Assembly: GCA_017506865.1 (NCBI GenBank)
Contig: JAFCMP010000055.1
Location: 248,001 to 312,000 of the forward strand
Direction of reading: 5' to 3'
DNA from: Tribonema minus
Lineage: Eukaryota; Sar; Xanthophyceae; Tribonematales; Tribonemataceae
Length of the DNA stretch: 64,000 nucleotides
Below, one piece after another: positions 1 to 64,000 of this stretch (its first letter is position 1; every line of letters starts with the position of its first letter). The position numbers were made by a program, and so were the translations under genes. The notes under the pieces are model-generated. The model worked only from the letters and a program-made list of their open reading frames with translations. It did no database searches and was not told the origin of the DNA.

Positions 1-859
1 AACTGTCACTGTCATCGTCGTAGTCATTGTCATCGCCATCCCCGTCCGCCTCGCCGTCACTGGCACCGCTGTCATCCGACAGGTCGCCGGCGGTGACATG
101 GCCTTTCCCCGGCAGATAGCAACCGTAACGGCGGCGTGCTGCCTGGCGCATCCGCTGCCACTGGTCCTCGCCGATCAGCCGTCGCGCCTCCTGCTTGGCC
201 TCCGCCCTGCTGCGCCACACGCTCATGAGCTCTGCACGTCCCCCGCCGAATTGGTTATCGTGCCACACTACCGCAAACAGCATGTTGTCAACTCGGCTTG
301 AGCGGAGGTTCGCGTTGGCAAACAGGGCCGCTGCGGCATCAAGAGGCGCGCCTGCAGCCACGTGCAGAACGCGCGCAGTGGCAGCATCGAGAGAGGCGGC
401 GGAGGGGATGCTGCCGCGCAGGCGCTGCTGCTGCACCTTGTGAATGTCTTCACCGAGGTCATCGCAGGACATGTGGACAGTGACACAGCCATGCTTGTCA
501 ACGCTGCAGATGTCATCGTTCACGTCCTCATACGCCAAGCCGGTGTCCGCCAACACGCCTTCCATGCCGCTGTCCGCCAGCGCAACATCATTGGCTGCTT
601 GTGCGGTCGTGTAGATGCCTTGCACCAGTGCAGCAGCATCGCCTGGGCCTCGTCCTTCCCAAAAAAGCGTGTAGACATACTCTGCAGACGGTTTTCCCTC
701 TAGCGCAGCGCTCTCTGCTTGCACGCTCTCTCTGTTCCAGCCCACCAGCACTTGCAGGGCTCGGACAGCAAGGCTCGTACTGATTGGTGTCTGGGGCGAG
801 GGCCTGCTGCCGCCCTCATGATGAGATGACTTCAGGTGCTTCGAGCTGTGCTTGGGCAT
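1..859 (-). CDS. Unknown acidic-tailed protein, left copy (3' end outside window)
   Basis: An uninterrupted frame starts at the ATG at 859 (MPKHSSKHLK) and runs off the left edge. I do not recognise the family. The product is a mixed alpha-type sequence with motifs such as VGWNRESVQAE, YTLFWEG, DDICSVD and EDQWQRMRQAARR, then YLPGKGHV and an Asp/Ser/Gly-rich acidic tail. No signal peptide or membrane segment is seen. It is the inverted paralogue of the gene at 44987-45919. The two differ at roughly one residue in six by eye, yet the frame stays open through every indel I can see, which suggests both copies have been under coding constraint. It lies downstream of and parallel to the NUP188-like gene. 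Function unknown. Confidence 0.7.
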   Translation of the reverse strand, partial: MPKHSSKHLKSSHHEGGSRPSPQTPISTSLAVRALQVLVGWNRESVQAESAALEGKPSAEYVYTLFWEGRGPGDAAALVQGIYTTAQAANDVALADSGMEGVLADTGLAYEDVNDDICSVDKHGCVTVHMSCDDLGEDIHKVQQQRLRGSIPSAASLDAATARVLHVAAGAPLDAAAALFANANLRSSRVDNMLFAVVWHDNQFGGGRAELMSVWRSRAEAKQEARRLIGEDQWQRMRQAARRRYGCYLPGKGHVTAGDLSDDSGASDGEADGDGDDNDYDDDSDS

Positions 860-1076
860 GGCTGTCGCTGCGCGCTGTGCTAGCAAGTGCGGCCTGTCAC
901 GACGACGCTGGTGTGTGGCGCCGATTAAGAGGGCAGGGTCCGATGAACTGTGCAGCGAAATGCCTGCCGCAATTTGAAGAGGAAAATGTGTTCAGGCTCA
1001 ACGCCAGTGTTAAGCTAAAAGATCCGAGCTCCAAACAGATACGGCTTCCTGCGTCCCTGCACCGTTGCCCGTGGCG

Positions 1077-1112
1077 CTGCTGCTGCTGCTGCTGCTGTTG
1101 CTGCTGCTGTTA
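1077..1112. repeat. CTG/CAG trinucleotide tract, left arm
   Basis: A run of GCTGCT units with one GTT interruption. The matching tract in the right arm lies at 44827-44853, ahead of the paralogous gene, so it predates the arm duplication. Confidence 0.9.
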
Positions 1113-1194
1113 AGAGCAAATAGCGACGTTTCTCCGTGCTTGAAACAGCCTACTGTTTGCCTTGCCTGCTAGGTGATGCCTCGCGCGTGCCCCG

Positions 1195-1995
1195 CACTTC
1201 AACTCTCGTTTGAATTCTTGGCGCCATCGGTGTTGAAGTTCTCCTGAAACTCTGGCACTAGTGCACTGAAGGCAGTAGCTGTTGGGTGAACACATGAAAC
1301 AAAAAGGCTGCGCACACATGCAATAGGTCGCACTGTGTGACGAAACAATGTGTGTAGCCCAAGATGATGCCATTCAGAAACAGTGAGAATGTTTCTGATC
1401 TCTGTATGGACCATGACGTTAGATACTGTTGACATTGAGGCATACATCAGGACAGCAGTAATGAATTGGCATGTGTGAATGTTTATACATTGTGTGACTG
1501 TGATGCATCAATATGTTGCAGGCACGTGGCTTGCCTGTTCCCCTTCGATGCTGGCATACGCGCCAATTATTCTCTCATATGCCCCATGCATGCTTTCGGA
1601 TATACAGACGATGCATCTGCATTTGTACAGCAAAGCCCTGGCCGTGCACTTAGCTCTATGCCACTTTGCTGGCAATGCTTTGCGTGGCGCACTGTCACAA
1701 AACTGGCGCGGCTGCTGTATACTGCGCCGGGACGGAGTGAGCATCCCTGCTGGCAACCACCACTCCCCTTCCCCGCCGCTCATCAACAATACCAGCTGGC
1801 GCCATCGCTGTGTGGGAACACTCCTCGCCGAAGCAGCGTGCAATGCGCACATGACGCACACAAGGTCGAGTGGCCACCCCGCCCCAGGATTAGAGTGGCC
1901 TGCCCCCCCTTCGCTTCGCCCTCCCATCTGTCCCCTGCCTATTTCTCTGATCCTCCTCAGTGCATCCATTCATCCTATCCGGGGCGTCCCGCCGT
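1195..1995 (-). repeat. Dispersed ~0.8-kb repeat, copy in left arm
   Basis: Reverse complement resembles 40515-41312 and 43990-44765. Shared blocks include a segment around CACGTGCCTGCAAC, the sequence GGAGCGCAATATATA (in the right-side copies) and a 3' end containing GGCGCCAAAATTCAA-like sequence followed by AGAGTTGAAGTGC. I find no clear terminal inverted repeats and no conserved reading frame, so it may be a non-autonomous element or an old dispersed duplication. Confidence 0.65.
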
Positions 1996-2970
1996 CAAAG
2001 CACTACTTTTTAACAGCAATGGTGCTTTGAAGTACTTCGAAGTTATGTGTTCTTCACATTTGTGCATATGGCCCAAGAACGTTGCATAATGACAGAGGTG
2101 AAAGCCCAAACTAGTCAACGCAGCTGCTGTATTTAATGTCAATGCAGCACTGGTGCTCAGCAGTCACGAAACTGTCATGGTGGCGTATGTTTCTCCAATA
2201 ACATGTTTCCACCAGGCTGTCAGCCATATATTTCTTGATGTCATAAACCCCCGTATGGCAGTTCAACGGCATTGTCAAGTTGCAGGCACAAGTGTGGTCT
2301 CAGACGCCGCGTCTTTCACTGCAACGCGCATTGCACAATTGGCTGATAAAGGCATGCTATGTCATCGCGTCAAAAGGTCTGCGAGGGCAACTTTACTTGA
2401 TTTTGTGTCGCTCACCGCCAGCAAGCCAAGTACCGCAGCATAGAGATGGCATGCAACAAGAAGCAATTGCAAGAAGAGAATGCTTACGAGTGCCAGCATG
2501 AGTTGTGTGTTCATTTGTCATGTGCACCATGTTGCAGCACTGACACAATGTATGGTGTTTGCATCACAGCAAGCACAAATTGCTGCCGGCCGTTTCGATC
2601 AAGGACAATGAATGTTTTTTAGTTGGCCCTGCACCAGGCCACCGTGTGCGAATCCGTTCGCACATGCTGTCTCTGCACCAAATTGTCCGGCTCGGCATGC
2701 AGGCGGCAGCGCAGCAAAGCGCGCATCATCATCTGTTCATCCTCGATTCTCTGCCAGTCATTATCCAAGCTCACCCCCAATCAGCCCCCCACCACCACCA
2801 ACTACACGTCGAGCACTGTGCCCGTGCGGCCAAATCAAAGCGCTGATCACGCGTCGCAGGCAGCAGCCGCTATCCATGATGGCTGACGCGCGCATGCGCG
2901 TGCGCGCGCCTCTGGCCGGCAACTGCGCGCGCGCGCGCCTGGCACCAGACACCCGTTGTACGCCGCTACG

Positions 2971-5900
2971 CTACTGACCGAACAGGAGCTGCGGCGCGCC
3001 GCCCGCGCGCGGCGACGCGGGCGGCGGCAGCGGCAGCGGCGATGGCGACGAGCGCTGCCGCAGCCCCCTGCGCGGCGTGCCGGGCGAACCGCGCGCCGCG
3101 TGCGCCGCCCTCTCCGCCTCTGCCGCCGCTGTCGCCTTGGCGAGTCTGCAGCGGAGGCGGTAGCGCAGGCGAGCGACGGCGTGAGCACTCGGAGGGCAGT
3201 CTTGACGAAGGGCGGGGCGTGGTGTGAGGCATGAGGTTTCGGTGTGCTGCGGCATGGGTGCTACTCCGATGGTGGGCCGGCTGGCGTCCGCCCATATGCA
3301 ATCAAACCGTTGCTGCAGAGCAGTATTTGATTCTGCGCACGCATCGATTCGGTGCATGTTGTCTTCATGAAAATCGCTATTCTCGGCATGCACGGCCTGG
3401 CCCGCCAGCCATCTGCACATGCAGGGCCTATCATGCATGCACCCTACATATGCCCCACATGCCCCATACACACCGCATGCGTCACAGCAGCTGCGGCGCG
3501 CTGACGCAGTCACATGGCATCTAGGGCGCGCTCGTCCCCAAGGTCACAGACGACGCTTGCACGGCAGAGCGCTGACGCAGCCGCACTGCATCACCCATCG
3601 ACGGCACGCCGACGCCCTCCTGTCTCCACTCCGAAACGCGAGCCGACTGCACACGCACACGTCGCACGCTTTACCGCCACAAGCACTGGCGCGCTTCGAA
3701 ATGCGCACGCATGTTCAGAGCAGGGATGTGCGCTCACGTGGGGCCCAGTATCTCGTTGCGCACGACTCCGTCTATGAATGCCGCGTCCACAAAGCGCCAC
3801 ACGCCGGTGCCGGCGGCGGCAGCGGCGGCGGCAGCTTCGTCCCACTGCGGCGGCGCGAGCAGCACCGCGAACACTCCGTGCAGATCCCTGTGCACAGCCG
3901 CGATTGTGGCAGGGTCCGGCGGCGGCGTGCTCCGCTCCTGTCAAGGGCACAAGGTTCAGGACAAAGGGTCAGAGATGATTGAGAGGCCGCAAGGGATCTC
4001 TTGTGCGACGATCGCAAAGGCGCATGCGCTACGCCAAGCTCAGGCGAGGCGCCCGTGACGCCTTCAAGCTGGCTGGATGGTGCGGCTGACAAGCGTGGTT
4101 GGGCGACGAGAGCAGGGCGTGCTTGTTGTCCTGGACACAAATACTGCATGCGCCAAAGTGCGCGCGCAGACGCGACGGGCGCAGGCAGCAGGCCAGTGAC
4201 GCCACAGATCGCTTCTCTACTGTATGTTCTGAAAAATGAAGAATGCCCGTTGGACCTCCCACAACCAACTCGCCCATCACACTCACGTGGCCGACCGCGC
4301 TGGCGGCCAGCAGGAACGCCGCGTGCTCCAGCAGCGCGCCCAGCATCTCCTGGTGTGCCCGCAGGCTGCCGCGGTGGTGGCCGCCGCTGCGCACTGCGAG
4401 CGTGAGGCCAAGCTGGCGATCCTCCAGCTGCCAGCTCTCGGCGCCGCGCGGCATGGCGTCTACGTCCGCAATCGCTGCAGCGGCGTATCGGCAGAGCATG
4501 ACCTGCACATGTAGGGGGGGGGGGGGGGGGGGGGGGGGCGGTAGTGTGGCTGAGTGCGAGGCGGCGTGAGCAGTGGGCGGCAGCAGCGCTCAGGCGGGAG
4601 CGTGAGGAGAGAAATTACGGCGCTGAATGGACGCACGTGTGCAGCAATGCGTCGCGCGCGGAGCGGTCCTATGGCGCGGGGGCAAGCGCACCAGCTGCGG
4701 AGAGCACAAGGCGCCGGACTGGGTCGACCTCAGGCACCCCGTGTGTAACCACGTCTCCGCCGACGGCGGGCTGTGCACCATAGCACGCACGGCCGGTGCA
4801 CAGCCCGCCGTCGGCGGAGACGTGGTCGCACACGGGGTGCCCGAGGTCGACCCAGTCCGGCGCCTTGTGCTCTCCGCAGCTGGTGCGCTTGCCCCCGCGC
4901 GGGCCATAGGGGCGTGTGATGGGGTACAGCGCGTCAGGGCTTCTTTGCCTGCCCTGGCTTACTGCTGACGGCGAGTTTGCACGTTTGGCAATACGGTGCA
5001 GTATTGGCGCACTGCAAAATCATCATGTGAATACAGCGCCTCTGGTAGATTCGCAGGTTGTCGTTGATGCATGGCTATAGGTATGCAGTGCAGGGTCACA
5101 GCATATTGTTCAGATAAATATGGGGCTCCCCATACTCTCTCGGTGTTTCCATCTTTCTGTTCAGAGCATGTTCCTTCTCAGATGATGCTTTATGCTTCTT
5201 CTGCCCATTTTCCTTAATTCACTTCATGCTCTCAGCAGCTCGACTCTCTGCAGTCTTCTCTCTCTGCTCTGCCTGTGGGCGTGCCTGATCAGTCACTTGC
5301 TCATTTCAGTACACCAGGGACCTGGTGACCTGATCGGCGCCGGTGAGGAGGAGCAAAGCTTGATGTGTGCTGATCGAAGCACAGGTGCGATGCACTGCAG
5401 CAGGACTGCCTGGGGGCTCTCAAAGCTACTCGATAGTGATACTAAAGCTCAGTGCAACGGACCGGAACAGTGCGTCGTTACTAGACACCAAATGCCACAT
5501 ACCATATGCATGCACGCTGAGTCAGCGATGCATCCGTCCGCAGCAGCAGTCGGCGCACCCATGGCGCACAAACACACGCGCCATGTTGCAGTACCGACAC
5601 GACGCTGTGTCGAGCACGCACGAGCACACATATATACCCTAGCTGAGCGCTGCAGCCTCACCAGGTGGCCGGTGCTGGCAGGCGCGCGCAGCGCCGGGTC
5701 CGCCGCGCCCAGCGACGCGTCCAGCGGGAAGTTGACCTGCGGCGACGGCGCGTACGCAAACGCGGGCGGCGCCGCCTCCGCGTCCCTCGCCGCGGCGATC
5801 GCCTCCTGCGCGACTGCTACCAGCCCTCGCCCTTCCACCTTGACCTGCAGCGGCGGCGCGGGCGGGGCGCGGTGCGCATGTGCGTGCATTGAGTTCTGTG

Positions 5901-8900
5901 TGGGGGTTGAGGTGAGCTGCCAAAGCAACGGTTTGGTTTCAAAGTTTCAGCGACGTTGCGGGATAGGGTACGGTGCCGAGCCTGCGTGTCTGGAGGCGAT
6001 GCGTCTGACAATAGTGTACTTGAAAGTACACTAACTGCTGTACTTAGAGGTATCACGTAGAGCAGTGCTCTGCCATAATATTAACTTCCAGCTCAATAGT
6101 CCTAGGATTCTGTTGTGACCGCTTTCAAATGCAGCAGCGGTGCCCCTGGCAGTGTGGTGAATCTTCCAATGGTGACCGCGTGACTTGCATGTTCAAAAGG
6201 TCTGAAGTGTATGTTGCCGAGTGGCAGAGCTCATGACCCATCAAGCATTACCTTAAGACTGAACTTCTACCAGCATTGGCATAAGTGGCCATGCCGTTGC
6301 CGGTGAGGCCCCAGGTGCCAGATCTCATCGCGTGTTCTTCAACATTGAGCCGCAGTACGGCGCAAATGTCAAAGACGCTAGCAGGCGCACATACGCCGCC
6401 TGAACCATCTGTCGGTTCCCTGCACCAATGGCAGAGAGACTTCGACAAGCAGCGCCGGGGCCTGGCGGCAGAGCGCCATCAATGCCTGCAACAACGCCCT
6501 GCCAGCAGCAGTGCTCACACATGCGCCACAAGCAAAGGTGCGATGTAAGGAAAAAAGGCCACGAAACATACCTCATACATGCCGTTCTTCGGGCCACTCT
6601 GCAGCTCGCCGATGACATAGGCATCGCCGCCGCCGCCGCCGTCGCCGCCGCTGCTGCCGTCCGCAGCGGGCGGCAGCGCGCCGCGCCGCAGCGCGACGCA
6701 CGCCCCCCGCGGCAGCGCCAGCGTCCGCGCCTCATGCGCCGACAGCGGCACCACGCGCGCCGCCGCCGCCGCCGCCTCCACCGCCGCCGCGCCGCGCAGC
6801 GCCTCCGCGGCGACGGCCGCGAGGCCCGCCTCGACGCGCGCATTGAGCACGACGTCCGCTGCCGCTGCGGGGCCTGGCGCGCGGGGCGGGATGAATGAGC
6901 ACGGCGTGTCTCAATGACGGCACGCATGCGCGATCCGAACGGCTGCGCGCTGTAGTTGCGATGATGGACGCGAGCCATCCCCACCTGTGCGCGAGCATTG
7001 TGCGCAGAGTCCGTTGCTGCCGCAGGCGCGCCAGGGTGCGGCGGAGCGCTGCAGCGCGGTGCACGCTTCGCGTATCCACTGCAGCGTGACACGTGTGGTG
7101 CTGCTGGTGCTGAGGTGCTGGGCACTTCCACACTCTACGTACATGCCTGCGACGGCGGCCCCGGCATGCGTGTTTACCCGAGTCGCAGCTCCATGTTCAC
7201 TATCATTGCTTCACGTCACTGCAGTTGACAGAGCCAGTTGTTGACATCAGTGCGCAACAACCGTGCGTGAAGAAAAACCTCCAGCGGCACCCATGCTCGA
7301 AGGTTCAGGCCAACACGCCACCACCTGTGCCCGTCAACAGCGCACGACGCTCTGTGCCACGCCAGCTGCAGCAGCGCCCGTCTCCGCGATGACAACCAGC
7401 CCGCTACCGCACCATCATCATTGACGTACCTGCAGGCATGGGCATCGCTGCGCCGCCACCGCCGCCGCCGCCGATGCTGGCGCTGCCGCCGTCCTCCCAG
7501 TGCACGCGCTTGCCGTCCGACGTCGTCCGTACCAGCGCGAGCGCAGTCGTGGGGGCAGCGGCACCCGCAGCAGGAGCGCCCGCGACGCCGCGACGCCCAA
7601 TGCGCTCGTCGGGGGACACCGCCGCCACCACGGAGCGCAGCGCCTCCTGCAATATTGGTGTCGCAGCGCGCGCGACGTCAGCGGCGACGGTGAGCTGCAC
7701 GTGTGTGTACGCTGTGTGCGCGCAGCTGCGTGTACGTGTATGCGCTCGTTGTCACAGGCCATGTGAAGAGCCAATTACTGTGTTGGGTGATGCGGTGTTG
7801 TTCTACAGCGCGTGACATGATTTACGGGGCTGACATGACATGCATCCGTCATCGTTGTTGGTGGCAATTTCAGCTCTGCTGAAGACAAGTCCGTTGCTGC
7901 AGACCACGGCGTCGCGTGTCAAGGGAGCAGCACTGGCACCCGCTTCACCGGTGTGCTGCTTTGGGTTACGACGGGACAGGCATACAGCTAGCATCATGTG
8001 TGCTTGCAGCCAGCCCAGGAATCTCGCATGCACCGCCGCTCGCGCAGGCCCGCCCTTGTATGCCGCTGCTGCAGAGCCCTCGCATGTCTTAACATGAGAG
8101 AAAGGCAAGATGCACCACTGCCTGTACAGCCATCAGCACAGAGTATCGTAGCGAATCACTCCTGCGAATACACGCACTGCAGCACGCTTGATCACAGGCC
8201 ACATGTCCGCCGCCGCCTCCACCCAACCAGCGAGGCGCGTTCCGCGGCTGCGCTGCTGCTGGCGCTGCGCTCACCTCGTGCTGCAGCGCGCGCTGCTGCT
8301 CGGCGCTGGCGCGCGCGCCGCCGCCGCCGCCACCGCCGCCGCCGCCGCTGCCCGCCCTCTGGTGCACACCATCGCCCAGCAGCACCGCCGCCTCCGCAAC
8401 GGCAGCGCGTGCGGCAACGCACAGGGCGTCGTACATGCCGGCGTAACGTGCGCGCCACCGCGGCGCCGCCGCCAGCAGCGCCGCCGCCAGCGCCAGCGAC
8501 GCGCGGCGCTCGTCGAGCAGCGCGAGCGTGAGGCGGCAGCGCGGCGCCAGCGGCTGCAGCGGCGCCAGCAGGAGGGGGCTGCGCGGCAGGGGGGGGGGGG
8601 GCAAAGGAGGAGAGCAAGTGAGCCCGAGAGATCGAAGCCGACGGCCGGTTTGTCGTGCGCGCACAGAGCGGGGTGTCGATATTGTCGCTGCTGCAACTTC
8701 ATGCGACATGTACACGCAACGAAAGGCAGCACACGTGATCGCACTGATCACGCCGTGAGTGACAGAGCTCAGATGAGGCACCTCTGCCAAATATGCATGA
8801 AGGGAGGGCAGCGAGCTCGCGGTCATCCGTCACATGCGCGTTCGCCAACTTGCACCATCAGGCAAATGGCACAGGCAGCTGCCATGCCCCTGCTCCAGCA

Positions 8901-11900
8901 AGGACAACGACCACAAATCATGACTCAAAGCGGGTCGCACATGGCGCTAGCTGACTCGTGCATGCGGCTCTTCAAAGCTGCCACACACGACCTGAGTCGC
9001 GAACGTGCATGATACCGGGTCATCTCCGCCAGCGCACGACAGCGCGGCAGCATTCCCTTCCGCGGACACGAGCAGGATCAGCACATGGGACCAACTGTAG
9101 TCGAACTGAGCGTCAACAGGTGGGCGAGCTGGCTGCAAGTACGGTCCCATTAGGGCCCAATTGGACTCCAATTTGCTCTCGCGCCACAAGTGCTGCCGAA
9201 TGACCAGAGCGGCGCGCAGCGAACAGCACCTATCTGCCAGGGCAGACTTCCCACTCCGCGACAGACTCCGATCGGACGCGCGCAGCAACAGCGCATCTCT
9301 GATGGGGCAGACTACGGTACGCACTCACAGGTAGTGCTGCGCGAAGACCAGCACGGGCTCCTCGAGGCGCGGCGCGAGCGCCAGCGCGCCGCAGCAGCGC
9401 AGCGCCGTCCGCCAGCAGCGCCAGTGGTCGGAGCGCTGCGCGGATGCCTGCGCGCGCGCCGAGGGGGGACGCGTGGTGTGCGTGACGTGAGGTTTAAGGA
9501 AGCTCGGCGATGGTGGTGCTGGTGCACGCGGTCGATGGCGGTTAGGCGGCAGTTACGCGGCGGCGGCATCTCAGGCGACGAGCGGGTGCGCGGCAGCACC
9601 GCCGCAAGCTAGTGAAGGCGTGGAGGTCACGCGACAGCTCGCCACGCGCGATTTTCTGCCAATTCAGCGTCTGTGCTAGCTTCTTGGTATTTGAGGCAGC
9701 AGCACTCATTGGCACCACTGAGACGCCGCAGTGACTGCCTACGCACAGCAGCAATATCATCATCATACTTCACGTTCAATATCTTCTCTAATGCCAGATG
9801 ACGGAGAGTCACGCGCGATGGACGCACCGTGTAGCCGCACGGCGCCATCACGGGCGGAGCGCTGCTGCCCGCGCGCTGACTCCGCTGCTCCTCCGCAGAC
9901 GCCTGCGTGACACGCGAGAGGCGTCAGGAACACAAGTTAAAGTGCCATAACGAAGAAGTGGGTGACGCGCTGGTGGGGTGAGGGTCACGGCTGAGCACGT
10001 TGATAAAAGGTGTTCAAGGTCACCAGCGCTGGCGCTGAGGATGACTGGCGCCACCGCGCAACGCCAGGCGCAGTTGTTCTTCTTCGCAAGTACCAAGAAT
10101 TCAGCGCCGTCGTTGGAATTTGTTCTGAGGACACCTGTGAGCTATTCGGCAATCTGAACGGTGTTGCGCATGTGGCAATGCATCACAGGAGCTGCCGCAT
10201 GCCTACCCAACACAAGACCGGACTGCAAGCACTGCACTAATACCTCCACACGACCAAGCCCGCTGACTTTGTGTTGAGCACCCGCTTGCGGACGTTGGGC
10301 TCGGCAATGCTGCAGCTTGCCGCAGACTGCGCTGGCATGCGGCATTGATTCAACTTGGTGCATGCTCGAGCATCATCATGACCACTTGTTGCGGAGGACA
10401 CTGTGGACTTGATGCTATACAGTGAAGGGCCCAACGGCGTGCGGCGACTTTGAGGGCGCTCTCCTCTCCCGCACCGCGAAGCTGAGGCAGCGTGACGCAC
10501 ATCTTGCGTGCCCGACGTGCAGGGGCAAACCTGCTTGCATGGCGACTGTGAAGCGTCTACGCATGTAAGCAAGCAGCCCCAGAAGCGGATGATGATGATG
10601 CAGCGAGTCTGCTCATCTTGGCAGCCCTGCCGTCCACCCTGATGTCACGCGGAGACGTGCTGCGCCTGCCAGGCAAAGCCGCCCCCCACACGAAGGCGTA
10701 CGCTCGGAGAACATTGTGCGTGTAACGCGGAGCGCTGCACAGGGGTTGGGGGGGGGGGGCGGGGGGGGGCGCACCTGTGCGAGGCACTTGAATAGGGGGT
10801 TCCGCATCAGCGCGTCCACCACGCCGGCACGCGCCAGCGCCGCGCTGAACGCGCCGCCGGACGCGGCGGCGGCCAGGAAGTTGAGCACGAGCAGCGCCTG
10901 CAGGGGGGGAGGGGTTGGGGATGGGAGAGTTGATGTCAGAGAAGGGGCTGGTTGAGATAGGAGTGGCGGCTGTGCGAGGCGCCTTCTGTGGCGTGCACGC
11001 CGCTGCCAATGGGAGATGGAGGAGGCGTTGTGCCCAGAGATGTGCAGGGGTGGAGCGCAGGAGCAGCACCTGCGAGATGAATGGGGTAAATAAATGGGGT
11101 GTCGGTGTGGGAGCGAGGGATGAAGCGGCAGCGTCGCCGGCGTTAGGCGCCTGCAGCGCCGTGGACGTCAGTGCCGCAGACGGAGGATACGTGCCCAGCA
11201 ATGTGCGGGGGAGAGCGAGAGCGGGTTGAGAGCGGGCAGGACCAGTACGCCGCGTGTCTGAAGCTATACGCGCGGCATGCGCTGGAGAGGGGGGGGGGGG
11301 GCACACGTAGCTAAAAGTGAGTAGGCAATAGCCAGCCCTAGGTGGTACATGGAACAAGCAGAACTGCGGCGCAACAGCTGGCAAGCATACCGGGCCACGT
11401 GTACCCGCCGCTCCAGGCGCTGCGGGCAGCGTCACCTCGCGGGGGCGGCAGCCGCGCTCAGCAGTGCATGACGGAGACTCTCCACAAGCGTGGGCGATCG
11501 CTGTGCACCCCTTCAATGGCACTGCGCATGTGTCTGGCGACTACGCGCACGTCAATACACAACATCAAGTACTCGAAGTACACACACACCACACCCCGTT
11601 GCCCACAGAACACGCAGAGGAGCAGAGTCCACCAGCGGGATGCAGCACTGATGCACGGACCTTGTGCACACCGTGCTTGCGCGCCGCCGCCGCCGCCGCT
11701 GCTGCTGCGGCGCCGCGGCGCTCGTCGCCTGCCGCGGCACCGCCCGCAGCATCGCCGTCGCGGCGCTCCAGACAGTGCTCAGCGGAGAAGCTGAGCGCTG
11801 CAGCTTGCGACGCGGACCTGCAGGGGGGAGGCCAGGGAGGGGGGGGGGGGGTGGTCAGCGAGGCCTAAGTAGCGTAGTCGAGTCAGACCTGGGACAACCT

Positions 11901-14900
11901 CATTGAGCAGGCAAACACAGCAACACACAGCGGCGCGGGGACACCGTGGCCTCGGGCTGAGCTGCTCACCGCTGCTGCTGCTGCTGCTGCTGCTGCAAAC
12001 GCGCCGAGGTACCCCTGGCACACGGTTACATCCAATGATCTCACTCTGATGCCTGTGGCCGCTTGCCGCATGGCTTATGTACCGCTGAGCAAAGTGAGGG
12101 CAATCCACAAGCCTAAAAGCTGCGTTTAGCGCACGGCCAACAACGCTCACCAGAGGTGCTGCAGCAGCAGCGGCACCACCTCCGCCTCGTGCAGCGCCGC
12201 GTCCCACGCGCTGTCGACGCCCTCCTCCTCCGCTGCCGTGTGCACCTCCGACAGCAGCGCCACGCAGAGATCAAACAGGAGGCCGCCGCTCGTGGCCCTC
12301 TCCGCCGCCGCCGCTGCTGCCGCCGTGCCGCCGCTGCCGCCGCCTCCGTCCCCCGTGTCCATGTCGTCCGCGTCATAGCCGCTGGCGGCGGCAGCGCGCG
12401 CCTCTGCGCCGCCCTGAGCATGCACCGCCGCCGCCGCCGCCGCGTCCGCGCTCGGCGGCAGGCTGCCGAGCGTCGCGCACGCGTGGCGGAAGATGGACAG
12501 CAGCGCGGGCTGCGGCTGTGGCTGTGGCTCAGGCGGCGTCATGTCTTTGTCCGCCGACGTAGCGGTGCCGCCGCCGCTGCCGCCGCTGCTGCCGCCGCTG
12601 CCGCCGGCTGCGCGTGCGCGCCACAGCGCCGACGCCCGCAGCAGCATGAGCGCTGCCGCCAGCAGCGAGAGGCGCAGCTGCGTGCCGGCGTCCTCCGGGG
12701 GCGCGCCGCCGCCGCCGCCTGCAGAGCCAGCATGCGCGCATTGTGCTCGGGTAAGGACGTGGTACCGGGCAAGAACGGCATGCTGTCGTAGCCAGCAGAG
12801 AGCGGTACGTGTGATGCGGGTGGCGCGTGATTGCAACGAGCAGGCGTGCGCAGGGCAGCCTTTATGGAAGCCCCAGGCAAACCAGCGCCATGCGCACTTG
12901 AGTGTAAGGTATGCAGCAACTGACGCAGGATGTGCCGCAGCCATCGTCGCGGACAGCGGGTCACGCCTAGCGGGAGGCAACTGCCAGCAGCGCGGTGCAT
13001 AGAAGCCACCTTGCAAGTCGGCACCAGCGTAAGTAAGCCTTACTGCATGAGATCGCCACGGCGCATGTGCCGAGCGCCGTCCAGCATGCAACACCCACGC
13101 ACGGCCACCGCGGCTCACCGGCATCAGCGGCAGCAGCAGCAGCGGCAGCAGCGCCCGAAGCGCGCGGCTGCACGAGCGGCAGCAGGTGGTCCATAGCTGC
13201 GACAACGAGCGACAGCAGTGTGGCGCAGTCGTCCGCGTTCATGCGCTGCGCATCCGCGCTGTCGCCGCTGTTGCCGCCGTCGCCGCCGTCGCCACCGCCG
13301 CCGCCGCTGCTGCCGCCGCTGCCGCCGCGGCGCCCGCGCGACACCGCCTGCGACGGGTCCGCGGCCCTCAGGACGACCTCGTGCAGCTGCACGCGCGAAA
13401 CACAGGGGGGCAGACAGCAACGGGTTCAATTGGGGTGGGGGGGGGGGGGGCGTGCAGAAGTCGGATGGGGCGTAGCAAGCAGGCCAGGCCATGCCCGGTT
13501 TGTTTCTCACCCCGTCATCCCCCCTGCTGTCGTCCGTATAACACAGGTTGACTCATGCCTGGACCACCATGGCCGCAGATGGGTACTGGAGTGGGTACCG
13601 ATGTGAAGACATGCGCAGCAGCGCTCGCCTGGCGGTGCCGCCCGGCCGCCTACTAGTAGGGCACGAGCGGCTCCTCTTTATGTTTCCATGTCCGTTGCCG
13701 ACACCAACACCTCAGTGCATTCACACTTGCGTGTCACACCGGTGCACGGGCATGTACGTATGCGCATGCAGCAGCGCTCACCTGGTGGTGCAGCGTCGAG
13801 GCCAGGGCGCGCGCCATCTCGCCACACACCGCCACCACGGGCATCGAGGTGCGATCCTGCGGTAGCCGCGAGAGAGCAGCACAGTGGAGAGAAAGGAGGC
13901 ATAGAGAAAATGAGGCTCGAGAACGCGCACCAACTGTCAAGGCGCATTCACAGGACGACTCAGCTCTGTAATGGACATGCGTGCTGTTACCAGCAGCCGC
14001 GGCCACCGCCCCGTTGCGCTCACAAGTTACTCAACATGCCAGTGCTCCTCCGACTGCTGCGCATCGGCGCACTTCAAGTGGCGACACTCCTGCCCCCCCT
14101 TTCCGCCCCCCCCCCGTAGCTCACCTCCTGCGCGAGGCGGCGCGCCACCGACGCCATCATCCCAAAGCTGCGCTTGTCGCCGCTGAATCTGCTGCCGCCG
14201 CCGCTGCTGCCGTCGCGCGGGCTGCTCCCCAGGCCGCGCAGCGGCGGCAGCGCCGGCGATATGGCGGGCGTCGCGGGCGACTGCGCGGGGTCCGGCGGCG
14301 CCGCTGCTGCCGCCGCGCCGCTGTTGCCGCGCGGTGCCTCGACGATGTAGAGCTCCATGAACACGCGCCAGGAGCGCACAAGCGCCGCCTGCGCGTTCGC
14401 CAGCGCGCAGCACCTGTGGGGTATTTGGGGGATTGGGGGGGGCAGGTTGGTGGCTGGGGCAGGGTTAAGGGATGCTCCCGAATTGCATCGCGCCACAGGG
14501 TGCAGGCGGAGAACGCAGGCAGGCATGAGGGCGACTTGAACGTGCAAAGTCACAAACACGGCCGCCGCGCTGCGGCGTGGAGCATCTCGAACCGAAACAT
14601 AGTAGCGCGGGCATTTGTCGATGACCCTCTGCGCGCTGTGAAGTGATATCGGGTGAAGGGGATCGCTGGCGCTGTCCACTGCAGCGCTGACCGGGACATG
14701 CATCGGTGGGCAGCATTGTCATTCCAGCAAAACAACAGTGTGTCACATCACGTTAGGGTCATACTTTGGTGCACCTGCTTAAAGTGTGTAGGGCGCCTAA
14801 CCTGTTGCGCGACAATGCAGCCCCTCGCACGGCAACTGGCAGGAAAGGCCTCGCGGAGGGGTGTTCTACGTGCATACCCTGCCCTGCGCCACGCTGCTCC

Positions 14901-17900
14901 AGTAATAACACTACAGCACTGTTGCAGCAGGGACGCCAGCAGAGTAGCTGCAGATCACTCAAGTAGCATGCGTCTCTTGCAGGGCTGGCTGGCTGGCGTG
15001 TAGCACAGTGGCGCTGAAACAGACGTGCAGGCAGCCCTCGCCAAGCACCGCAACCATTCCGCGTCTCCAGCCAGACGCGCTGCTGCTGTTGCTGCCGCCG
15101 CAGCAGCAGCACGTGACGCAGGCTGCCACCGCCGCTTCCGCAACCGACGGCGACAATGACTACTGCATCATCTGTCAGCGGAGGCGCGTCACGGCCGCTC
15201 GCGTCCTCACATATCGGCCACAATCGCAGCCGTCTCACCTGTTGGAGGCGCGCGCCGCGCGCAGCAGCGGCGGCGCCTCCTCGTCCGCCGCGTCCGCGGG
15301 CACGCCGAGCCGTGGTGCCAGCGCGGCCAGGTCGTAGCACGCAGCGCCGCCGCTGTCCGCGTCATCATCAGAGGCTGTCGCCGTTGCTGCGGCGGCGAAG
15401 TAGCGCAGGTCGATGCCGGCGCGCGCTGCCGCCGCCTCCGCCGCAGCTGAGCGCGATAGAGGGTGCAGCGGGGGGGGGGGGGGGGGCACACGGGGGTCAG
15501 CGATGGGGCGTGCGATCAGCACCGACGCTCTTATTGTTGTGCTGTGTGGTTGGAGAGCGCAGCGCGGGCGTGCTACTGCAGAGGACACAGGGCTACAAAA
15601 TAGACATGGCCATGGCAGATGGCTTCACTCCTGCTGAGTCGTTGCTGCCACCGCTGCTGCTGCCGCGACTGCTTCTCGAGTACTGCGCTGCTGCCATGCT
15701 GCCGCGCCTGTGCGTGCGGCACGGACGTCCGGCCACCCCTTGCAGCATTGACAAGCGCCACTGAGAGGCATCTGCATAGCATGCGCTGCTGCAGCATTGG
15801 CATGCGCAACTGAGATGCATCTGCATAGCATGCGCTGCGGCCAGAGCGCAGCTGCGCATGCCGAATCCGCCGCCTGAGGCTGTCCGACACAGCATCTGCT
15901 GCCGGCGCCGAACTGCTGCAATTTATAACTGATATACCATACCACCGCCGATGCTGCTGCTCAACGGTCTGAAGGACGTGCATGCAGCGGCAGCGGCGTC
16001 GCTCCTGCAGGGGACGGCTGCGCACCAGCTCGCAGTTCGGCACTGGACCTACCGCATCAACGCCTCAGGATCTGCACACACTTGTACCGCCAGCACTACG
16101 CCCGTTGTTTTACGTCTGGCGTCCAAGTCCACCGGTAGTACCGGGTCCACCAATACTACTGCTCTGCAGACCTACCGCAAGCGACCAACCAGCCGCATCT
16201 GACGCTCCGCGACTGCACTCACCTATGTCGTTTCACCTCGATGATGCTGCTTTTGCAGACCTATGTACCACTAGCAACCAACCCCTTCTGCCGCTCCACG
16301 ACTGCACTCACCTACAACAGATGCGTCGTAGTCAAAGCGCAGGTGCGCATCGAACCAGCCGCCCGCGGCGCCGGCGAGCCGGTACAGCACCGCGCGCAGC
16401 GCGCGCTGCCGCCGCCGCCGCAGCGTCACCGCCTGCGAGTGCCGCGCCGCGTCGTGCTGCCGCGCGCGCCGCGCCGGCGACTGCGGCGGCAGCGTGCGCC
16501 GCGGCGACGCCGGGGCTGCGCTGCTGCTGCTCGTGTTGCCGAGCGCTGCAGCGCCGCCGTGACTGCCAGGGGCGGCGGCGGATGGCGCGCGGTGCGTCTC
16601 GTGCAGCTCCAGCGCGGCAATCTGATGCGTGCGAGGGACAGGGGAGGGGGGGGGAAGGCAGTGAGCCGCCGGCGCAGCGATCCGTTTGCCGGCAGCCATG
16701 GTGGAGGGCCCGGCCATGGCAGCATGCTGGACATCGATTTCTCGTTTGATGGCGATGAAGCGTGACACATGTCAGCTGCTGCTGCGCGCAGCGGGCGTGC
16801 GCCTGCAGCACCACCAGCGGTGCTCATCATGCTGCCGCAGCGCCCCGCAACGAGAGCGCCGCTGCAAGGCGCATTCTGACCATATCACCCATCGTCGACG
16901 CTGTCGTGTGCGCTCTGTGTGCGGCATGTCTTGCCGGACAGAGGGCGCACGGCAGCGCAATGACCAGCCAGCCAGTTGTCCTGCCGCGGCACACAGCTGA
17001 AGCAGCAGCGGCCGCCGCAAGCGTCTCTGAATGGGTACTGCGCGCACGGTCCGTGCACACAACAGCTGTTGAGCGCTGCTACGCACTCGCCACGCGCAGG
17101 GCGAGGGTTATGGTCAATGTGCATACAGACGGCGGCGCACCTGCAGCGTCAGTGCGATGCTGGCGACCCTCGCGCAGTGCTCAGCGACGGCGGCGTCCGA
17201 CACATGCGCGGGCGCGGGCGCACGCGGCAGCGGCTCGCCCAGCGGCGCCAGCAGCGGCGCCCAGAAGTCGTCCATGAGCGCCAGCTCCTGCACCAACTGC
17301 GGCCCGGGGGGGGGGGGGGGGGGGGGGGGGGGAGGAGGGGGTTATGAGGGGGGGAGGGGGGGGGGGGTGAGCTGAGTTGGCGGCCCGTGAGCTGAGTTTG
17401 CAGCCGATGAGCTGAGTTTGGCTGATGACGCTGCAATCAGATTACTTGTGAGCGAACAACGATTACTGGCGGTGCGCTGCATACACAGAGTATCCCCGGG
17501 GGCGCCAGGTGTCTCGGGCAAGCATGCGCGGTGCCGCATCACGCAACAGAGGACAGCGAAGCTGAACAGCCAATGTCGCGTCGCTTCGGGGTCGCTGACG
17601 TGCGCGTCAGCTCTGAGATGGCCAAGAAGCAGGCGCGCGAGCGCCGCGCAACGCGCGCGCAGGTGCATCAGCGGTCCGTGGCGACAAATCCAAGGTGAGG
17701 TGTGGCAATATGTGATGCTTCAAAAGAGTTCGTTGTGCTCCTTGTCTAGCTCGACGTGTCCCATGCAGGTGTCAAGGCACGCATCGAAGAAGCAGAATTG
17801 GTCGCAAGGCAGGCGCAGCGCCTCTGCCCGCGAAACCTCGTGCGGCGCGTCAAGCGCTGCATGCGTGCCTACCTCAGCGGGCTGCCGCAGCGCGCGCGCC

Positions 17901-20900
17901 TCCCACAACGCCAGCAGCATCTCGAGGTCCTGCCGCAGCAGCGCCCACTCTGCGCCACCGCCACCACCGCCGCCGCCCTCCGCGCCCCGCCCCTTCAGCA
18001 GCGCCACCACGCCCGACGCCGCCGGCCCCGCAGCGCCGCCGCCTGTCGCCAGCAGCAGCGCCGCGGCGAACGCGGGCTGCGCGCGCGCCGCCGCCGCCAG
18101 CAGCTCCGCCGCTGCAGCGCGCGACGCCTGCGGCTCGGCCGCGCTGCCGGTGCGCTCCAGCAGCGCGCGCGCCAGCGCCGCCAGGTTCGCCTGCCCGAGC
18201 AGCTCCGCCAGCGAAACCGCGTCGGCGGCGTTGGCGGAGGCGCAGGCGCCGATGCAGCGTGCCAGCGCGGTCAGCGCGCGCGCCGCGAGCGTGGGCAGCG
18301 CCGCCGAGAATGGCCCACCGCCGCCCCCGCTGTCGCACACATACGCGGCGATGAGAACGGCGCGCGACGGCACCGCCGCCAGCGCGCGCCTGGCGGCGGC
18401 GGCGGGCAGCGGCGCCACCACGCCCTCGCCGGAGGGCACGGCGGCGCCGCCGCTGCCGCTGCCGCCGGCGGCGGCGGCAGTGCCCGCGCTCAGCCATGCG
18501 GGGGGCTCGCAGAGGGCGGAGGCGATACGCGCGACGAAGCGCGGTCCGGAGGGGTGGCCGATGGCCTGCAGGCGCAGGCTGACCTGTCGTCACAGGGGCC
18601 ACACGCACATGATGTCAGTAGGGGGAGAGGCAGTGCTCAGCAATGGGCGTCAGGTCTGACGGAGGGAACGTGCAGCGGCGTCCCTGTAAAGCCGCGCTGT
18701 GCGGGCGCAGTGAGCGGGCAGCCATTGAGGAAGTGCCGACCGCAAATGGAGACTGCATTGCGATGGACGGGCGGATTCACGCTGCAGAAGACGGGGTGCG
18801 AGGCGGCACTCCAGACGTGCGCAGAGCCGCTGCGGCTGCGAAGATGCGCAGACTTGCGCTGGCCACCGACGCGCGGTGCAGCGCGCACCTGCATGCTTTT
18901 TCTGCGAATGCCTCATTTCCTGTATGGGTATCTGCCCATCCACGCGCCCTTCGCATGTGCACGTCCCCTTGTGTTGATTCATGCTCAGCGCCGAAACGGC
19001 AGCAACACACCACACAATGACCCAACTCTCCAGCCACTGTCGCAGCGCATGCGGCCTGTCTCTACTTCAACTTTTTCACACGGCAGTGCATAATTTTTTC
19101 ACTCCCCAAGCACAGCGGCGCGATAGCGGCGCGACGCACACCTTAATGGCCCCCTCCAGCACCGCCAGCGCCTCGTGCGCAAGTGCCTCCAGCACAGTTG
19201 CCTCTCCAGCATCGTCCGCGCCAGCGCTCAGTGTAATGTCCACAGGCAGCACGCCGCCGCCGCCGCCGCCGCCCGTTGCCCCTGCTGCCGCTGCTCTGCC
19301 AGGACGGTCCAGTGAGGCGAGGCGGAAACGGTCCTCGCCGCTGCGCGCAAATATGTCCGCGAGGCTGCCGTTGAGCTCGCCGCCGCCGCCGCTGTCGCCA
19401 GCGTCGTCGCCCGCCAGTTGCTGCGCGTCAGGGGCAACGAGGATTGGGGGTAGGTGAAGGGGGGTGGGGGAAGTGTCTGGGTCTCTCGACGCAGCGCGCG
19501 CACTGCCTGACTGCTCCAACGCTGATCGCAGCTTGAGGCAGCGCTGTGCAGGCATAGTAAAGCTGCAAGAGTCGGCATGGACCGTCCGCACACGCCAGCA
19601 CTCAGCTCGTGCGCCATGCGCGCCGGCGGCAGATATTCAGGTCTCTCGACACAGGGCGCGCGACGCCTGACTGCTCTGGCGCGGATCGCAGCTTAGGCCA
19701 GGGCTGTGCAGAAATAGTGCTGCTGCAAAGGTCGGCGTGGTCCGCACAAATCAGCGCTCACCTCGCGCGCCGCGCGCGCCGGCGGCAGCGTCGCCGCCTC
19801 CACGAGCGCGTCGCGCAGCGCCGCGTCCTGCGCGAGCCGCTCGCACAGCGCCGCCGCCGCGCCCTCGCCCTCCTCCGCGCCTGCCGCCGCCGCCGCCGCC
19901 GCCGCTGGCTCCGCCTCCGCCGGCAGCGGCGGCGCGTCCAGCGCCGCGCGCATCGCCTGCGCGCACAGCAGCGCGAGCGACCAGCGCTCGCGGCGCGCGC
20001 CCGCGTAGCGCCACGCGCGCGACGCCGGCAGCAGCGCGCACGCAAAGCTCAGCAGCGAGGCGGCGAGCGCTGCCTCCGCTGCCGGCGCGCCGCCGGAGGC
20101 GGGGTGCGGGTGCGTGCCGAGCGCCGCGGCAAGGACGGAGAGTTCCTGGGAGGGGGCGGCGGTAAGCAGGGGGGGGGAAGGGGGGAGGTGGGGGGGGGCT
20201 CATGAGAGGGCAATGACAAAGCGCGTCCGACGACTGCATGAGCTGCAGACCTGCAGGCTCAAAGTGTGAGCTGGCTCAGACATGCCTGCTGAATGCATGG
20301 AAGGCGGATCTGTACGGCTGAGTCGATCGGCGCAGCCCACCGCTGCGGCGATGGAAAGCAGCATCCGTGACGGACGCGGCCAAGGGAACCACTGCACGAA
20401 CGGTCCGCCGGTAGAGTAATGGCAGTGTACGTGGTGCCATGCGCCGCATCACAGTCTCTGCATCTCCAGGCGCTGAGCAGCGCTGCGCGTCCCCCATTAG
20501 CGCCCAGGGCAATGCGCCATCGCTAGCGTTGAGAACACCGCCGTCCAGCGCGCACCAAACCCCGACATGGCAGAAAACGTGCTGCCAGCAAACGCATGGC
20601 AGCCGCGGGACCACGCACTAGTTTGCACGCCATCGTGGCAGCATCAATCACCAGCTCTAGAGATCTTGCAAGTACCACGTGCCGCACCTGGCGCGTCGCC
20701 TCGGCGGCGGGCCCCGCGGCAGCGGGCGCAAGGGGCTGCGTGCAGCGCTCCGTCAGCTCCATCCGCGAGATGCGTCCATCGGAGATGCCGCGGAAGAGGA
20801 CATCTAGCGTGTTGGCGCTCGCTCTGATGCCAGCTGCCTCCAGCGCCGCCGCGAGAGCGCGCCTGTCCAGGCGCCGCTCGCCGCCGCCGCCGCGCTGCTG

Positions 20901-23900
20901 CTGCTGCTGCTGGCGCTGCGGCGCCGTCCCAGCCAGCGGCGGCGCGGCGAAGAGCGCGTTGAGGTCCAGTTGCGGCCTGCTTGCAGGGGGAAGAGGGCGG
21001 CGTAACAGCAGCAGTACTGGGGTCAGCGCCGGGTGGGGGAATTGTGAAGCGCCGCTGCCGTACTCACGGCGGTGGAAGTGATGGCTGTGCTGCTGCAGCG
21101 TCAACTTGAGGCAAGCGCTCTTGCCCTGCGCCGCAGTATGTTCTGCCTGAAATCTTGATGAGCGCGAACGAGGGCGTGATGTCAAGCCGGTGCGAGCAGC
21201 GCTGCAAGCCCATGTGTGTGCTGCCTACATCCAGCGCTTCGTGTGGCAAGAATTGAGAGCACGACAGCGACCAGGCCCTGTGCGCACCACGAAAACCTAA
21301 GATTCCACGACCACAACCAATATGCCACGCATGGCGCCGTAAAGCGAACCGCTCTGCAAGAAAGCGAGCTGTTGAGGCAAGCGCGCCCGCGCTGCGGCAC
21401 TCATTGCGAGCAGGCAGCAGCGCACGCGTGCGCGCGCGCACTCACGTGGGCGTGTTGACGTAGCGGATGATCTGCGCAGCGGCGCTCAGCATGGCGGCCG
21501 CGACGGGGTAGCGCCGCTCCTGGCACTCGACGCGCTCCACCACCTGCGGCGGGACGCGCGCACATCAACGCTCAGCAAACGGTGGTGCTGCGCATACGCC
21601 AGCACCCTCGGCAGCAGCACACTCAGCATGCGAGGGCACTCGACGCGCTACACCACCTGCAGCGGGGCGCGCGCAGACAACGCTCAGCGACACGACGGCG
21701 CTGCGCACACGGCAGCACTCTCCGCATGCCAGAGCGCTCACAAATGCTCCAGGATGGGCTATTCGTGAGCTCGGTGCAGTCACGTGCAGATTGGCACTGC
21801 TCGCGTGCGCAGCGAGCACCCGCTGGGCTCTGGCTTGACGATGGCATGCGCTGCGTGGCAGTGCTGGGCAAGTGTGCAAAGTTCAACACACCCGTCAACG
21901 CACGCTGCATTGCACAACCGTTCCGCGTCATGGCAAGAACAAAAATGGACACGCTGCCTGGCACCGTGGCGCCGCACAGCAGCGCTCGTTGCTTTTTTTT
22001 GTACATGCATTCGTGACAGCGCCGGCATGTCACGCCCCTCCTTTGCGGGGCGACACGCAGCACAGAGGCGAGGCACGCGCGAGCTGCACGGCAGCACGAC
22101 AGAGCGCGCTGCGCGCCGCGAACCCCTCTGCGTCGCCGCAACAGCGCTGAGCATTGCTATCGACACGCACGCACCTGCGCGACGTGCGTCAGCAGACCGA
22201 ACCCGTCGCCCAGCCCCCCGCTGCCGTACCCCCCCGCCAGCCCCGCGTCCCTGACCAGCGCGCCCACGACCTCCCCCCCCCACGCCCCCCCCGCCGCCGC
22301 GAGGGACCCCAGGAGGCGGACGGCGGCGGCTGCGCAGGCGTGCGCTGCGGCATGCGCGCTGCCGCTGCTGCTGCCGCCGCCGCCGCAGAGCCGCTGGCAG
22401 AGCGACGTGACGAGGGCCTGCAGCAGGCCGGCCTGCACGGCGCAGGAAGAGAGCGCGCAGTGAGTGTAGTACTTCGAAGTATGTATGTTGAGGGATCGGC
22501 CTTTGAGGTGGATGAGTGCATCTGGCACGTCCGAAAGAGGATCGCTTGCGAACTTGACATGCAGCTAGCTGGCTTGGCAACGAGACTGAACCCAGCGCTG
22601 AGCTGCAGCTTGGTTTCGTAACAGTGGGTAGGCTCCCGTCTTGCAGGCAGTTCACACAAAGCCTGACAGAACGCTGCGAGATTCTCCGTGCATGACTCCG
22701 AGACACACAACGGCAACGGCAATAGAACTGCCGACACCAGCAAGGCACACCAGCCAAGCACCGCTTCTCTGTGGATGCGTAAGCAGCAGCACGTCCTCAA
22801 CAGCAGCAATGTTCTATGGCAACAGCGCCGCCGCGCGCGTGCGCACGCACCAGCTGCTGCGCGAGCGTCGCGCTGCCGTCCTTGATGGGCAGCGGCGAGC
22901 CCTCCGCGGCACGGCGCAGCGCGCGCCGCTGCTCGGCGGTGGCGACGCCCAGCGCCCGCAGGTCTTCATCCGTCGCCTGCAAAGCGGCAGGCGCAGCGGC
23001 GCAATGCGCGGCAGGGACAGCGATGTCAGCAGCCACGAGATGGCGCACACAATGCACACAAGAAGTGAGGATCGCGCCTGCTGGCAGCCGTCCCGCAGAC
23101 ATGCAGCGTGTGCTGCGCATCAAGGTTTTGTCCGTGGCCTGAGGCGCGGCCGGCACGGCGGCGCAGGACAGCAATGTCAGCAACTACTGCATGGTATATA
23201 CATATAAACAAGAGAGGTGAGGACCGTGCCTGCTGGGTGCCGTGCTGTGAACATGCATGCACTGGGCCAACTACTGCCGCGTCCCGCCCCCTTCCTGTTG
23301 TCTTTAAGAAGCAGGTCACTGATGCCACTACATGGGGCAACACACATGCAGCCCTCTGCAAGGCTTCCCGACCCCAGCACGCCGACTGGGAGTGAAGATA
23401 GTTACTGCCCACCCGGGATCTCTGGAGGGTATTGATCAAGGTATATCTCCTTGCAGGTGTTGCGCAGCGTCACTGCTCAAATATCACAGGCATATCTGCA
23501 ACATCACTGCGCCGCATGCAAAGCGGGTGCCGATGCAGCATTAAACAACGCAAAATCGTGCCACCGAGCCTGATTTGGCAACACGCATAATGCAGCGGGC
23601 CAGCAGAGCTGCCGCGCGTGCACGCAAAGTTTCCAACGCACTTCAACAGTGACGCTCTCGTGCACGCGCGCACCTGCTCTAGGTGCCGCAGCGTCAGCTG
23701 GCGCCGCACAACAATATCCTCCGTCAGCGCCTCGAGCCCCAGCGCCCGCAGCGCCTCCACGACGGCCCACGACAGCAGGTGACGCTCCGCGCGCGCCAGC
23801 GCCGCGGCGCCGCCGCACCGCGCGACCGCGCTCCACACGTCGAGCGCTGCCGCCGCGGTGACCAGCGCCTCCTCGCCCGCGCCGCCCGCCGCCGCCGCCA

Positions 23901-26900
23901 CGAGGCGCAGCGCGCCCGCGCACGCGCTCACCGGCACCGCGGGGAACTCGACGATGGCGGTGGCGCCGGCGACGCCGCCGCCGCTGCCGGGGGACGCGCG
24001 CGCGAGCACCCCGCGCGCGCCCCCGCGCAGGCGCACGCCCAGCAGCGGCAGGTCGACGTCGCGCAGCAGGACGACGCCGCGGCTGCGCTGCGCGAGCCCG
24101 GACGGCCCGTACGCGGAGTTGAAGTCGCTGCCGCCGCCGCCGCCGCCGCTGCTGCCGCTGTCGCCGCCGTCGGCCCAGGCCCACAGCGCCTGCGCGTCCA
24201 GCGGCAGCACCGCGGCGCAGGCCGTGTCCGCGACTAGCGCCTCGCACGTCAGCGCCGCCGTCTTGGCGTCGGCAACGCTCGCGGCGACGAGCGCGAGGAA
24301 CGCGCGCGGCGCCGCGGGGAAGGTCTCCAGCGCCGCCTGCAGGAGGCGGCGCAGTGGCGTCGTGCGCGGGTCCGCCCAGAAGGAGCGGATGACGGCCTCC
24401 TGGCCCCTGCGTGATGCAGCAGCAGCAGCAACGCGAGGCAGCGAAAAATGTCGTGGTGTAACGTGAGCATGCTGCAGCACTGCCTGCAGGCAGACGCGAC
24501 GGAGTCTAGGGTAGGCGATGTCTGTGGTGACACCGGCCCCTACTCCCCTTGGGCAGCAGGCAGCGCAGTCGGGCGGGCGTCACACTTGCTGAGCGGTGCA
24601 CCAGCCGCGGGCTACGCGTGGCGGCGCATGAACGGTCCCACACTTCTACATTGTGGCATCTGCAATACAGAAACAGCTCTGAGGGTCTGCTCTGAGGGTC
24701 TGCTGGGGCCGCCGGCGGTGGCAGGACTTACAGCAGAAATAGCACCAAGCACTGAGGCTGGTCCTGCAGCACAAGCTGCGGCAGGTGGTTTGGGAGTTGC
24801 ATCACCCAAGCATACGTGTCTCGCAAAGACGCCATTCTGGTCCAGCAGCAGGGACGGCATGCCATCCAGTGCGCCGCAGGAAGCCCAGCTGCTGTAGCAG
24901 GAGCGCCTTAAGTGCACGCTCGAGTTGGAGACGCCATCCAACTGGATTCAGTGCATAACATGCAAAGGCTCAGCATATCATCACTGCGCTGGCGTAAATG
25001 CCGGCGCCAACACGGAGTCTGCACGCTACATGTGCCCATGAGGTGCGCTGAATGCAACGCGCAGCAGCGCCCTTGTCCCCGTTGCCGCTGTTAGCGGAGA
25101 CAGCATCGCAGTGCCGTCGGTAAGCGCTGATGCGGACGCGCACGCAGCGCCAGCGTTGCCGCACAGCGCTATTTGTCTCCCGCAGCGCGCACTCCAGCTG
25201 TGGCGGAGCCAGCTCTGATGGCTGCGCCAGCGCAGCCGTGGCAGCATCGCCATTACTCTGTGCAGCGCCTGCATCGTGGGGACCTTGCTTCCTTTATCAA
25301 GGAGCGGGTGGACAACAGGCTGCAGGAGCTGGAAATGCAGCAGCCGGCAGGCTACATCATCTTTGCTGTAGTGCCCATCAACGAGACGGTCTACTACCAT
25401 GTGCCGCCGCTCGTTTGTGAGAGATGCGCGGTGAGCACTGCTGACCAGTCTCAGGCGCCGCCGCCTGAGACTATCCCCTACACCAACAAGTGCACCTGCA
25501 TTCATCAGGTGCAGGAGGGTCAGGCAGTGCTATTCATGGTGCTGTGCTGCCGCGAGCATGGCGCGTCGGCTTGCAACGCTGGCCGCGTCTACCTGTCGTA
25601 TCTGGACACGGTGGCACTGGCAAAGCCTGCAGAAGCCCGTACCACAATCTACCAAGAGGTGGTTGCGGCCTACATGGACTGGGTGCGGCGCAGGGGCTTC
25701 CGCTTCGTGCACCTGTGGAGCTGGCCCTCTGCCGAGGGGGACGAGTACATACTCGTGCGCAGTGCGGACGCCCTGCCCTACGCCCAGTTCATGTACGCTG
25801 CAATCACCTCTTGGTAGATTGTGGTGCGGGCACGCGCCGGCTTCGCCAGTGCCAACGTGTCCAGATACGACAGGTAGGCACGGCCAGCATTGCAAGGTGG
25901 TGCGTGGCCATCGTACCCGCGGCAGTACAGCACCATGAACAGCACTGCCTGACCCTCCTGCACCTGGTAAATGCGTATACCTCAAGTATGCATTCAATGG
26001 TGTAAGGAAATGGTCTCAGGCAGCAGCGCCTGAGGCTGGGCAGCAGTGCTGGCCGCGCAACTCTCGCGGACAATTCGCGGCACATGGTAGCTGACCACCT
26101 TGTTGACGGGCACTACAGCAAAGATGCTATATATCCTGCTGGTTGCTTGATGGCCATTCCTCAATGGCCACTCCCTGAAGCCTGTCATTCACTCGCTCCT
26201 TCATGAAGGCAGAAAGGTCCCCACACTGCAGGTGCTGCTGCATATTGAAGTAGTGCAATGCAGATGCCGCTGCCGCTGTACTGGCACTGCCATCACAGCT
26301 GGCTCTGCCACAAGCTCAAGAGCGTGGGGTGGAGGAGATGGGGCTGTGCGGCAATGCTAGCGTAGCGTTGCATACTTGGGTGCAGCAGCACGTGCAGACT
26401 GCAGACTGCAGAGCCCTCTCCGCTGGCTGTGGCAACGGGAATTAGGGCACTGCTGCGCATTGCGTGCAGCGCACTTCATGGGCACATTTCGCATGCAGAC
26501 TCCGTGTCGGGCGCCGGCATTAACACAAGCGCAGTGATGATACGCCCAGCCTACGCACGTGATGCACTGGATCCAGTTGGATGGCGTCTTCAGCTCGAGT
26601 GTGCACTTCACAAAAGCGCTTCTGCGACGACAGCTTGGCTTCCCGCGGCGCGCTTGAAGGCGTGCCTTCCCTGTTGGCAGCCGGTCCAGAATGATTCTTT
26701 CGCGAGATACGCACGTTTGAGTGTTGCAACTCTCAAAACGCCTGCCGCAGTGCTCAGTACTATTTCTGCTTCTTTACCCTAATCCCAACCCTAATCCCTA
26801 ACCCTAACCCCTAACATCTGCCACCACTGGCGACCCCCAGCAGACCCTCAGTGTCGGCTGCGCCCACTTCATCAGGTGCCTAACCTTCTACTGTCAGCAG

Positions 26901-29900
26901 CTTCACAGTAATACTATTTGGTTTCTGTAGCTAGCGGAGCACTGGCTGGGGTGTCTGTCAAACGACCGATAAAAACATTGTTTCCCACCAAATGGCATGG
27001 CCGCATCCGCTGCATGCAATCACAGGCTGGGCTAGTGACAGGCACTTCTTGCTGCACAGCAAGAACTGCACGAAACTCCACATCAGCGTCCAAGTGCCCA
27101 TGCGCATGCACAGCCGGCGCTGACGGCGCTGACGCCCTTCGGCGTGCAAGAACAGTGCCAGCGTTGCCGCACAGCGCATTTTGCCTCCCGCAGCACGCAC
27201 TCCAGCTGTGGCAGAGCCAGCTCTGATGGCAGCGCCGGCGCAGCCGTGGCAGCATCGCCATTACTCTATGCAGCACCTGCAGCGCGGGGACCTCGCTTCT
27301 GTTATCAAGGAGCGGGTGGACGACAGGCTGCAGGAGCTGGACGTGGAGCAGCCGGCAGGCTACAGCATCTTTGCTGTAATGCTCGTCGACGAGGCGATCA
27401 GCTACGATGTGCCGCCGATCGTTTGTGAGACGTATGCGGCCAGCACTCCTGCCCAGTCTCAGGCGCCGCTGCCTGAGACTATCCCCTACACCAACAAGTG
27501 CATCTGCATCTACCAGGTGCAGGAGGGTCAGGCAGTGCTCTTTATGGTACTGTACTGCCATGAGTACGGCAAAGACGCGCCAGCTTGCAACGCTGGCTGC
27601 GTGTACCTCTCATATCTGGACGCAGTGGCGCTGGCGAAGCCTGCGGAAGCCCGCACCACCATCTACCAAGAGGTGGTTGCGGCCTACACGGACTGGGTGC
27701 GGCGCAGGGGCTTCTGCTTCATGCACCTGTGAAGCTGGCCCCCTGTCGAGGGGGACGAGTACATACTCGTGCGCAGTGCGGAAGCCCTGCCCTACGCCCA
27801 GTCCATGTACGCTGCGATCACCTCTTGGTAAATTGTGATGAGGGCGCGCGCCGGCTTCGCCAGTGCCACCGTGTCCGGATACGACAGGTAGATACGGCCA
27901 GCGGTGCAAGCTGGGGCGTCGCCGCCGTACTCGCGGCAGTACAGCTCCATGAACAGCACTGCCTGACCCTCCCGCACCTGGTAAATGCATAAACTTCAAG
28001 TATGCATTTGTTGGTGTAGAAATGGTCTCGGGCAGCGGCGCCTGAGACTGGTCAGCAGTGCTGGCCGCACGACTCTCGTTTGACGGCACATAGTAGCTGC
28101 TGCCTTGTTGACGGGCACTACAGCAAAGATGCTATATCTCCTGCTGGTTGCTTGATGGCCATTCCTCGATGGCCATTCCCTGAAGCCTGTCATTCGCCCG
28201 CTCCTTCATGAAGGCAGCAAGGTCCCCACACTGCAGGCGCTGCCTACTGAAGTAGTGTAATGCGAATGTCGCCGCCGCTGTACTGGCACTACCATCACAC
28301 TGTCAGCTGACTCTGTCTCAAGCTCAAGTGCGTGCTTGGGGGAAAAGATGGGGCTGTGTGACAATGCTAGCGTAGAGTTGCATACTTGGGCGCAGCAGCA
28401 CCTGCAGACTGCACGCTGCAGAGCCCTCTCTGCTGGCGGCTGCAACAGGAACCACGGCGCTGCTGCGTGTTGCGTGCAGCGCACTTCATGGTCACATTTT
28501 GCGTGCAAACTCCGTGTTGGCGCCGGCATTGACACCAGCGCAGTGATGATACGCCCAGCCTACGCACGTGATGCACTGGATCCAGTTGGATGGCGTCTCC
28601 AACTCAAGCGTGCACTTCACAAGGCGCTTCTGCCATGGCAGCTTAGCTTCGCGCGGCGCGCTTATAGGCGTGCCGCCCCTGTTGGCAGCCGGTCCAGAAT
28701 AATTGTTTGCCAGATATGCACGCTTGGTGTCGCCTGCGGCAGTGCTCAGTACTATTTCTGCTTCTTAACCCTGAATTCAACCCTAACCCCTAACCCTAAC
28801 CTTACATCTGCCACCACTGGCGACCCCAGCAGACCCTCAGTGCCGACTGCACTCACCTCATCAGGTGCCTAAACTTCTACTGTCAGCAGCTTCACAGTAT
28901 TTTGTTTCTGTAGCTAGCGGAGCACCGGCTGTGGTGTCTCTCAAACAACTGATCAATACCTTGTTGCCCACCGAATAACATGGCTGCATCTGCTGCATTA
29001 AATCACAGGCTGGGCCAGTGGCAAGCACTTCTTGCTGCAGCGCAAGCAACTCCACAGCGGCGTTCAAAGCGCCCATGCGCGTGCATCGCTGGCGCTGACA
29101 ACGCTGCGCCCTCGGGCTTGCAAGCACGCACTAATACATTCTGCATTGCTTGCCCGCAGCAGTGCTCTGCGCCCGAATGCGAGGCGTAGCCGGCACCTGA
29201 ACTGACGACCATACTCCGGACGTCGCCGCTACGGACCGGCCACTGCGCGGCTCTCACCTGCGCACGCGCGCCACCGCCAGTGCGAGCGCCTCCACGCTCG
29301 CCGCGTTTGCCAGGCCCAGCCCGATCGCGTCCAACGGCTCGGGCGACATCGCGATCATGGCGCCGCCGCCGCTGCCGCCGCCGCCGCCGCTGCTGAGCGC
29401 GCTCGTGCCCACGTACAGCGCCGCGACGACGGCCGACAGGACGTCCGAGAGCACGGCTGCGCAGATGGCGGCGGCGGCGGAGGGGCGCGCGGCGTGCGCG
29501 TCGCCGCGCGCGCCCAGCAGCGCCGCCGCGTGCGCGCGCGCCGCGTCCACCGCGCCGCCCTCGATCTGCGCGATCGACGGCGTACGGGCGCAGGAGCTGA
29601 TGCGGAGCTGTACTTGCATATTGCTGCCGCCGGCGATAGCCGCTGGTGACGCTACGGCCAAACGCACAAGTCGTTGTGCAGGGTGGCGACTGTAGGCGGC
29701 GCTGCGTGTGATCTTCGGATGCGACTGCAGAATGACAGCCCAAATTTCGACGTTTGCAATGATTGCGGAAGCCTGTGTATGCTATTGATGCGCTATGTGC
29801 AAGACAACGAAGCTGCTTGCAAGCCCACCTACATAGCGTGCTTCCATGCTTGCCAGTCAATGTGATTCATTGATGCGCACGCTGGCATGCACTGCGTCAT

Positions 29901-30277
29901 CATCAGCACACAGCAGGCCAGTGGTGGAGCGCTGTGCATGTGTGTACTGCAAGTGGTGACGTGCCTACCTTGCTGGTGTCTGGCAGCAGCGCGCTCGCCA
30001 TGTTGTCCAGCACTGTCAGTGCCTGTCAACATCACGGCAGCAGTTCAGCAAGCAGCCAGTCAAGCTAAAAGCGGGCAGGGAAAACGGATATGGTGGCAAG
30101 TACGCATACCAGGAGGTCTGGCACCACAAGAGCGCATCTGGATCGAGCGACCAAACACCTAAGCATTGATCCATCAGACCACAAAAGAGCGCGTCTGGAT
30201 TGAGCGACCAAACACCTCATCATTGATCAATCAGCAAACGTTCAAAATGCTGCTGTCCACATCTTCAACGTGCTGAT

Positions 30278-30327
<50 letters not shown>

Positions 30328-33300
30328 GGCGGCAGCAAGTACGCAAGCGCTTTATCAGTCTAAAAACTGTCACAAGACCCCCCCCCCACACACACACACA
30401 CACCCCTCTTCCCCCAAAAACGATACAGCGGCTCACCTCAGCGTTCACTGCGGCAATGACCATGTCCCTGTCGCCGTCGCCGAGCCAGCCATCAAGCGTC
30501 GATGCGAAGCGCACACGTGACAGGCGCAACGCGCATCCCCACACCAGCCTGCAACAACGCGCGCGGGCGGCAACGGCGGAGCAGCTGCAGGTCAAAACAG
30601 GCGCGGCAAGTCAACAGCTGCAGCAGTTGCAGCGAGCAGTGCTTCTTGGGAGTGGAAGGGTGCCCAGTGAGAATACGCCGCTGATTGCGCCTTTGACGGC
30701 GCCAGCGAGATCACCGCACGTCGGCGACGCTCCAACCGTCACTCGGAACAGGGGGGGAGGGGGGGGGGGGACAGGTGCAACGCGCGCGCGCAGACCGATG
30801 TCAGCCTGTCAGCTGGCGCTAAGGGCGCAACTTTCACTCAAAGTGTCAATGCTCAGTCATTGGCCAAGCGCCATGAACGTGCACCGCAACGTCGGCGCCT
30901 TCCATGGCGGCCGGCTATGTCATGCCAACGCCAGCGCACTGCGAATGCGTCTGGCTGACCAGCAGCAGCGCAGCGCTGCTCTTCTCTGTGACGAGCGCGC
31001 TTCTGGCCGCCGCCGCCGCCGCAGCGCGGCACGCGCCACTGCGGCAGCATCAGCAGCTAGCGCCGCGCGCTGATACTGCTGAGCGCTGCCACTCACCCCA
31101 GCGGCGCGCACAGCTCCGCGCGCGCCGCGACGAGCGCGGCGACGCCCTCGTGCACCTCCTGCAGCTCCGCCGCCGCGCTGCCGCCGCTGCCGCCGCCGCC
31201 GCTGCCGCCGCCGCCGCTGCCGCCGTCGCCGAACAGCCACTCCCAGCGGCTCGCGCCGTCGGCCCTCTGCAGGTCTGACTGCTGCAGCGCCTCCACGGCG
31301 GCGAAGACGAAGCGGTGGGCGAGGCGCTGCACGGCGCGCGCGCCGTCCGCGCGCTCCGCTGCGGGCGCCGCCGCCGGCGGCGCGAGCTGATTGAGCGCGC
31401 GGCCGTCCGTCGTGGCGGCGCCGACCAGCGCGAGGAGGCGCAGCAGGAAGCGCCTGCGAGGAGCGGGGCATGAGGGAGCGCCAGACAGAGTTATGTCTTG
31501 TTAAGGTTCTGAAACACACGGTGAGAGTACGGGGCGTGGTGAGGTGAGGAGGAGCCGCAGGGCGGAGGGGAGCAATGGGGGCTGGGGGCAACGATGGTGC
31601 GCCGCCTGGTCCACAACAAGGGGGTAATTAGCGGGCGGAAATGTGCTCAGCTCCTGTCACCGCCAAGAAGGGGCTGATGAGACCAAGCAGCTGGTGTTGC
31701 TGCTGGAGCTAGATGCAGGCCCGGAGAGTGAGGCGTCATGTGAATATGAACCTTGAAGTATATGTTATACTCGCACTTCAATGTAGGATGCCACTTCACG
31801 TGATCAAAGCAGCACATGACAAGACTACGCACATGTGTAGTTTTCATTTGGACTTTGTCAAGCATTTCAGGCCCAAAACTGCCACAGAGCCGGACTGTTA
31901 ACTACATACATTCAAAGAGGCAGACACCATCGCCACGCCACATGCAGCTACCTGGCAGTACTGGCACACATGCCTAACTGCAGCACGACCAAACGCACCA
32001 TCAGAGCAGCAACCCCGCCGCGCCTCGACATCGCCAGGCACCCCCCGCTTCAGCGCCCAACACGCACCTGCTCTGAGCGCCCCCCTCATCGCAGTACAGC
32101 GCGACCGCCAGGCACTCCAGCAACGCCTCCAGCTCTGCGAGGCGCTGCCACCGGCACGCGTCCGCGTGCTCCGCCACGAAGCGCCGCGCGCCGAGGTCGC
32201 CGCGCAGCGCCGGCAGGTGACGCTCCAGCGCCGCCGCCGCCGCCGCGCGCGTCGGCAGCGGCGCCGCCAGCAGCGCGCCCGCCTCCTTCACCATGTTCTC
32301 CGCGAGCCCCTGGCGCTGCTGCAGGAACGCGCTCGCGTCCGCGGCGTACGGGGACGCCGCCGCGCCCGCGGCGATGGCGTGCAGCAGCGCCTCCGTCGTG
32401 CGCAGCAGCGCGAGGCGCTCCGCAAAGAAGCCCGCGCGCGCCGCGCGCAGCGCCGCCGCGCCGCCGAGGAACGCCTCGGCCGACCACGCGCCGGACGACG
32501 ATGCCGCCGCCGCGGCGCGCTCCGCGCGCGCCGTCGCCGCCAGCAGCTGCTGCGCGCACTGCTGCGCGTCCAGCCCCAGCGCGTCGCTCAGCGCGAGGCA
32601 CGCGGGGACGAACGCCGCGGCGGCGGGCAGCGCGGCGGGCGGCAGACCGTCGCGCGGTGGCGCAGCGCCGCCGCCCGCGCGCAGCGCCGCCGCCGCCGCC
32701 GCGCTGGCCGGGCGGTAGTGGGCGAGCAGCGGCGCGTCGATGCGCGCAGCGAGCGCGCCGTCGGCAGCTAGCAGCTGCCGCAGCTCCGCCGGAGCGAGCG
32801 CGCGCCGCATCAGCGCCGCAAGCGCCTCCGTGTTGAGCGCGCGCGACCAGCGGTCCGCGGCGGCGGGGAACGCGGCCTGCCGCCACACGTCCGCCGCGAC
32901 CGCCGCCACCGCCGCTGCCACGGGCGCTGCGGCGGCGGCGCCGGGCGCTGCCATGGCTGCAGTGGCGGGGGCGCCGAGCGTGAGCGCGGGAAGCGGCGCG
33001 GGGGGGGGCGCGGCGGCGGCAGCGCTGGCCGCTGCCGCGGCGGGTGCAGTGCCAAAGGAGAAGGCGGCGGCGGCCGCAGGCGCAGGCGCTGCTGCGAGAG
33101 GAGGCGCGGCAGCGGCAGCGGCTGGGGCAGCCGCTGGGGCCGGGCCAGCTGCCGATGCGGCCTGAGCTGCTGGCGCTCCGAATGAAAATGCGCCTGGAGC
33201 AGGTGCAGCTGCCGCCGCAGCAGGCGCCGCCGCAGCAGGCGGCGCCGCAGACGGCGCTGGCGTGGCAGCGGCAGCTGCGGGCGGTGCAAAGCTGAACGGA

Positions 33301-36300
33301 GCCGATGCTGCTGCTGGCGGAGCTGCTGCCGGAGCAGCGGCGGCAGGAACACCGAATGAAAACGCTGCAGGCACGGGCGCTGCCGCGGCGGGAACGGCAG
33401 CGGGTGCGCCGCCAAACGAGAACGCCCCCGGACCAGCCGGAGCCGGCGCTGCCGCAGCAGGTGCTGCAAAGCCAAACCCGCCTGCAGCGGCTGGCGCGGG
33501 CGCAGCAGCAGCAGCAGGCGGCGCTGGTGCAGGTGCGCCGAACCCAAATCCAGCAGCCGGCGCCGGAGCTGGTGCCGCCGCGGCAGGTGCGGCAAAGCCA
33601 AACGCGCCTGCAGCGGGCGGCGCGGGCGCAGCGGCAGCAGCAGGTGGCGCCGGCGCAGGCGCGCCGAACGCGAATCCAGGACCCGGCGCTGCAGCAGCAG
33701 GTGCGGCAAAGCCAAACGCGCCTGCAGCGGCCGGCGCGGGCGCAGCAGCAGGCGGCGCTGGCGCAGGCGCGCCGAACGCAAATCCGGCAGCCGGCGCAGG
33801 AGCTGGCGCTGCCGCGGCAGGTGCGGCAAAGCCAAACGCGCCGGCAGCGGCCGGCGCGGGCGCAGCAGCAGCTGCAGGCACGCCAAACGGAAATGCAGCG
33901 GCCGGTGCCGGAGCTGGCGCAGCAGGCGCTGGTGCAGTACCGAAGATCGAGGCCCCGGGAGCTGGCGCGGGAGCTCCGAACAGACCGGCAGCGGGTGCTG
34001 CGGCGGGAGCCGCCGCAGCGGGCGCAGCGCCAAACCTGAAGCAGCGGCAGGCGCAGGTGGTGGTGATGCTCAGGATTGCTGCACACCATGAGTTGTGTGG
34101 CCTGGCAAACTGCCTGCTGAAAGCATTGTGTTGGAAAAATTAATGTGCAATTTGTTGTGAAATATGACAAGTGATGGTGCCGCTCAAGATCAATGCTAAA
34201 ATGCATATTGTCGACATGTTCTGGCAAACTGTCGGTCTCAGGATGCGGAGTTGGCACTTGTGATTTCAAGGCCGCGCGGCAGAGCGCAAGAACAGGAGGC
34301 AGCAACAGCGCCATACCAGCCATACTGGGTTCATCAGCAGCTGCATCTGCAGGTGCCATCAGCAACAGCAGCAGAGGTCAAACCACCAGGATCGTTGGTA
34401 CACTGCAGCAGGCGGCCAGCCCAGACATTGCGGCAATCAGCTCCCAAAGTTGAAGTTGAGCATCGGTGCATAAAAAACTTAAAAGTTTACCAAAAAGTTG
34501 AAGTGTGAACATCAGCAGCGCGAATAACTCTGAACCGGACTGCACTAGCGCCTGCATCTGAGCAGCGTCAACGTCAGCGCAGGCAGCAGCTGCAGACGAC
34601 GAGGCGCGCAGCGGGCAACTTCAATACGGTGATCGCGACGAAGTGCGGCTGCTGCTGTATGGCGATGCATGACAAGCACATTGCCAACTATGCGTAGCTC
34701 AGAGCGGTCACAGCCCACAACAAATAGTTGAAGCTGCACACGTGAGGGGCAGAGCAAGGGGACTGGTCCCACCGCCTGATCAGACAGATCGCGCAGCAGC
34801 AGCGCATCGCTGCCCCAGGGCATCCCCCAGACACCTGACGGTGTCCAGCTGAGCGCGCAGATTGAGCACGCTCTGTCGAACGCGTGCGACCCCGCGAGGC
34901 CTACTCGCAGTAAGCAAGCAACAGAGCGACGCGCTCCACACAAGCTCGCGCTGGGCGCGCAGCGCAGCATACCTGAAACCGCCAGCGCCTGGCGCAGCTG
35001 CCGCGGGCGCAGCGGCAGGGGCGCCCCCGAACCCAAAGCCCGCGGCAGCAGGGGCCGCTGGCGCCGGCGCTGCGCCAAAGCCGAAGCCGGACGGCTGTGG
35101 CGCGGCCGCCGGCTGAGGGGCGCCTCCGAATGAGAAACCGCCTGCAGGGGTCGGCGCGGACAAGGGGCGTCGGTTAGTGTACAAGGCGCGTGTGCGGGAT
35201 ATGATGGGTGCGGCAATTGCTCCGCGGAGCAGTGCGCAGAGGCAAGGTGATGGTACAGGACCAAATACGTCACATGGTAGAGTCGCAGCGACCGTGGAGC
35301 TGCAGCAGCGTCGCAACTTCTAGCTGATGACACCCAGGCGCTGCATGAATGGAGGTGGCGGAGGGGGGTCTCAGCGGCGGCGGCAGCTGCGCGCGACGGC
35401 TGCTGCTGCTGCCGCCGCAGATGATGATGACGCAGCGGCGACAGCGGCAGCAGAGGCACTGGCAGCACTGGCGACAATGGCAATAGATCCAGCAGCAAAA
35501 GCGGCGGTGCTGCTGAGGCAGCGGCGTCAGCGAGGACGGCGAATCAGAGGCAGAGTCCGCAGCGACAGCGCGAGCGGGGACGCGGAGGCAGAGTCCGGCA
35601 GCGGCGGTGGCGAGAGCGACGGCTGCGCATACGGCGGCAATGAGGACAGCGACAGCGTCGAACCTGAGAGCCAGGCCCATGATGATGAGGCAGTGAAACA
35701 TGATACTTCGAAGTATGTACTTTAAGAGGTTGGAGGGGGTCAAGTGGCGATCGCCGACTCCAGCAGCTCAGAAGGGCGAGGTAGAGTTGCCGCCGCCGTT
35801 ACACGCTCCCATGCAGCAGCCAGCACCTTTTGAAGTCATCTAACGGGCGAGACCAGCGATGTGGCTGTGGTGCAGTGTCGCGCGCTGCCCGCCGCTGTTG
35901 CCAGCAGCACGGCCAGGCGCCGCAGCATGCTGTACTGCAGTCCTCTGCTGCCGTGGGCTGGACACTTTCGTGATTCAGTGTACATTTATGAACTTGTACA
36001 AGACTGAGTTGCGCTGGCGCTGAGCGCAAGCCAGACCTCTTTTGCGCGCATTCAGTACATTGGACACTAACTACATCAAATGCTTATGCGACAGTAGTTG
36101 TATGTGCCAACACTGTTGCTTGCCTGCTGCTGGTGCCTGCGCAGGCGCGGCGCCGAACATGGAGGCAGGGGCGGGCGCGCTCGGCGCTGGCGCAGCTGCT
36201 GCTGGAGCCGCTCCAAACCCGCCAAATTCCGACGAGGCAGCAGCTGGCGGCGCTGCGCTCCCAAAGCCAAAGCCGCCTAAGGCAGGCGCGGGCGCCGCCG

Positions 36301-37600
36301 GTGCAGCTCCAAAACCAGCAAATGCGCCTCCGCCCGTCGCCGCTGCCGCGGGCGCAGCGGCGCCGCCAAAGCCAAAGCCTGTAGCAGCAGCAGGCAAGCT
36401 ACAGGTCATGACATACACACTCGGGTAACCATGGAGCGCTGCGGCCTCAAGTTACGCATGCGGCAGGGGATTCTGAAGGGTTCTGAACCCCATGCATTTC
36501 GGCGGCAGCCATCGTTGATCAGCAAAATGGCGGGCGCTGCGAAGGAGTGGACACCGTAGACATAGACAAGGCCTGGGCGTTTTTAGTAGCCTGCCAACGC
36601 AACGCTGCAATGTCGGTATAGAGAGTAGCTGCGGCAGACAACGGAAATCAGTTACCAGACGCTAACGTGCAGTAGCAGGGGACGGCGATGGTTTTGTAGA
36701 GCAGGACGCAGAAGCCCAGGTAGTGCAGGACCACGCCTTCTGCGCGCCTTGGCGGGCTTTTGAGCATGTAGGGACAGTAGTCAAGGTAAGACACCTAGTT
36801 GATTTCTGCAGCTGTTGGTGTAGAAGTATATTGCAACACTGTTGCTTGCCTGCCGCTGCCGCCTGCCTGCATGCTCCTTGCGCCTGCATACCTCAATAGT
36901 TCATCGGAGACGTTCGTGCAATTGTACCAGACTTCAGTGTTGCTGCCTGACACTGTTAGCCACCACTGCCGCTGCTGCTGATGCACACATGCTGACATAC
37001 CATTGTTGTATATGAATAAGCCTTGCCTGCTGGCGCTGCGGCGCCAAACATCGGGGCGGGCGCAGGCGCACTCGCACCAAACATGGACACACCGCCGCCG
37101 CCAGGTGCGGGCGCCGGTGCCGCGCCAAAGCTGCCAAAGCCCGGCGCCGGTGCCGCAGGTGCCGCCGCCGCAGGTGCCGCCGCGCCTCCAAAGGAAAACG
37201 AAGGCGCGGGTGCGCCTGCTGCGGCAGCAGGTGCGCCGCCAAACGAGAAGGCCGAGGCGCCCGGAGCTGGAGCCGACGCCCCGAAGCCACCGAAACCCGC
37301 GGGTGCCGCCGGCGCTGCAGCTGGCGCCCCGAAGCCACCGAACCCCGTGGGCGCCGCCGCTGCCGGCGCCGCTGCCGCTGGAGCCGCCCCGAACCCGCCA
37401 AATCCTGACGCGGCAGCAGCTGGCTGCGCGGCTCCTCCAAAACCGAAACCTCCTGGTGCGGGGGCGGGCGCCGCCGCCGCGCCTCCGAAGCCGCCAAACC
37501 CACCACCGCTAGCTGCGGGTGCCGCTGCCTGACCGAATGTGAAACCGGATGATGCTGGGGCAGCGGGGGCTGCCGCGGGCGCGCCGAAGCCTCCAAACAT
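2971..37600 (-). CDS. NUP188: NUP188-like inner-ring nucleoporin with N-terminal FG-repeat domain
   Basis: Scaffold nucleoporin of the NUP188/NUP205 class, expected in the inner ring of the nuclear pore. I chain 34 exons from ATG 37600 to TAG 2971-2973; phases agree at every junction and the lengths sum to 10707 bases (3568 residues). Exons: 37600-37027, 36378-36124, 35141-34973, 34035-32068, 31453-31097, 30548-30437, 29607-29258, 24406-23674, 22976-22851, 22432-22175, 21543-21446, 20976-20688, 20145-19762, 19420-19142, 18583-17873, 17296-17141, 16621-16312, 15446-15239, 15162-15055, 14413-14125, 13856-13782, 13386-13119, 12718-12151, 11817-11672, 11419-11391, 10897-10775, 9447-9329, 8578-8275, 7694-7430, 6873-6572, 5844-5662, 4502-4287, 3937-3738, 3145-2971. 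Human NUP188 is about 1750 residues and lacks FG repeats; here Gly/Ala inserts and the FG domain enlarge it. NUP205 is the alternative; an SH3-like stretch in exon 8 favours NUP188. The 29-base exon 25 and exon 19 are least certain. Confidence 0.7.
4514..4538 (-). repeat. 25-base poly-C run before an intron 3' splice site (minus strand)
   Basis: On the gene strand this is a C25 homopolymer followed by TACATGTGCAG and then exon 32 of the NUP188-like gene. The right-arm copy has C20 at the same place (41595-41614). It is one of many such runs acting, by position, as polypyrimidine tracts. Confidence 0.85.
4667..4912. repeat. Near-perfect hairpin palindrome at the arm boundary
   Basis: 4667-4778 and 4796-4912 are inverted copies with only a few differences, separated by a 17-base loop. 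The left half continues into the rest of the arm and is shared with the right arm. The right half is unique to this side. The large inverted duplication ends exactly at the loop, so the hairpin marks a breakpoint. It sits in intron 31 of the NUP188-like gene. Confidence 0.9.
4796..4920 (-). pseudogene. EsV-1-7-like cysteine-motif gene fragment
   Basis: The minus strand reads PYGPRGGKRTSCGEHK, then APDWVDLGHPVCDH. The pattern (Y/F)G-x2-GGK-x-T-x-C-x2-H-K-x3-WVDL-x3-C-x-H resembles the EsV-1-7 repeat known from brown algae, cryptophytes, some green algae and algal viruses. Only one module is present, with no start or stop of its own, so I treat it as a fragment. A second, broken copy forms the other half of the hairpin (4667-4778, plus strand) and a third lies in the right arm. 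The family assignment is from memory of the motif. Confidence 0.45.
15740..15840. repeat. Two tandem ~50-bp repeats in an intron
   Basis: The segment GGCATCTGCATAGCATGCGC and its surroundings occur twice about 50 bp apart, within intron 17 of the NUP188-like gene. Confidence 0.8.
16160..16320. repeat. ~90-bp tandem duplication including the exon 17 donor site
   Basis: A block running from TGCAGACCTA to GACTGCACTCACCTA occurs twice with a period of about 90 bp. The second copy carries the real 5' splice site of exon 17 (minus strand). The first is a relic with the same donor sequence inside the intron. Confidence 0.75.
17306..17332 (-). repeat. 27-base poly-C run before exon 16
   Basis: On the gene strand a C27 run is followed by GGGCCGCAG and exon 16 (TTGGTGCAGG). 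It is the longest C homopolymer in the window and lies where a U-rich polypyrimidine tract would normally be. Confidence 0.85.
17368..17425. repeat. Short minisatellite, about 20-bp unit
   Basis: GAGCTGAGTTTGC-like units occur three times in a row just upstream (gene sense) of the C27 run and exon 16 acceptor. Confidence 0.7.
19480..19790. repeat. ~161-bp tandem duplication covering the 3' end of exon 13
   Basis: GTCTCTCGAC occurs at 19480 and 19641, and the following sequence runs in parallel up to a GCGCGCCGGCGGCAG block. The second unit contains the true end of exon 13 and its donor; the first is a relic within intron 13. Confidence 0.75.
21523..21720. repeat. ~113-bp tandem duplication around the exon 11 acceptor
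   Basis: GCACTCGACGCGCT followed by CACCACCTGC occurs at 21523 and again at 21636. The first is the true start of exon 11 on the minus strand. The second is a relic in intron 10. Confidence 0.75.
22960..23290. repeat. ~151-bp tandem duplication around the exon 9 acceptor
   Basis: A unit with GGACAGC, ATGTCAGCA, CACCTCT/CACTTCT-type sequence and CCAGCAGGC repeats with a period near 150 bp. One unit includes the true exon 9 start (ATDEDLRA). The upstream relic reads ATDKTL. Confidence 0.7.
24905..25817 (+). pseudogene. p300/CBP-type histone acetyltransferase fragment A
   Basis: Codes for part of a KAT11 domain, which transfers acetyl groups from acetyl-CoA to histone lysines. A PHD-like half finger (NWIQCITCKGSAYHHCAGVN, 24941-25003) is separated by stops from a 214-residue open frame ending at 25817. 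That frame has DLASFIKERVDNRLQELE, IPYTNKC, RVYLSYLDTVALAKPAEAR, TTIYQEVVAAYMDWV and HLWSWPSAEGDEYIL. These align with human p300 from the PHD end through the SYLD motif, the CoA-contacting Arg and the HIW-type Trp. The part after EGDEYI (including the catalytic EWYKKM region) is missing, cut where the inverted copy begins. It is the best preserved of four copies and is unlikely to be an active enzyme alone. Confidence 0.75.
25785..26720 (-). pseudogene. p300/CBP-type acetyltransferase fragment B
   Basis: Inverted relative to fragment A and joined to it tail to tail near 25790. Pieces in different frames read LELKTPSNWIQCITC (PHD half finger, near 26590-26550), IYSIFAVVPVNKVVSYHVP, then VQEGQAVLFMVLYC and RAYLSYLDTLALAKPARAR, ending at IAAYMNWA. 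The frame changes and stops between these parts mark it as a pseudogene. The sequence after the Tyr/Trp helix is lost at the junction. Confidence 0.7.
26776..26815. repeat. Interstitial CCCTAA telomere-like tract 1
   Basis: About 40 bases of imperfect CCCTAA/CCCCTAA units, between fragments B and C. The matching position in the second 2-kb unit is 28767-28803. Confidence 0.8.
27150..27800 (+). pseudogene. p300/CBP-type acetyltransferase fragment C
   Basis: Tandem copy of fragment A, about 1997 bp further on. An open frame to 27732 reads DLASVIKERVDDRLQELDVE, IPYTNKC, VYLSYLDAVALAKPAEAR and VVAAYTDWVRRRGFCF, and stops right after MHL, before the Trp of the HLW motif; the following bases still encode a GDEYIL-like stretch. 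The PHD half finger present in A is not found upstream. Confidence 0.7.
27795..28720 (-). pseudogene. p300/CBP-type acetyltransferase fragment D
   Basis: Tandem copy of fragment B, about 2.0 kb further on and tail to tail with C. It reads the NWIQC-type PHD stretch near 28570, VVPVNKAA, then REGQAVLFMELYC, GRIYLSYPDTVALAKPAR and IAAYMDWA. The SYLD motif is changed to SYPD and the parts lie in different frames, so it is a pseudogene. Confidence 0.65.
28767..28803. repeat. Interstitial CCCTAA telomere-like tract 2
   Basis: CCCTAACCCCTAACCCTAAC with an AATTC interruption, at the right end of the second 2-kb unit. Confidence 0.8.
30113..30235. repeat. ~60-bp tandem duplication in an intron
   Basis: GAGCGACCAAACACCT and its flanks occur twice in succession between exons 6 and 7 of the NUP188-like gene. 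Confidence 0.85.
30282..30326. repeat. Pure (CAG)15 microsatellite
   Basis: Fifteen uninterrupted CAG units in intron 6. On the transcribed (minus) sense it reads CTG. A C run and a (CA) run follow at about 30380-30402. Confidence 0.95.
32885..37600 (-). other. FG-repeat domain of the NUP188-like protein (exons 1-4)
   Basis: Residues 1 to about 715 are Ala/Pro/Gly-rich with about 45-50 FG dipeptides: many GFGGFG and MFG units in exons 1-3, then alternating GAFGFAAP and GFAFGAPAP units in exon 4. Exon 4 (34035-32068) contains a repeat of about 40 codons in roughly four copies. Charged residues are almost absent, as in cohesive FG domains that bind transport receptors, but the spacers are Ala/Pro rather than the usual Ser/Thr/Asn/Gln. 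Exon 4 passes without a break from FG repeats into alpha-helical scaffold (ADVWRQAAF onward), so the fusion does not rest on a splice prediction. Introns 1 and 2 start with GC (AG|GCAAGG and AG|GCAAGC). Confidence 0.8.
36833..36881. repeat. Relic of the exon 2 donor region
   Basis: CAACACTGTTGCTTGCCTGC occurs here and at the true exon 2 donor (about 36109-36128), about 720 bp apart. This copy lies in intron 1 and preserves the GC donor context. Confidence 0.65.
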
Positions 37601-38437
37601 GGTCCGGAAGGGCGTTCACCGGAGCTGCTACTGCCTGCATCAGTTGTGTGTGAGCACCGCATGCAGCGACATGCAGGACTTATGACTTGCGCTCGGCTGC
37701 AACTTTGTGTCCATAGGTAGTGCGGTGCTGTCCCCAGCAAGTCTGGAGTCAATTAACAATCATTGGCACTGCTACTGGCTACTGGCACTGTTGCGCTTAC
37801 ATTGCCAACATAGGTCAAGCGTGTCAACCAACCAACGCAACCAGCTACGCCAGAGCGTGCAGCTCCGTGCACGCAAACCCTGCACAGCGATAGCTTCTAG
37901 CGGTAAGCCATACAAGTACGGCATCAGCATTCGGATATTTTACACTGATGCGATTCAGAAGCAGCATCGTGGTGTGGGCACGCTGCAAGTTGCAAACTCA
38001 CACACAATGCATCAACGATCTTTTTTCATCCGCGCACCTTCCTTAGGTATGGATCAAAACAAGATCTCTGCGCATATCGCGCCTCCTCCGTGGCAAAGCT
38101 GCTGTCTCCGCAGATAATTGAAGGTCCTCACTGCATTCCTCAGGCTACCAAACCCCCAGGCTTTTCTCGCCTTCCTTCGAACCCTGTGAGCACTGAGATG
38201 CAGTTGAACTTGGCGTGTCACACCTTTTACCTGCCCTACAGGACAGCTTACTTTAGGCGCAGTTGAACAGAGAGGTTTTCGGTGAGTGAGCATTGTGCCA
38301 GCTGCTTGGTACATGAAAGTTGATGAGCGCCGCAGGCTTCTGCAGCGCGACCTGCGGCTGATGCGAAGATAATGCATGCTGTTCTGAGGTCTCAGGTCGC
38401 TTCTGATTCACCATCTGCCTTCGTGTTGCCTATCCAG
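37601..38437. promoter_or_regulatory. Divergent intergenic region, NUP188-like / unknown gene
   Basis: Lies between the NUP188-like ATG (minus) and the first exon I can support of the plus-strand gene. Early exons of the plus-strand gene may sit here (a possible acceptor is at about 38045). I see no clear core promoter motif, so a shared promoter is an inference from the divergent layout. Confidence 0.35.
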
Positions 38438-40365
38438 ATCGACGACAGCCTTTCACGTTGAGCGAAGCAAAGGACGACAAATATGCTGCGCTTGGCAAGG
38501 ACGAGTGTGAGCTGGGGTCGGCAACTGCATGTCCGGGCACCAATGGCGATGACTTCAAGGTGCGCTTAGCGTAGTGTTCTGTGTGCAGTGCCAGGCATTG
38601 ATCGTGAAAGCACTGAAGTATGCACACGCAACTCCAGCATCGCATGACGCCAATGTGATATTGAACGTGTCTCATACTGCTTATGCTCGGTCGATCGATG
38701 TGAAATTGCGGGCTGTAGCTGCTACACTCATTGCTGACGAGGGTGAACGTATGGCTGACTTGAATTGAACTGCTGCTGCCAACGTGACCCGCTGGCTGCA
38801 CTTCTGCAATCTGATTGCAGGGGCATGGGCACGAAGGCATCGCCTGAGGAGCGCAGGGAGACCTCAGAAGAAATTGAGAAGGATCAAGGTAAAAGCACTT
38901 GATGTACCCATCAAGCATCGGACTGATGCATTGCAATGCTGTCATTTCATCAGTGTGCTGTTGGAGAAGAGCGGCGCCTTTTCGCAAGACCATGAGTATG
39001 TGTCGGCACACATCGTGAAGGGGGCTTCAGACTTGCACATGCTGATGTCATTGTCTCATCACGGATGCTTGACTCCTTTCGACACTGGCGCAATGCAGTG
39101 CCAGTGGTGACAGGTCAAGTTGCCTGTTATGTACATGCAAGTGCGGGTACATACAAGTGCAGACCCGGCTACACAAGGTCTCATAATGTCCGCAAGGCTG
39201 CGCCAGCTTTTCCTTGTGGCCACAGGTCTGCGCCAGCTTTTCCTTGTGGTGCATTCTTCGATCAGCCTCACTGTTTGGTTGTACAAGATCTGTTTTAATG
39301 TGAGCTTGTCATGATAATCAGCAATATTCTCAGTCGACAGTGAATGTGGTATTTGAGCTGCAGTTTGACTTCAAAAGCCTTGACGCGCGATGAAATGAAA
39401 ATCAACTTAGAATGAATGCTGCGTTTCTCAGGCACTTGCTACTTCCGAAGTATGGTTTAGTGCAATTTGTCACCATTCACAAACAGTGCATGACCGCCGC
39501 TGTCGTAGACACTTCAGCACACGGAGACTTCATGCCAGTCACTGTAGCCATCACCCATGGATATTGCATGTGATACAGTGTGTATAGCCCCGTCCTGCGC
39601 CATTGACCCAGGCGTCCGACTAAATGCCAGTTGAAATGCAGATTGCACTTTGTAGAATAAGATTGCTGTTGCCTGATATAATGCATTCGTGCTGTAAGTC
39701 ACCACCTCTTCAATAATCATTGTCATGGACAGTGGCTGCCGCAACGACATCCATGGTGGGATGCATGCCTGTACGAGGGGGCACTTGTGTTTGACAGAAC
39801 GCTTCTTTGGCATTTTCCACTTTTCCACCTTTGCACATCACAACTGAAGACAGCGAGTGTCATCATGTTTCAACCGACGCTCTGTCCCCCCCAAAATATC
39901 CTTCGACAAAGACTGTCGTCAGCTCTGGCGCTTGAAAAACTCCGCATGCAACTTTCTAGCTTCGCACGCCAATGACACGCTACACGCCAATCCTGTCGAG
40001 ACATTTCATGAACTCCTGATGGTGTGCAGCTGTTGCACCTTGCCTCGCATTGCATCCCCGGTGCACAATCACGGTGGTGGTACCTAACGCCCCCCCCCCC
40101 CCCCCTCGCCCCCCCCCCCCTTCCCCTATCAGGCGTCATCCTCGAGGGCGGCAACTCTGTCACGCGCACGGAGGAGATGTCCCTCAACGACCCCGCCAAC
40201 GACATCCTCCCCGACGAGCTCAAGGAGAAGCTGGCGGGCACGGAGAAGGCGGGCGCCGCCGACAAGCGCGCGCGCAACGCCTCCGATCCCAACAATGGCG
40301 TCAAGGCGGCGGGGGGCGTGGACGAGGGGCCGCTGCCGGACAGCGTGCCGCGTCAGAACTCGTGA
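38438..40365 (+). CDS. Unrecognised small gene, three exons supported
   Basis: Likely exons: 38438-38559 (TLSEAKDDKYAALGKDECEL), 38821-38888 (MGTKASPEERRETSEEIEKD) and 40133-40365 (VILEGGNSVTRTEEMSLN ... PDSVPRQNS, TGA). The last junction is phase-consistent and its acceptor follows two long C runs. The first two exons do not join in phase, so an exon between them is missing from this model, and the N-terminus is not located. The product is hydrophilic, acidic and Lys/Glu/Ala-rich, and looks disordered; there are two cysteines in the first exon. No family recognised. The introns at 38560-38820 and 38889-40132 hold nothing else I can support. Confidence 0.5.
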
Positions 40366-40514
40366 TGCACGCCGTGCGCGGTGTGGTGGCTAGGGGGGCG
40401 GCGGGCGCCTCGAGAGATCGCGGCGCCGCAGCGACGGCGCAAGTGCGTGCGTGTTGCGGCGCGGCGCGCTGCAACGGAGCGTCATTGCTGATGTTCTTCA
40501 GCGCCTTTTGACAG

Positions 40515-41312
40515 CGGGCCGGCCCGGATGGCATGAGTGGGGGCACTGAGGAGGGCCAGGGAAATCGGCGGGGGACAGGGGGGAGGGCGAACGGGGGGAG
40601 GCCACTCGAGCTCTGCCGACGGGAGGCCGCTCGACATTATGTGCTTCATGTGTGCATTGCACGCTGCTGCAATGATGAGCGTACATCGCGATGCTCGATG
40701 GCGGCACGTGAGGTCGGGGGGGGGGGGGGGGGGGGCATGAATAGTTGTCAGCAGGATGCGCACCCCGTCCTGGCGCAGTAAAAAGCAGCGGCGCCATTTT
40801 GTGACCGTGCGCCGAAAAAAGTGTCCAACGGCCAAGTGGTATAGAGCCACGTGTGCGGCGAGCGCTTTGCTGTACAAGTACGGACGCGTGACATGTATAT
40901 TTGCAAACATGCATGTGTCTTGGCATATGTGAAAATAACTGTGCGTGTGCCCACGTCAATGGGAGAACAGGCAAGCCACGTGCCTGCAACATTTGTGTGC
41001 ATCACAGGAGCGCAATATATAATACCCCACATGATGATGGTCCGTTATTGCTGTCCTGCTGTATACCTCATTGTTGTCAACATCTCACATCATAGTCCAT
41101 TTAAACGCATCATCTTGGGTTCACTTTGTTCCGTCACACAATGCAACTGATCACTTGCATGTGCAGAAATACTGTTTATGGTGGTCAGCAACATTGCACA
41201 GCTGCTGACTTGCCTTCCAATGCCCAGACGCTCAGTTCGAATTCAGCTGCGTTCTTCGTCCTGATTTGTTATCAACGTCTCATTGGCGCCAAAATTCAAC
41301 GAGAGTTAAAGT
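40515..41312 (+). repeat. Dispersed ~0.8-kb repeat, copy beside the right-arm boundary
   Basis: Resembles 43990-44765 (same strand) and 1195-1995 (opposite strand). It starts near GGGCCGGCCCGG and ends near GGCGCCAAAATTCAACGAGAG. It stops within about 20 bp of the start of the right arm, so it may have helped form the breakpoint. No open frame is shared between copies. Confidence 0.65.
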
Positions 41313-41319
41313 GCAGGCC

Positions 41320-41502
41320 TCAGACATGTGCACCGGCCGTGCGTGCTATGGTGCACAGCCCGCCGTCGGCGGAGACGTGGTTATGCACGGGGTGCCTGAG
41401 GTCGACCCAGTCCGGCGCCTTGTGCTCTCCGCAGCTGGTGCGCTTGCCCCTACGCCATAGGACCGCTCCGCGCGCGACGCATTGCTGCACACGTGCGTCC
41501 AT
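41320..41502 (-). pseudogene. EsV-1-7-like fragment, right-arm copy
   Basis: Minus-strand KRTSCGEHKAPDWVDL followed by RHPVHNH. It matches the hairpin fragment in the left arm (left half), in a single copy here. One metal-ligand-type Cys of the left copy is a His. Gene fragment without its own start; broken. Confidence 0.4.
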
Positions 41503-41624
41503 TCAGCGCCGTAATTTCTCTCCTCACGCTCCCGCCTGAGCGCTGCTGCCGCCCACTGCTCACGCCGCCTCGCGCTCAGCCACACTACCGCCCGCCCCCC
41601 CCCCCCCCCCCCCCATATGTGCAG

Positions 41625-43159
41625 GTCATGCTCTGCCGATATGCCGCTGCAGTGATTGCGGACGTTGACTCCATGCCGCGCGGCGCTGAGAGCTGGCAGC
41701 TGGAGGATCGCCAGGTCAGCCTCACGCTCGCCGTGCGCAGCGGCGGCCACCACCGCGGCGGCCTGCGGGCGCACCAGGAGATGCTGGGCGCGCTGCTCGA
41801 GCACGCGGCGTTCCTGCTGGCGGCCAGCGCGATCGGCCACGTGAGAGTGATGGGCGAGTTGGTCGTGGGAGGTCCAACGGGCATTCTGCATCTTTTAGAA
41901 CATACAGTAGAAAAAGCGATCTGTCGCGTCACTGGCCTGCTGCCTGCACCCGTCGCGTCTGCGCGCGCACTTTGGCGCATGCAGTGTGTTTGTCCAGGAC
42001 AACAAGCATGCCCTGCTCTCGTTTCCCAACCACGCTTGTCAGCCGCACCATCCAGCCAGCTCGAAGGCGTCACGGGGCGCAGTACCTGAGCTCGTCGTTA
42101 CGCATGCGCCTTTGCGATCGTCGCACAAGAGATCACTCGCGGCTTCTCAAACATCCCTGACCCTTCTGTCTTGTCATCTTGTGCCCCCGGCAGGAGCGGA
42201 GCGCGCCGCTGCCGGACCCCGCCGCCATCGCGACAGTGCACAGGGATCTGCACGGAGTGTTTGCGGTGCTGCTCGCGCCGCCGCAGTGGGACGAAGCTGC
42301 CGCCGCCGCCGCCGCTGCCGCCGGCACCGGCGTGTGGCGCTTTGTGGATGCGGCGTTCGTAGACGGATTCGTGCGCACCGAGATACTGGGCCCCACGTGA
42401 GCGCACATCCCTACTCTGAACATGCGTGCGCGTTTCGAAGCGCGCCAGTGCTTGTGGCGGTACAGCGTGCGGCGTGCGCGTGCGGTTGGTTTGCGTTTCG
42501 GTGCGGAGGCAGTAGGGCGCCGGCATGCAGTCGATGGGTGGCGCAATGCGACTGTGTCAGCGCTCTGCCGTAGGAGCGTTGACTGTGACCTTGAGACGAG
42601 TGCGCGCAACTGTGACTGCGTGAGCGCCAAAACTGTTGTGATGCACGCCGTTTGTGTAGGACGCGTGGGATATACAGGGCATGCATGATGAGCGCTGCAT
42701 GTGCAAATGGCGGTTCAGGCCGCACTTGCCGAGGGTGGTGATTTTCATTAAGACAGACGGCGTGCACCAAATCGAGGCATGCACAGCATCACACTGCTCT
42801 GCAGCAACATGTCGGTTGCGTGTGCGTGATCGCCCCCCCCCCCCCCCCCCCCCCCCGTCAGAGTAGCATCCATGCCGCAGCACACCGAAACCCCATCCCT
42901 CACACCACGCCCGGCGCTTCGTCAAGACCGCCCTCCGAGCGCTCACGCTGTCGGTCGCCTGCGCCACCGCCACCGCCGCTGCAGACTCGCCAAGGCGACG
43001 GCGGCGGCTGAGGCGGAGAGGGCGGCGCACGCAACGCGCGGCTCGCACGGCACGCCGCGCAGGGGGCTGCGGCAGCGCTCGTCGCCTTCGCCGCTGCCGC
43101 TGCCGCCGCCCGCGTCGCCGTGCGCGTGCGGCGCACCGCAGCTCCTGTTTGGTCAGTAG
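41625..43159 (+). pseudogene. Duplicated last three exons of the NUP188-like gene
   Basis: 41625-41840, 42194-42396 and 42985-43159 match exons 32-34. All splice sites (gtgaga, gtgagc, and acceptors after C runs or GCTGCAG), the phases and the TAG stop are kept. The first exon differs from the main copy at about 15 of 216 bases and 6 of 72 residues; the second has one extra Ala codon. The remaining 31 exons are absent, so this is a 3' fragment of the gene. The intact frame means either a recent duplication or use as part of another transcript. I see no start upstream. Confidence 0.75.
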
Positions 43160-43989
43160 CGTAGCGGCAGACAAGAGGTATCTGGTGCCAGGCGCGCGCG
43201 TGAGCGCCGGCAAGAGGCGCGCTGCGACGCTGGCGTGTGATGCCAGAGAAGCTGCGCCGGGCTGCGCCTGCTGCCCGCGACGTGTAATCAGCGCGTTGGT
43301 TCAGCCGCACGTGTGCTGCGGTCGCCGTGTGGTCGGTGGTGGTGGGGGGCTGTCAAGGGGTGAGCTTGGGGATGAGAGGATCGAGGATGAACCGATAATG
43401 ATGATGGATGCGTGCTTTGTCCGCATGCCCACCCGATGATTTGGTGGGGAGTTGGCATTTGTGGAAGGTGGAGTGGCACGCGGTGGTCTGGCACATGCCT
43501 AACTGAACAAGCATAAGTTGTCCTTGACCGAGAGTGCCGGCAGCATTTTGTGCTTGCTGCGATGCAAACACCAAACGCCGTGCCAGTGCTGCAAAATGGC
43601 GCACACGACAAATGAACACACAACTGATCCTGGCACTTGTACACATTCTCTTCTTGCAAGTCCTTCTTGGTGCATGCCACATCTAAGCTGTGGTACTTTG
43701 CTTGTGGCGGTGAGTGAGGCGATGCAAAAGCAAATTGCCCTTTAGCAACCTTCTGAGGTGATATGCATGCTTTCATCTGCAGATTGTGCAGTGCGCGTTG
43801 CCATAAAAGACGCATCGTCTGAAACCACACTACATATGTCTGTAACTGGATCATGCAGTTGAAGTGCCACACGGGCTTCATAACTCTGACGGAAACATGC
43901 AATAGAAGATGGGGAAAACATAGAAGATGCATAAAACACACCATGACAGTTCCCCGCCTGCGGGCCCCAGTGCTGCATTCACATGCAAT

Positions 43990-44765
43990 ACAGCGGCTGC
44001 GTTGACTTGTGCGGGCCGCCCCGGAGGCAGGGAATAGGGGGGAGGCAGGCCACTGGAGCTTTGGGTTGGGGAGGTTGTGTACTTCATATGCGCATTGCAC
44101 ACTGCTCCGACGATGAGCGTACCCCGCAATGCTCGATGGTGACACCTGTTGTTAATGGGCGTTGCGGGGGGGGGTACGTGGACAGTTGTCAGCAGGGGTG
44201 CGCACCCCATTGTGGCGCAGCAACAAGCAGCCGCGCCAACTCTGTGACCGTGCACTGCACAAAGTGTTGCCAGCAAAGTGGCTTAGAGCCACGTGCGTGG
44301 CGACCGCCTTGCTGTACAAATATGGGACGCGTGGTATGTATATTCGCAAGCATGCATGTGTCTTGGCGTATGTGAGAGTAATTGGCGCGTATGCCAGCGT
44401 CAAATGGAGAACAGGCAAGCCACGTGCCTGCAACTTATGTGTGCATCACAGGAGCGCAATATATACACACCCGCATGATGATGGTTTGTTATTGCTGTCC
44501 TGCTGTAAGCCTCATTGTGAGCAACATGTCAAGTCATGGTGCATCTCGAGGTCAGAAATATTCTCACCGTTTCTGATGGGCATCATCTTGGGTTACACTT
44601 TGTTTCGTCAAACAGTGCGACCTCTCACATGTATGCGCAGCCTTTTTGGTCATGTGCACACATGTGTCCACCTAACAGCTGCTTTCAATGCCCAGAGTGT
44701 GCCAGAGAAAACTTCAACACAGGTGGCGCCAAAAATTCAAGTGAGAGTTGAAGTGCGAGGCGACT
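43990..44765 (+). repeat. Dispersed ~0.8-kb repeat, copy in right arm
   Basis: Partner of the left-arm copy through the arm duplication and a more distant relative of 40515-41312. Shared landmarks are GAGAACAGGCAAGCCACGTG and a GGCGCCAAAAATTCAA-type end. Confidence 0.65.
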
Positions 44766-44826
44766 CACACAAGGCAAGGCAAACAGGGGGCTGCATCTAG
44801 CACCGACCAACGTCACCATTTGCTCT

Positions 44827-44853
44827 CAGCAGCAGCAGCAGCAGCAGCAGCAG
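44827..44853. repeat. (CAG)9 tract, right arm
   Basis: Nine CAG units about 130 bp upstream of the acidic-tailed gene, matching the interrupted tract at 1077-1112. Confidence 0.95.
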
Positions 44854-44986
44854 CGCCACGGGCCACAGTACAGGCAGGGAGCCCCATATCTTTCTGTAAG
44901 CAGAGCTCGATCCTTTGACCGCTGGCCTTGAGCCTGAACACTTCGACTTGCGGCAGGCATTTAGCAAGTGCTGCGCAGCGACAGCC

Positions 44987-45919
44987 ATGCCCAAGCACAG
45001 CTCGAAGCACCTGAAGTCATCTCATCATGAGGGCGGCAGCAGGCCCTCGCCCCAGACACCAGTCAGTACAAGCCTTGCTGTCCGAGCCCTGCAAGTGCTG
45101 GTGGGCTGGAACAGAGAGAGCGTGCAAGCAGAGTGCGCAGCGCTGGAGGGGAAACCGTCTGCAAAGCATGTTTACACGCTTTTTTGGGAGGGCACGGGCC
45201 CAGACACTGCTGCACTTGTGGAAGGCATCTACGCTACCGCACAAGCAGCCAACGATGACGCGCTGGCGAAGAGCGGCATGAACTGGGTGCTGGCAAACAG
45301 CGGCATGGCGTACGATGACCTCCGCGATGACATCTGCAGCATAGACAATCACGGCTGCCTTACACTCCGCTTGTCCTGCGATGACACTCCTTACGGAGAC
45401 GTCTACACCGTGCAGCAGCAGCGGCTGTGCGGCAGCATCCTCTCTAGCGCCCCTCTCGACGTGGCTACTGCGTGCGCTCTGCACGTGGCCGCAGGCGCGC
45501 AGCTTGATGCCGCTGCGGCCCTGTTTGCCAACGCCAAGCTCCGCTCAAGCCGAGTCGACAACACGCTGTTTGCGGTGGTGAGATACTGTCGCGGAGACCG
45601 TGGCGGTGAGGACGAAGCACGGCTCATGAGCGTGTGGCGCAGCAGGACGGAGGCCAAGCAGGAGGCGCAACGGCTGATCGGCGAGGACCAGTGGCAGCGG
45701 ATGCGCCAGGCTGCACGCCGCGGCTGCCGTTGCTATCTGCCGGGGAAAGGCCATGTCGCCGCCACTGACCTGTTGGATGACAGCAGTGCCAGCGATGGCG
45801 AGGACAGCGGTGCCAGCGACGGCGAGGCAGACGGGTATGGGTATGACTATGACGGCGATTATGACCGCTTCTACTTCTACTCTTTCTCTGACGTTCATGA
45901 GGTGAGGCTCACACGCTGA
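44987..45919 (+). CDS. Unknown acidic-tailed protein, right copy
   Basis: Single open frame of 310 residues from ATG 44987 (MPKHSSKHLK) to TGA at 45919. A TTG-started extension upstream is possible but there is no ATG. Family not recognised. The N-terminal 30 residues are basic and Ser/His-rich. The middle is mixed helix with YTLFWEG, NDDALAKSGM and LDAAAALFANAKLRSSRVDN. The C-terminus has a repeated SDGE/SGASDGE motif and a Tyr/Asp-rich stretch ending YFYSFSDVHE. Against the left copy (1-859) there is an in-frame expansion of the SDGE repeat and many substitutions but no frame break. Probably soluble; function unknown. Confidence 0.75.
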   Translation: MPKHSSKHLKSSHHEGGSRPSPQTPVSTSLAVRALQVLVGWNRESVQAECAALEGKPSAKHVYTLFWEGTGPDTAALVEGIYATAQAANDDALAKSGMNWVLANSGMAYDDLRDDICSIDNHGCLTLRLSCDDTPYGDVYTVQQQRLCGSILSSAPLDVATACALHVAAGAQLDAAAALFANAKLRSSRVDNTLFAVVRYCRGDRGGEDEARLMSVWRSRTEAKQEAQRLIGEDQWQRMRQAARRGCRCYLPGKGHVAATDLLDDSSASDGEDSGASDGEADGYGYDYDGDYDRFYFYSFSDVHEVRLTR

Positions 45920-47539
45920 GGAGGACCAGTCGATCACTGCACCAATGCACCCATGAATGGCGGCCACGGCTCTGCTGTATGGGCACAAGCAAGCGCTGCT
46001 GCACCTACCCTGCAGACTGCGAGATTCGGCAGGTGATCATTGCAGTACATTTGTGCAGTGTTCGCCAGTATATGTTGCACTTGGTGTGCCTCGCATCTGC
46101 CAACATCCGCTCGCTCCAACCCTGTCGTGCAACTGATGTGACTGTGCGCACACTGCATCGCCTGCTTGCTGTGATCAAGATGTGGAGTTCATCAGCACTG
46201 ACGCATAACAATGTGTGTGTGATGTCCTTTCTAGAATGCCTCACCGTCATTTGTGCAGATGCACATGTTGAAGTATTCCACTGGGCGCTGGGTGGACTGC
46301 AAACAGGAACTGCCCTGGTGAATAGCGCAATCCTATCATGCTGCAGCCTGCAATATGCACTGACAATTGTCAGCTCGCCTGTCTTGCTGCAGCCTGCACT
46401 ATGTCAATAATTGCGAGCAGATATGCCAGGTCACAAGTAAATCTGTGTGCTCTGAAGCCTCTAGATTTGACACACAAACTCTGTAGTGCACACTTCACAC
46501 CAAAGCACAGAAAGGTCGACGACAACCAGACCGGTTGTGGCACCGCCTCATCTTCGGACCTATGACGTGTTGTAATACTTGTCACTGAGAGCAGCTCTAA
46601 CAAGTGTGCTGTCAGTTTCACAGCCGCGGCCGAGCGCTGCTTCAACACTGAGCGCTGTCTAACTGAGGGCGTTTGACTGGACAGCAGCTTCAGGATCTTT
46701 TAGTTGAGCTCCCTCTGTAGAATTTCGTCATGATGCCATGCAAACAGCACCATGTACGAAGGCGTGACTGTCATGGTTCCACGACCACATTCGGACGTTA
46801 TCGCCGCTGGCCCCACGCGCATGGTGGGGCTTAGGCAGACACTCTCTTTTCACGCGTACACTCGCGAGCTCTCAGTGTCACCTCTGTATACGCATGACAC
46901 GGCTCAGGCAGTGCACAAATTGAATGCATCATGATGTCTGAGGCTCTCCTTGCACAACACTGTGGCACTTCAAATTGTTCATGTACCAAACACTCGCTGC
47001 ATGCACTGCATACATGAGCACTTGCGTTTATGCGACTGACCCACACATACCGCATACCACGCGCATCATATGCATCATATGCATACGTTGATTTAATTTG
47101 TATGCAGCTTGCAGATACAGCATCGGAACTCATCATTTGTACTGCATTTGACAACATACTGGCATTCCTTGTCGGCTGTCGCCATTAGACTTCTCTGACC
47201 AGAGCCAGTGCACGTTCTCGTTGACGCCGATTGCGCATTGGCGACGTTTGAGTCATTGACACTTACTGGTAATGACAGGTACAGAATTAAACAAAAGTAC
47301 TGGCGGCGGCGGCGTTTGAGTGGTTGTCGTTGCGACACTTTCAGACTGTCATACGACATGTAGATTCCTTACAGCTAGATGCCAATCATCTGGGCTTTTT
47401 CGCGCCCTGAGCGAGAGTTAATAAAAAGTACAGACGTTTTCAGTGTTCCTGCATGCAACTGTTGCTGATATGTCAGGATGATGGCATCGCTCAGCCAGAG
47501 CACGCCGAGACATCCTAGTCCACACTCACCTTGACGGCC
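45920..47539. other. Intergenic region
   Basis: Lower in GC than the genes around it, with no coding frame or recognised element that I can support. Confidence 0.5.
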
Positions 47540-49625
47540 AGAAGCTTCCCGCAAACGCCAGAAAAGGTGGGTGTCGACCGTTGGACCGTTCAGCACCCTT
47601 GCTGAAAGAAGCAAAGATCAGCACGCAGCCGTGCTGGCGTGCTGGCGCGGCTCTCGACATTCACTCTTACCGCCTCGAAGCCAAACCGCCTTCAAAACTC
47701 GAAAACTTAGCACCACCATGATGGGAGCGCGCATCCTGATCTGTCTCGCTATGGCCCTCACCACCGCGTACAGCTGCACGACCGAGGTGTGGCAGGCTGG
47801 TGGCGTGAAGAAATGCGTCGACCCCTGCAACTACAGCAATGTCGTCTGGGACAGGCACGGTGAGCGCAGTGCAGTTCGAGACCCTGTAGCGGCCACTGAC
47901 AGGCCACTATATGAAATGGCGAACCTCCGCTACTCAAAGCTGTGCATGCATCAGTGATGTCAGAGACAAGGTTTCGCGCTGCTACGTGCCAGTAGTAGCG
48001 CTTGCGCTTGCCTCCGCGGAACCGCTGTTCTAGCGCTTCGGCCTGAGCTCATGCTTTCCATCTGCCGCCGTCTGCTGCCCGCCACAGGCAACGCGATGTG
48101 CCTGCAGTACCAGCTGACGACAGGCGGTCAACAGATCTGGTGAGGGGCATCTCTGCCGATGGCACTTGCTACTTGTTAGTAGCATCAAAAACTGCTCGCT
48201 GCATGCAAAAGCACATGGAGATCTATGCATGTACTGCAGTGGTAGAAGCTTTCAAGTGTCTATTTGCAATCATGGTGTGGAATTTTGTTGACGTTTGTCA
48301 AGAGATCACTGATGGCATCTGCATGAGCTCCAAAGCATCGAGGACATGTCAGCACAGATTTTAGTCATGCCTGAATACATTTGACCGCCTATGACCATTC
48401 ATGTAGTACGTGAATGGTGTTGCATTCCTCCAGTACTTCAAGTTGAGGTCCAGTGTCGAGCCTGAGGAAGCCTTTGCGGATGTAGTACCAGTGTAGATGT
48501 GGTTGTCTTTGAGACGCATTCACGCAGACCTACTGGTGTACATGGCTTGCACAGCAGGTGTGCCACATGCGCTTTGTCCACCCTTCATGTACATGTCTTC
48601 AAAGCACTGATCGTTGCTTGGCTCCCAGGCCGTATACTCCCAGAGGTAATGCTGTAGCCCTTGCGTGCGCCGTATCACGCATACATGAAGGCCGTGCATC
48701 ATTTTTTTTCAGTGTACACGCCTGGGTAAGCAGCAATGCATCCTACTCCCGGCGTCGGTGTTCGCGGCGGGCATTGCGCCTCCTCGTGAACATTTATGAC
48801 GGCATGTCTACATTGGCCTGGCAGTGCCTATATGCAGTGCCAGGCCTGATCACAGCTGCCCACACATCTAATCTGCTGCGACGACGCTTCGCTCACCTGC
48901 AGCCCGTGGTCCAACATCGCGTACGACGCCGACGGCACACCGGTGTGCATGATCTCACAGAACAACCAAGAGCTGTGCAAGACGTCCAGCATCGCCTACG
49001 ACCACGCGCACCAGCCTGTGTGCGTGTCCACAAGCGAGGGCTTCAGCTGCCCCGCCGAGAGGATCAAGTACAACGGCTCGCTCGACCCCTACTGCTCGTG
49101 AGCGTGCGCGGCAGCAGCAACGCTCTCGAGGGTGCCGCAAGACTTGATGGCTGGCTTGCCCTATGGCTGCCGAAGTAAAGGCACATAGCAGTTACAATGA
49201 CAGAAGTATGTAGCCTGTTGAAAGGAGGTCAAGCTACAAAGGCAGATGTAGCCTCAGAGATGTGTGTCTTGCTTTAGAGTGCTGTCACACGGTGCCACCG
49301 TGTGACACCAGCAGCCAATGGCTATGGCTTTCCGGTCGGGTTGGGCTGGCGGAGCTTACACTGTACAGTACCAAAAAGAGAGTGGAGCGGGGCTGCTATC
49401 TGTTCATGTGAACGGAAACACTGTGTGTGCCAGCGTGTGTGACTTGCGAGGTACAAAGTTGTGACGTGTTTCAAGCAGTGCCATGGGTTTGTCATCCATG
49501 AAGCAGCTGCAGACTATGTGTTGGACGCGTTGTAAGCACTGGCAAAGGACAAATATTCTACTTCTATATGAACTGATGCGCATCAGCTCTTTTGTGTGAT
49601 TGCTGTTTACATCGAGCCAGATCGC
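47540..49625. repeat. Left arm of second inverted duplication
   Basis: Matches the reverse complement of 54630-56350, from the shared upstream block (TCGACCGTTGGACCGTT) through the cysteine-repeat gene and about 500 bp of 3' flank (GGTTGGGCTGGC, GAGCTTACACTGTACAG, GAACTGATGCGCATCAG). The spacer between arms is about 5 kb and holds the 2-oxoglutarate oxygenase gene. Confidence 0.85.
47718..49101 (+). CDS. Small secreted cysteine-repeat protein, plus copy
   Basis: Three exons, 47718-47859, 48088-48139 and 48903-49101, phases 1 and 2, giving 130 residues ending at TGA. Starts MMGARILICLAMALTTAYS, a clear signal peptide. The mature part is three tandem modules of about 24 residues: SNVVWDRHGNAMC..., WSNIAYDADGTPVC... 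and SSIAYDHAHQPVC..., each with a Tyr/Trp-Asp turn and Cys pairs, then CPAERIKYN and a final Cys. About eleven cysteines suggest disulphide bonding in the secretory path or outside the cell. I do not recognise the family. The paralogue at 55152-56163 has the same exon structure. The shared block upstream (TCGACCGTTGGACCGTT) is a candidate common promoter element. Confidence 0.8.
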
Positions 49626-51451
49626 GACATGTATTGACTTGCTGTACATAGATTGGTAACTTTGTAACACAGTTCATGACTATGAGGCTGGTGCAAGCAT
49701 GATGCACTTTGAATCATTGCGTAAGCTCTACGGGCTGCTTAAATCGGCACAGCAGCGCACCTCTTTGAGTTACCAATGTGAGGCACGACAATATTGAATG
49801 TGTTGGACGCGGATGCCGTAGCCTATGCAGGATGCATAGTAGACCCATGTATAGACTATGTTCACACTATGGAGTGCATGCCGAAGTAATGAGAGCTGGC
49901 AATGATTGATGAGAACTGCTTTACGGCGATCACAAGAGTCTAGTCAAGCGGCGCCCATCATCCTGCTCAAGTATGTGCTGTCATGCCAAGTGGACAACAC
50001 GCAAAGTACCAGGTCCTGAGTATAGACCTGTTCATATTCTGAAGGCTGGTGCATGATGGCACGAGGTGCACCGTTGCTCAGCTGCATCTCGTACTGCTCC
50101 CCCCGCAGCACGCGCATGAGACCAGTGTTTCTCTATGGCTGCGTGCCGCGCGCGCAGCGCTACCCTGCCTTGACATTCGCGCACTTTGTCACCTTTGCAG
50201 AGGAGGTTCAGCCAACAGAGCCTGGCCGACGGGCTCATACAACAGCCGCAGCGGCACAGGTTGAGCACTGCGAACCTCGCCCCGTCGCCCGTGCTGTCCA
50301 GCAGCACCAGGAGCTGAGGCCCGTCACTCGTGTCGAGCTCGCTCTGCTCTGCCAGCGCGCCGACGGTCGTTGTCAGGGAAAGACAATGGTGACCGCAACC
50401 GTCCAGCTTGAGCGCATGCACCGCTGCATGTGGTCGGCGCCGTTTGGCTTCATCTGTGTCAACGCTCAGCGCACACTTGAGCGTGGGTAACCCGCAGGTT
50501 GCTGAGCTGTGGTGTGGCTGCTCGTGTCAATGTCCATTGACAGTGCTCTGCGGCGCCGGTTGCAAGGCTGGAGAATGTCACTACAAGTATGCGCAAAGGT
50601 GGGAGGTGGACAAAGTCCTCATAGTATAAGGCCCGCGCAACTGCCTTAGGGTTAGGGCTAGGGTTAGCGCTAGCACTCTTTCACAGCGAGGTCATAAGAG
50701 CAAGTCATATGCAAGCACAGCATTCATGGCAACTTTAAGGTGGGCTTCGTTGGTGGGAGGGACCATGTGCACTAAAATCAGCCAGACAGCGCAACAGCAG
50801 TGATGCAGGTTTCTACAAATGCAAATGGAGGGCAGACACAGAAGCACCCAGTCTAAGGCATATGTTTTGCAGCCGGTGTCATTATCTTTTGAACAAGATT
50901 TACTGGGCAGCAGTGCTTCCTACAAAGCGTAATTTATGAAGCACCTGAGGTGTCATGTCGCACGCTGCAGTGAAGGGCTCAGCACACTAGCACACAATGC
51001 CCTATTGTTAGGGGCACATGTTTATCAGCCCATAGGCGACGGCAAGTGTACTACATGAGCATCAACGTTGTGAGCCTGATGCACAGCAAGGATAGTCATT
51101 GAGCACAGGATGAGAGTGCGTACATGGCAGACATGACTTAGATCGCATCGATGCACAGATGCAGACTACAGCAGTGCTTAGAAAGCTCACATCCTGTTCG
51201 ACAGCGATCGCAACACACCGGTAAAATTTTGATGAAAGTGCCTGTCATTTACAGAATCCGCGACAAACGTAAAATCCGAAGTGCGCACAGGACTGCGGCA
51301 ACCTGCGACAGCGGCGTCACCAATTTGTTGATGTGCATGCAACGTCAAGGTGGCCTTCAGGGCAATGGCCCCATGCGTATCTACCTATGGAACTGAAAGC
51401 ACACATTCCTTGCATACGCCAGCATCAGCACCGCAGCGGGGCCACGGGCCC
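49626..51451. other. Intergenic region with a TTAGGG-like tract
   Basis: No gene supported. A 145-residue open frame at 50053-50490 (plus) and a Cys-rich frame after it (50500-50627) lack a recognisable domain. A telomere-like tract lies at 50644-50671. Confidence 0.5.
50644..50671. repeat. Interstitial TTAGGG telomere-like tract
   Basis: Reads TTAGGGTTAGGGCTAGGGTT, opposite in orientation to the CCCTAA tracts at 26776 and 28767. With those it suggests a TTAGGG-type telomere repeat in this genome. Confidence 0.75.
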
Positions 51452-54438
51452 TCATCCATAGTACGCGCGCATCGTGCGCCGCACAAACTCCCCGAAGCTG
51501 ATGCCCGGCTCCCAGCGCGTGTGCAGCGGTGCGACCCCGCGCGGCAGGTGCTCGTCGCCCCCCTCCCCCCTCAGACCCCCCTCCGGGGCGACCATCGCCT
51601 CCTCGCACATGGGCTGCATGAACACCGCAAATGTCTCGCGGCTGACGGCAGCAGCGCCGCCGCTGCCGCTGCGCGAGATGGCGCGCACGGCATGCGGCGT
51701 CGCGCGCAGCGCGCCGCCGCTCTGCACCTGCGCGGCCTCCCCCACCTGCGCACGCGCGCGCGCGTTGATCAAGGACAGCGCCGCGTATGCATTGTGTCAG
51801 TTGTGGGCCTGGCCTCGTGCCTGAGCCTGTCGAGCGGTGGGTTGTGAACGACAAAAAGTGAGGAAGCATCGGCGGCACCGCGCTTGCCTGGTCTGTGCCT
51901 GCACAAGCGCCTCCATTGCAGCCGCCTTCGTTGCAGCCTCCTTAGCAGGTGACACAGGTTATAAGATTATGTTGAAGACCACGGTGCGCAGGCGATGGGA
52001 CGCGGCGCGCAGGCGCAAGCGGTCATGGGGCGCTCGCATGTGTGAACAGGTGCATCATAAGTCGATGTTGCAGCCGCCTCAATGTGGCACGCACGCAGGT
52101 CAGGCGGTGGAGCGCCGTCCGCAGCGCACCTCAACTGAGACACTACATAAGCCTGCGAGAGCGAGGCATCTGCGAGTTGCAGCAGGTCAGCAAACAGGGC
52201 ACGCGCCTTGCCAGCAATTTACGGCAGTGCGTCGGTGCGCCTGAAACAGCAGGCAGCCCTCAGGCGCGCGACGGCCGCCGCGCCGTGACACTGCGTGCAC
52301 GCTGATGCGAGACGCGTTGCGGAGCAGGACTGCTGCAATGATGGGCGCACAATGCCGCAGCACCCTCATCACAAGGATGAGAACCCCAGGTAGCGCGGCG
52401 GCACATGGGCAGGGGCACGGGGTGCGAGTTGTGTCGCCTGGGCTTAGTGTTCAAGGTATTACGATTACGAGTGCGCAGACTATTTCAGCATCGTCATGTG
52501 TTTGCGCGCAGCACGGCAGCAGCACACTGTTCGACCGCAGCGCAACTGCCCCCCCCCCCCCCCCCCCCTTGCCTCAAAGTATTACCCACAGCGCGCGACG
52601 CGCAGCACAAAAGATCCACATGCCGGAGCAGCGGATCGTGATGCCACACAGCGCAGCGCGCCCGCTCGTTCGCGCAGCACACCGACGCGGCGGCGGCGCA
52701 CCTGGAACAGCAGGCAGCCCTCGGGCGCGACCGGCCGCACGAGCTCGCCGCGTCGCGACATGACGTGCAGGCCGCTGGCGGGGTCCGGGCACGTCACCTC
52801 CGCTCCGCGCGCGTCCAGGTGCATGGCGGGCACGAGCCCCGTCAGCGAGCCGTGGTCGAGGTGCCAGCCGCACCAGTCGGAGAAGCTGGCGCCCTCTAGC
52901 GGCGGTGACGGCGGCGGCGCTGCTGCTGGTGATGTTGCTGCTGAGGTTGCGATGGGCGGAGGGGAAACGCGCGGCGGGGGGGGGGGGCTCATTATGCAAC
53001 CTTCAAGAGTGTGGCATTGTGTAGCATAACATGAGTAATGAAGAAACGGTGGGGGAAGCTGTGGTGCAGGTACTGCTCCTTCTGAACCCCCTTCGAGCAG
53101 CGTGCGCATTCTGGTAGCGTGTACTGCTGTGCACGTGTAGGCCGCACTAGTTCGCGCCACTGCGCTCGAAGGCAGTGGGGGGGGGAAAGAGCAATTCATT
53201 ACGTGCAGCATATTGGGGTGCGCCCTGTGAGGGCGTTGTGACCGGGCATGCTGAGCTGCTGTTGAAGTGTTGCTGTCCGCTGCGAGGCTCATGAAGTTCA
53301 GATACCACTGGTACCTGGCACCCTGCTTGCCTGGCTGTGAACAGCGACTCCATGTTCCAATGCAGGCATTGCAGCGTTCCTGCTCGCAGTGCTGTTCCAG
53401 GCCACCACGTGCTATAGGAGGATTGGGGTGGCGAGCAGCAGCTGGGACCTCCGCGTATTCTGAACCGCACTGAAACACATCAGCGGCTTTGCTCACCGCG
53501 TTGCGCGCTGCCGCCGTTGTCGCTCCCCCGCCCCTCCCCGAGCGGAAAATAGTGCAGCAGCCGCCCCTTGGCGCACCGGCTCGCCGCCACCATGCGCTCC
53601 AGGCCGCCGCTGTAGCCCGGACGCGCGCGCGCCGCGTACGCGTCGCACTGGCGCGCCACCAGCACGCCGACGGCGATCACCAGCTGACCCAGCACCTTGA
53701 AGGCGGGCTCTAAGTCTGGCAGGTGTTTGGTGGGCCTGTCCTGGATGGAGCGCGGGTGGTGTGCGGGGCGCGCGGCGCTGAGACGCGCGGGGGGTGTACG
53801 CCGCCGTGCTGCTGGCAATACTGCTCAGTCACTCAGTGCATCGCGATGGTCATATTACTGAATGAATGTGAGTAACGTGCGCAAATGTTTTGATGAGAGC
53901 GAGTGACCTACAGTCACGTCCTTGTGCTTTGACTGTTGCTCTGCTGCAGGCATACACATACACTGTCAGCTTCAATCATCTCACAACACAACGGGGTCAT
54001 GCGCACGTTGCTTGTCAGGGCCGGGCGGTCTCACCAGATGTTGGGATGGATGCTGGCCGGGAACTGCGCTATTTGAGACTCGTCATCCACCGGCCTGTCG
54101 TACACGGGGTTGGCGTAGTAGGAACCTTTGCTGAAATCTGGCGTCCCTGAGCTCAGCCGTTCTTTGCCCAGTGACCAACCAAACATGTAGCTACTGCTGG
54201 GATGCTCTAGCTCGGCCTGAACCTCAGCTGGCAGTTCAGCCAGCGTCTTCGCCAGCGGCAGCAGCTTCGCTCTCAACACTTGCAGATTTGGCACCCCTGT
54301 CACTGCTAGTATGCCCAGGCCTTCGTTTCCGTATGCCTGCTCGATGGCAGAGCAGAGATCAGCGCCAGACTGCAAGTCTGTGTACTTCACGCATACCACA
54401 GGCTCGCGACGAGCCGTGCCCTGCTGATGCTCCTGCAT
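51452..54438 (-). CDS. 2-oxoglutarate/Fe(II)-dependent oxygenase (plant isopenicillin-N-synthase-like class)
   Basis: Four exons, 54438-54035, 53735-53497, 52940-52702 and 51745-51452, phases consistent, 391 residues. Start is ATG 54438 (MQEHQQGTARR). The N-terminal DIOX_N-like region has GLGILAVTGVPN, FSKGSYYANPVYDRP and HPNIWPTKHLPDLEPAFK, typical of a plant and algal oxygenase group. The catalytic core has WCGWHLDHGSLTGL (His-x-Asp iron ligands), APEGCLLFQVGEA, ATPHAVRA (distal His) and SRETFAVFMQP (Arg for 2-oxoglutarate). The C-terminus is WEPGISFGEFVRRTMRAYYG. All expected ligands are present, so it is probably active; substrate unknown. It lies between the two inverted cysteine-repeat genes. 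A relic of exon 3 lies in intron 3. Confidence 0.85.
52190..52320 (-). pseudogene. Relic of oxygenase exon 3 inside intron 3
   Basis: The stretch AACAGCAGGCAGCCCTC and its surroundings match the 3' end of exon 3 (52702 onward), about 460 bp away. The relic still reads APEGCLLFQ on the minus strand, but its donor and the rest of the exon are degraded. Confidence 0.7.
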
Positions 54439-54629
54439 GTCAGCCAGGCTTTTGTGCAGTTGCAATCAGGGAACGGGGCATAGAATCACCACTGCCCAGG
54501 TAGGCAAGGATCGTGGAACCTTTGCGAATCAACTTCAAGGCGCGAAAATCAACTTGAACTTGAGCTTCAGTAAGTCGCGTAAAAAGCTTTGTTCCATCCA
54601 GTCAAACAATGTCCTTGTCCTGATGATGC

Positions 54630-56350
54630 TCAGTGTCAACAGCAAACAGGCTCAATGTGAACAGCAAACATGCAAAAGAACTGATGCGCATCTATTCATG
54701 TAGATGGGATGTCATTCACAAACGCTCACAACATTGTGTACAACACATACTCTGAAGCTGCAAAGATTACAAACCCATGTCGCTGCTTGAACGCGTCAAA
54801 CAACCTTGCAAGTCAATCAAGATGGCACACACGGTGTCCCTTCCATATGAACTGATGGCAGCACCGCTCCTCTCTGTACAGTGTAAGCTCTGCCAGCCCA
54901 ACCTTACAGCCAAGGCATAGCGGTTGGGCGCTGGGGCGACACAGCACTCTAAGCTTGAACCAGTACACACACCCTTTTGGCTACTTGTGCATTGCCCCTT
55001 GACCACTACTCTGAGCAATGACACACAGTCAGACGCCCACCACTGCACAAAGGCCCATGTAGAAGGCCTTGTTGGAGCTCAGTCGGTGCGCAGAAGGCGG
55101 GCACATCGTTGTTGCAACAGTGGCCATGGGCATTGCCGCCGCCGCGCACGCTTACGAGCAGCAGGGGTCGAGCGTGCCATTGTACTTGATCCTCTCAGCG
55201 GGGCAGCTGAAGCCGTCACTTGTGGACACGCACACGGGCTGGTGCGCGTGGTCGTAGGCAATGCTGGACGTCTTGCACAGCTCTTGTTTGTTTTGCGAGA
55301 TCATGCACACCGGCGTACCGTTGGCGTCGTACGCAATGTTGGACCACGGGCTGCAGGGGCAGCAGAGCGTCGTCACAGCAACATTAGGGGTCTGGGAGCT
55401 CCGCAGAGCTCACTGGCAGGCCTCAGGCTGGCACTGCCAGGTTAATGCAGACATGCAATACGGTTCAGGCACAGGCTAGAGCTTATTGAGTAACGCATCA
55501 CCTTGAACAAGGACACAAATGGTCACAGGCGATTTAATGTGTTTGGGCATGATCCAGATTATCATATGGTGGCGTGTCCTTAGTGCTATGAAGCTCATGC
55601 AGATCATCTCTGGACAAATTGCAATCAAGCTACAACAGCAGTTTTGCACAGGTCTCAATGTGTTTGTGCGTGCAGCAAGCAGTTTTTATTGTCACTGTGC
55701 CACAAACAAGCAGCAAAGCCATTGGCAGAGATGTTTTCCTCACCAGATCTGTTGACCGCCTGTTGTCAGCTGGTACTGCAAACACATCGCATTGCCTGTG
55801 GCAGGCAGCAGACGGCGGTAGACGGGAAGCATGAACTCGAGCCGGATTGCCGGTGCAGTGTGGTTCCGCGTATGCAAGCGCAAGCGCTAATGATGGCGCG
55901 CAGCAGCGCGGGACACTGATGCACAGCGAGGTTCACCAATGCATTCATGCAGGCCTGGCACCCGCAAAGCAAACGCCGGCCTTTCAGTGGCCTACACAAG
56001 TGTCGGGAACTGCACTGAACTCACCGTGCCTGTCCCAGACGACGTTGCTGTAGTTGCAGGGGTCAACGCATTTCTTCACGCCACCAGCCTGCCACACCTC
56101 TGTCGTGCAGCTGTACGCGGTGCTTAGGGCCATGGCGAGACAGAGCAGGATGCGCGCTGCCATCTTGGTGGTGCTGGTCTGACTAAGCTTGCGGGTCTTG
56201 GAGGCTGTGTGGCTTCGAGACGGTAAGAGTGACTGTCGAGAGCCGCGCCAGCTGCGTGCTTTGCTTCTTTCAGGGTGGCTTTAATTAACGGTCCAACGGT
56301 CGAGACACCACCTTTTTCTGGCGTTTGCAAGAAGGTTCTGGCTGTCATGA
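54630..56350. repeat. Right arm of second inverted duplication
   Basis: Inverted match to 47540-49625. Near the outer edge of the 3' flank there is also a 22-bp tandem pair (ACAGCAAACAGGCTCAA / ACAGCAAACATGCAAAA). Confidence 0.8.
55152..56163 (-). CDS. Small secreted cysteine-repeat protein, minus copy
   Basis: Exons 56163-56025, 55795-55744 and 55350-55152, phases 1 and 2, 129 residues with TAA stop. Starts MAARILLCLAMALSTAYS, a signal peptide. The mature sequence is nearly identical to the plus copy (differences include DADG/DANG, SLDPYC/TLDPCC), and all module cysteines are kept, with one extra near the C-terminus. High conservation in exons against divergence in introns suggests both genes are maintained. 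Confidence 0.8.
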
Positions 56351-57671
56351 CCAGCATTTGATGGCTGCAGGTATGCAATTGATAGCGGTGACTACGAGAA
56401 TGATGACTTTCAGAAGTGCGTGGAGTAGGATGCCACAGTGTGTCTCGTTGTGCTCTGGCTGAGCGATGCCGTCATGTGACGTTGTGATGATCAGCCTACT
56501 GCGGGCCACGAGGTTGCACAGTGAGAAAAACTAGTGTTATACACTGTCGTACAGGTATCGAGATGCGTTGTATCGACAACACCTGGCCAATTAATGCATG
56601 CATCAGTCTCGATATTTCTTTAGACCCCCTTGGACACCATTGTCGCTGCAGTTTTCTGGCCATTTCATTGCCTGGTGTGCTTACCCTGCTGCAAGTGCCA
56701 CAGTGTGCGAGGGCGCGAGGTCATATCGGTCCCAAAGTTCCTGCTTGTATGGGCTGTTCACCCCAATGTCATTGCCTTGACAGAAATCCCACCTCATGGG
56801 GCTAAACATCAACAATAATAGACACCTTTCTTGCCTTTGTCAGCGGGTTTGTGCTTGTGCCTTCCTGGTGATGCCACAGTATTGCAAGATCAGCACAACG
56901 AGAAGCACCAGACTGCTGAGGCTCCACGCCATTAGATTCTTACACTTTCAAAGCATGCAAACACTGTCTTGTCATTCTACGATTGTGATCAATCATTTAA
57001 TATAGTATAGGGGGTCCATCGTACTTCGTGCTGGGCGCGCAATCACACGACGCGCACCATCACTTGGGTGCAGAGTGCAATACAAACACTGACGGCAGCA
57101 ACGGCCGTGACAGCTGTTCCACACAGTGTGGCATGTTGAGAACAGACAGATGGCCTGCATTGCAGGCGAGCTCCCACTGAGCCACACGGCTCCAGGTGTG
57201 CAATCAACAGGCTCCATCAGCGCGAGCAAGAGTGAATAAGACACAAAGCAGTGCACATACTGCACATCTTGTCGTATTACAGCATGCGAAAGCTTATGTT
57301 GCCCCCCTGCCCCCCCCCTTTCCATTGCGTTCAAACGTGGGCTCCGCAGACATGTAGGCGTGCGGCCATCTCTATGTACGTTTTTCTCTCTCATGTGCTC
57401 ACAGCATGCGTGCTGTGGCCTCCCTGCCCAGGTGTACGTAGCTACAATGAGAACAGCAGCCTGTGGCCAGACCTAGGGTATGCACACGCAGGATATCTTC
57501 CCAATTTACACACTGTCAGTAAAAAAGCCCCATGCCCCAGCCAGATGCCCCCTGCACTACCCCAAAGCTCTGTCGCAGTGTCAACGCACCATTGGTTTCC
57601 TTTTCCTCACAACTTTGTACAGCCATCGATGCGGCAGCGGCGCGGCTCGTCGCTCGAGCCCCTTTGCGCGC
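56351..57671. other. Intergenic region
   Basis: No supported gene or repeat. Contains a C-rich run near 57303-57320. Confidence 0.5.
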
Positions 57672-60600
57672 TCACATTGACCCCAGCAGCAGCTGCTGCG
57701 GAGGCGTCGCGTGCATGGGGTCCGGACAATTGCAGACGCTCCGGTCGCCGGCCGCGGCGTCCGACACCTGCCGCACCACGATCACGGCAGACACGCGCAA
57801 GGGGGGGCGGGGGGGGGGCTCAAAAACCGCCGCACACGATCCACTGATAAAGTGTCAATGCCCATCACCGCCTGTGCTGACTGGAGACTTGAGATCGGCG
57901 TTGAGACAGCTGTGCAAGCGCGGTGACATGTGGGCTGGCAAATGCAAAACACGGCTAACCTCAGCAGAGGGTTGAGATAGGTCAGTGCTTCACGCCTCAC
58001 CGCGAAAACAGGTGCTGGCAGCAGGAGAACCATACTGTGAACGCCGCGTTGCGCGACACGCAGTGGGAATTGCCGACCAGGCGTGCATGACGCCGCACAA
58101 AACTACCTCGGCCGCTCTTCGTTATCCAACTACATGGGCACCGACAGCAGCAACGTGCACATGCACGCCACTCACTCGAATGTAGTAGTTGCTGATGCTG
58201 AACGAGAATGGGAAGGTCTTGTAGCCGTGCCACGTGATGGCCGCGGTCACTGTGGCATCCATGAAGAGGGCGAGCGCCTTCGTCTCAAACTCGTAGCCCA
58301 GGTGCAGGTCGTCCCAGACCTGACGGCACAACGACAAGCAGCATGCCGAGGCAGCGCGTCAGCCTCATTTTTCGTTCCGATTTGAAGCATGACTGCAAAC
58401 AAGTGTGACTGTGAACGCTTGAGCATTGACGATGCTGTGCCGTGCCCTCTTGAAAACACTCTCTTCTTGACGTGCAGCATAGATTAGCTGAGCGTCACAT
58501 GGCTACGTGCAGACGCAGAGGGCCAAGGTGCAGGCGCCGCGTGCGTGGAGGAGGCCACGCACAGTCTCCACCAAGCCTATTGAACGGTCAGTGCTCAACA
58601 GGCAGGATCACGTGGGTGGCCTGCATTGCTGCTGATCGTGTAAGGCACATGACATGCGAGTCAAGACTGGTAGCGGCTTGTCGATCACTTCAAAAGTCAA
58701 GACCAATGCTCAGCGGTATGACAGTGGCCGCCCAAGCCCACACGCACAAAAGCAGCTTTGTTGGACACTCACAGCAGCGACACAAGCGAGCACCACTCGC
58801 AGCAAAGTGTGTTCATGCTGTGATGGTGCTCGCAGCAAGTGTGCTCAGGACTCTCGCGCTACAGCAATTGCAGTGCCATTTCTGACATTGCTGCAGCACT
58901 ACCCTCGGAAAGCTGCTCTCCTGTAAGAGAGCTCAGCAGTCCAGACCCCGGGGCCATGGGGGCACACGACAGATGGCTCTGTTCATTGCCGCTGAGTCTT
59001 TCAAAGCGGTTGTCGGCGGCGCACGCTTGTGCTGGTGCGGCGCGCAGCGACGCGACTCCCACGCCGGATCGGCCATCACGCTTGATCCTGCGCGCCGCCA
59101 GAGCATCTGGGGCTTTCCGCGCCCTAAGCAAGAGTAAACAACATAAAGCGCCTCGCACACTTACAAACCTGCACACACAAGTCTTTTGACTACTGCGGAT
59201 ATGATGGCGCTGTTTGACTCGCGGCCAATGACTGCAGCAGCGGCGACCACGCCTACTGGTGGAAGGCACTTGTGGCTGACCACTCCTCGTCACCTAGAGC
59301 TCTACAATCTTTTGATCCGTTCTCATGAAGTGCAGCGGCTGCTCAGCAGGGGGATGGGGCCGCACGCACCTGCGCGTCGATCTCCACCACCAGCAGGACG
59401 TCCGTCACGTAACCGCCGACGGCGACGAATGGCTCAAACACCATCTGCCCGATCTGAGACGTGCGGAGGAGGTGGCGCGGCGCGCGTGCGTGATCGTCAA
59501 GAGCAGCACGGTAGCAGAAAGATGTGGGGGGGCGCGATATCGACCATGGTGGCACGGGGGACATTCGTGTCAGTGAGCATGGCTCAGGTGCGCCCGTAGC
59601 CGCCGACGGCGACAAACGGCTCAAACACCATCTGCCCAATCTGAGACGTGCACAATAGGTGGCACGGCGCACGCGCGTTTCGTTACGTAGGGTTGAGCAC
59701 AGCAACATATTGATGGATGGGCGTGGTGGGCCTCAGTGCCAGGGAGAACACCATCTGCCCGATCTGAGACACACAGGAAGAGGTGGGTGCGGCACGCGTG
59801 CGTGATGGTCAGGGGCAGCACGGCAGCAGTAAGGAGGGGCGCGAGACAGAACTTTGTGGCGGGGGGGGGGGGGGGGGGGGGTCGTGTCAGTGAGCATGGC
59901 TCAGGTGCCCGTTGCTTGTAAGAACAGATATCCTGGAGACGTGACACATGGAAGTTCAAAACGCGCAACTTTCAACAAAAGCATGCGGCAAGTCTAAGAT
60001 GGCCCAGCCTGCTGGAAAGATGAGAAGCCAAGCGTGAATGAGCCAGCGGGAGGAGAGACATGGAAGAAAAAAAGGCACGTTGCGGTGCAATCAAAGAATG
60101 CTGTCACCAACTTGCATCAAGGCATCTGTCGGCGACTTGCATCAAGGCATGCTGTCGCACAATGAGGCAAAAACACTAGCCTGACGTTGAATATGGAGCA
60201 GGCTATCAACATGGCGTGTGCACTGAACAGGCCCGCTGTACACTTGAATGCAGAGTGAACTAGCGTGGCCGATGCATCATCCAGCCAGGCGAGCTGCCCA
60301 ACGCAGGCCACTTTTGCGCAATAGTATGCGTCCAGGCCTCAAACCACCCAGTACACTTCGCCGAGCATTGAAGGTTCACGTCGGTTTCAGGTGCTCGTGG
60401 CAGCGTGGTCAGACACAGCGCAGCCCTGACCCCTTCAGTGCGCCTGTGCTGCATTGCCATTGACTGCGCAATGCCTCAGAGCACAGAGCCTTCCTCACCT
60501 CCGTGTGCTTGTGGCGCAGGATGGCGGAGCCGCCCTCAATGTCCAGGTCCATGTAGTTGGGGTTGTAGATGCTGACCAGAATCTGGAAGTCGGCCTCCAC

Positions 60601-63293
60601 CTGAGCCTGCGGCGCCGCACGCGGCACAGACAGTAGCATGGGTTGAGCGCTGTTTGTGAAAAGAAGCCGTACTGGCGGTGCGATGCCATATACTGTGCGT
60701 ACCAGGGGCGCAACCTGGTCGCCACACAAGCAGCAAGTGTGGTCAGATCCGACTTGACTGCAGTGTGGCCTTGACTGCACGGACCGAACGAGTCAAATGC
60801 TGCAACATCACAAAGAGCGTGTGGAGGCCGTGCAGCGCACGCGCCAGTCGACGACCCTTGACATCATCGCTCAGAATGCATCCGCACGAGCGCGCTCGTC
60901 GCCGGGCCACAACGCCAGCACATGTGCAACGGCGCGGCCGTCCACGCGTTGTTGTAGGTGACGCTGATTGCCACGAAACACGGTCGTCAGATGCGCTCAC
61001 CCGCTTGATGCTGTGCACAATGCTGCCCCAGTCGAACTGCGTGTTGCACACGTTGACGACGGGCGCGTGCGGCGCGAAGACCAGCACGAGCGCGCCGACC
61101 GCGAGCGTGAGCGCCAGGCACGCGCTGCAGCCGAGCGCCGTGCACGCGTACACGCGGCCCGCGAAGCGGCGCCGGATGCGCGCTGCGCCGCCGCCGCCGC
61201 CGCGCCGCCGCCCGCTGCCGCAGCGAGGGAGAGAGGGATGCACGCGAACGCGCTTGAGTGCAGCGGCGCTTCCGTGCGTAACAGTCGTGTTCTTGCGGCA
61301 TGCAATGCGCAGCGGCGATGACGGCGCCGCCATCAGCCACGGGCTTGGTGACCGCATCTGGACATGGGGTGGGAGGCGGCTGCGAACGCAACACTGCGCG
61401 GAAAGGCGCGCGTTGACCGCGCACACCTCCGTGCGGGGGCCCGCGAGCACAGCAGCAGCAGACGGTGGCGAGCAGGCACCTGCGCGGGGCCATCTTGGCG
61501 CTACGCCGAGCGCTGCATGAAGGCAGCTTGCGTGAGCGCACGACACACCATCAAAGATGGCCAAATCTCAGGTTCTCTTCACTTACCCGCGGCGGCGGCG
61601 CCCCTGCGGGCCGTCCGCAGAGGATCCGCGGAAGCGCCACCCGCGGCCGCCGGTGATCTCTGCCACGGCGATGGGCGCGGAGGACTTGGCGGCGGCGGCG
61701 GCGGAGGGGGGGGGGGCGCTCGGCCTCGGCAGGCGGAAGTACTCCTGCAGAGGGGAGGGAGAGGGGGGGGGGGGCAGTGAATTCCGCATCAGGGCTGACG
61801 CTCGGTTTGCACATACGCAGTCAGCGATGCCAGCGGGACACTGACAGAGGAGCGTGCACTGCAGCCGCGCATGATGCTGTGAGCGGGCGACGGTCGAGCG
61901 ATGGCGGCAGCGGGCGCTTCGTGCAGCCGTCCGGCTGCGCACGTGGGCGGCCACAGAGGGGGCCGCTTCAGCTGCCCCTCGGCTGTGTGAGCGCAAGGGC
62001 GGTGAGGCCCGTCGCGCGGCGCGCACGTTGCTCAGCGCTGCCTGCCTGTCGCGTCTTCGCACGCGTCTCCATGCAGTGTCATAGACGACGACACGAGTAT
62101 GCCGTGACGGCGGGACAAAACCAGGAACGCTCACGACTCTGACAGCCATATACGTGCATCAGAGGTACAGAACATGGCGATTTTGATAAGCTACAGCTGC
62201 TGCGCTGAGCGCTGAGGTCCGCACCTCGTCGCTCTCGTCCGCGGCGAGCGCGTAGTAGCCGGTGTCCTCCCACTCGTCCTCCTCTTCGTCCTCCTCGTTG
62301 CTCTTGGCAAAGTCGCGCGCCAGCACGATGGCCGCGATCGCGCACATGGCCAGCGTCCCGCCCACCACCTGCGCGCGCGGAGCGGTCATTGAGCAGAGCG
62401 CGCGCACGGGGGAGGGGGTGAGCGGGCGCGCGAGGTGCATCGCGCGATACAAAATGTGGCCAACGGTAAATTGTGCCAGAATGTAATGTGCCAGAGCTCA
62501 GCATACCCGCAGGTGGAGCATGTGATGCTGTGCAGGGATATATGCGCTGCTGCTGAAGCAACTGGTGATGCGCGTAGTGGGGGTGCTGAGGGTGATAGCA
62601 TCATTATGTTTGTGCAGCCACCGCTTGCGGAGACGGAACACATCGTTGGCTCATACGCTGGCTTCAGACGTGCCACTACAGCACGGACTGGTGCTGAGGT
62701 GAGTCCCGAATAAACGACGCTCTCTTCAAATCAGTTTGCGTCTGCCCACGGCACAATAGTGAACGGCAATGCTAATGTAGCAACGCTGGGCAAGACTACC
62801 GGCCAGGGCTTGTTTGGGAGCCAAGCATCACGCAAAAGCAAGGCCACTTCTCCTACACTCATTCCGCCAGCGCTGATCATCTATTCACGGCCATGACAGG
62901 CCTTCAAATGCCACACGCTGCTGTTACGCTGACGCCATGGTTCGTATTCTGTGTGCAGACCACAAAATATGGGTGAGGAAATGCTGCTCTCACCCCTACG
63001 CCCAGGACCGCCGCAAAGGAGGGCTTCGCATAGCCCCTGAACTCCGGCGTCGGCCGCTGGCACTGGTCGTTGTCGTAGCATGATGCACCATACACGCAGC
63101 CATAGGGGCTGCCCCTGGTGTGGCAGGTGGCGTCCTTGCACCAGTGGCAGAGCGAGGACGCATTGCGGCAGGTGCCACAGGTGGTCTGAGCGGCGCACGA
63201 GTCCCTGGAGAGCTCCGGGTACTCCTCCTCGCTGCTCAAGGCTGTTCCCAGGGTCAGCAGTAGCAGGGCCAGGGCTCTAGGCAGCAGCCGCAT
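57672..63293 (-). CDS. Two-pass membrane protein: PSI-like cysteine module plus LEA2/TMEM106-like domain
   Basis: Eight exons, 63293-62994, 62368-62225, 61744-61587, 61214-61001, 60606-60499, 59453-59370, 58319-58176 and 57767-57672, all in phase, 415 residues. Signal peptide MRLLPRALALLLLTLGTALS; then a PSI-like module (CGTCRNASSLCHWCKDATC); membrane helix about 91-116 (FAAVLGVGVVGGTLAMCAI); acidic run EEDEEEDEWEDTGYY; Arg-rich linker; second membrane helix (ACLALTLAVGALVLVF); then a beta-rich domain with FQILVSIYNPNYMDLDIEGG, IGQMVFEPFVAVGG and VDATVTAAITW-like sequence (FMDATVTAAITWHGYKTF), as in LEA2/NDR1 and TMEM106 proteins. The C-terminus has CNCPDPMHA. The first and last domains are predicted on the same side, outside or luminal, with the acidic/Arg linker cytosolic. 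Role unknown; a lysosomal or plasma-membrane protein is plausible. Confidence 0.75.
59395..59930. repeat. Tandem duplications around exon 6 of the membrane-protein gene
   Basis: The exon 6 start (IGQMVFEP) and its acceptor occur three times on the minus strand, at about 59453, 59640 and 59763. Only the first is complete through DAQ. GTCAGTGAGCATGGCTCAGG also occurs at about 59570 and 59887, so a ~310-bp unit was duplicated with a shorter internal copy. Confidence 0.8.
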
Positions 63294-63615
63294 CGCCAGG
63301 CTTTTCTGTGTGTGCTTCACTGCAACGTGTACTGCTCCGAGGCAGCCTGGAAATTGATGCGAGAGCGGAAGCGCGGCCCGGACGTGGGCCGCGCGCCTTC
63401 CACGAGAGTAAGCTAGCTTGCTATCGAAGCTCCTGCCTCACTACAGTGCGTCGTTGCGGGGTGGGGGCAACGCCTCTCTTTCCAAATAATAGTTCAACTC
63501 AGTGGTGAAGTTGCTGTTGAACTTAGGAGTGCGCAGTTAAAGTTTTTCTACCTTGCTGGACGGACCCTGGACGCAAGAGCAGGGCAAAGCTCGTGCTGCA
63601 CAGACTCTTCGCCAC
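63294..63615. promoter_or_regulatory. Short divergent spacer between membrane-protein gene and SSL1/GTF2H2
   Basis: About 320 bp separate the two start codons on opposite strands, so a shared promoter region is likely. No TATA box is evident at a useful distance. Confidence 0.45.
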
Positions 63616-63812
63616 ATGTTCTCCGACGCTGTGCCTCAGCAGAGGCCGCCAAATGATGGGGAGCAGCAGGAATCAGGACACACAGGGTATGCTTGGGAGA
63701 AGAGCTTCGAGAGATCTTGGGAAGATGTGCAGGAGGATGAGCAGGGCAATCTTAAAACGGATCATGAGAGGGATGCGAGGCTCAGCCGGGGCAGAAGGAC
63801 TGCTTTATATGG
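63616..63812 (+). CDS. GTF2H2: TFIIH subunit SSL1/GTF2H2 (p44), first exon only
   Basis: ATG at 63616 (MFSDAVPQQRPP); the frame is open upstream to a TTG at 63553. It ends at a GG|GTGAGC donor (63812, phase 2). The segment YAWEKSFERSWEDVQEDEQG resembles the N-terminal signature of human GTF2H2 (WEGGYERTWEILKEDESG), including the following basic stretch. SSL1/p44 is a core subunit of TFIIH, which opens DNA in transcription initiation and nucleotide excision repair and regulates the XPD helicase. The vWA domain and zinc fingers must lie to the right of the window. The call rests on one exon. Confidence 0.65.
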
Positions 63813-64000
63813 GTGAGCTATACACCGCCATTTGCTTCAGATCTATATATATGTTGTAAACTGTGAAACATGCATTCTGGCAGATTAAAAGAGACTGAGC
63901 AGGTTGCGGCATATGCACGGACGCACCAGCCGTGGCACAAAGAGCCTCACGTGTTTCACCTATGGTTTTCAAGCTCCGAGAGTGTCGGCAGCATCAGTGA

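Follow-up and report, generated by a model that had tools for sequence, protein, structure and literature searches.

The window, that is the whole 64,000-nt stretch of GC-rich Tribonema minus DNA that was analysed, carries on its minus strand a series of exons encoding a peptide dense in FG dipeptides, which continue in one frame into exons encoding a predicted alpha-helical solenoid. Three-frame translation of the minus strand between 38000 and 28900 puts the ATG at 37600 five codons past an in-frame stop. Exons 1-4, of 574, 255, 169 and 1968 nt, form a single open frame with compatible splice phases, and exons 1-12 together are phase-compatible and stop-free over 1,684 residues. The features of the gene are as follows; below 21446 the model is approximate.

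37027..37600, minus strand: exon 1; start ATG and 19 FG; GC donor CAG/gcaagg; ends in phase 1; open frame
36124..36378, minus strand: exon 2; 8 FG; GC donor CAG/gcaagc; symmetric, phase 1-1
34973..35141, minus strand: exon 3; 5 FG; acceptor ccctgcag/G and donor CAG/gtatgc; phases 1 to 2
32068..34035, minus strand: exon 4; 16 FG, then the N-terminal solenoid; Met694 at 32954; 1968 nt stop-free in frame
32068..32900, minus strand, inside exon 4: start of the putative NUP188-type solenoid (VAADVWRQ...); strongest homology segment
31097..31453, minus strand: exon 5, solenoid; phase fits exon 4; in the multiple alignment
30437..30548, minus strand: exon 6, solenoid; APLGLVWGCALRL aligned with NUP188 APVLLAWALLRHT; hand-picked
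29969..30022, minus strand: exon 7, solenoid
29258..29607, minus strand: exon 8, solenoid
23674..24406, minus strand: exon 9; FW...FP motif and SH3-like (beta) segment; profile match to NUP188 405-459; start hand-picked by phase
22851..22976, minus strand: exon 10, solenoid; start hand-picked
22175..22432, minus strand: exon 11, solenoid
21446..21543, minus strand: exon 12, solenoid
8275..20145, minus strand: further solenoid exons; approximate, from the gene-finder model only; the pieces used match human NUP188 C-terminally (z 6.5-6.7) but not its profile

Manual joining of exons 1-4 relied on splice sites, phase and FG content. A simple gene finder did not link the FG exons to the solenoid and put exons 1-3 in the models of other genes; it also divided exon 4, shifting frame within it, and took histone-acetyltransferase pieces of intron 8 as exons. 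Because the gene finder missed the model, the join of exons 1-4 rests on the open frame, the phases and the FG content. Frame, phase and NUP188 likeness likewise decided the manual choice of exon 6 and of the points where exons 9 and 10 begin. Since NUP188 likeness and FG content guided the choice, homology scores that cover hand-picked exons are partly circular. Intron 8 (29257-24407) is long, and exons 8 and 9 still fit in phase. There are no Ns in the window, whose high GC and Ala-rich coding would suit an alga.

Affinity of the solenoid

Direct searches with the solenoid failed: three pieces of it matched no Pfam family at E up to 5, and phmmer with exons 4-5 against the PDB returned one chance match and no nucleoporin. 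For this reason we compared the solenoid directly with NUP188 of human (5ijo_J), Xenopus (7wkk_B) and Arabidopsis (9sob_B) and with NUP205 of the same three organisms, using 25-residue block shuffles as controls; the references extended to residue 1918 of 2012 for human NUP205, to 1060 for Arabidopsis NUP205 and to 690 for Xenopus NUP188.

An N-terminal NUP188 profile scored 6.5 bits, with two segments in order, whereas the highest of 1,000 block shuffles (234 reported) reached 2.2, and an earlier NUP188 profile had given 6.0 against at most 4.5 in 800 shuffles. The corresponding N-terminal NUP205 profile reported no score for the window. The full-length NUP188 profile, at 2.2 bits, did no better than shuffles, one of which reached the same value, and on the C-terminal half the score was -4.0, under the best shuffle (-0.6). 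Single sequences set against three NUP188 rows with hhalign gave local P values of 0.072 and 0.029, at the expected places.

In pairwise comparison, the strongest signal from NUP188 comes from exon 4. Scored locally and alone, this exon gave z 8.4 with Xenopus NUP188, 5.8 with human NUP188, 5.6 with Arabidopsis NUP205 and 2.8 with Arabidopsis NUP188; outside it, local scores with any reference were at most z 1.9 for exons 5-8, 1.4 for exon 9 and 1.2 for exons 10-12. Over exons 4-12 together, Xenopus NUP188 reached z 6.6, human NUP188 4.0, Arabidopsis NUP188 3.1 and human NUP205 1.5. At full length human NUP188 gave z 4.5 (0 of 150 shuffles as high; path Q8-2176/T2-1728), Arabidopsis NUP188 1.2 and human NUP205 0.5, and for the C-terminal half the values were 6.7 (0/150), 1.2 and -1.0, respectively. 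That half was built from gene-finder pieces (17668-17600 being used with the gene-finder start only) and leaves out 21153-20688, most of 16621-16312, 16017-15943, 15873-15652, 12014-11970 and everything below ~8350; taken separately, its pieces scored weakly against human NUP188 (z 2.7, 3.7, -0.6 and 1.1). When BLOSUM62 is used, the z of human NUP188 drops to 3.0 (equalled or exceeded by 7 of 500 shuffles) and that of Arabidopsis NUP188 to 2.5 (17/500), while Xenopus NUP188 keeps z 8.2 and Arabidopsis NUP205 71-397 has 7.0. A rotated exons 4-12 sequence matched the true order in semi-global score (116 v 108, 145 v 143 and 92 v 83); because rotated scores are as high as true ones, the semi-global test does not show order.

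In three alignments the solenoid shares 18-24% identity with NUP188 and 14-18% with NUP205. The window falls on the opposite side of a branch from the three NUP205 rows (support 100/99, 100/100 and 99/98), its own branch being very long and its composition odd. The multiple alignment also brings out NUP188-like motifs in order: LAHYRP, LALSDALGLDAQQ, FFAERLALLR, RWQRLAELEALLE, APLGLVWGCALRL, SFWADPRTTPLRRLLQAALETFP, the SH3-like stretch and PLPIKDGSATLAQQLAGLLQALV. The SH3-like segment of exon 9 (LGVRLRGGARGVLARA...AIVEF) aligns at the NUP188 position, and the FW..FP motif is likewise placed. According to the structural descriptions cited, an SH3-like domain in the N-terminal half marks Nup188 and was not detected in Nup192/NUP205 (PMC3679522, PMC9061825). 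AF2 models of two single exons were poor (pLDDT 44.6 and 39.8); that of exon 9 (39.8) has short strands.

The alternative that fares best is that the solenoid is of NUP205 type, in which case the gene would be a second design like that of the ciliate protein Nup308 (see Discussion) and not an FG-bearing NUP188. Indeed, the top single pairwise score over exons 4-12 belongs to the N-terminus of Arabidopsis NUP205 (z 9.9, 0 of 300 shuffles); residues 71-397 of that protein gave z 9.4 (0/500), and residues 1-1060 gave z 9.4-10.0 against a fuller model. Exon 4 alone has some likeness to human NUP205 as well (z 1.6 local, 2.6 global), and the AU test does not reject a pairing of the window with NUP205 (p-AU 0.38 and 0.435), which is found, weakly supported (46/12), in the best tree of the third alignment. 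By contrast, the NUP205 profile is silent, human NUP205 does not exceed z 1.5 over exons 4-12 or at full length, Xenopus NUP205 lies at about 0 or below, and the identities, the position outside the NUP205 branch, the SH3-like segment and the FW..FP motif count against this placement. We therefore consider a NUP205-type solenoid unlikely. The sequence comparisons allow us to assign the solenoid with confidence to the NUP188/NUP205 superfamily and, within it, to favour NUP188 as the more likely paralogue. The NUP188-type solenoid of the initial annotation stands to that extent: superfamily membership is upheld, and profile, motifs and identities are more NUP188-like, but NUP188 is no more than favoured, given that Arabidopsis NUP205 scores highest pairwise.

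The junction within exon 4

The initial annotation had placed the passage from FG repeats to scaffold inside one uninterrupted exon (34035-32068), and exon 4 indeed stays stop-free in its frame from the FG repeats into the alpha-helical solenoid and then on through exons 5-12. The observation of a predicted FG domain in one frame with a solenoid is thereby confirmed at the level of the sequence. Just ahead of the solenoid homology lies an internal, in-frame gccATGgc (Met694, 32954), preceded by ctgcag; this methionine may mark where the scaffold gene once began, or serve as an additional start, and a separate FG-less product initiated from it at the junction is possible.

Another reading is that the locus makes two products: an ordinary NUP188 that begins at Met694, its transcript starting at a different promoter or first exon, and an FG protein apart from it, encoded by exons 1-4 or less. 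Besides the gccATGgc and the ctgcag ahead of it, this would agree with the gene finder having left the FG and solenoid parts unlinked, and with the acceptors inside exon 4, the best of which score 4.8, level with the 11 used acceptors (2.5-5.5), on a hand-made splice matrix that is a guess and was not trained on Tribonema minus. On the same matrix, however, the best donor inside exon 4 scores 4.0, weaker than the 12 used donors (4.2-7.4), and the frame from FG to solenoid has no stop. Because exon 4 has neither an in-frame stop nor an equally strong donor, an FG-only product would have to come from a transcript left unspliced or cut short, and we judge two separate products to be improbable, somewhat more so than a NUP205-type solenoid.

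The FG-rich region

Residues 1-693, encoded by exons 1-4 ahead of Met694, hold 48 FG dipeptides, which bears out an initial estimate of 45-50 in about 700 residues before the solenoid. In 5,000 residue shuffles the mean was 10.5 and the maximum 21. The dipeptides are spaced 14 residues apart (median and mean alike), at a density of 6.9 per 100 residues, in a peptide made up of Ala (46.5%), Pro (19.5%), Gly (15.6%) and Phe (9.7%). With 48 FG in 693 residues and only one E and one R, the region has the dense FG motifs and low charge of an FG nucleoporin. The spacers are thus Ala/Pro-rich and almost uncharged, as had been described; they are not atypical in lacking charge, since the FG domains of Nup98 are reported to be charge-depleted too (PMC9918544). 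Nup98, Nup62 and Nup54/58 were considered as the fused protein and rejected on general grounds (a long solenoid follows, and GLFG occurs once).

In each of exons 1-4, FG occurs in the sense frame and is absent from the other five, and all 8 possible codon pairs are used to write it. Among four aligned repeat units of 14 codons each (84 comparisons), 20 codon differences are synonymous and 6 non-synonymous, an excess which suggests that the FG peptide is kept by selection. Given the excess over shuffles, the confinement to one frame, the eight codon pairs and the synonymous excess, the FG peptide is most likely real and maintained by selection, even though exon 4 is partly tandem repeat. It is very improbable that the region is instead a GC-rich minisatellite in a lucky frame, or an assembly join, and no part of the protein: tandem repeats of 120-234 bp do occupy 33436-33904, in part of exon 4, but FG runs across four phase-fitting exons, in the sense frame only and with the 20:6 synonymous excess, and the sequence has no Ns.

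Within intron 1, at 36850-36883, there is a stretch like the end of exon 2 (36124), including its GC donor (caggcaagcaacagtgttg); this likeness is a hint of FG-exon duplication.

Other features of the window

Intron 8 contains, at 24776-29124, direct and inverted duplications of ~2 kb (25145-27150 and 27153-29124 are 86% identical), both strands of which carry HAT_KAT11-like (p300-type) fragments, four in all. A predicted protein drawn mostly from one intron 8 copy matches PF08214 at 28.6 bits (cut-off 22.5). In intron 6, 20 GCA triplets follow one another at 30278-30337 (TGC on the coding strand), and an ARAGORN call of tRNA-Arg at 24226-24317 (minus strand), inside coding exon 9, is probably a false positive.

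A 2.7-kb inverted duplication, 84% identical, links 2104-4802 and 41327-44016; gene fragments in it weakly match an EsV-1-7 cysteine motif (19.3 bits against a cut-off of 25). Inverted fragments of a small cysteine-rich protein lie at 47532-49123 (plus strand) and 55130-56347 (minus strand), with DNA 77-89% identical, and paralogous coding stretches at 29-640 (minus strand) and 45203-45820 (plus strand) are 71% identical in protein; neither pair matches a Pfam family at E 0.01. Rfam gave no match at gathering scores, and a search for relatives in viral contigs confirmed none.

Discussion

FG repeats normally form the filter of the nuclear pore, and the scaffold is usually regarded as a protein class distinct from the barrier, the two being connected through linker nucleoporins. 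The gene described here would cross that division. We think it fairly probable, on the sequence evidence, that a single gene specifies both a NUP188-type inner-ring scaffold and, at its N-terminus, an FG domain of ~690 residues; expression as one protein, location at the pore, function in the barrier and origin are what we infer from it.

In the published accounts summarised with the Tetrahymena work, NUP188 and NUP205 proteins are given no FG repeats (PMC5450191). The initial annotation had taken this to hold for all known members of the two families, which is incorrect: Nup308 of Tetrahymena thermophila (TTHERM_00091620) carries GLFG repeats in residues 1-570 and is helical over 571-2675, was identified in a Nup93 pull-down, and is a NUP205 orthologue in its authors' tree (bootstrap 72%) (PMC5450191). 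Its authors describe the GLFG repeats there as unique to Tetrahymena and hypothesise that they offset the few FG in Nup62 (PMC5450191). To judge from the accounts cited, Nup308, on the sister protein NUP205, is the nearest printed case of an FG-scaffold fusion. Both proteins have an N-terminal FG region followed by a solenoid of the NUP188/NUP205 superfamily; they differ in that Nup308 is a ciliate NUP205 orthologue with repeats of GLFG type, whereas the Tribonema gene is more likely a NUP188 and has Ala/Pro-rich spacers, with GLFG in 1 of 48 FG. Among the papers listed in literature searches we found no FG-bearing NUP188; Chlamydomonas does possess a NUP188 (PMC6006428). With the Nup308 precedent known and no FG-bearing NUP188 found in the sources consulted, the design is not new but the variant would be. 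Plasmodium nucleoporins have also been suggested as unrecognised fusions (PMC9601220).

The two parts of the predicted protein each have a familiar counterpart. The solenoid aligns lengthwise with human NUP188, and its FW..FP motif and SH3-like segment fall at corresponding positions, although human NUP188 begins at the solenoid, without an FG extension. The tail resembles the FG domains of Nup98 in being charge-depleted and dense in FG (~8 per 100 in Nup98 and 6.9 in Tribonema), but GLFG dominates in Nup98 as characterised there (PMC9918544), whereas the Tribonema tail has GFG and FxFG with Ala/Pro spacers and runs into a NUP188/205-type solenoid.

We propose that the solenoid would dock in the inner ring as usual, through NUP93 and the NUP62 complex. 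The charge-free FG tail would leave the scaffold close to the layer that faces the channel, where it would become part of the permeability barrier, bind transport receptors and cohere with other FG chains. Release of the N-terminal tail near the channel would be expected because, in the yeast inner ring as described, the N-terminal part of Nup188 contacts the channel nucleoporin complex (PMC9061825), and cohesion is plausible given 6.9 FG per 100 residues and almost no charge. As to origin, an array of FG-coding exons probably became attached ahead of the former NUP188 start codon and in frame with it; Met694 may be a relic of that codon. The event was probably independent of Nup308.

Our leaning, held with somewhat less assurance than the gene assignment itself, is that this is a NUP188 with an FG domain of its own, acquired independently of Nup308: a scaffold that carries part of the barrier, with FG chains covalently fixed in the inner ring rather than tethered via linker nucleoporins. 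Nup188 is reported to bind FG repeats (PMC3679522), so that the tail could bind its own scaffold, and the question arises of whether tail and solenoid interact in this way. If the reading is correct, the Tribonema gene is another FG-scaffold fusion besides that of the ciliate, probably of separate origin and built on the sister paralogue. Evolution would then seem able to arrive repeatedly at the direct placement of FG chains in the inner ring.
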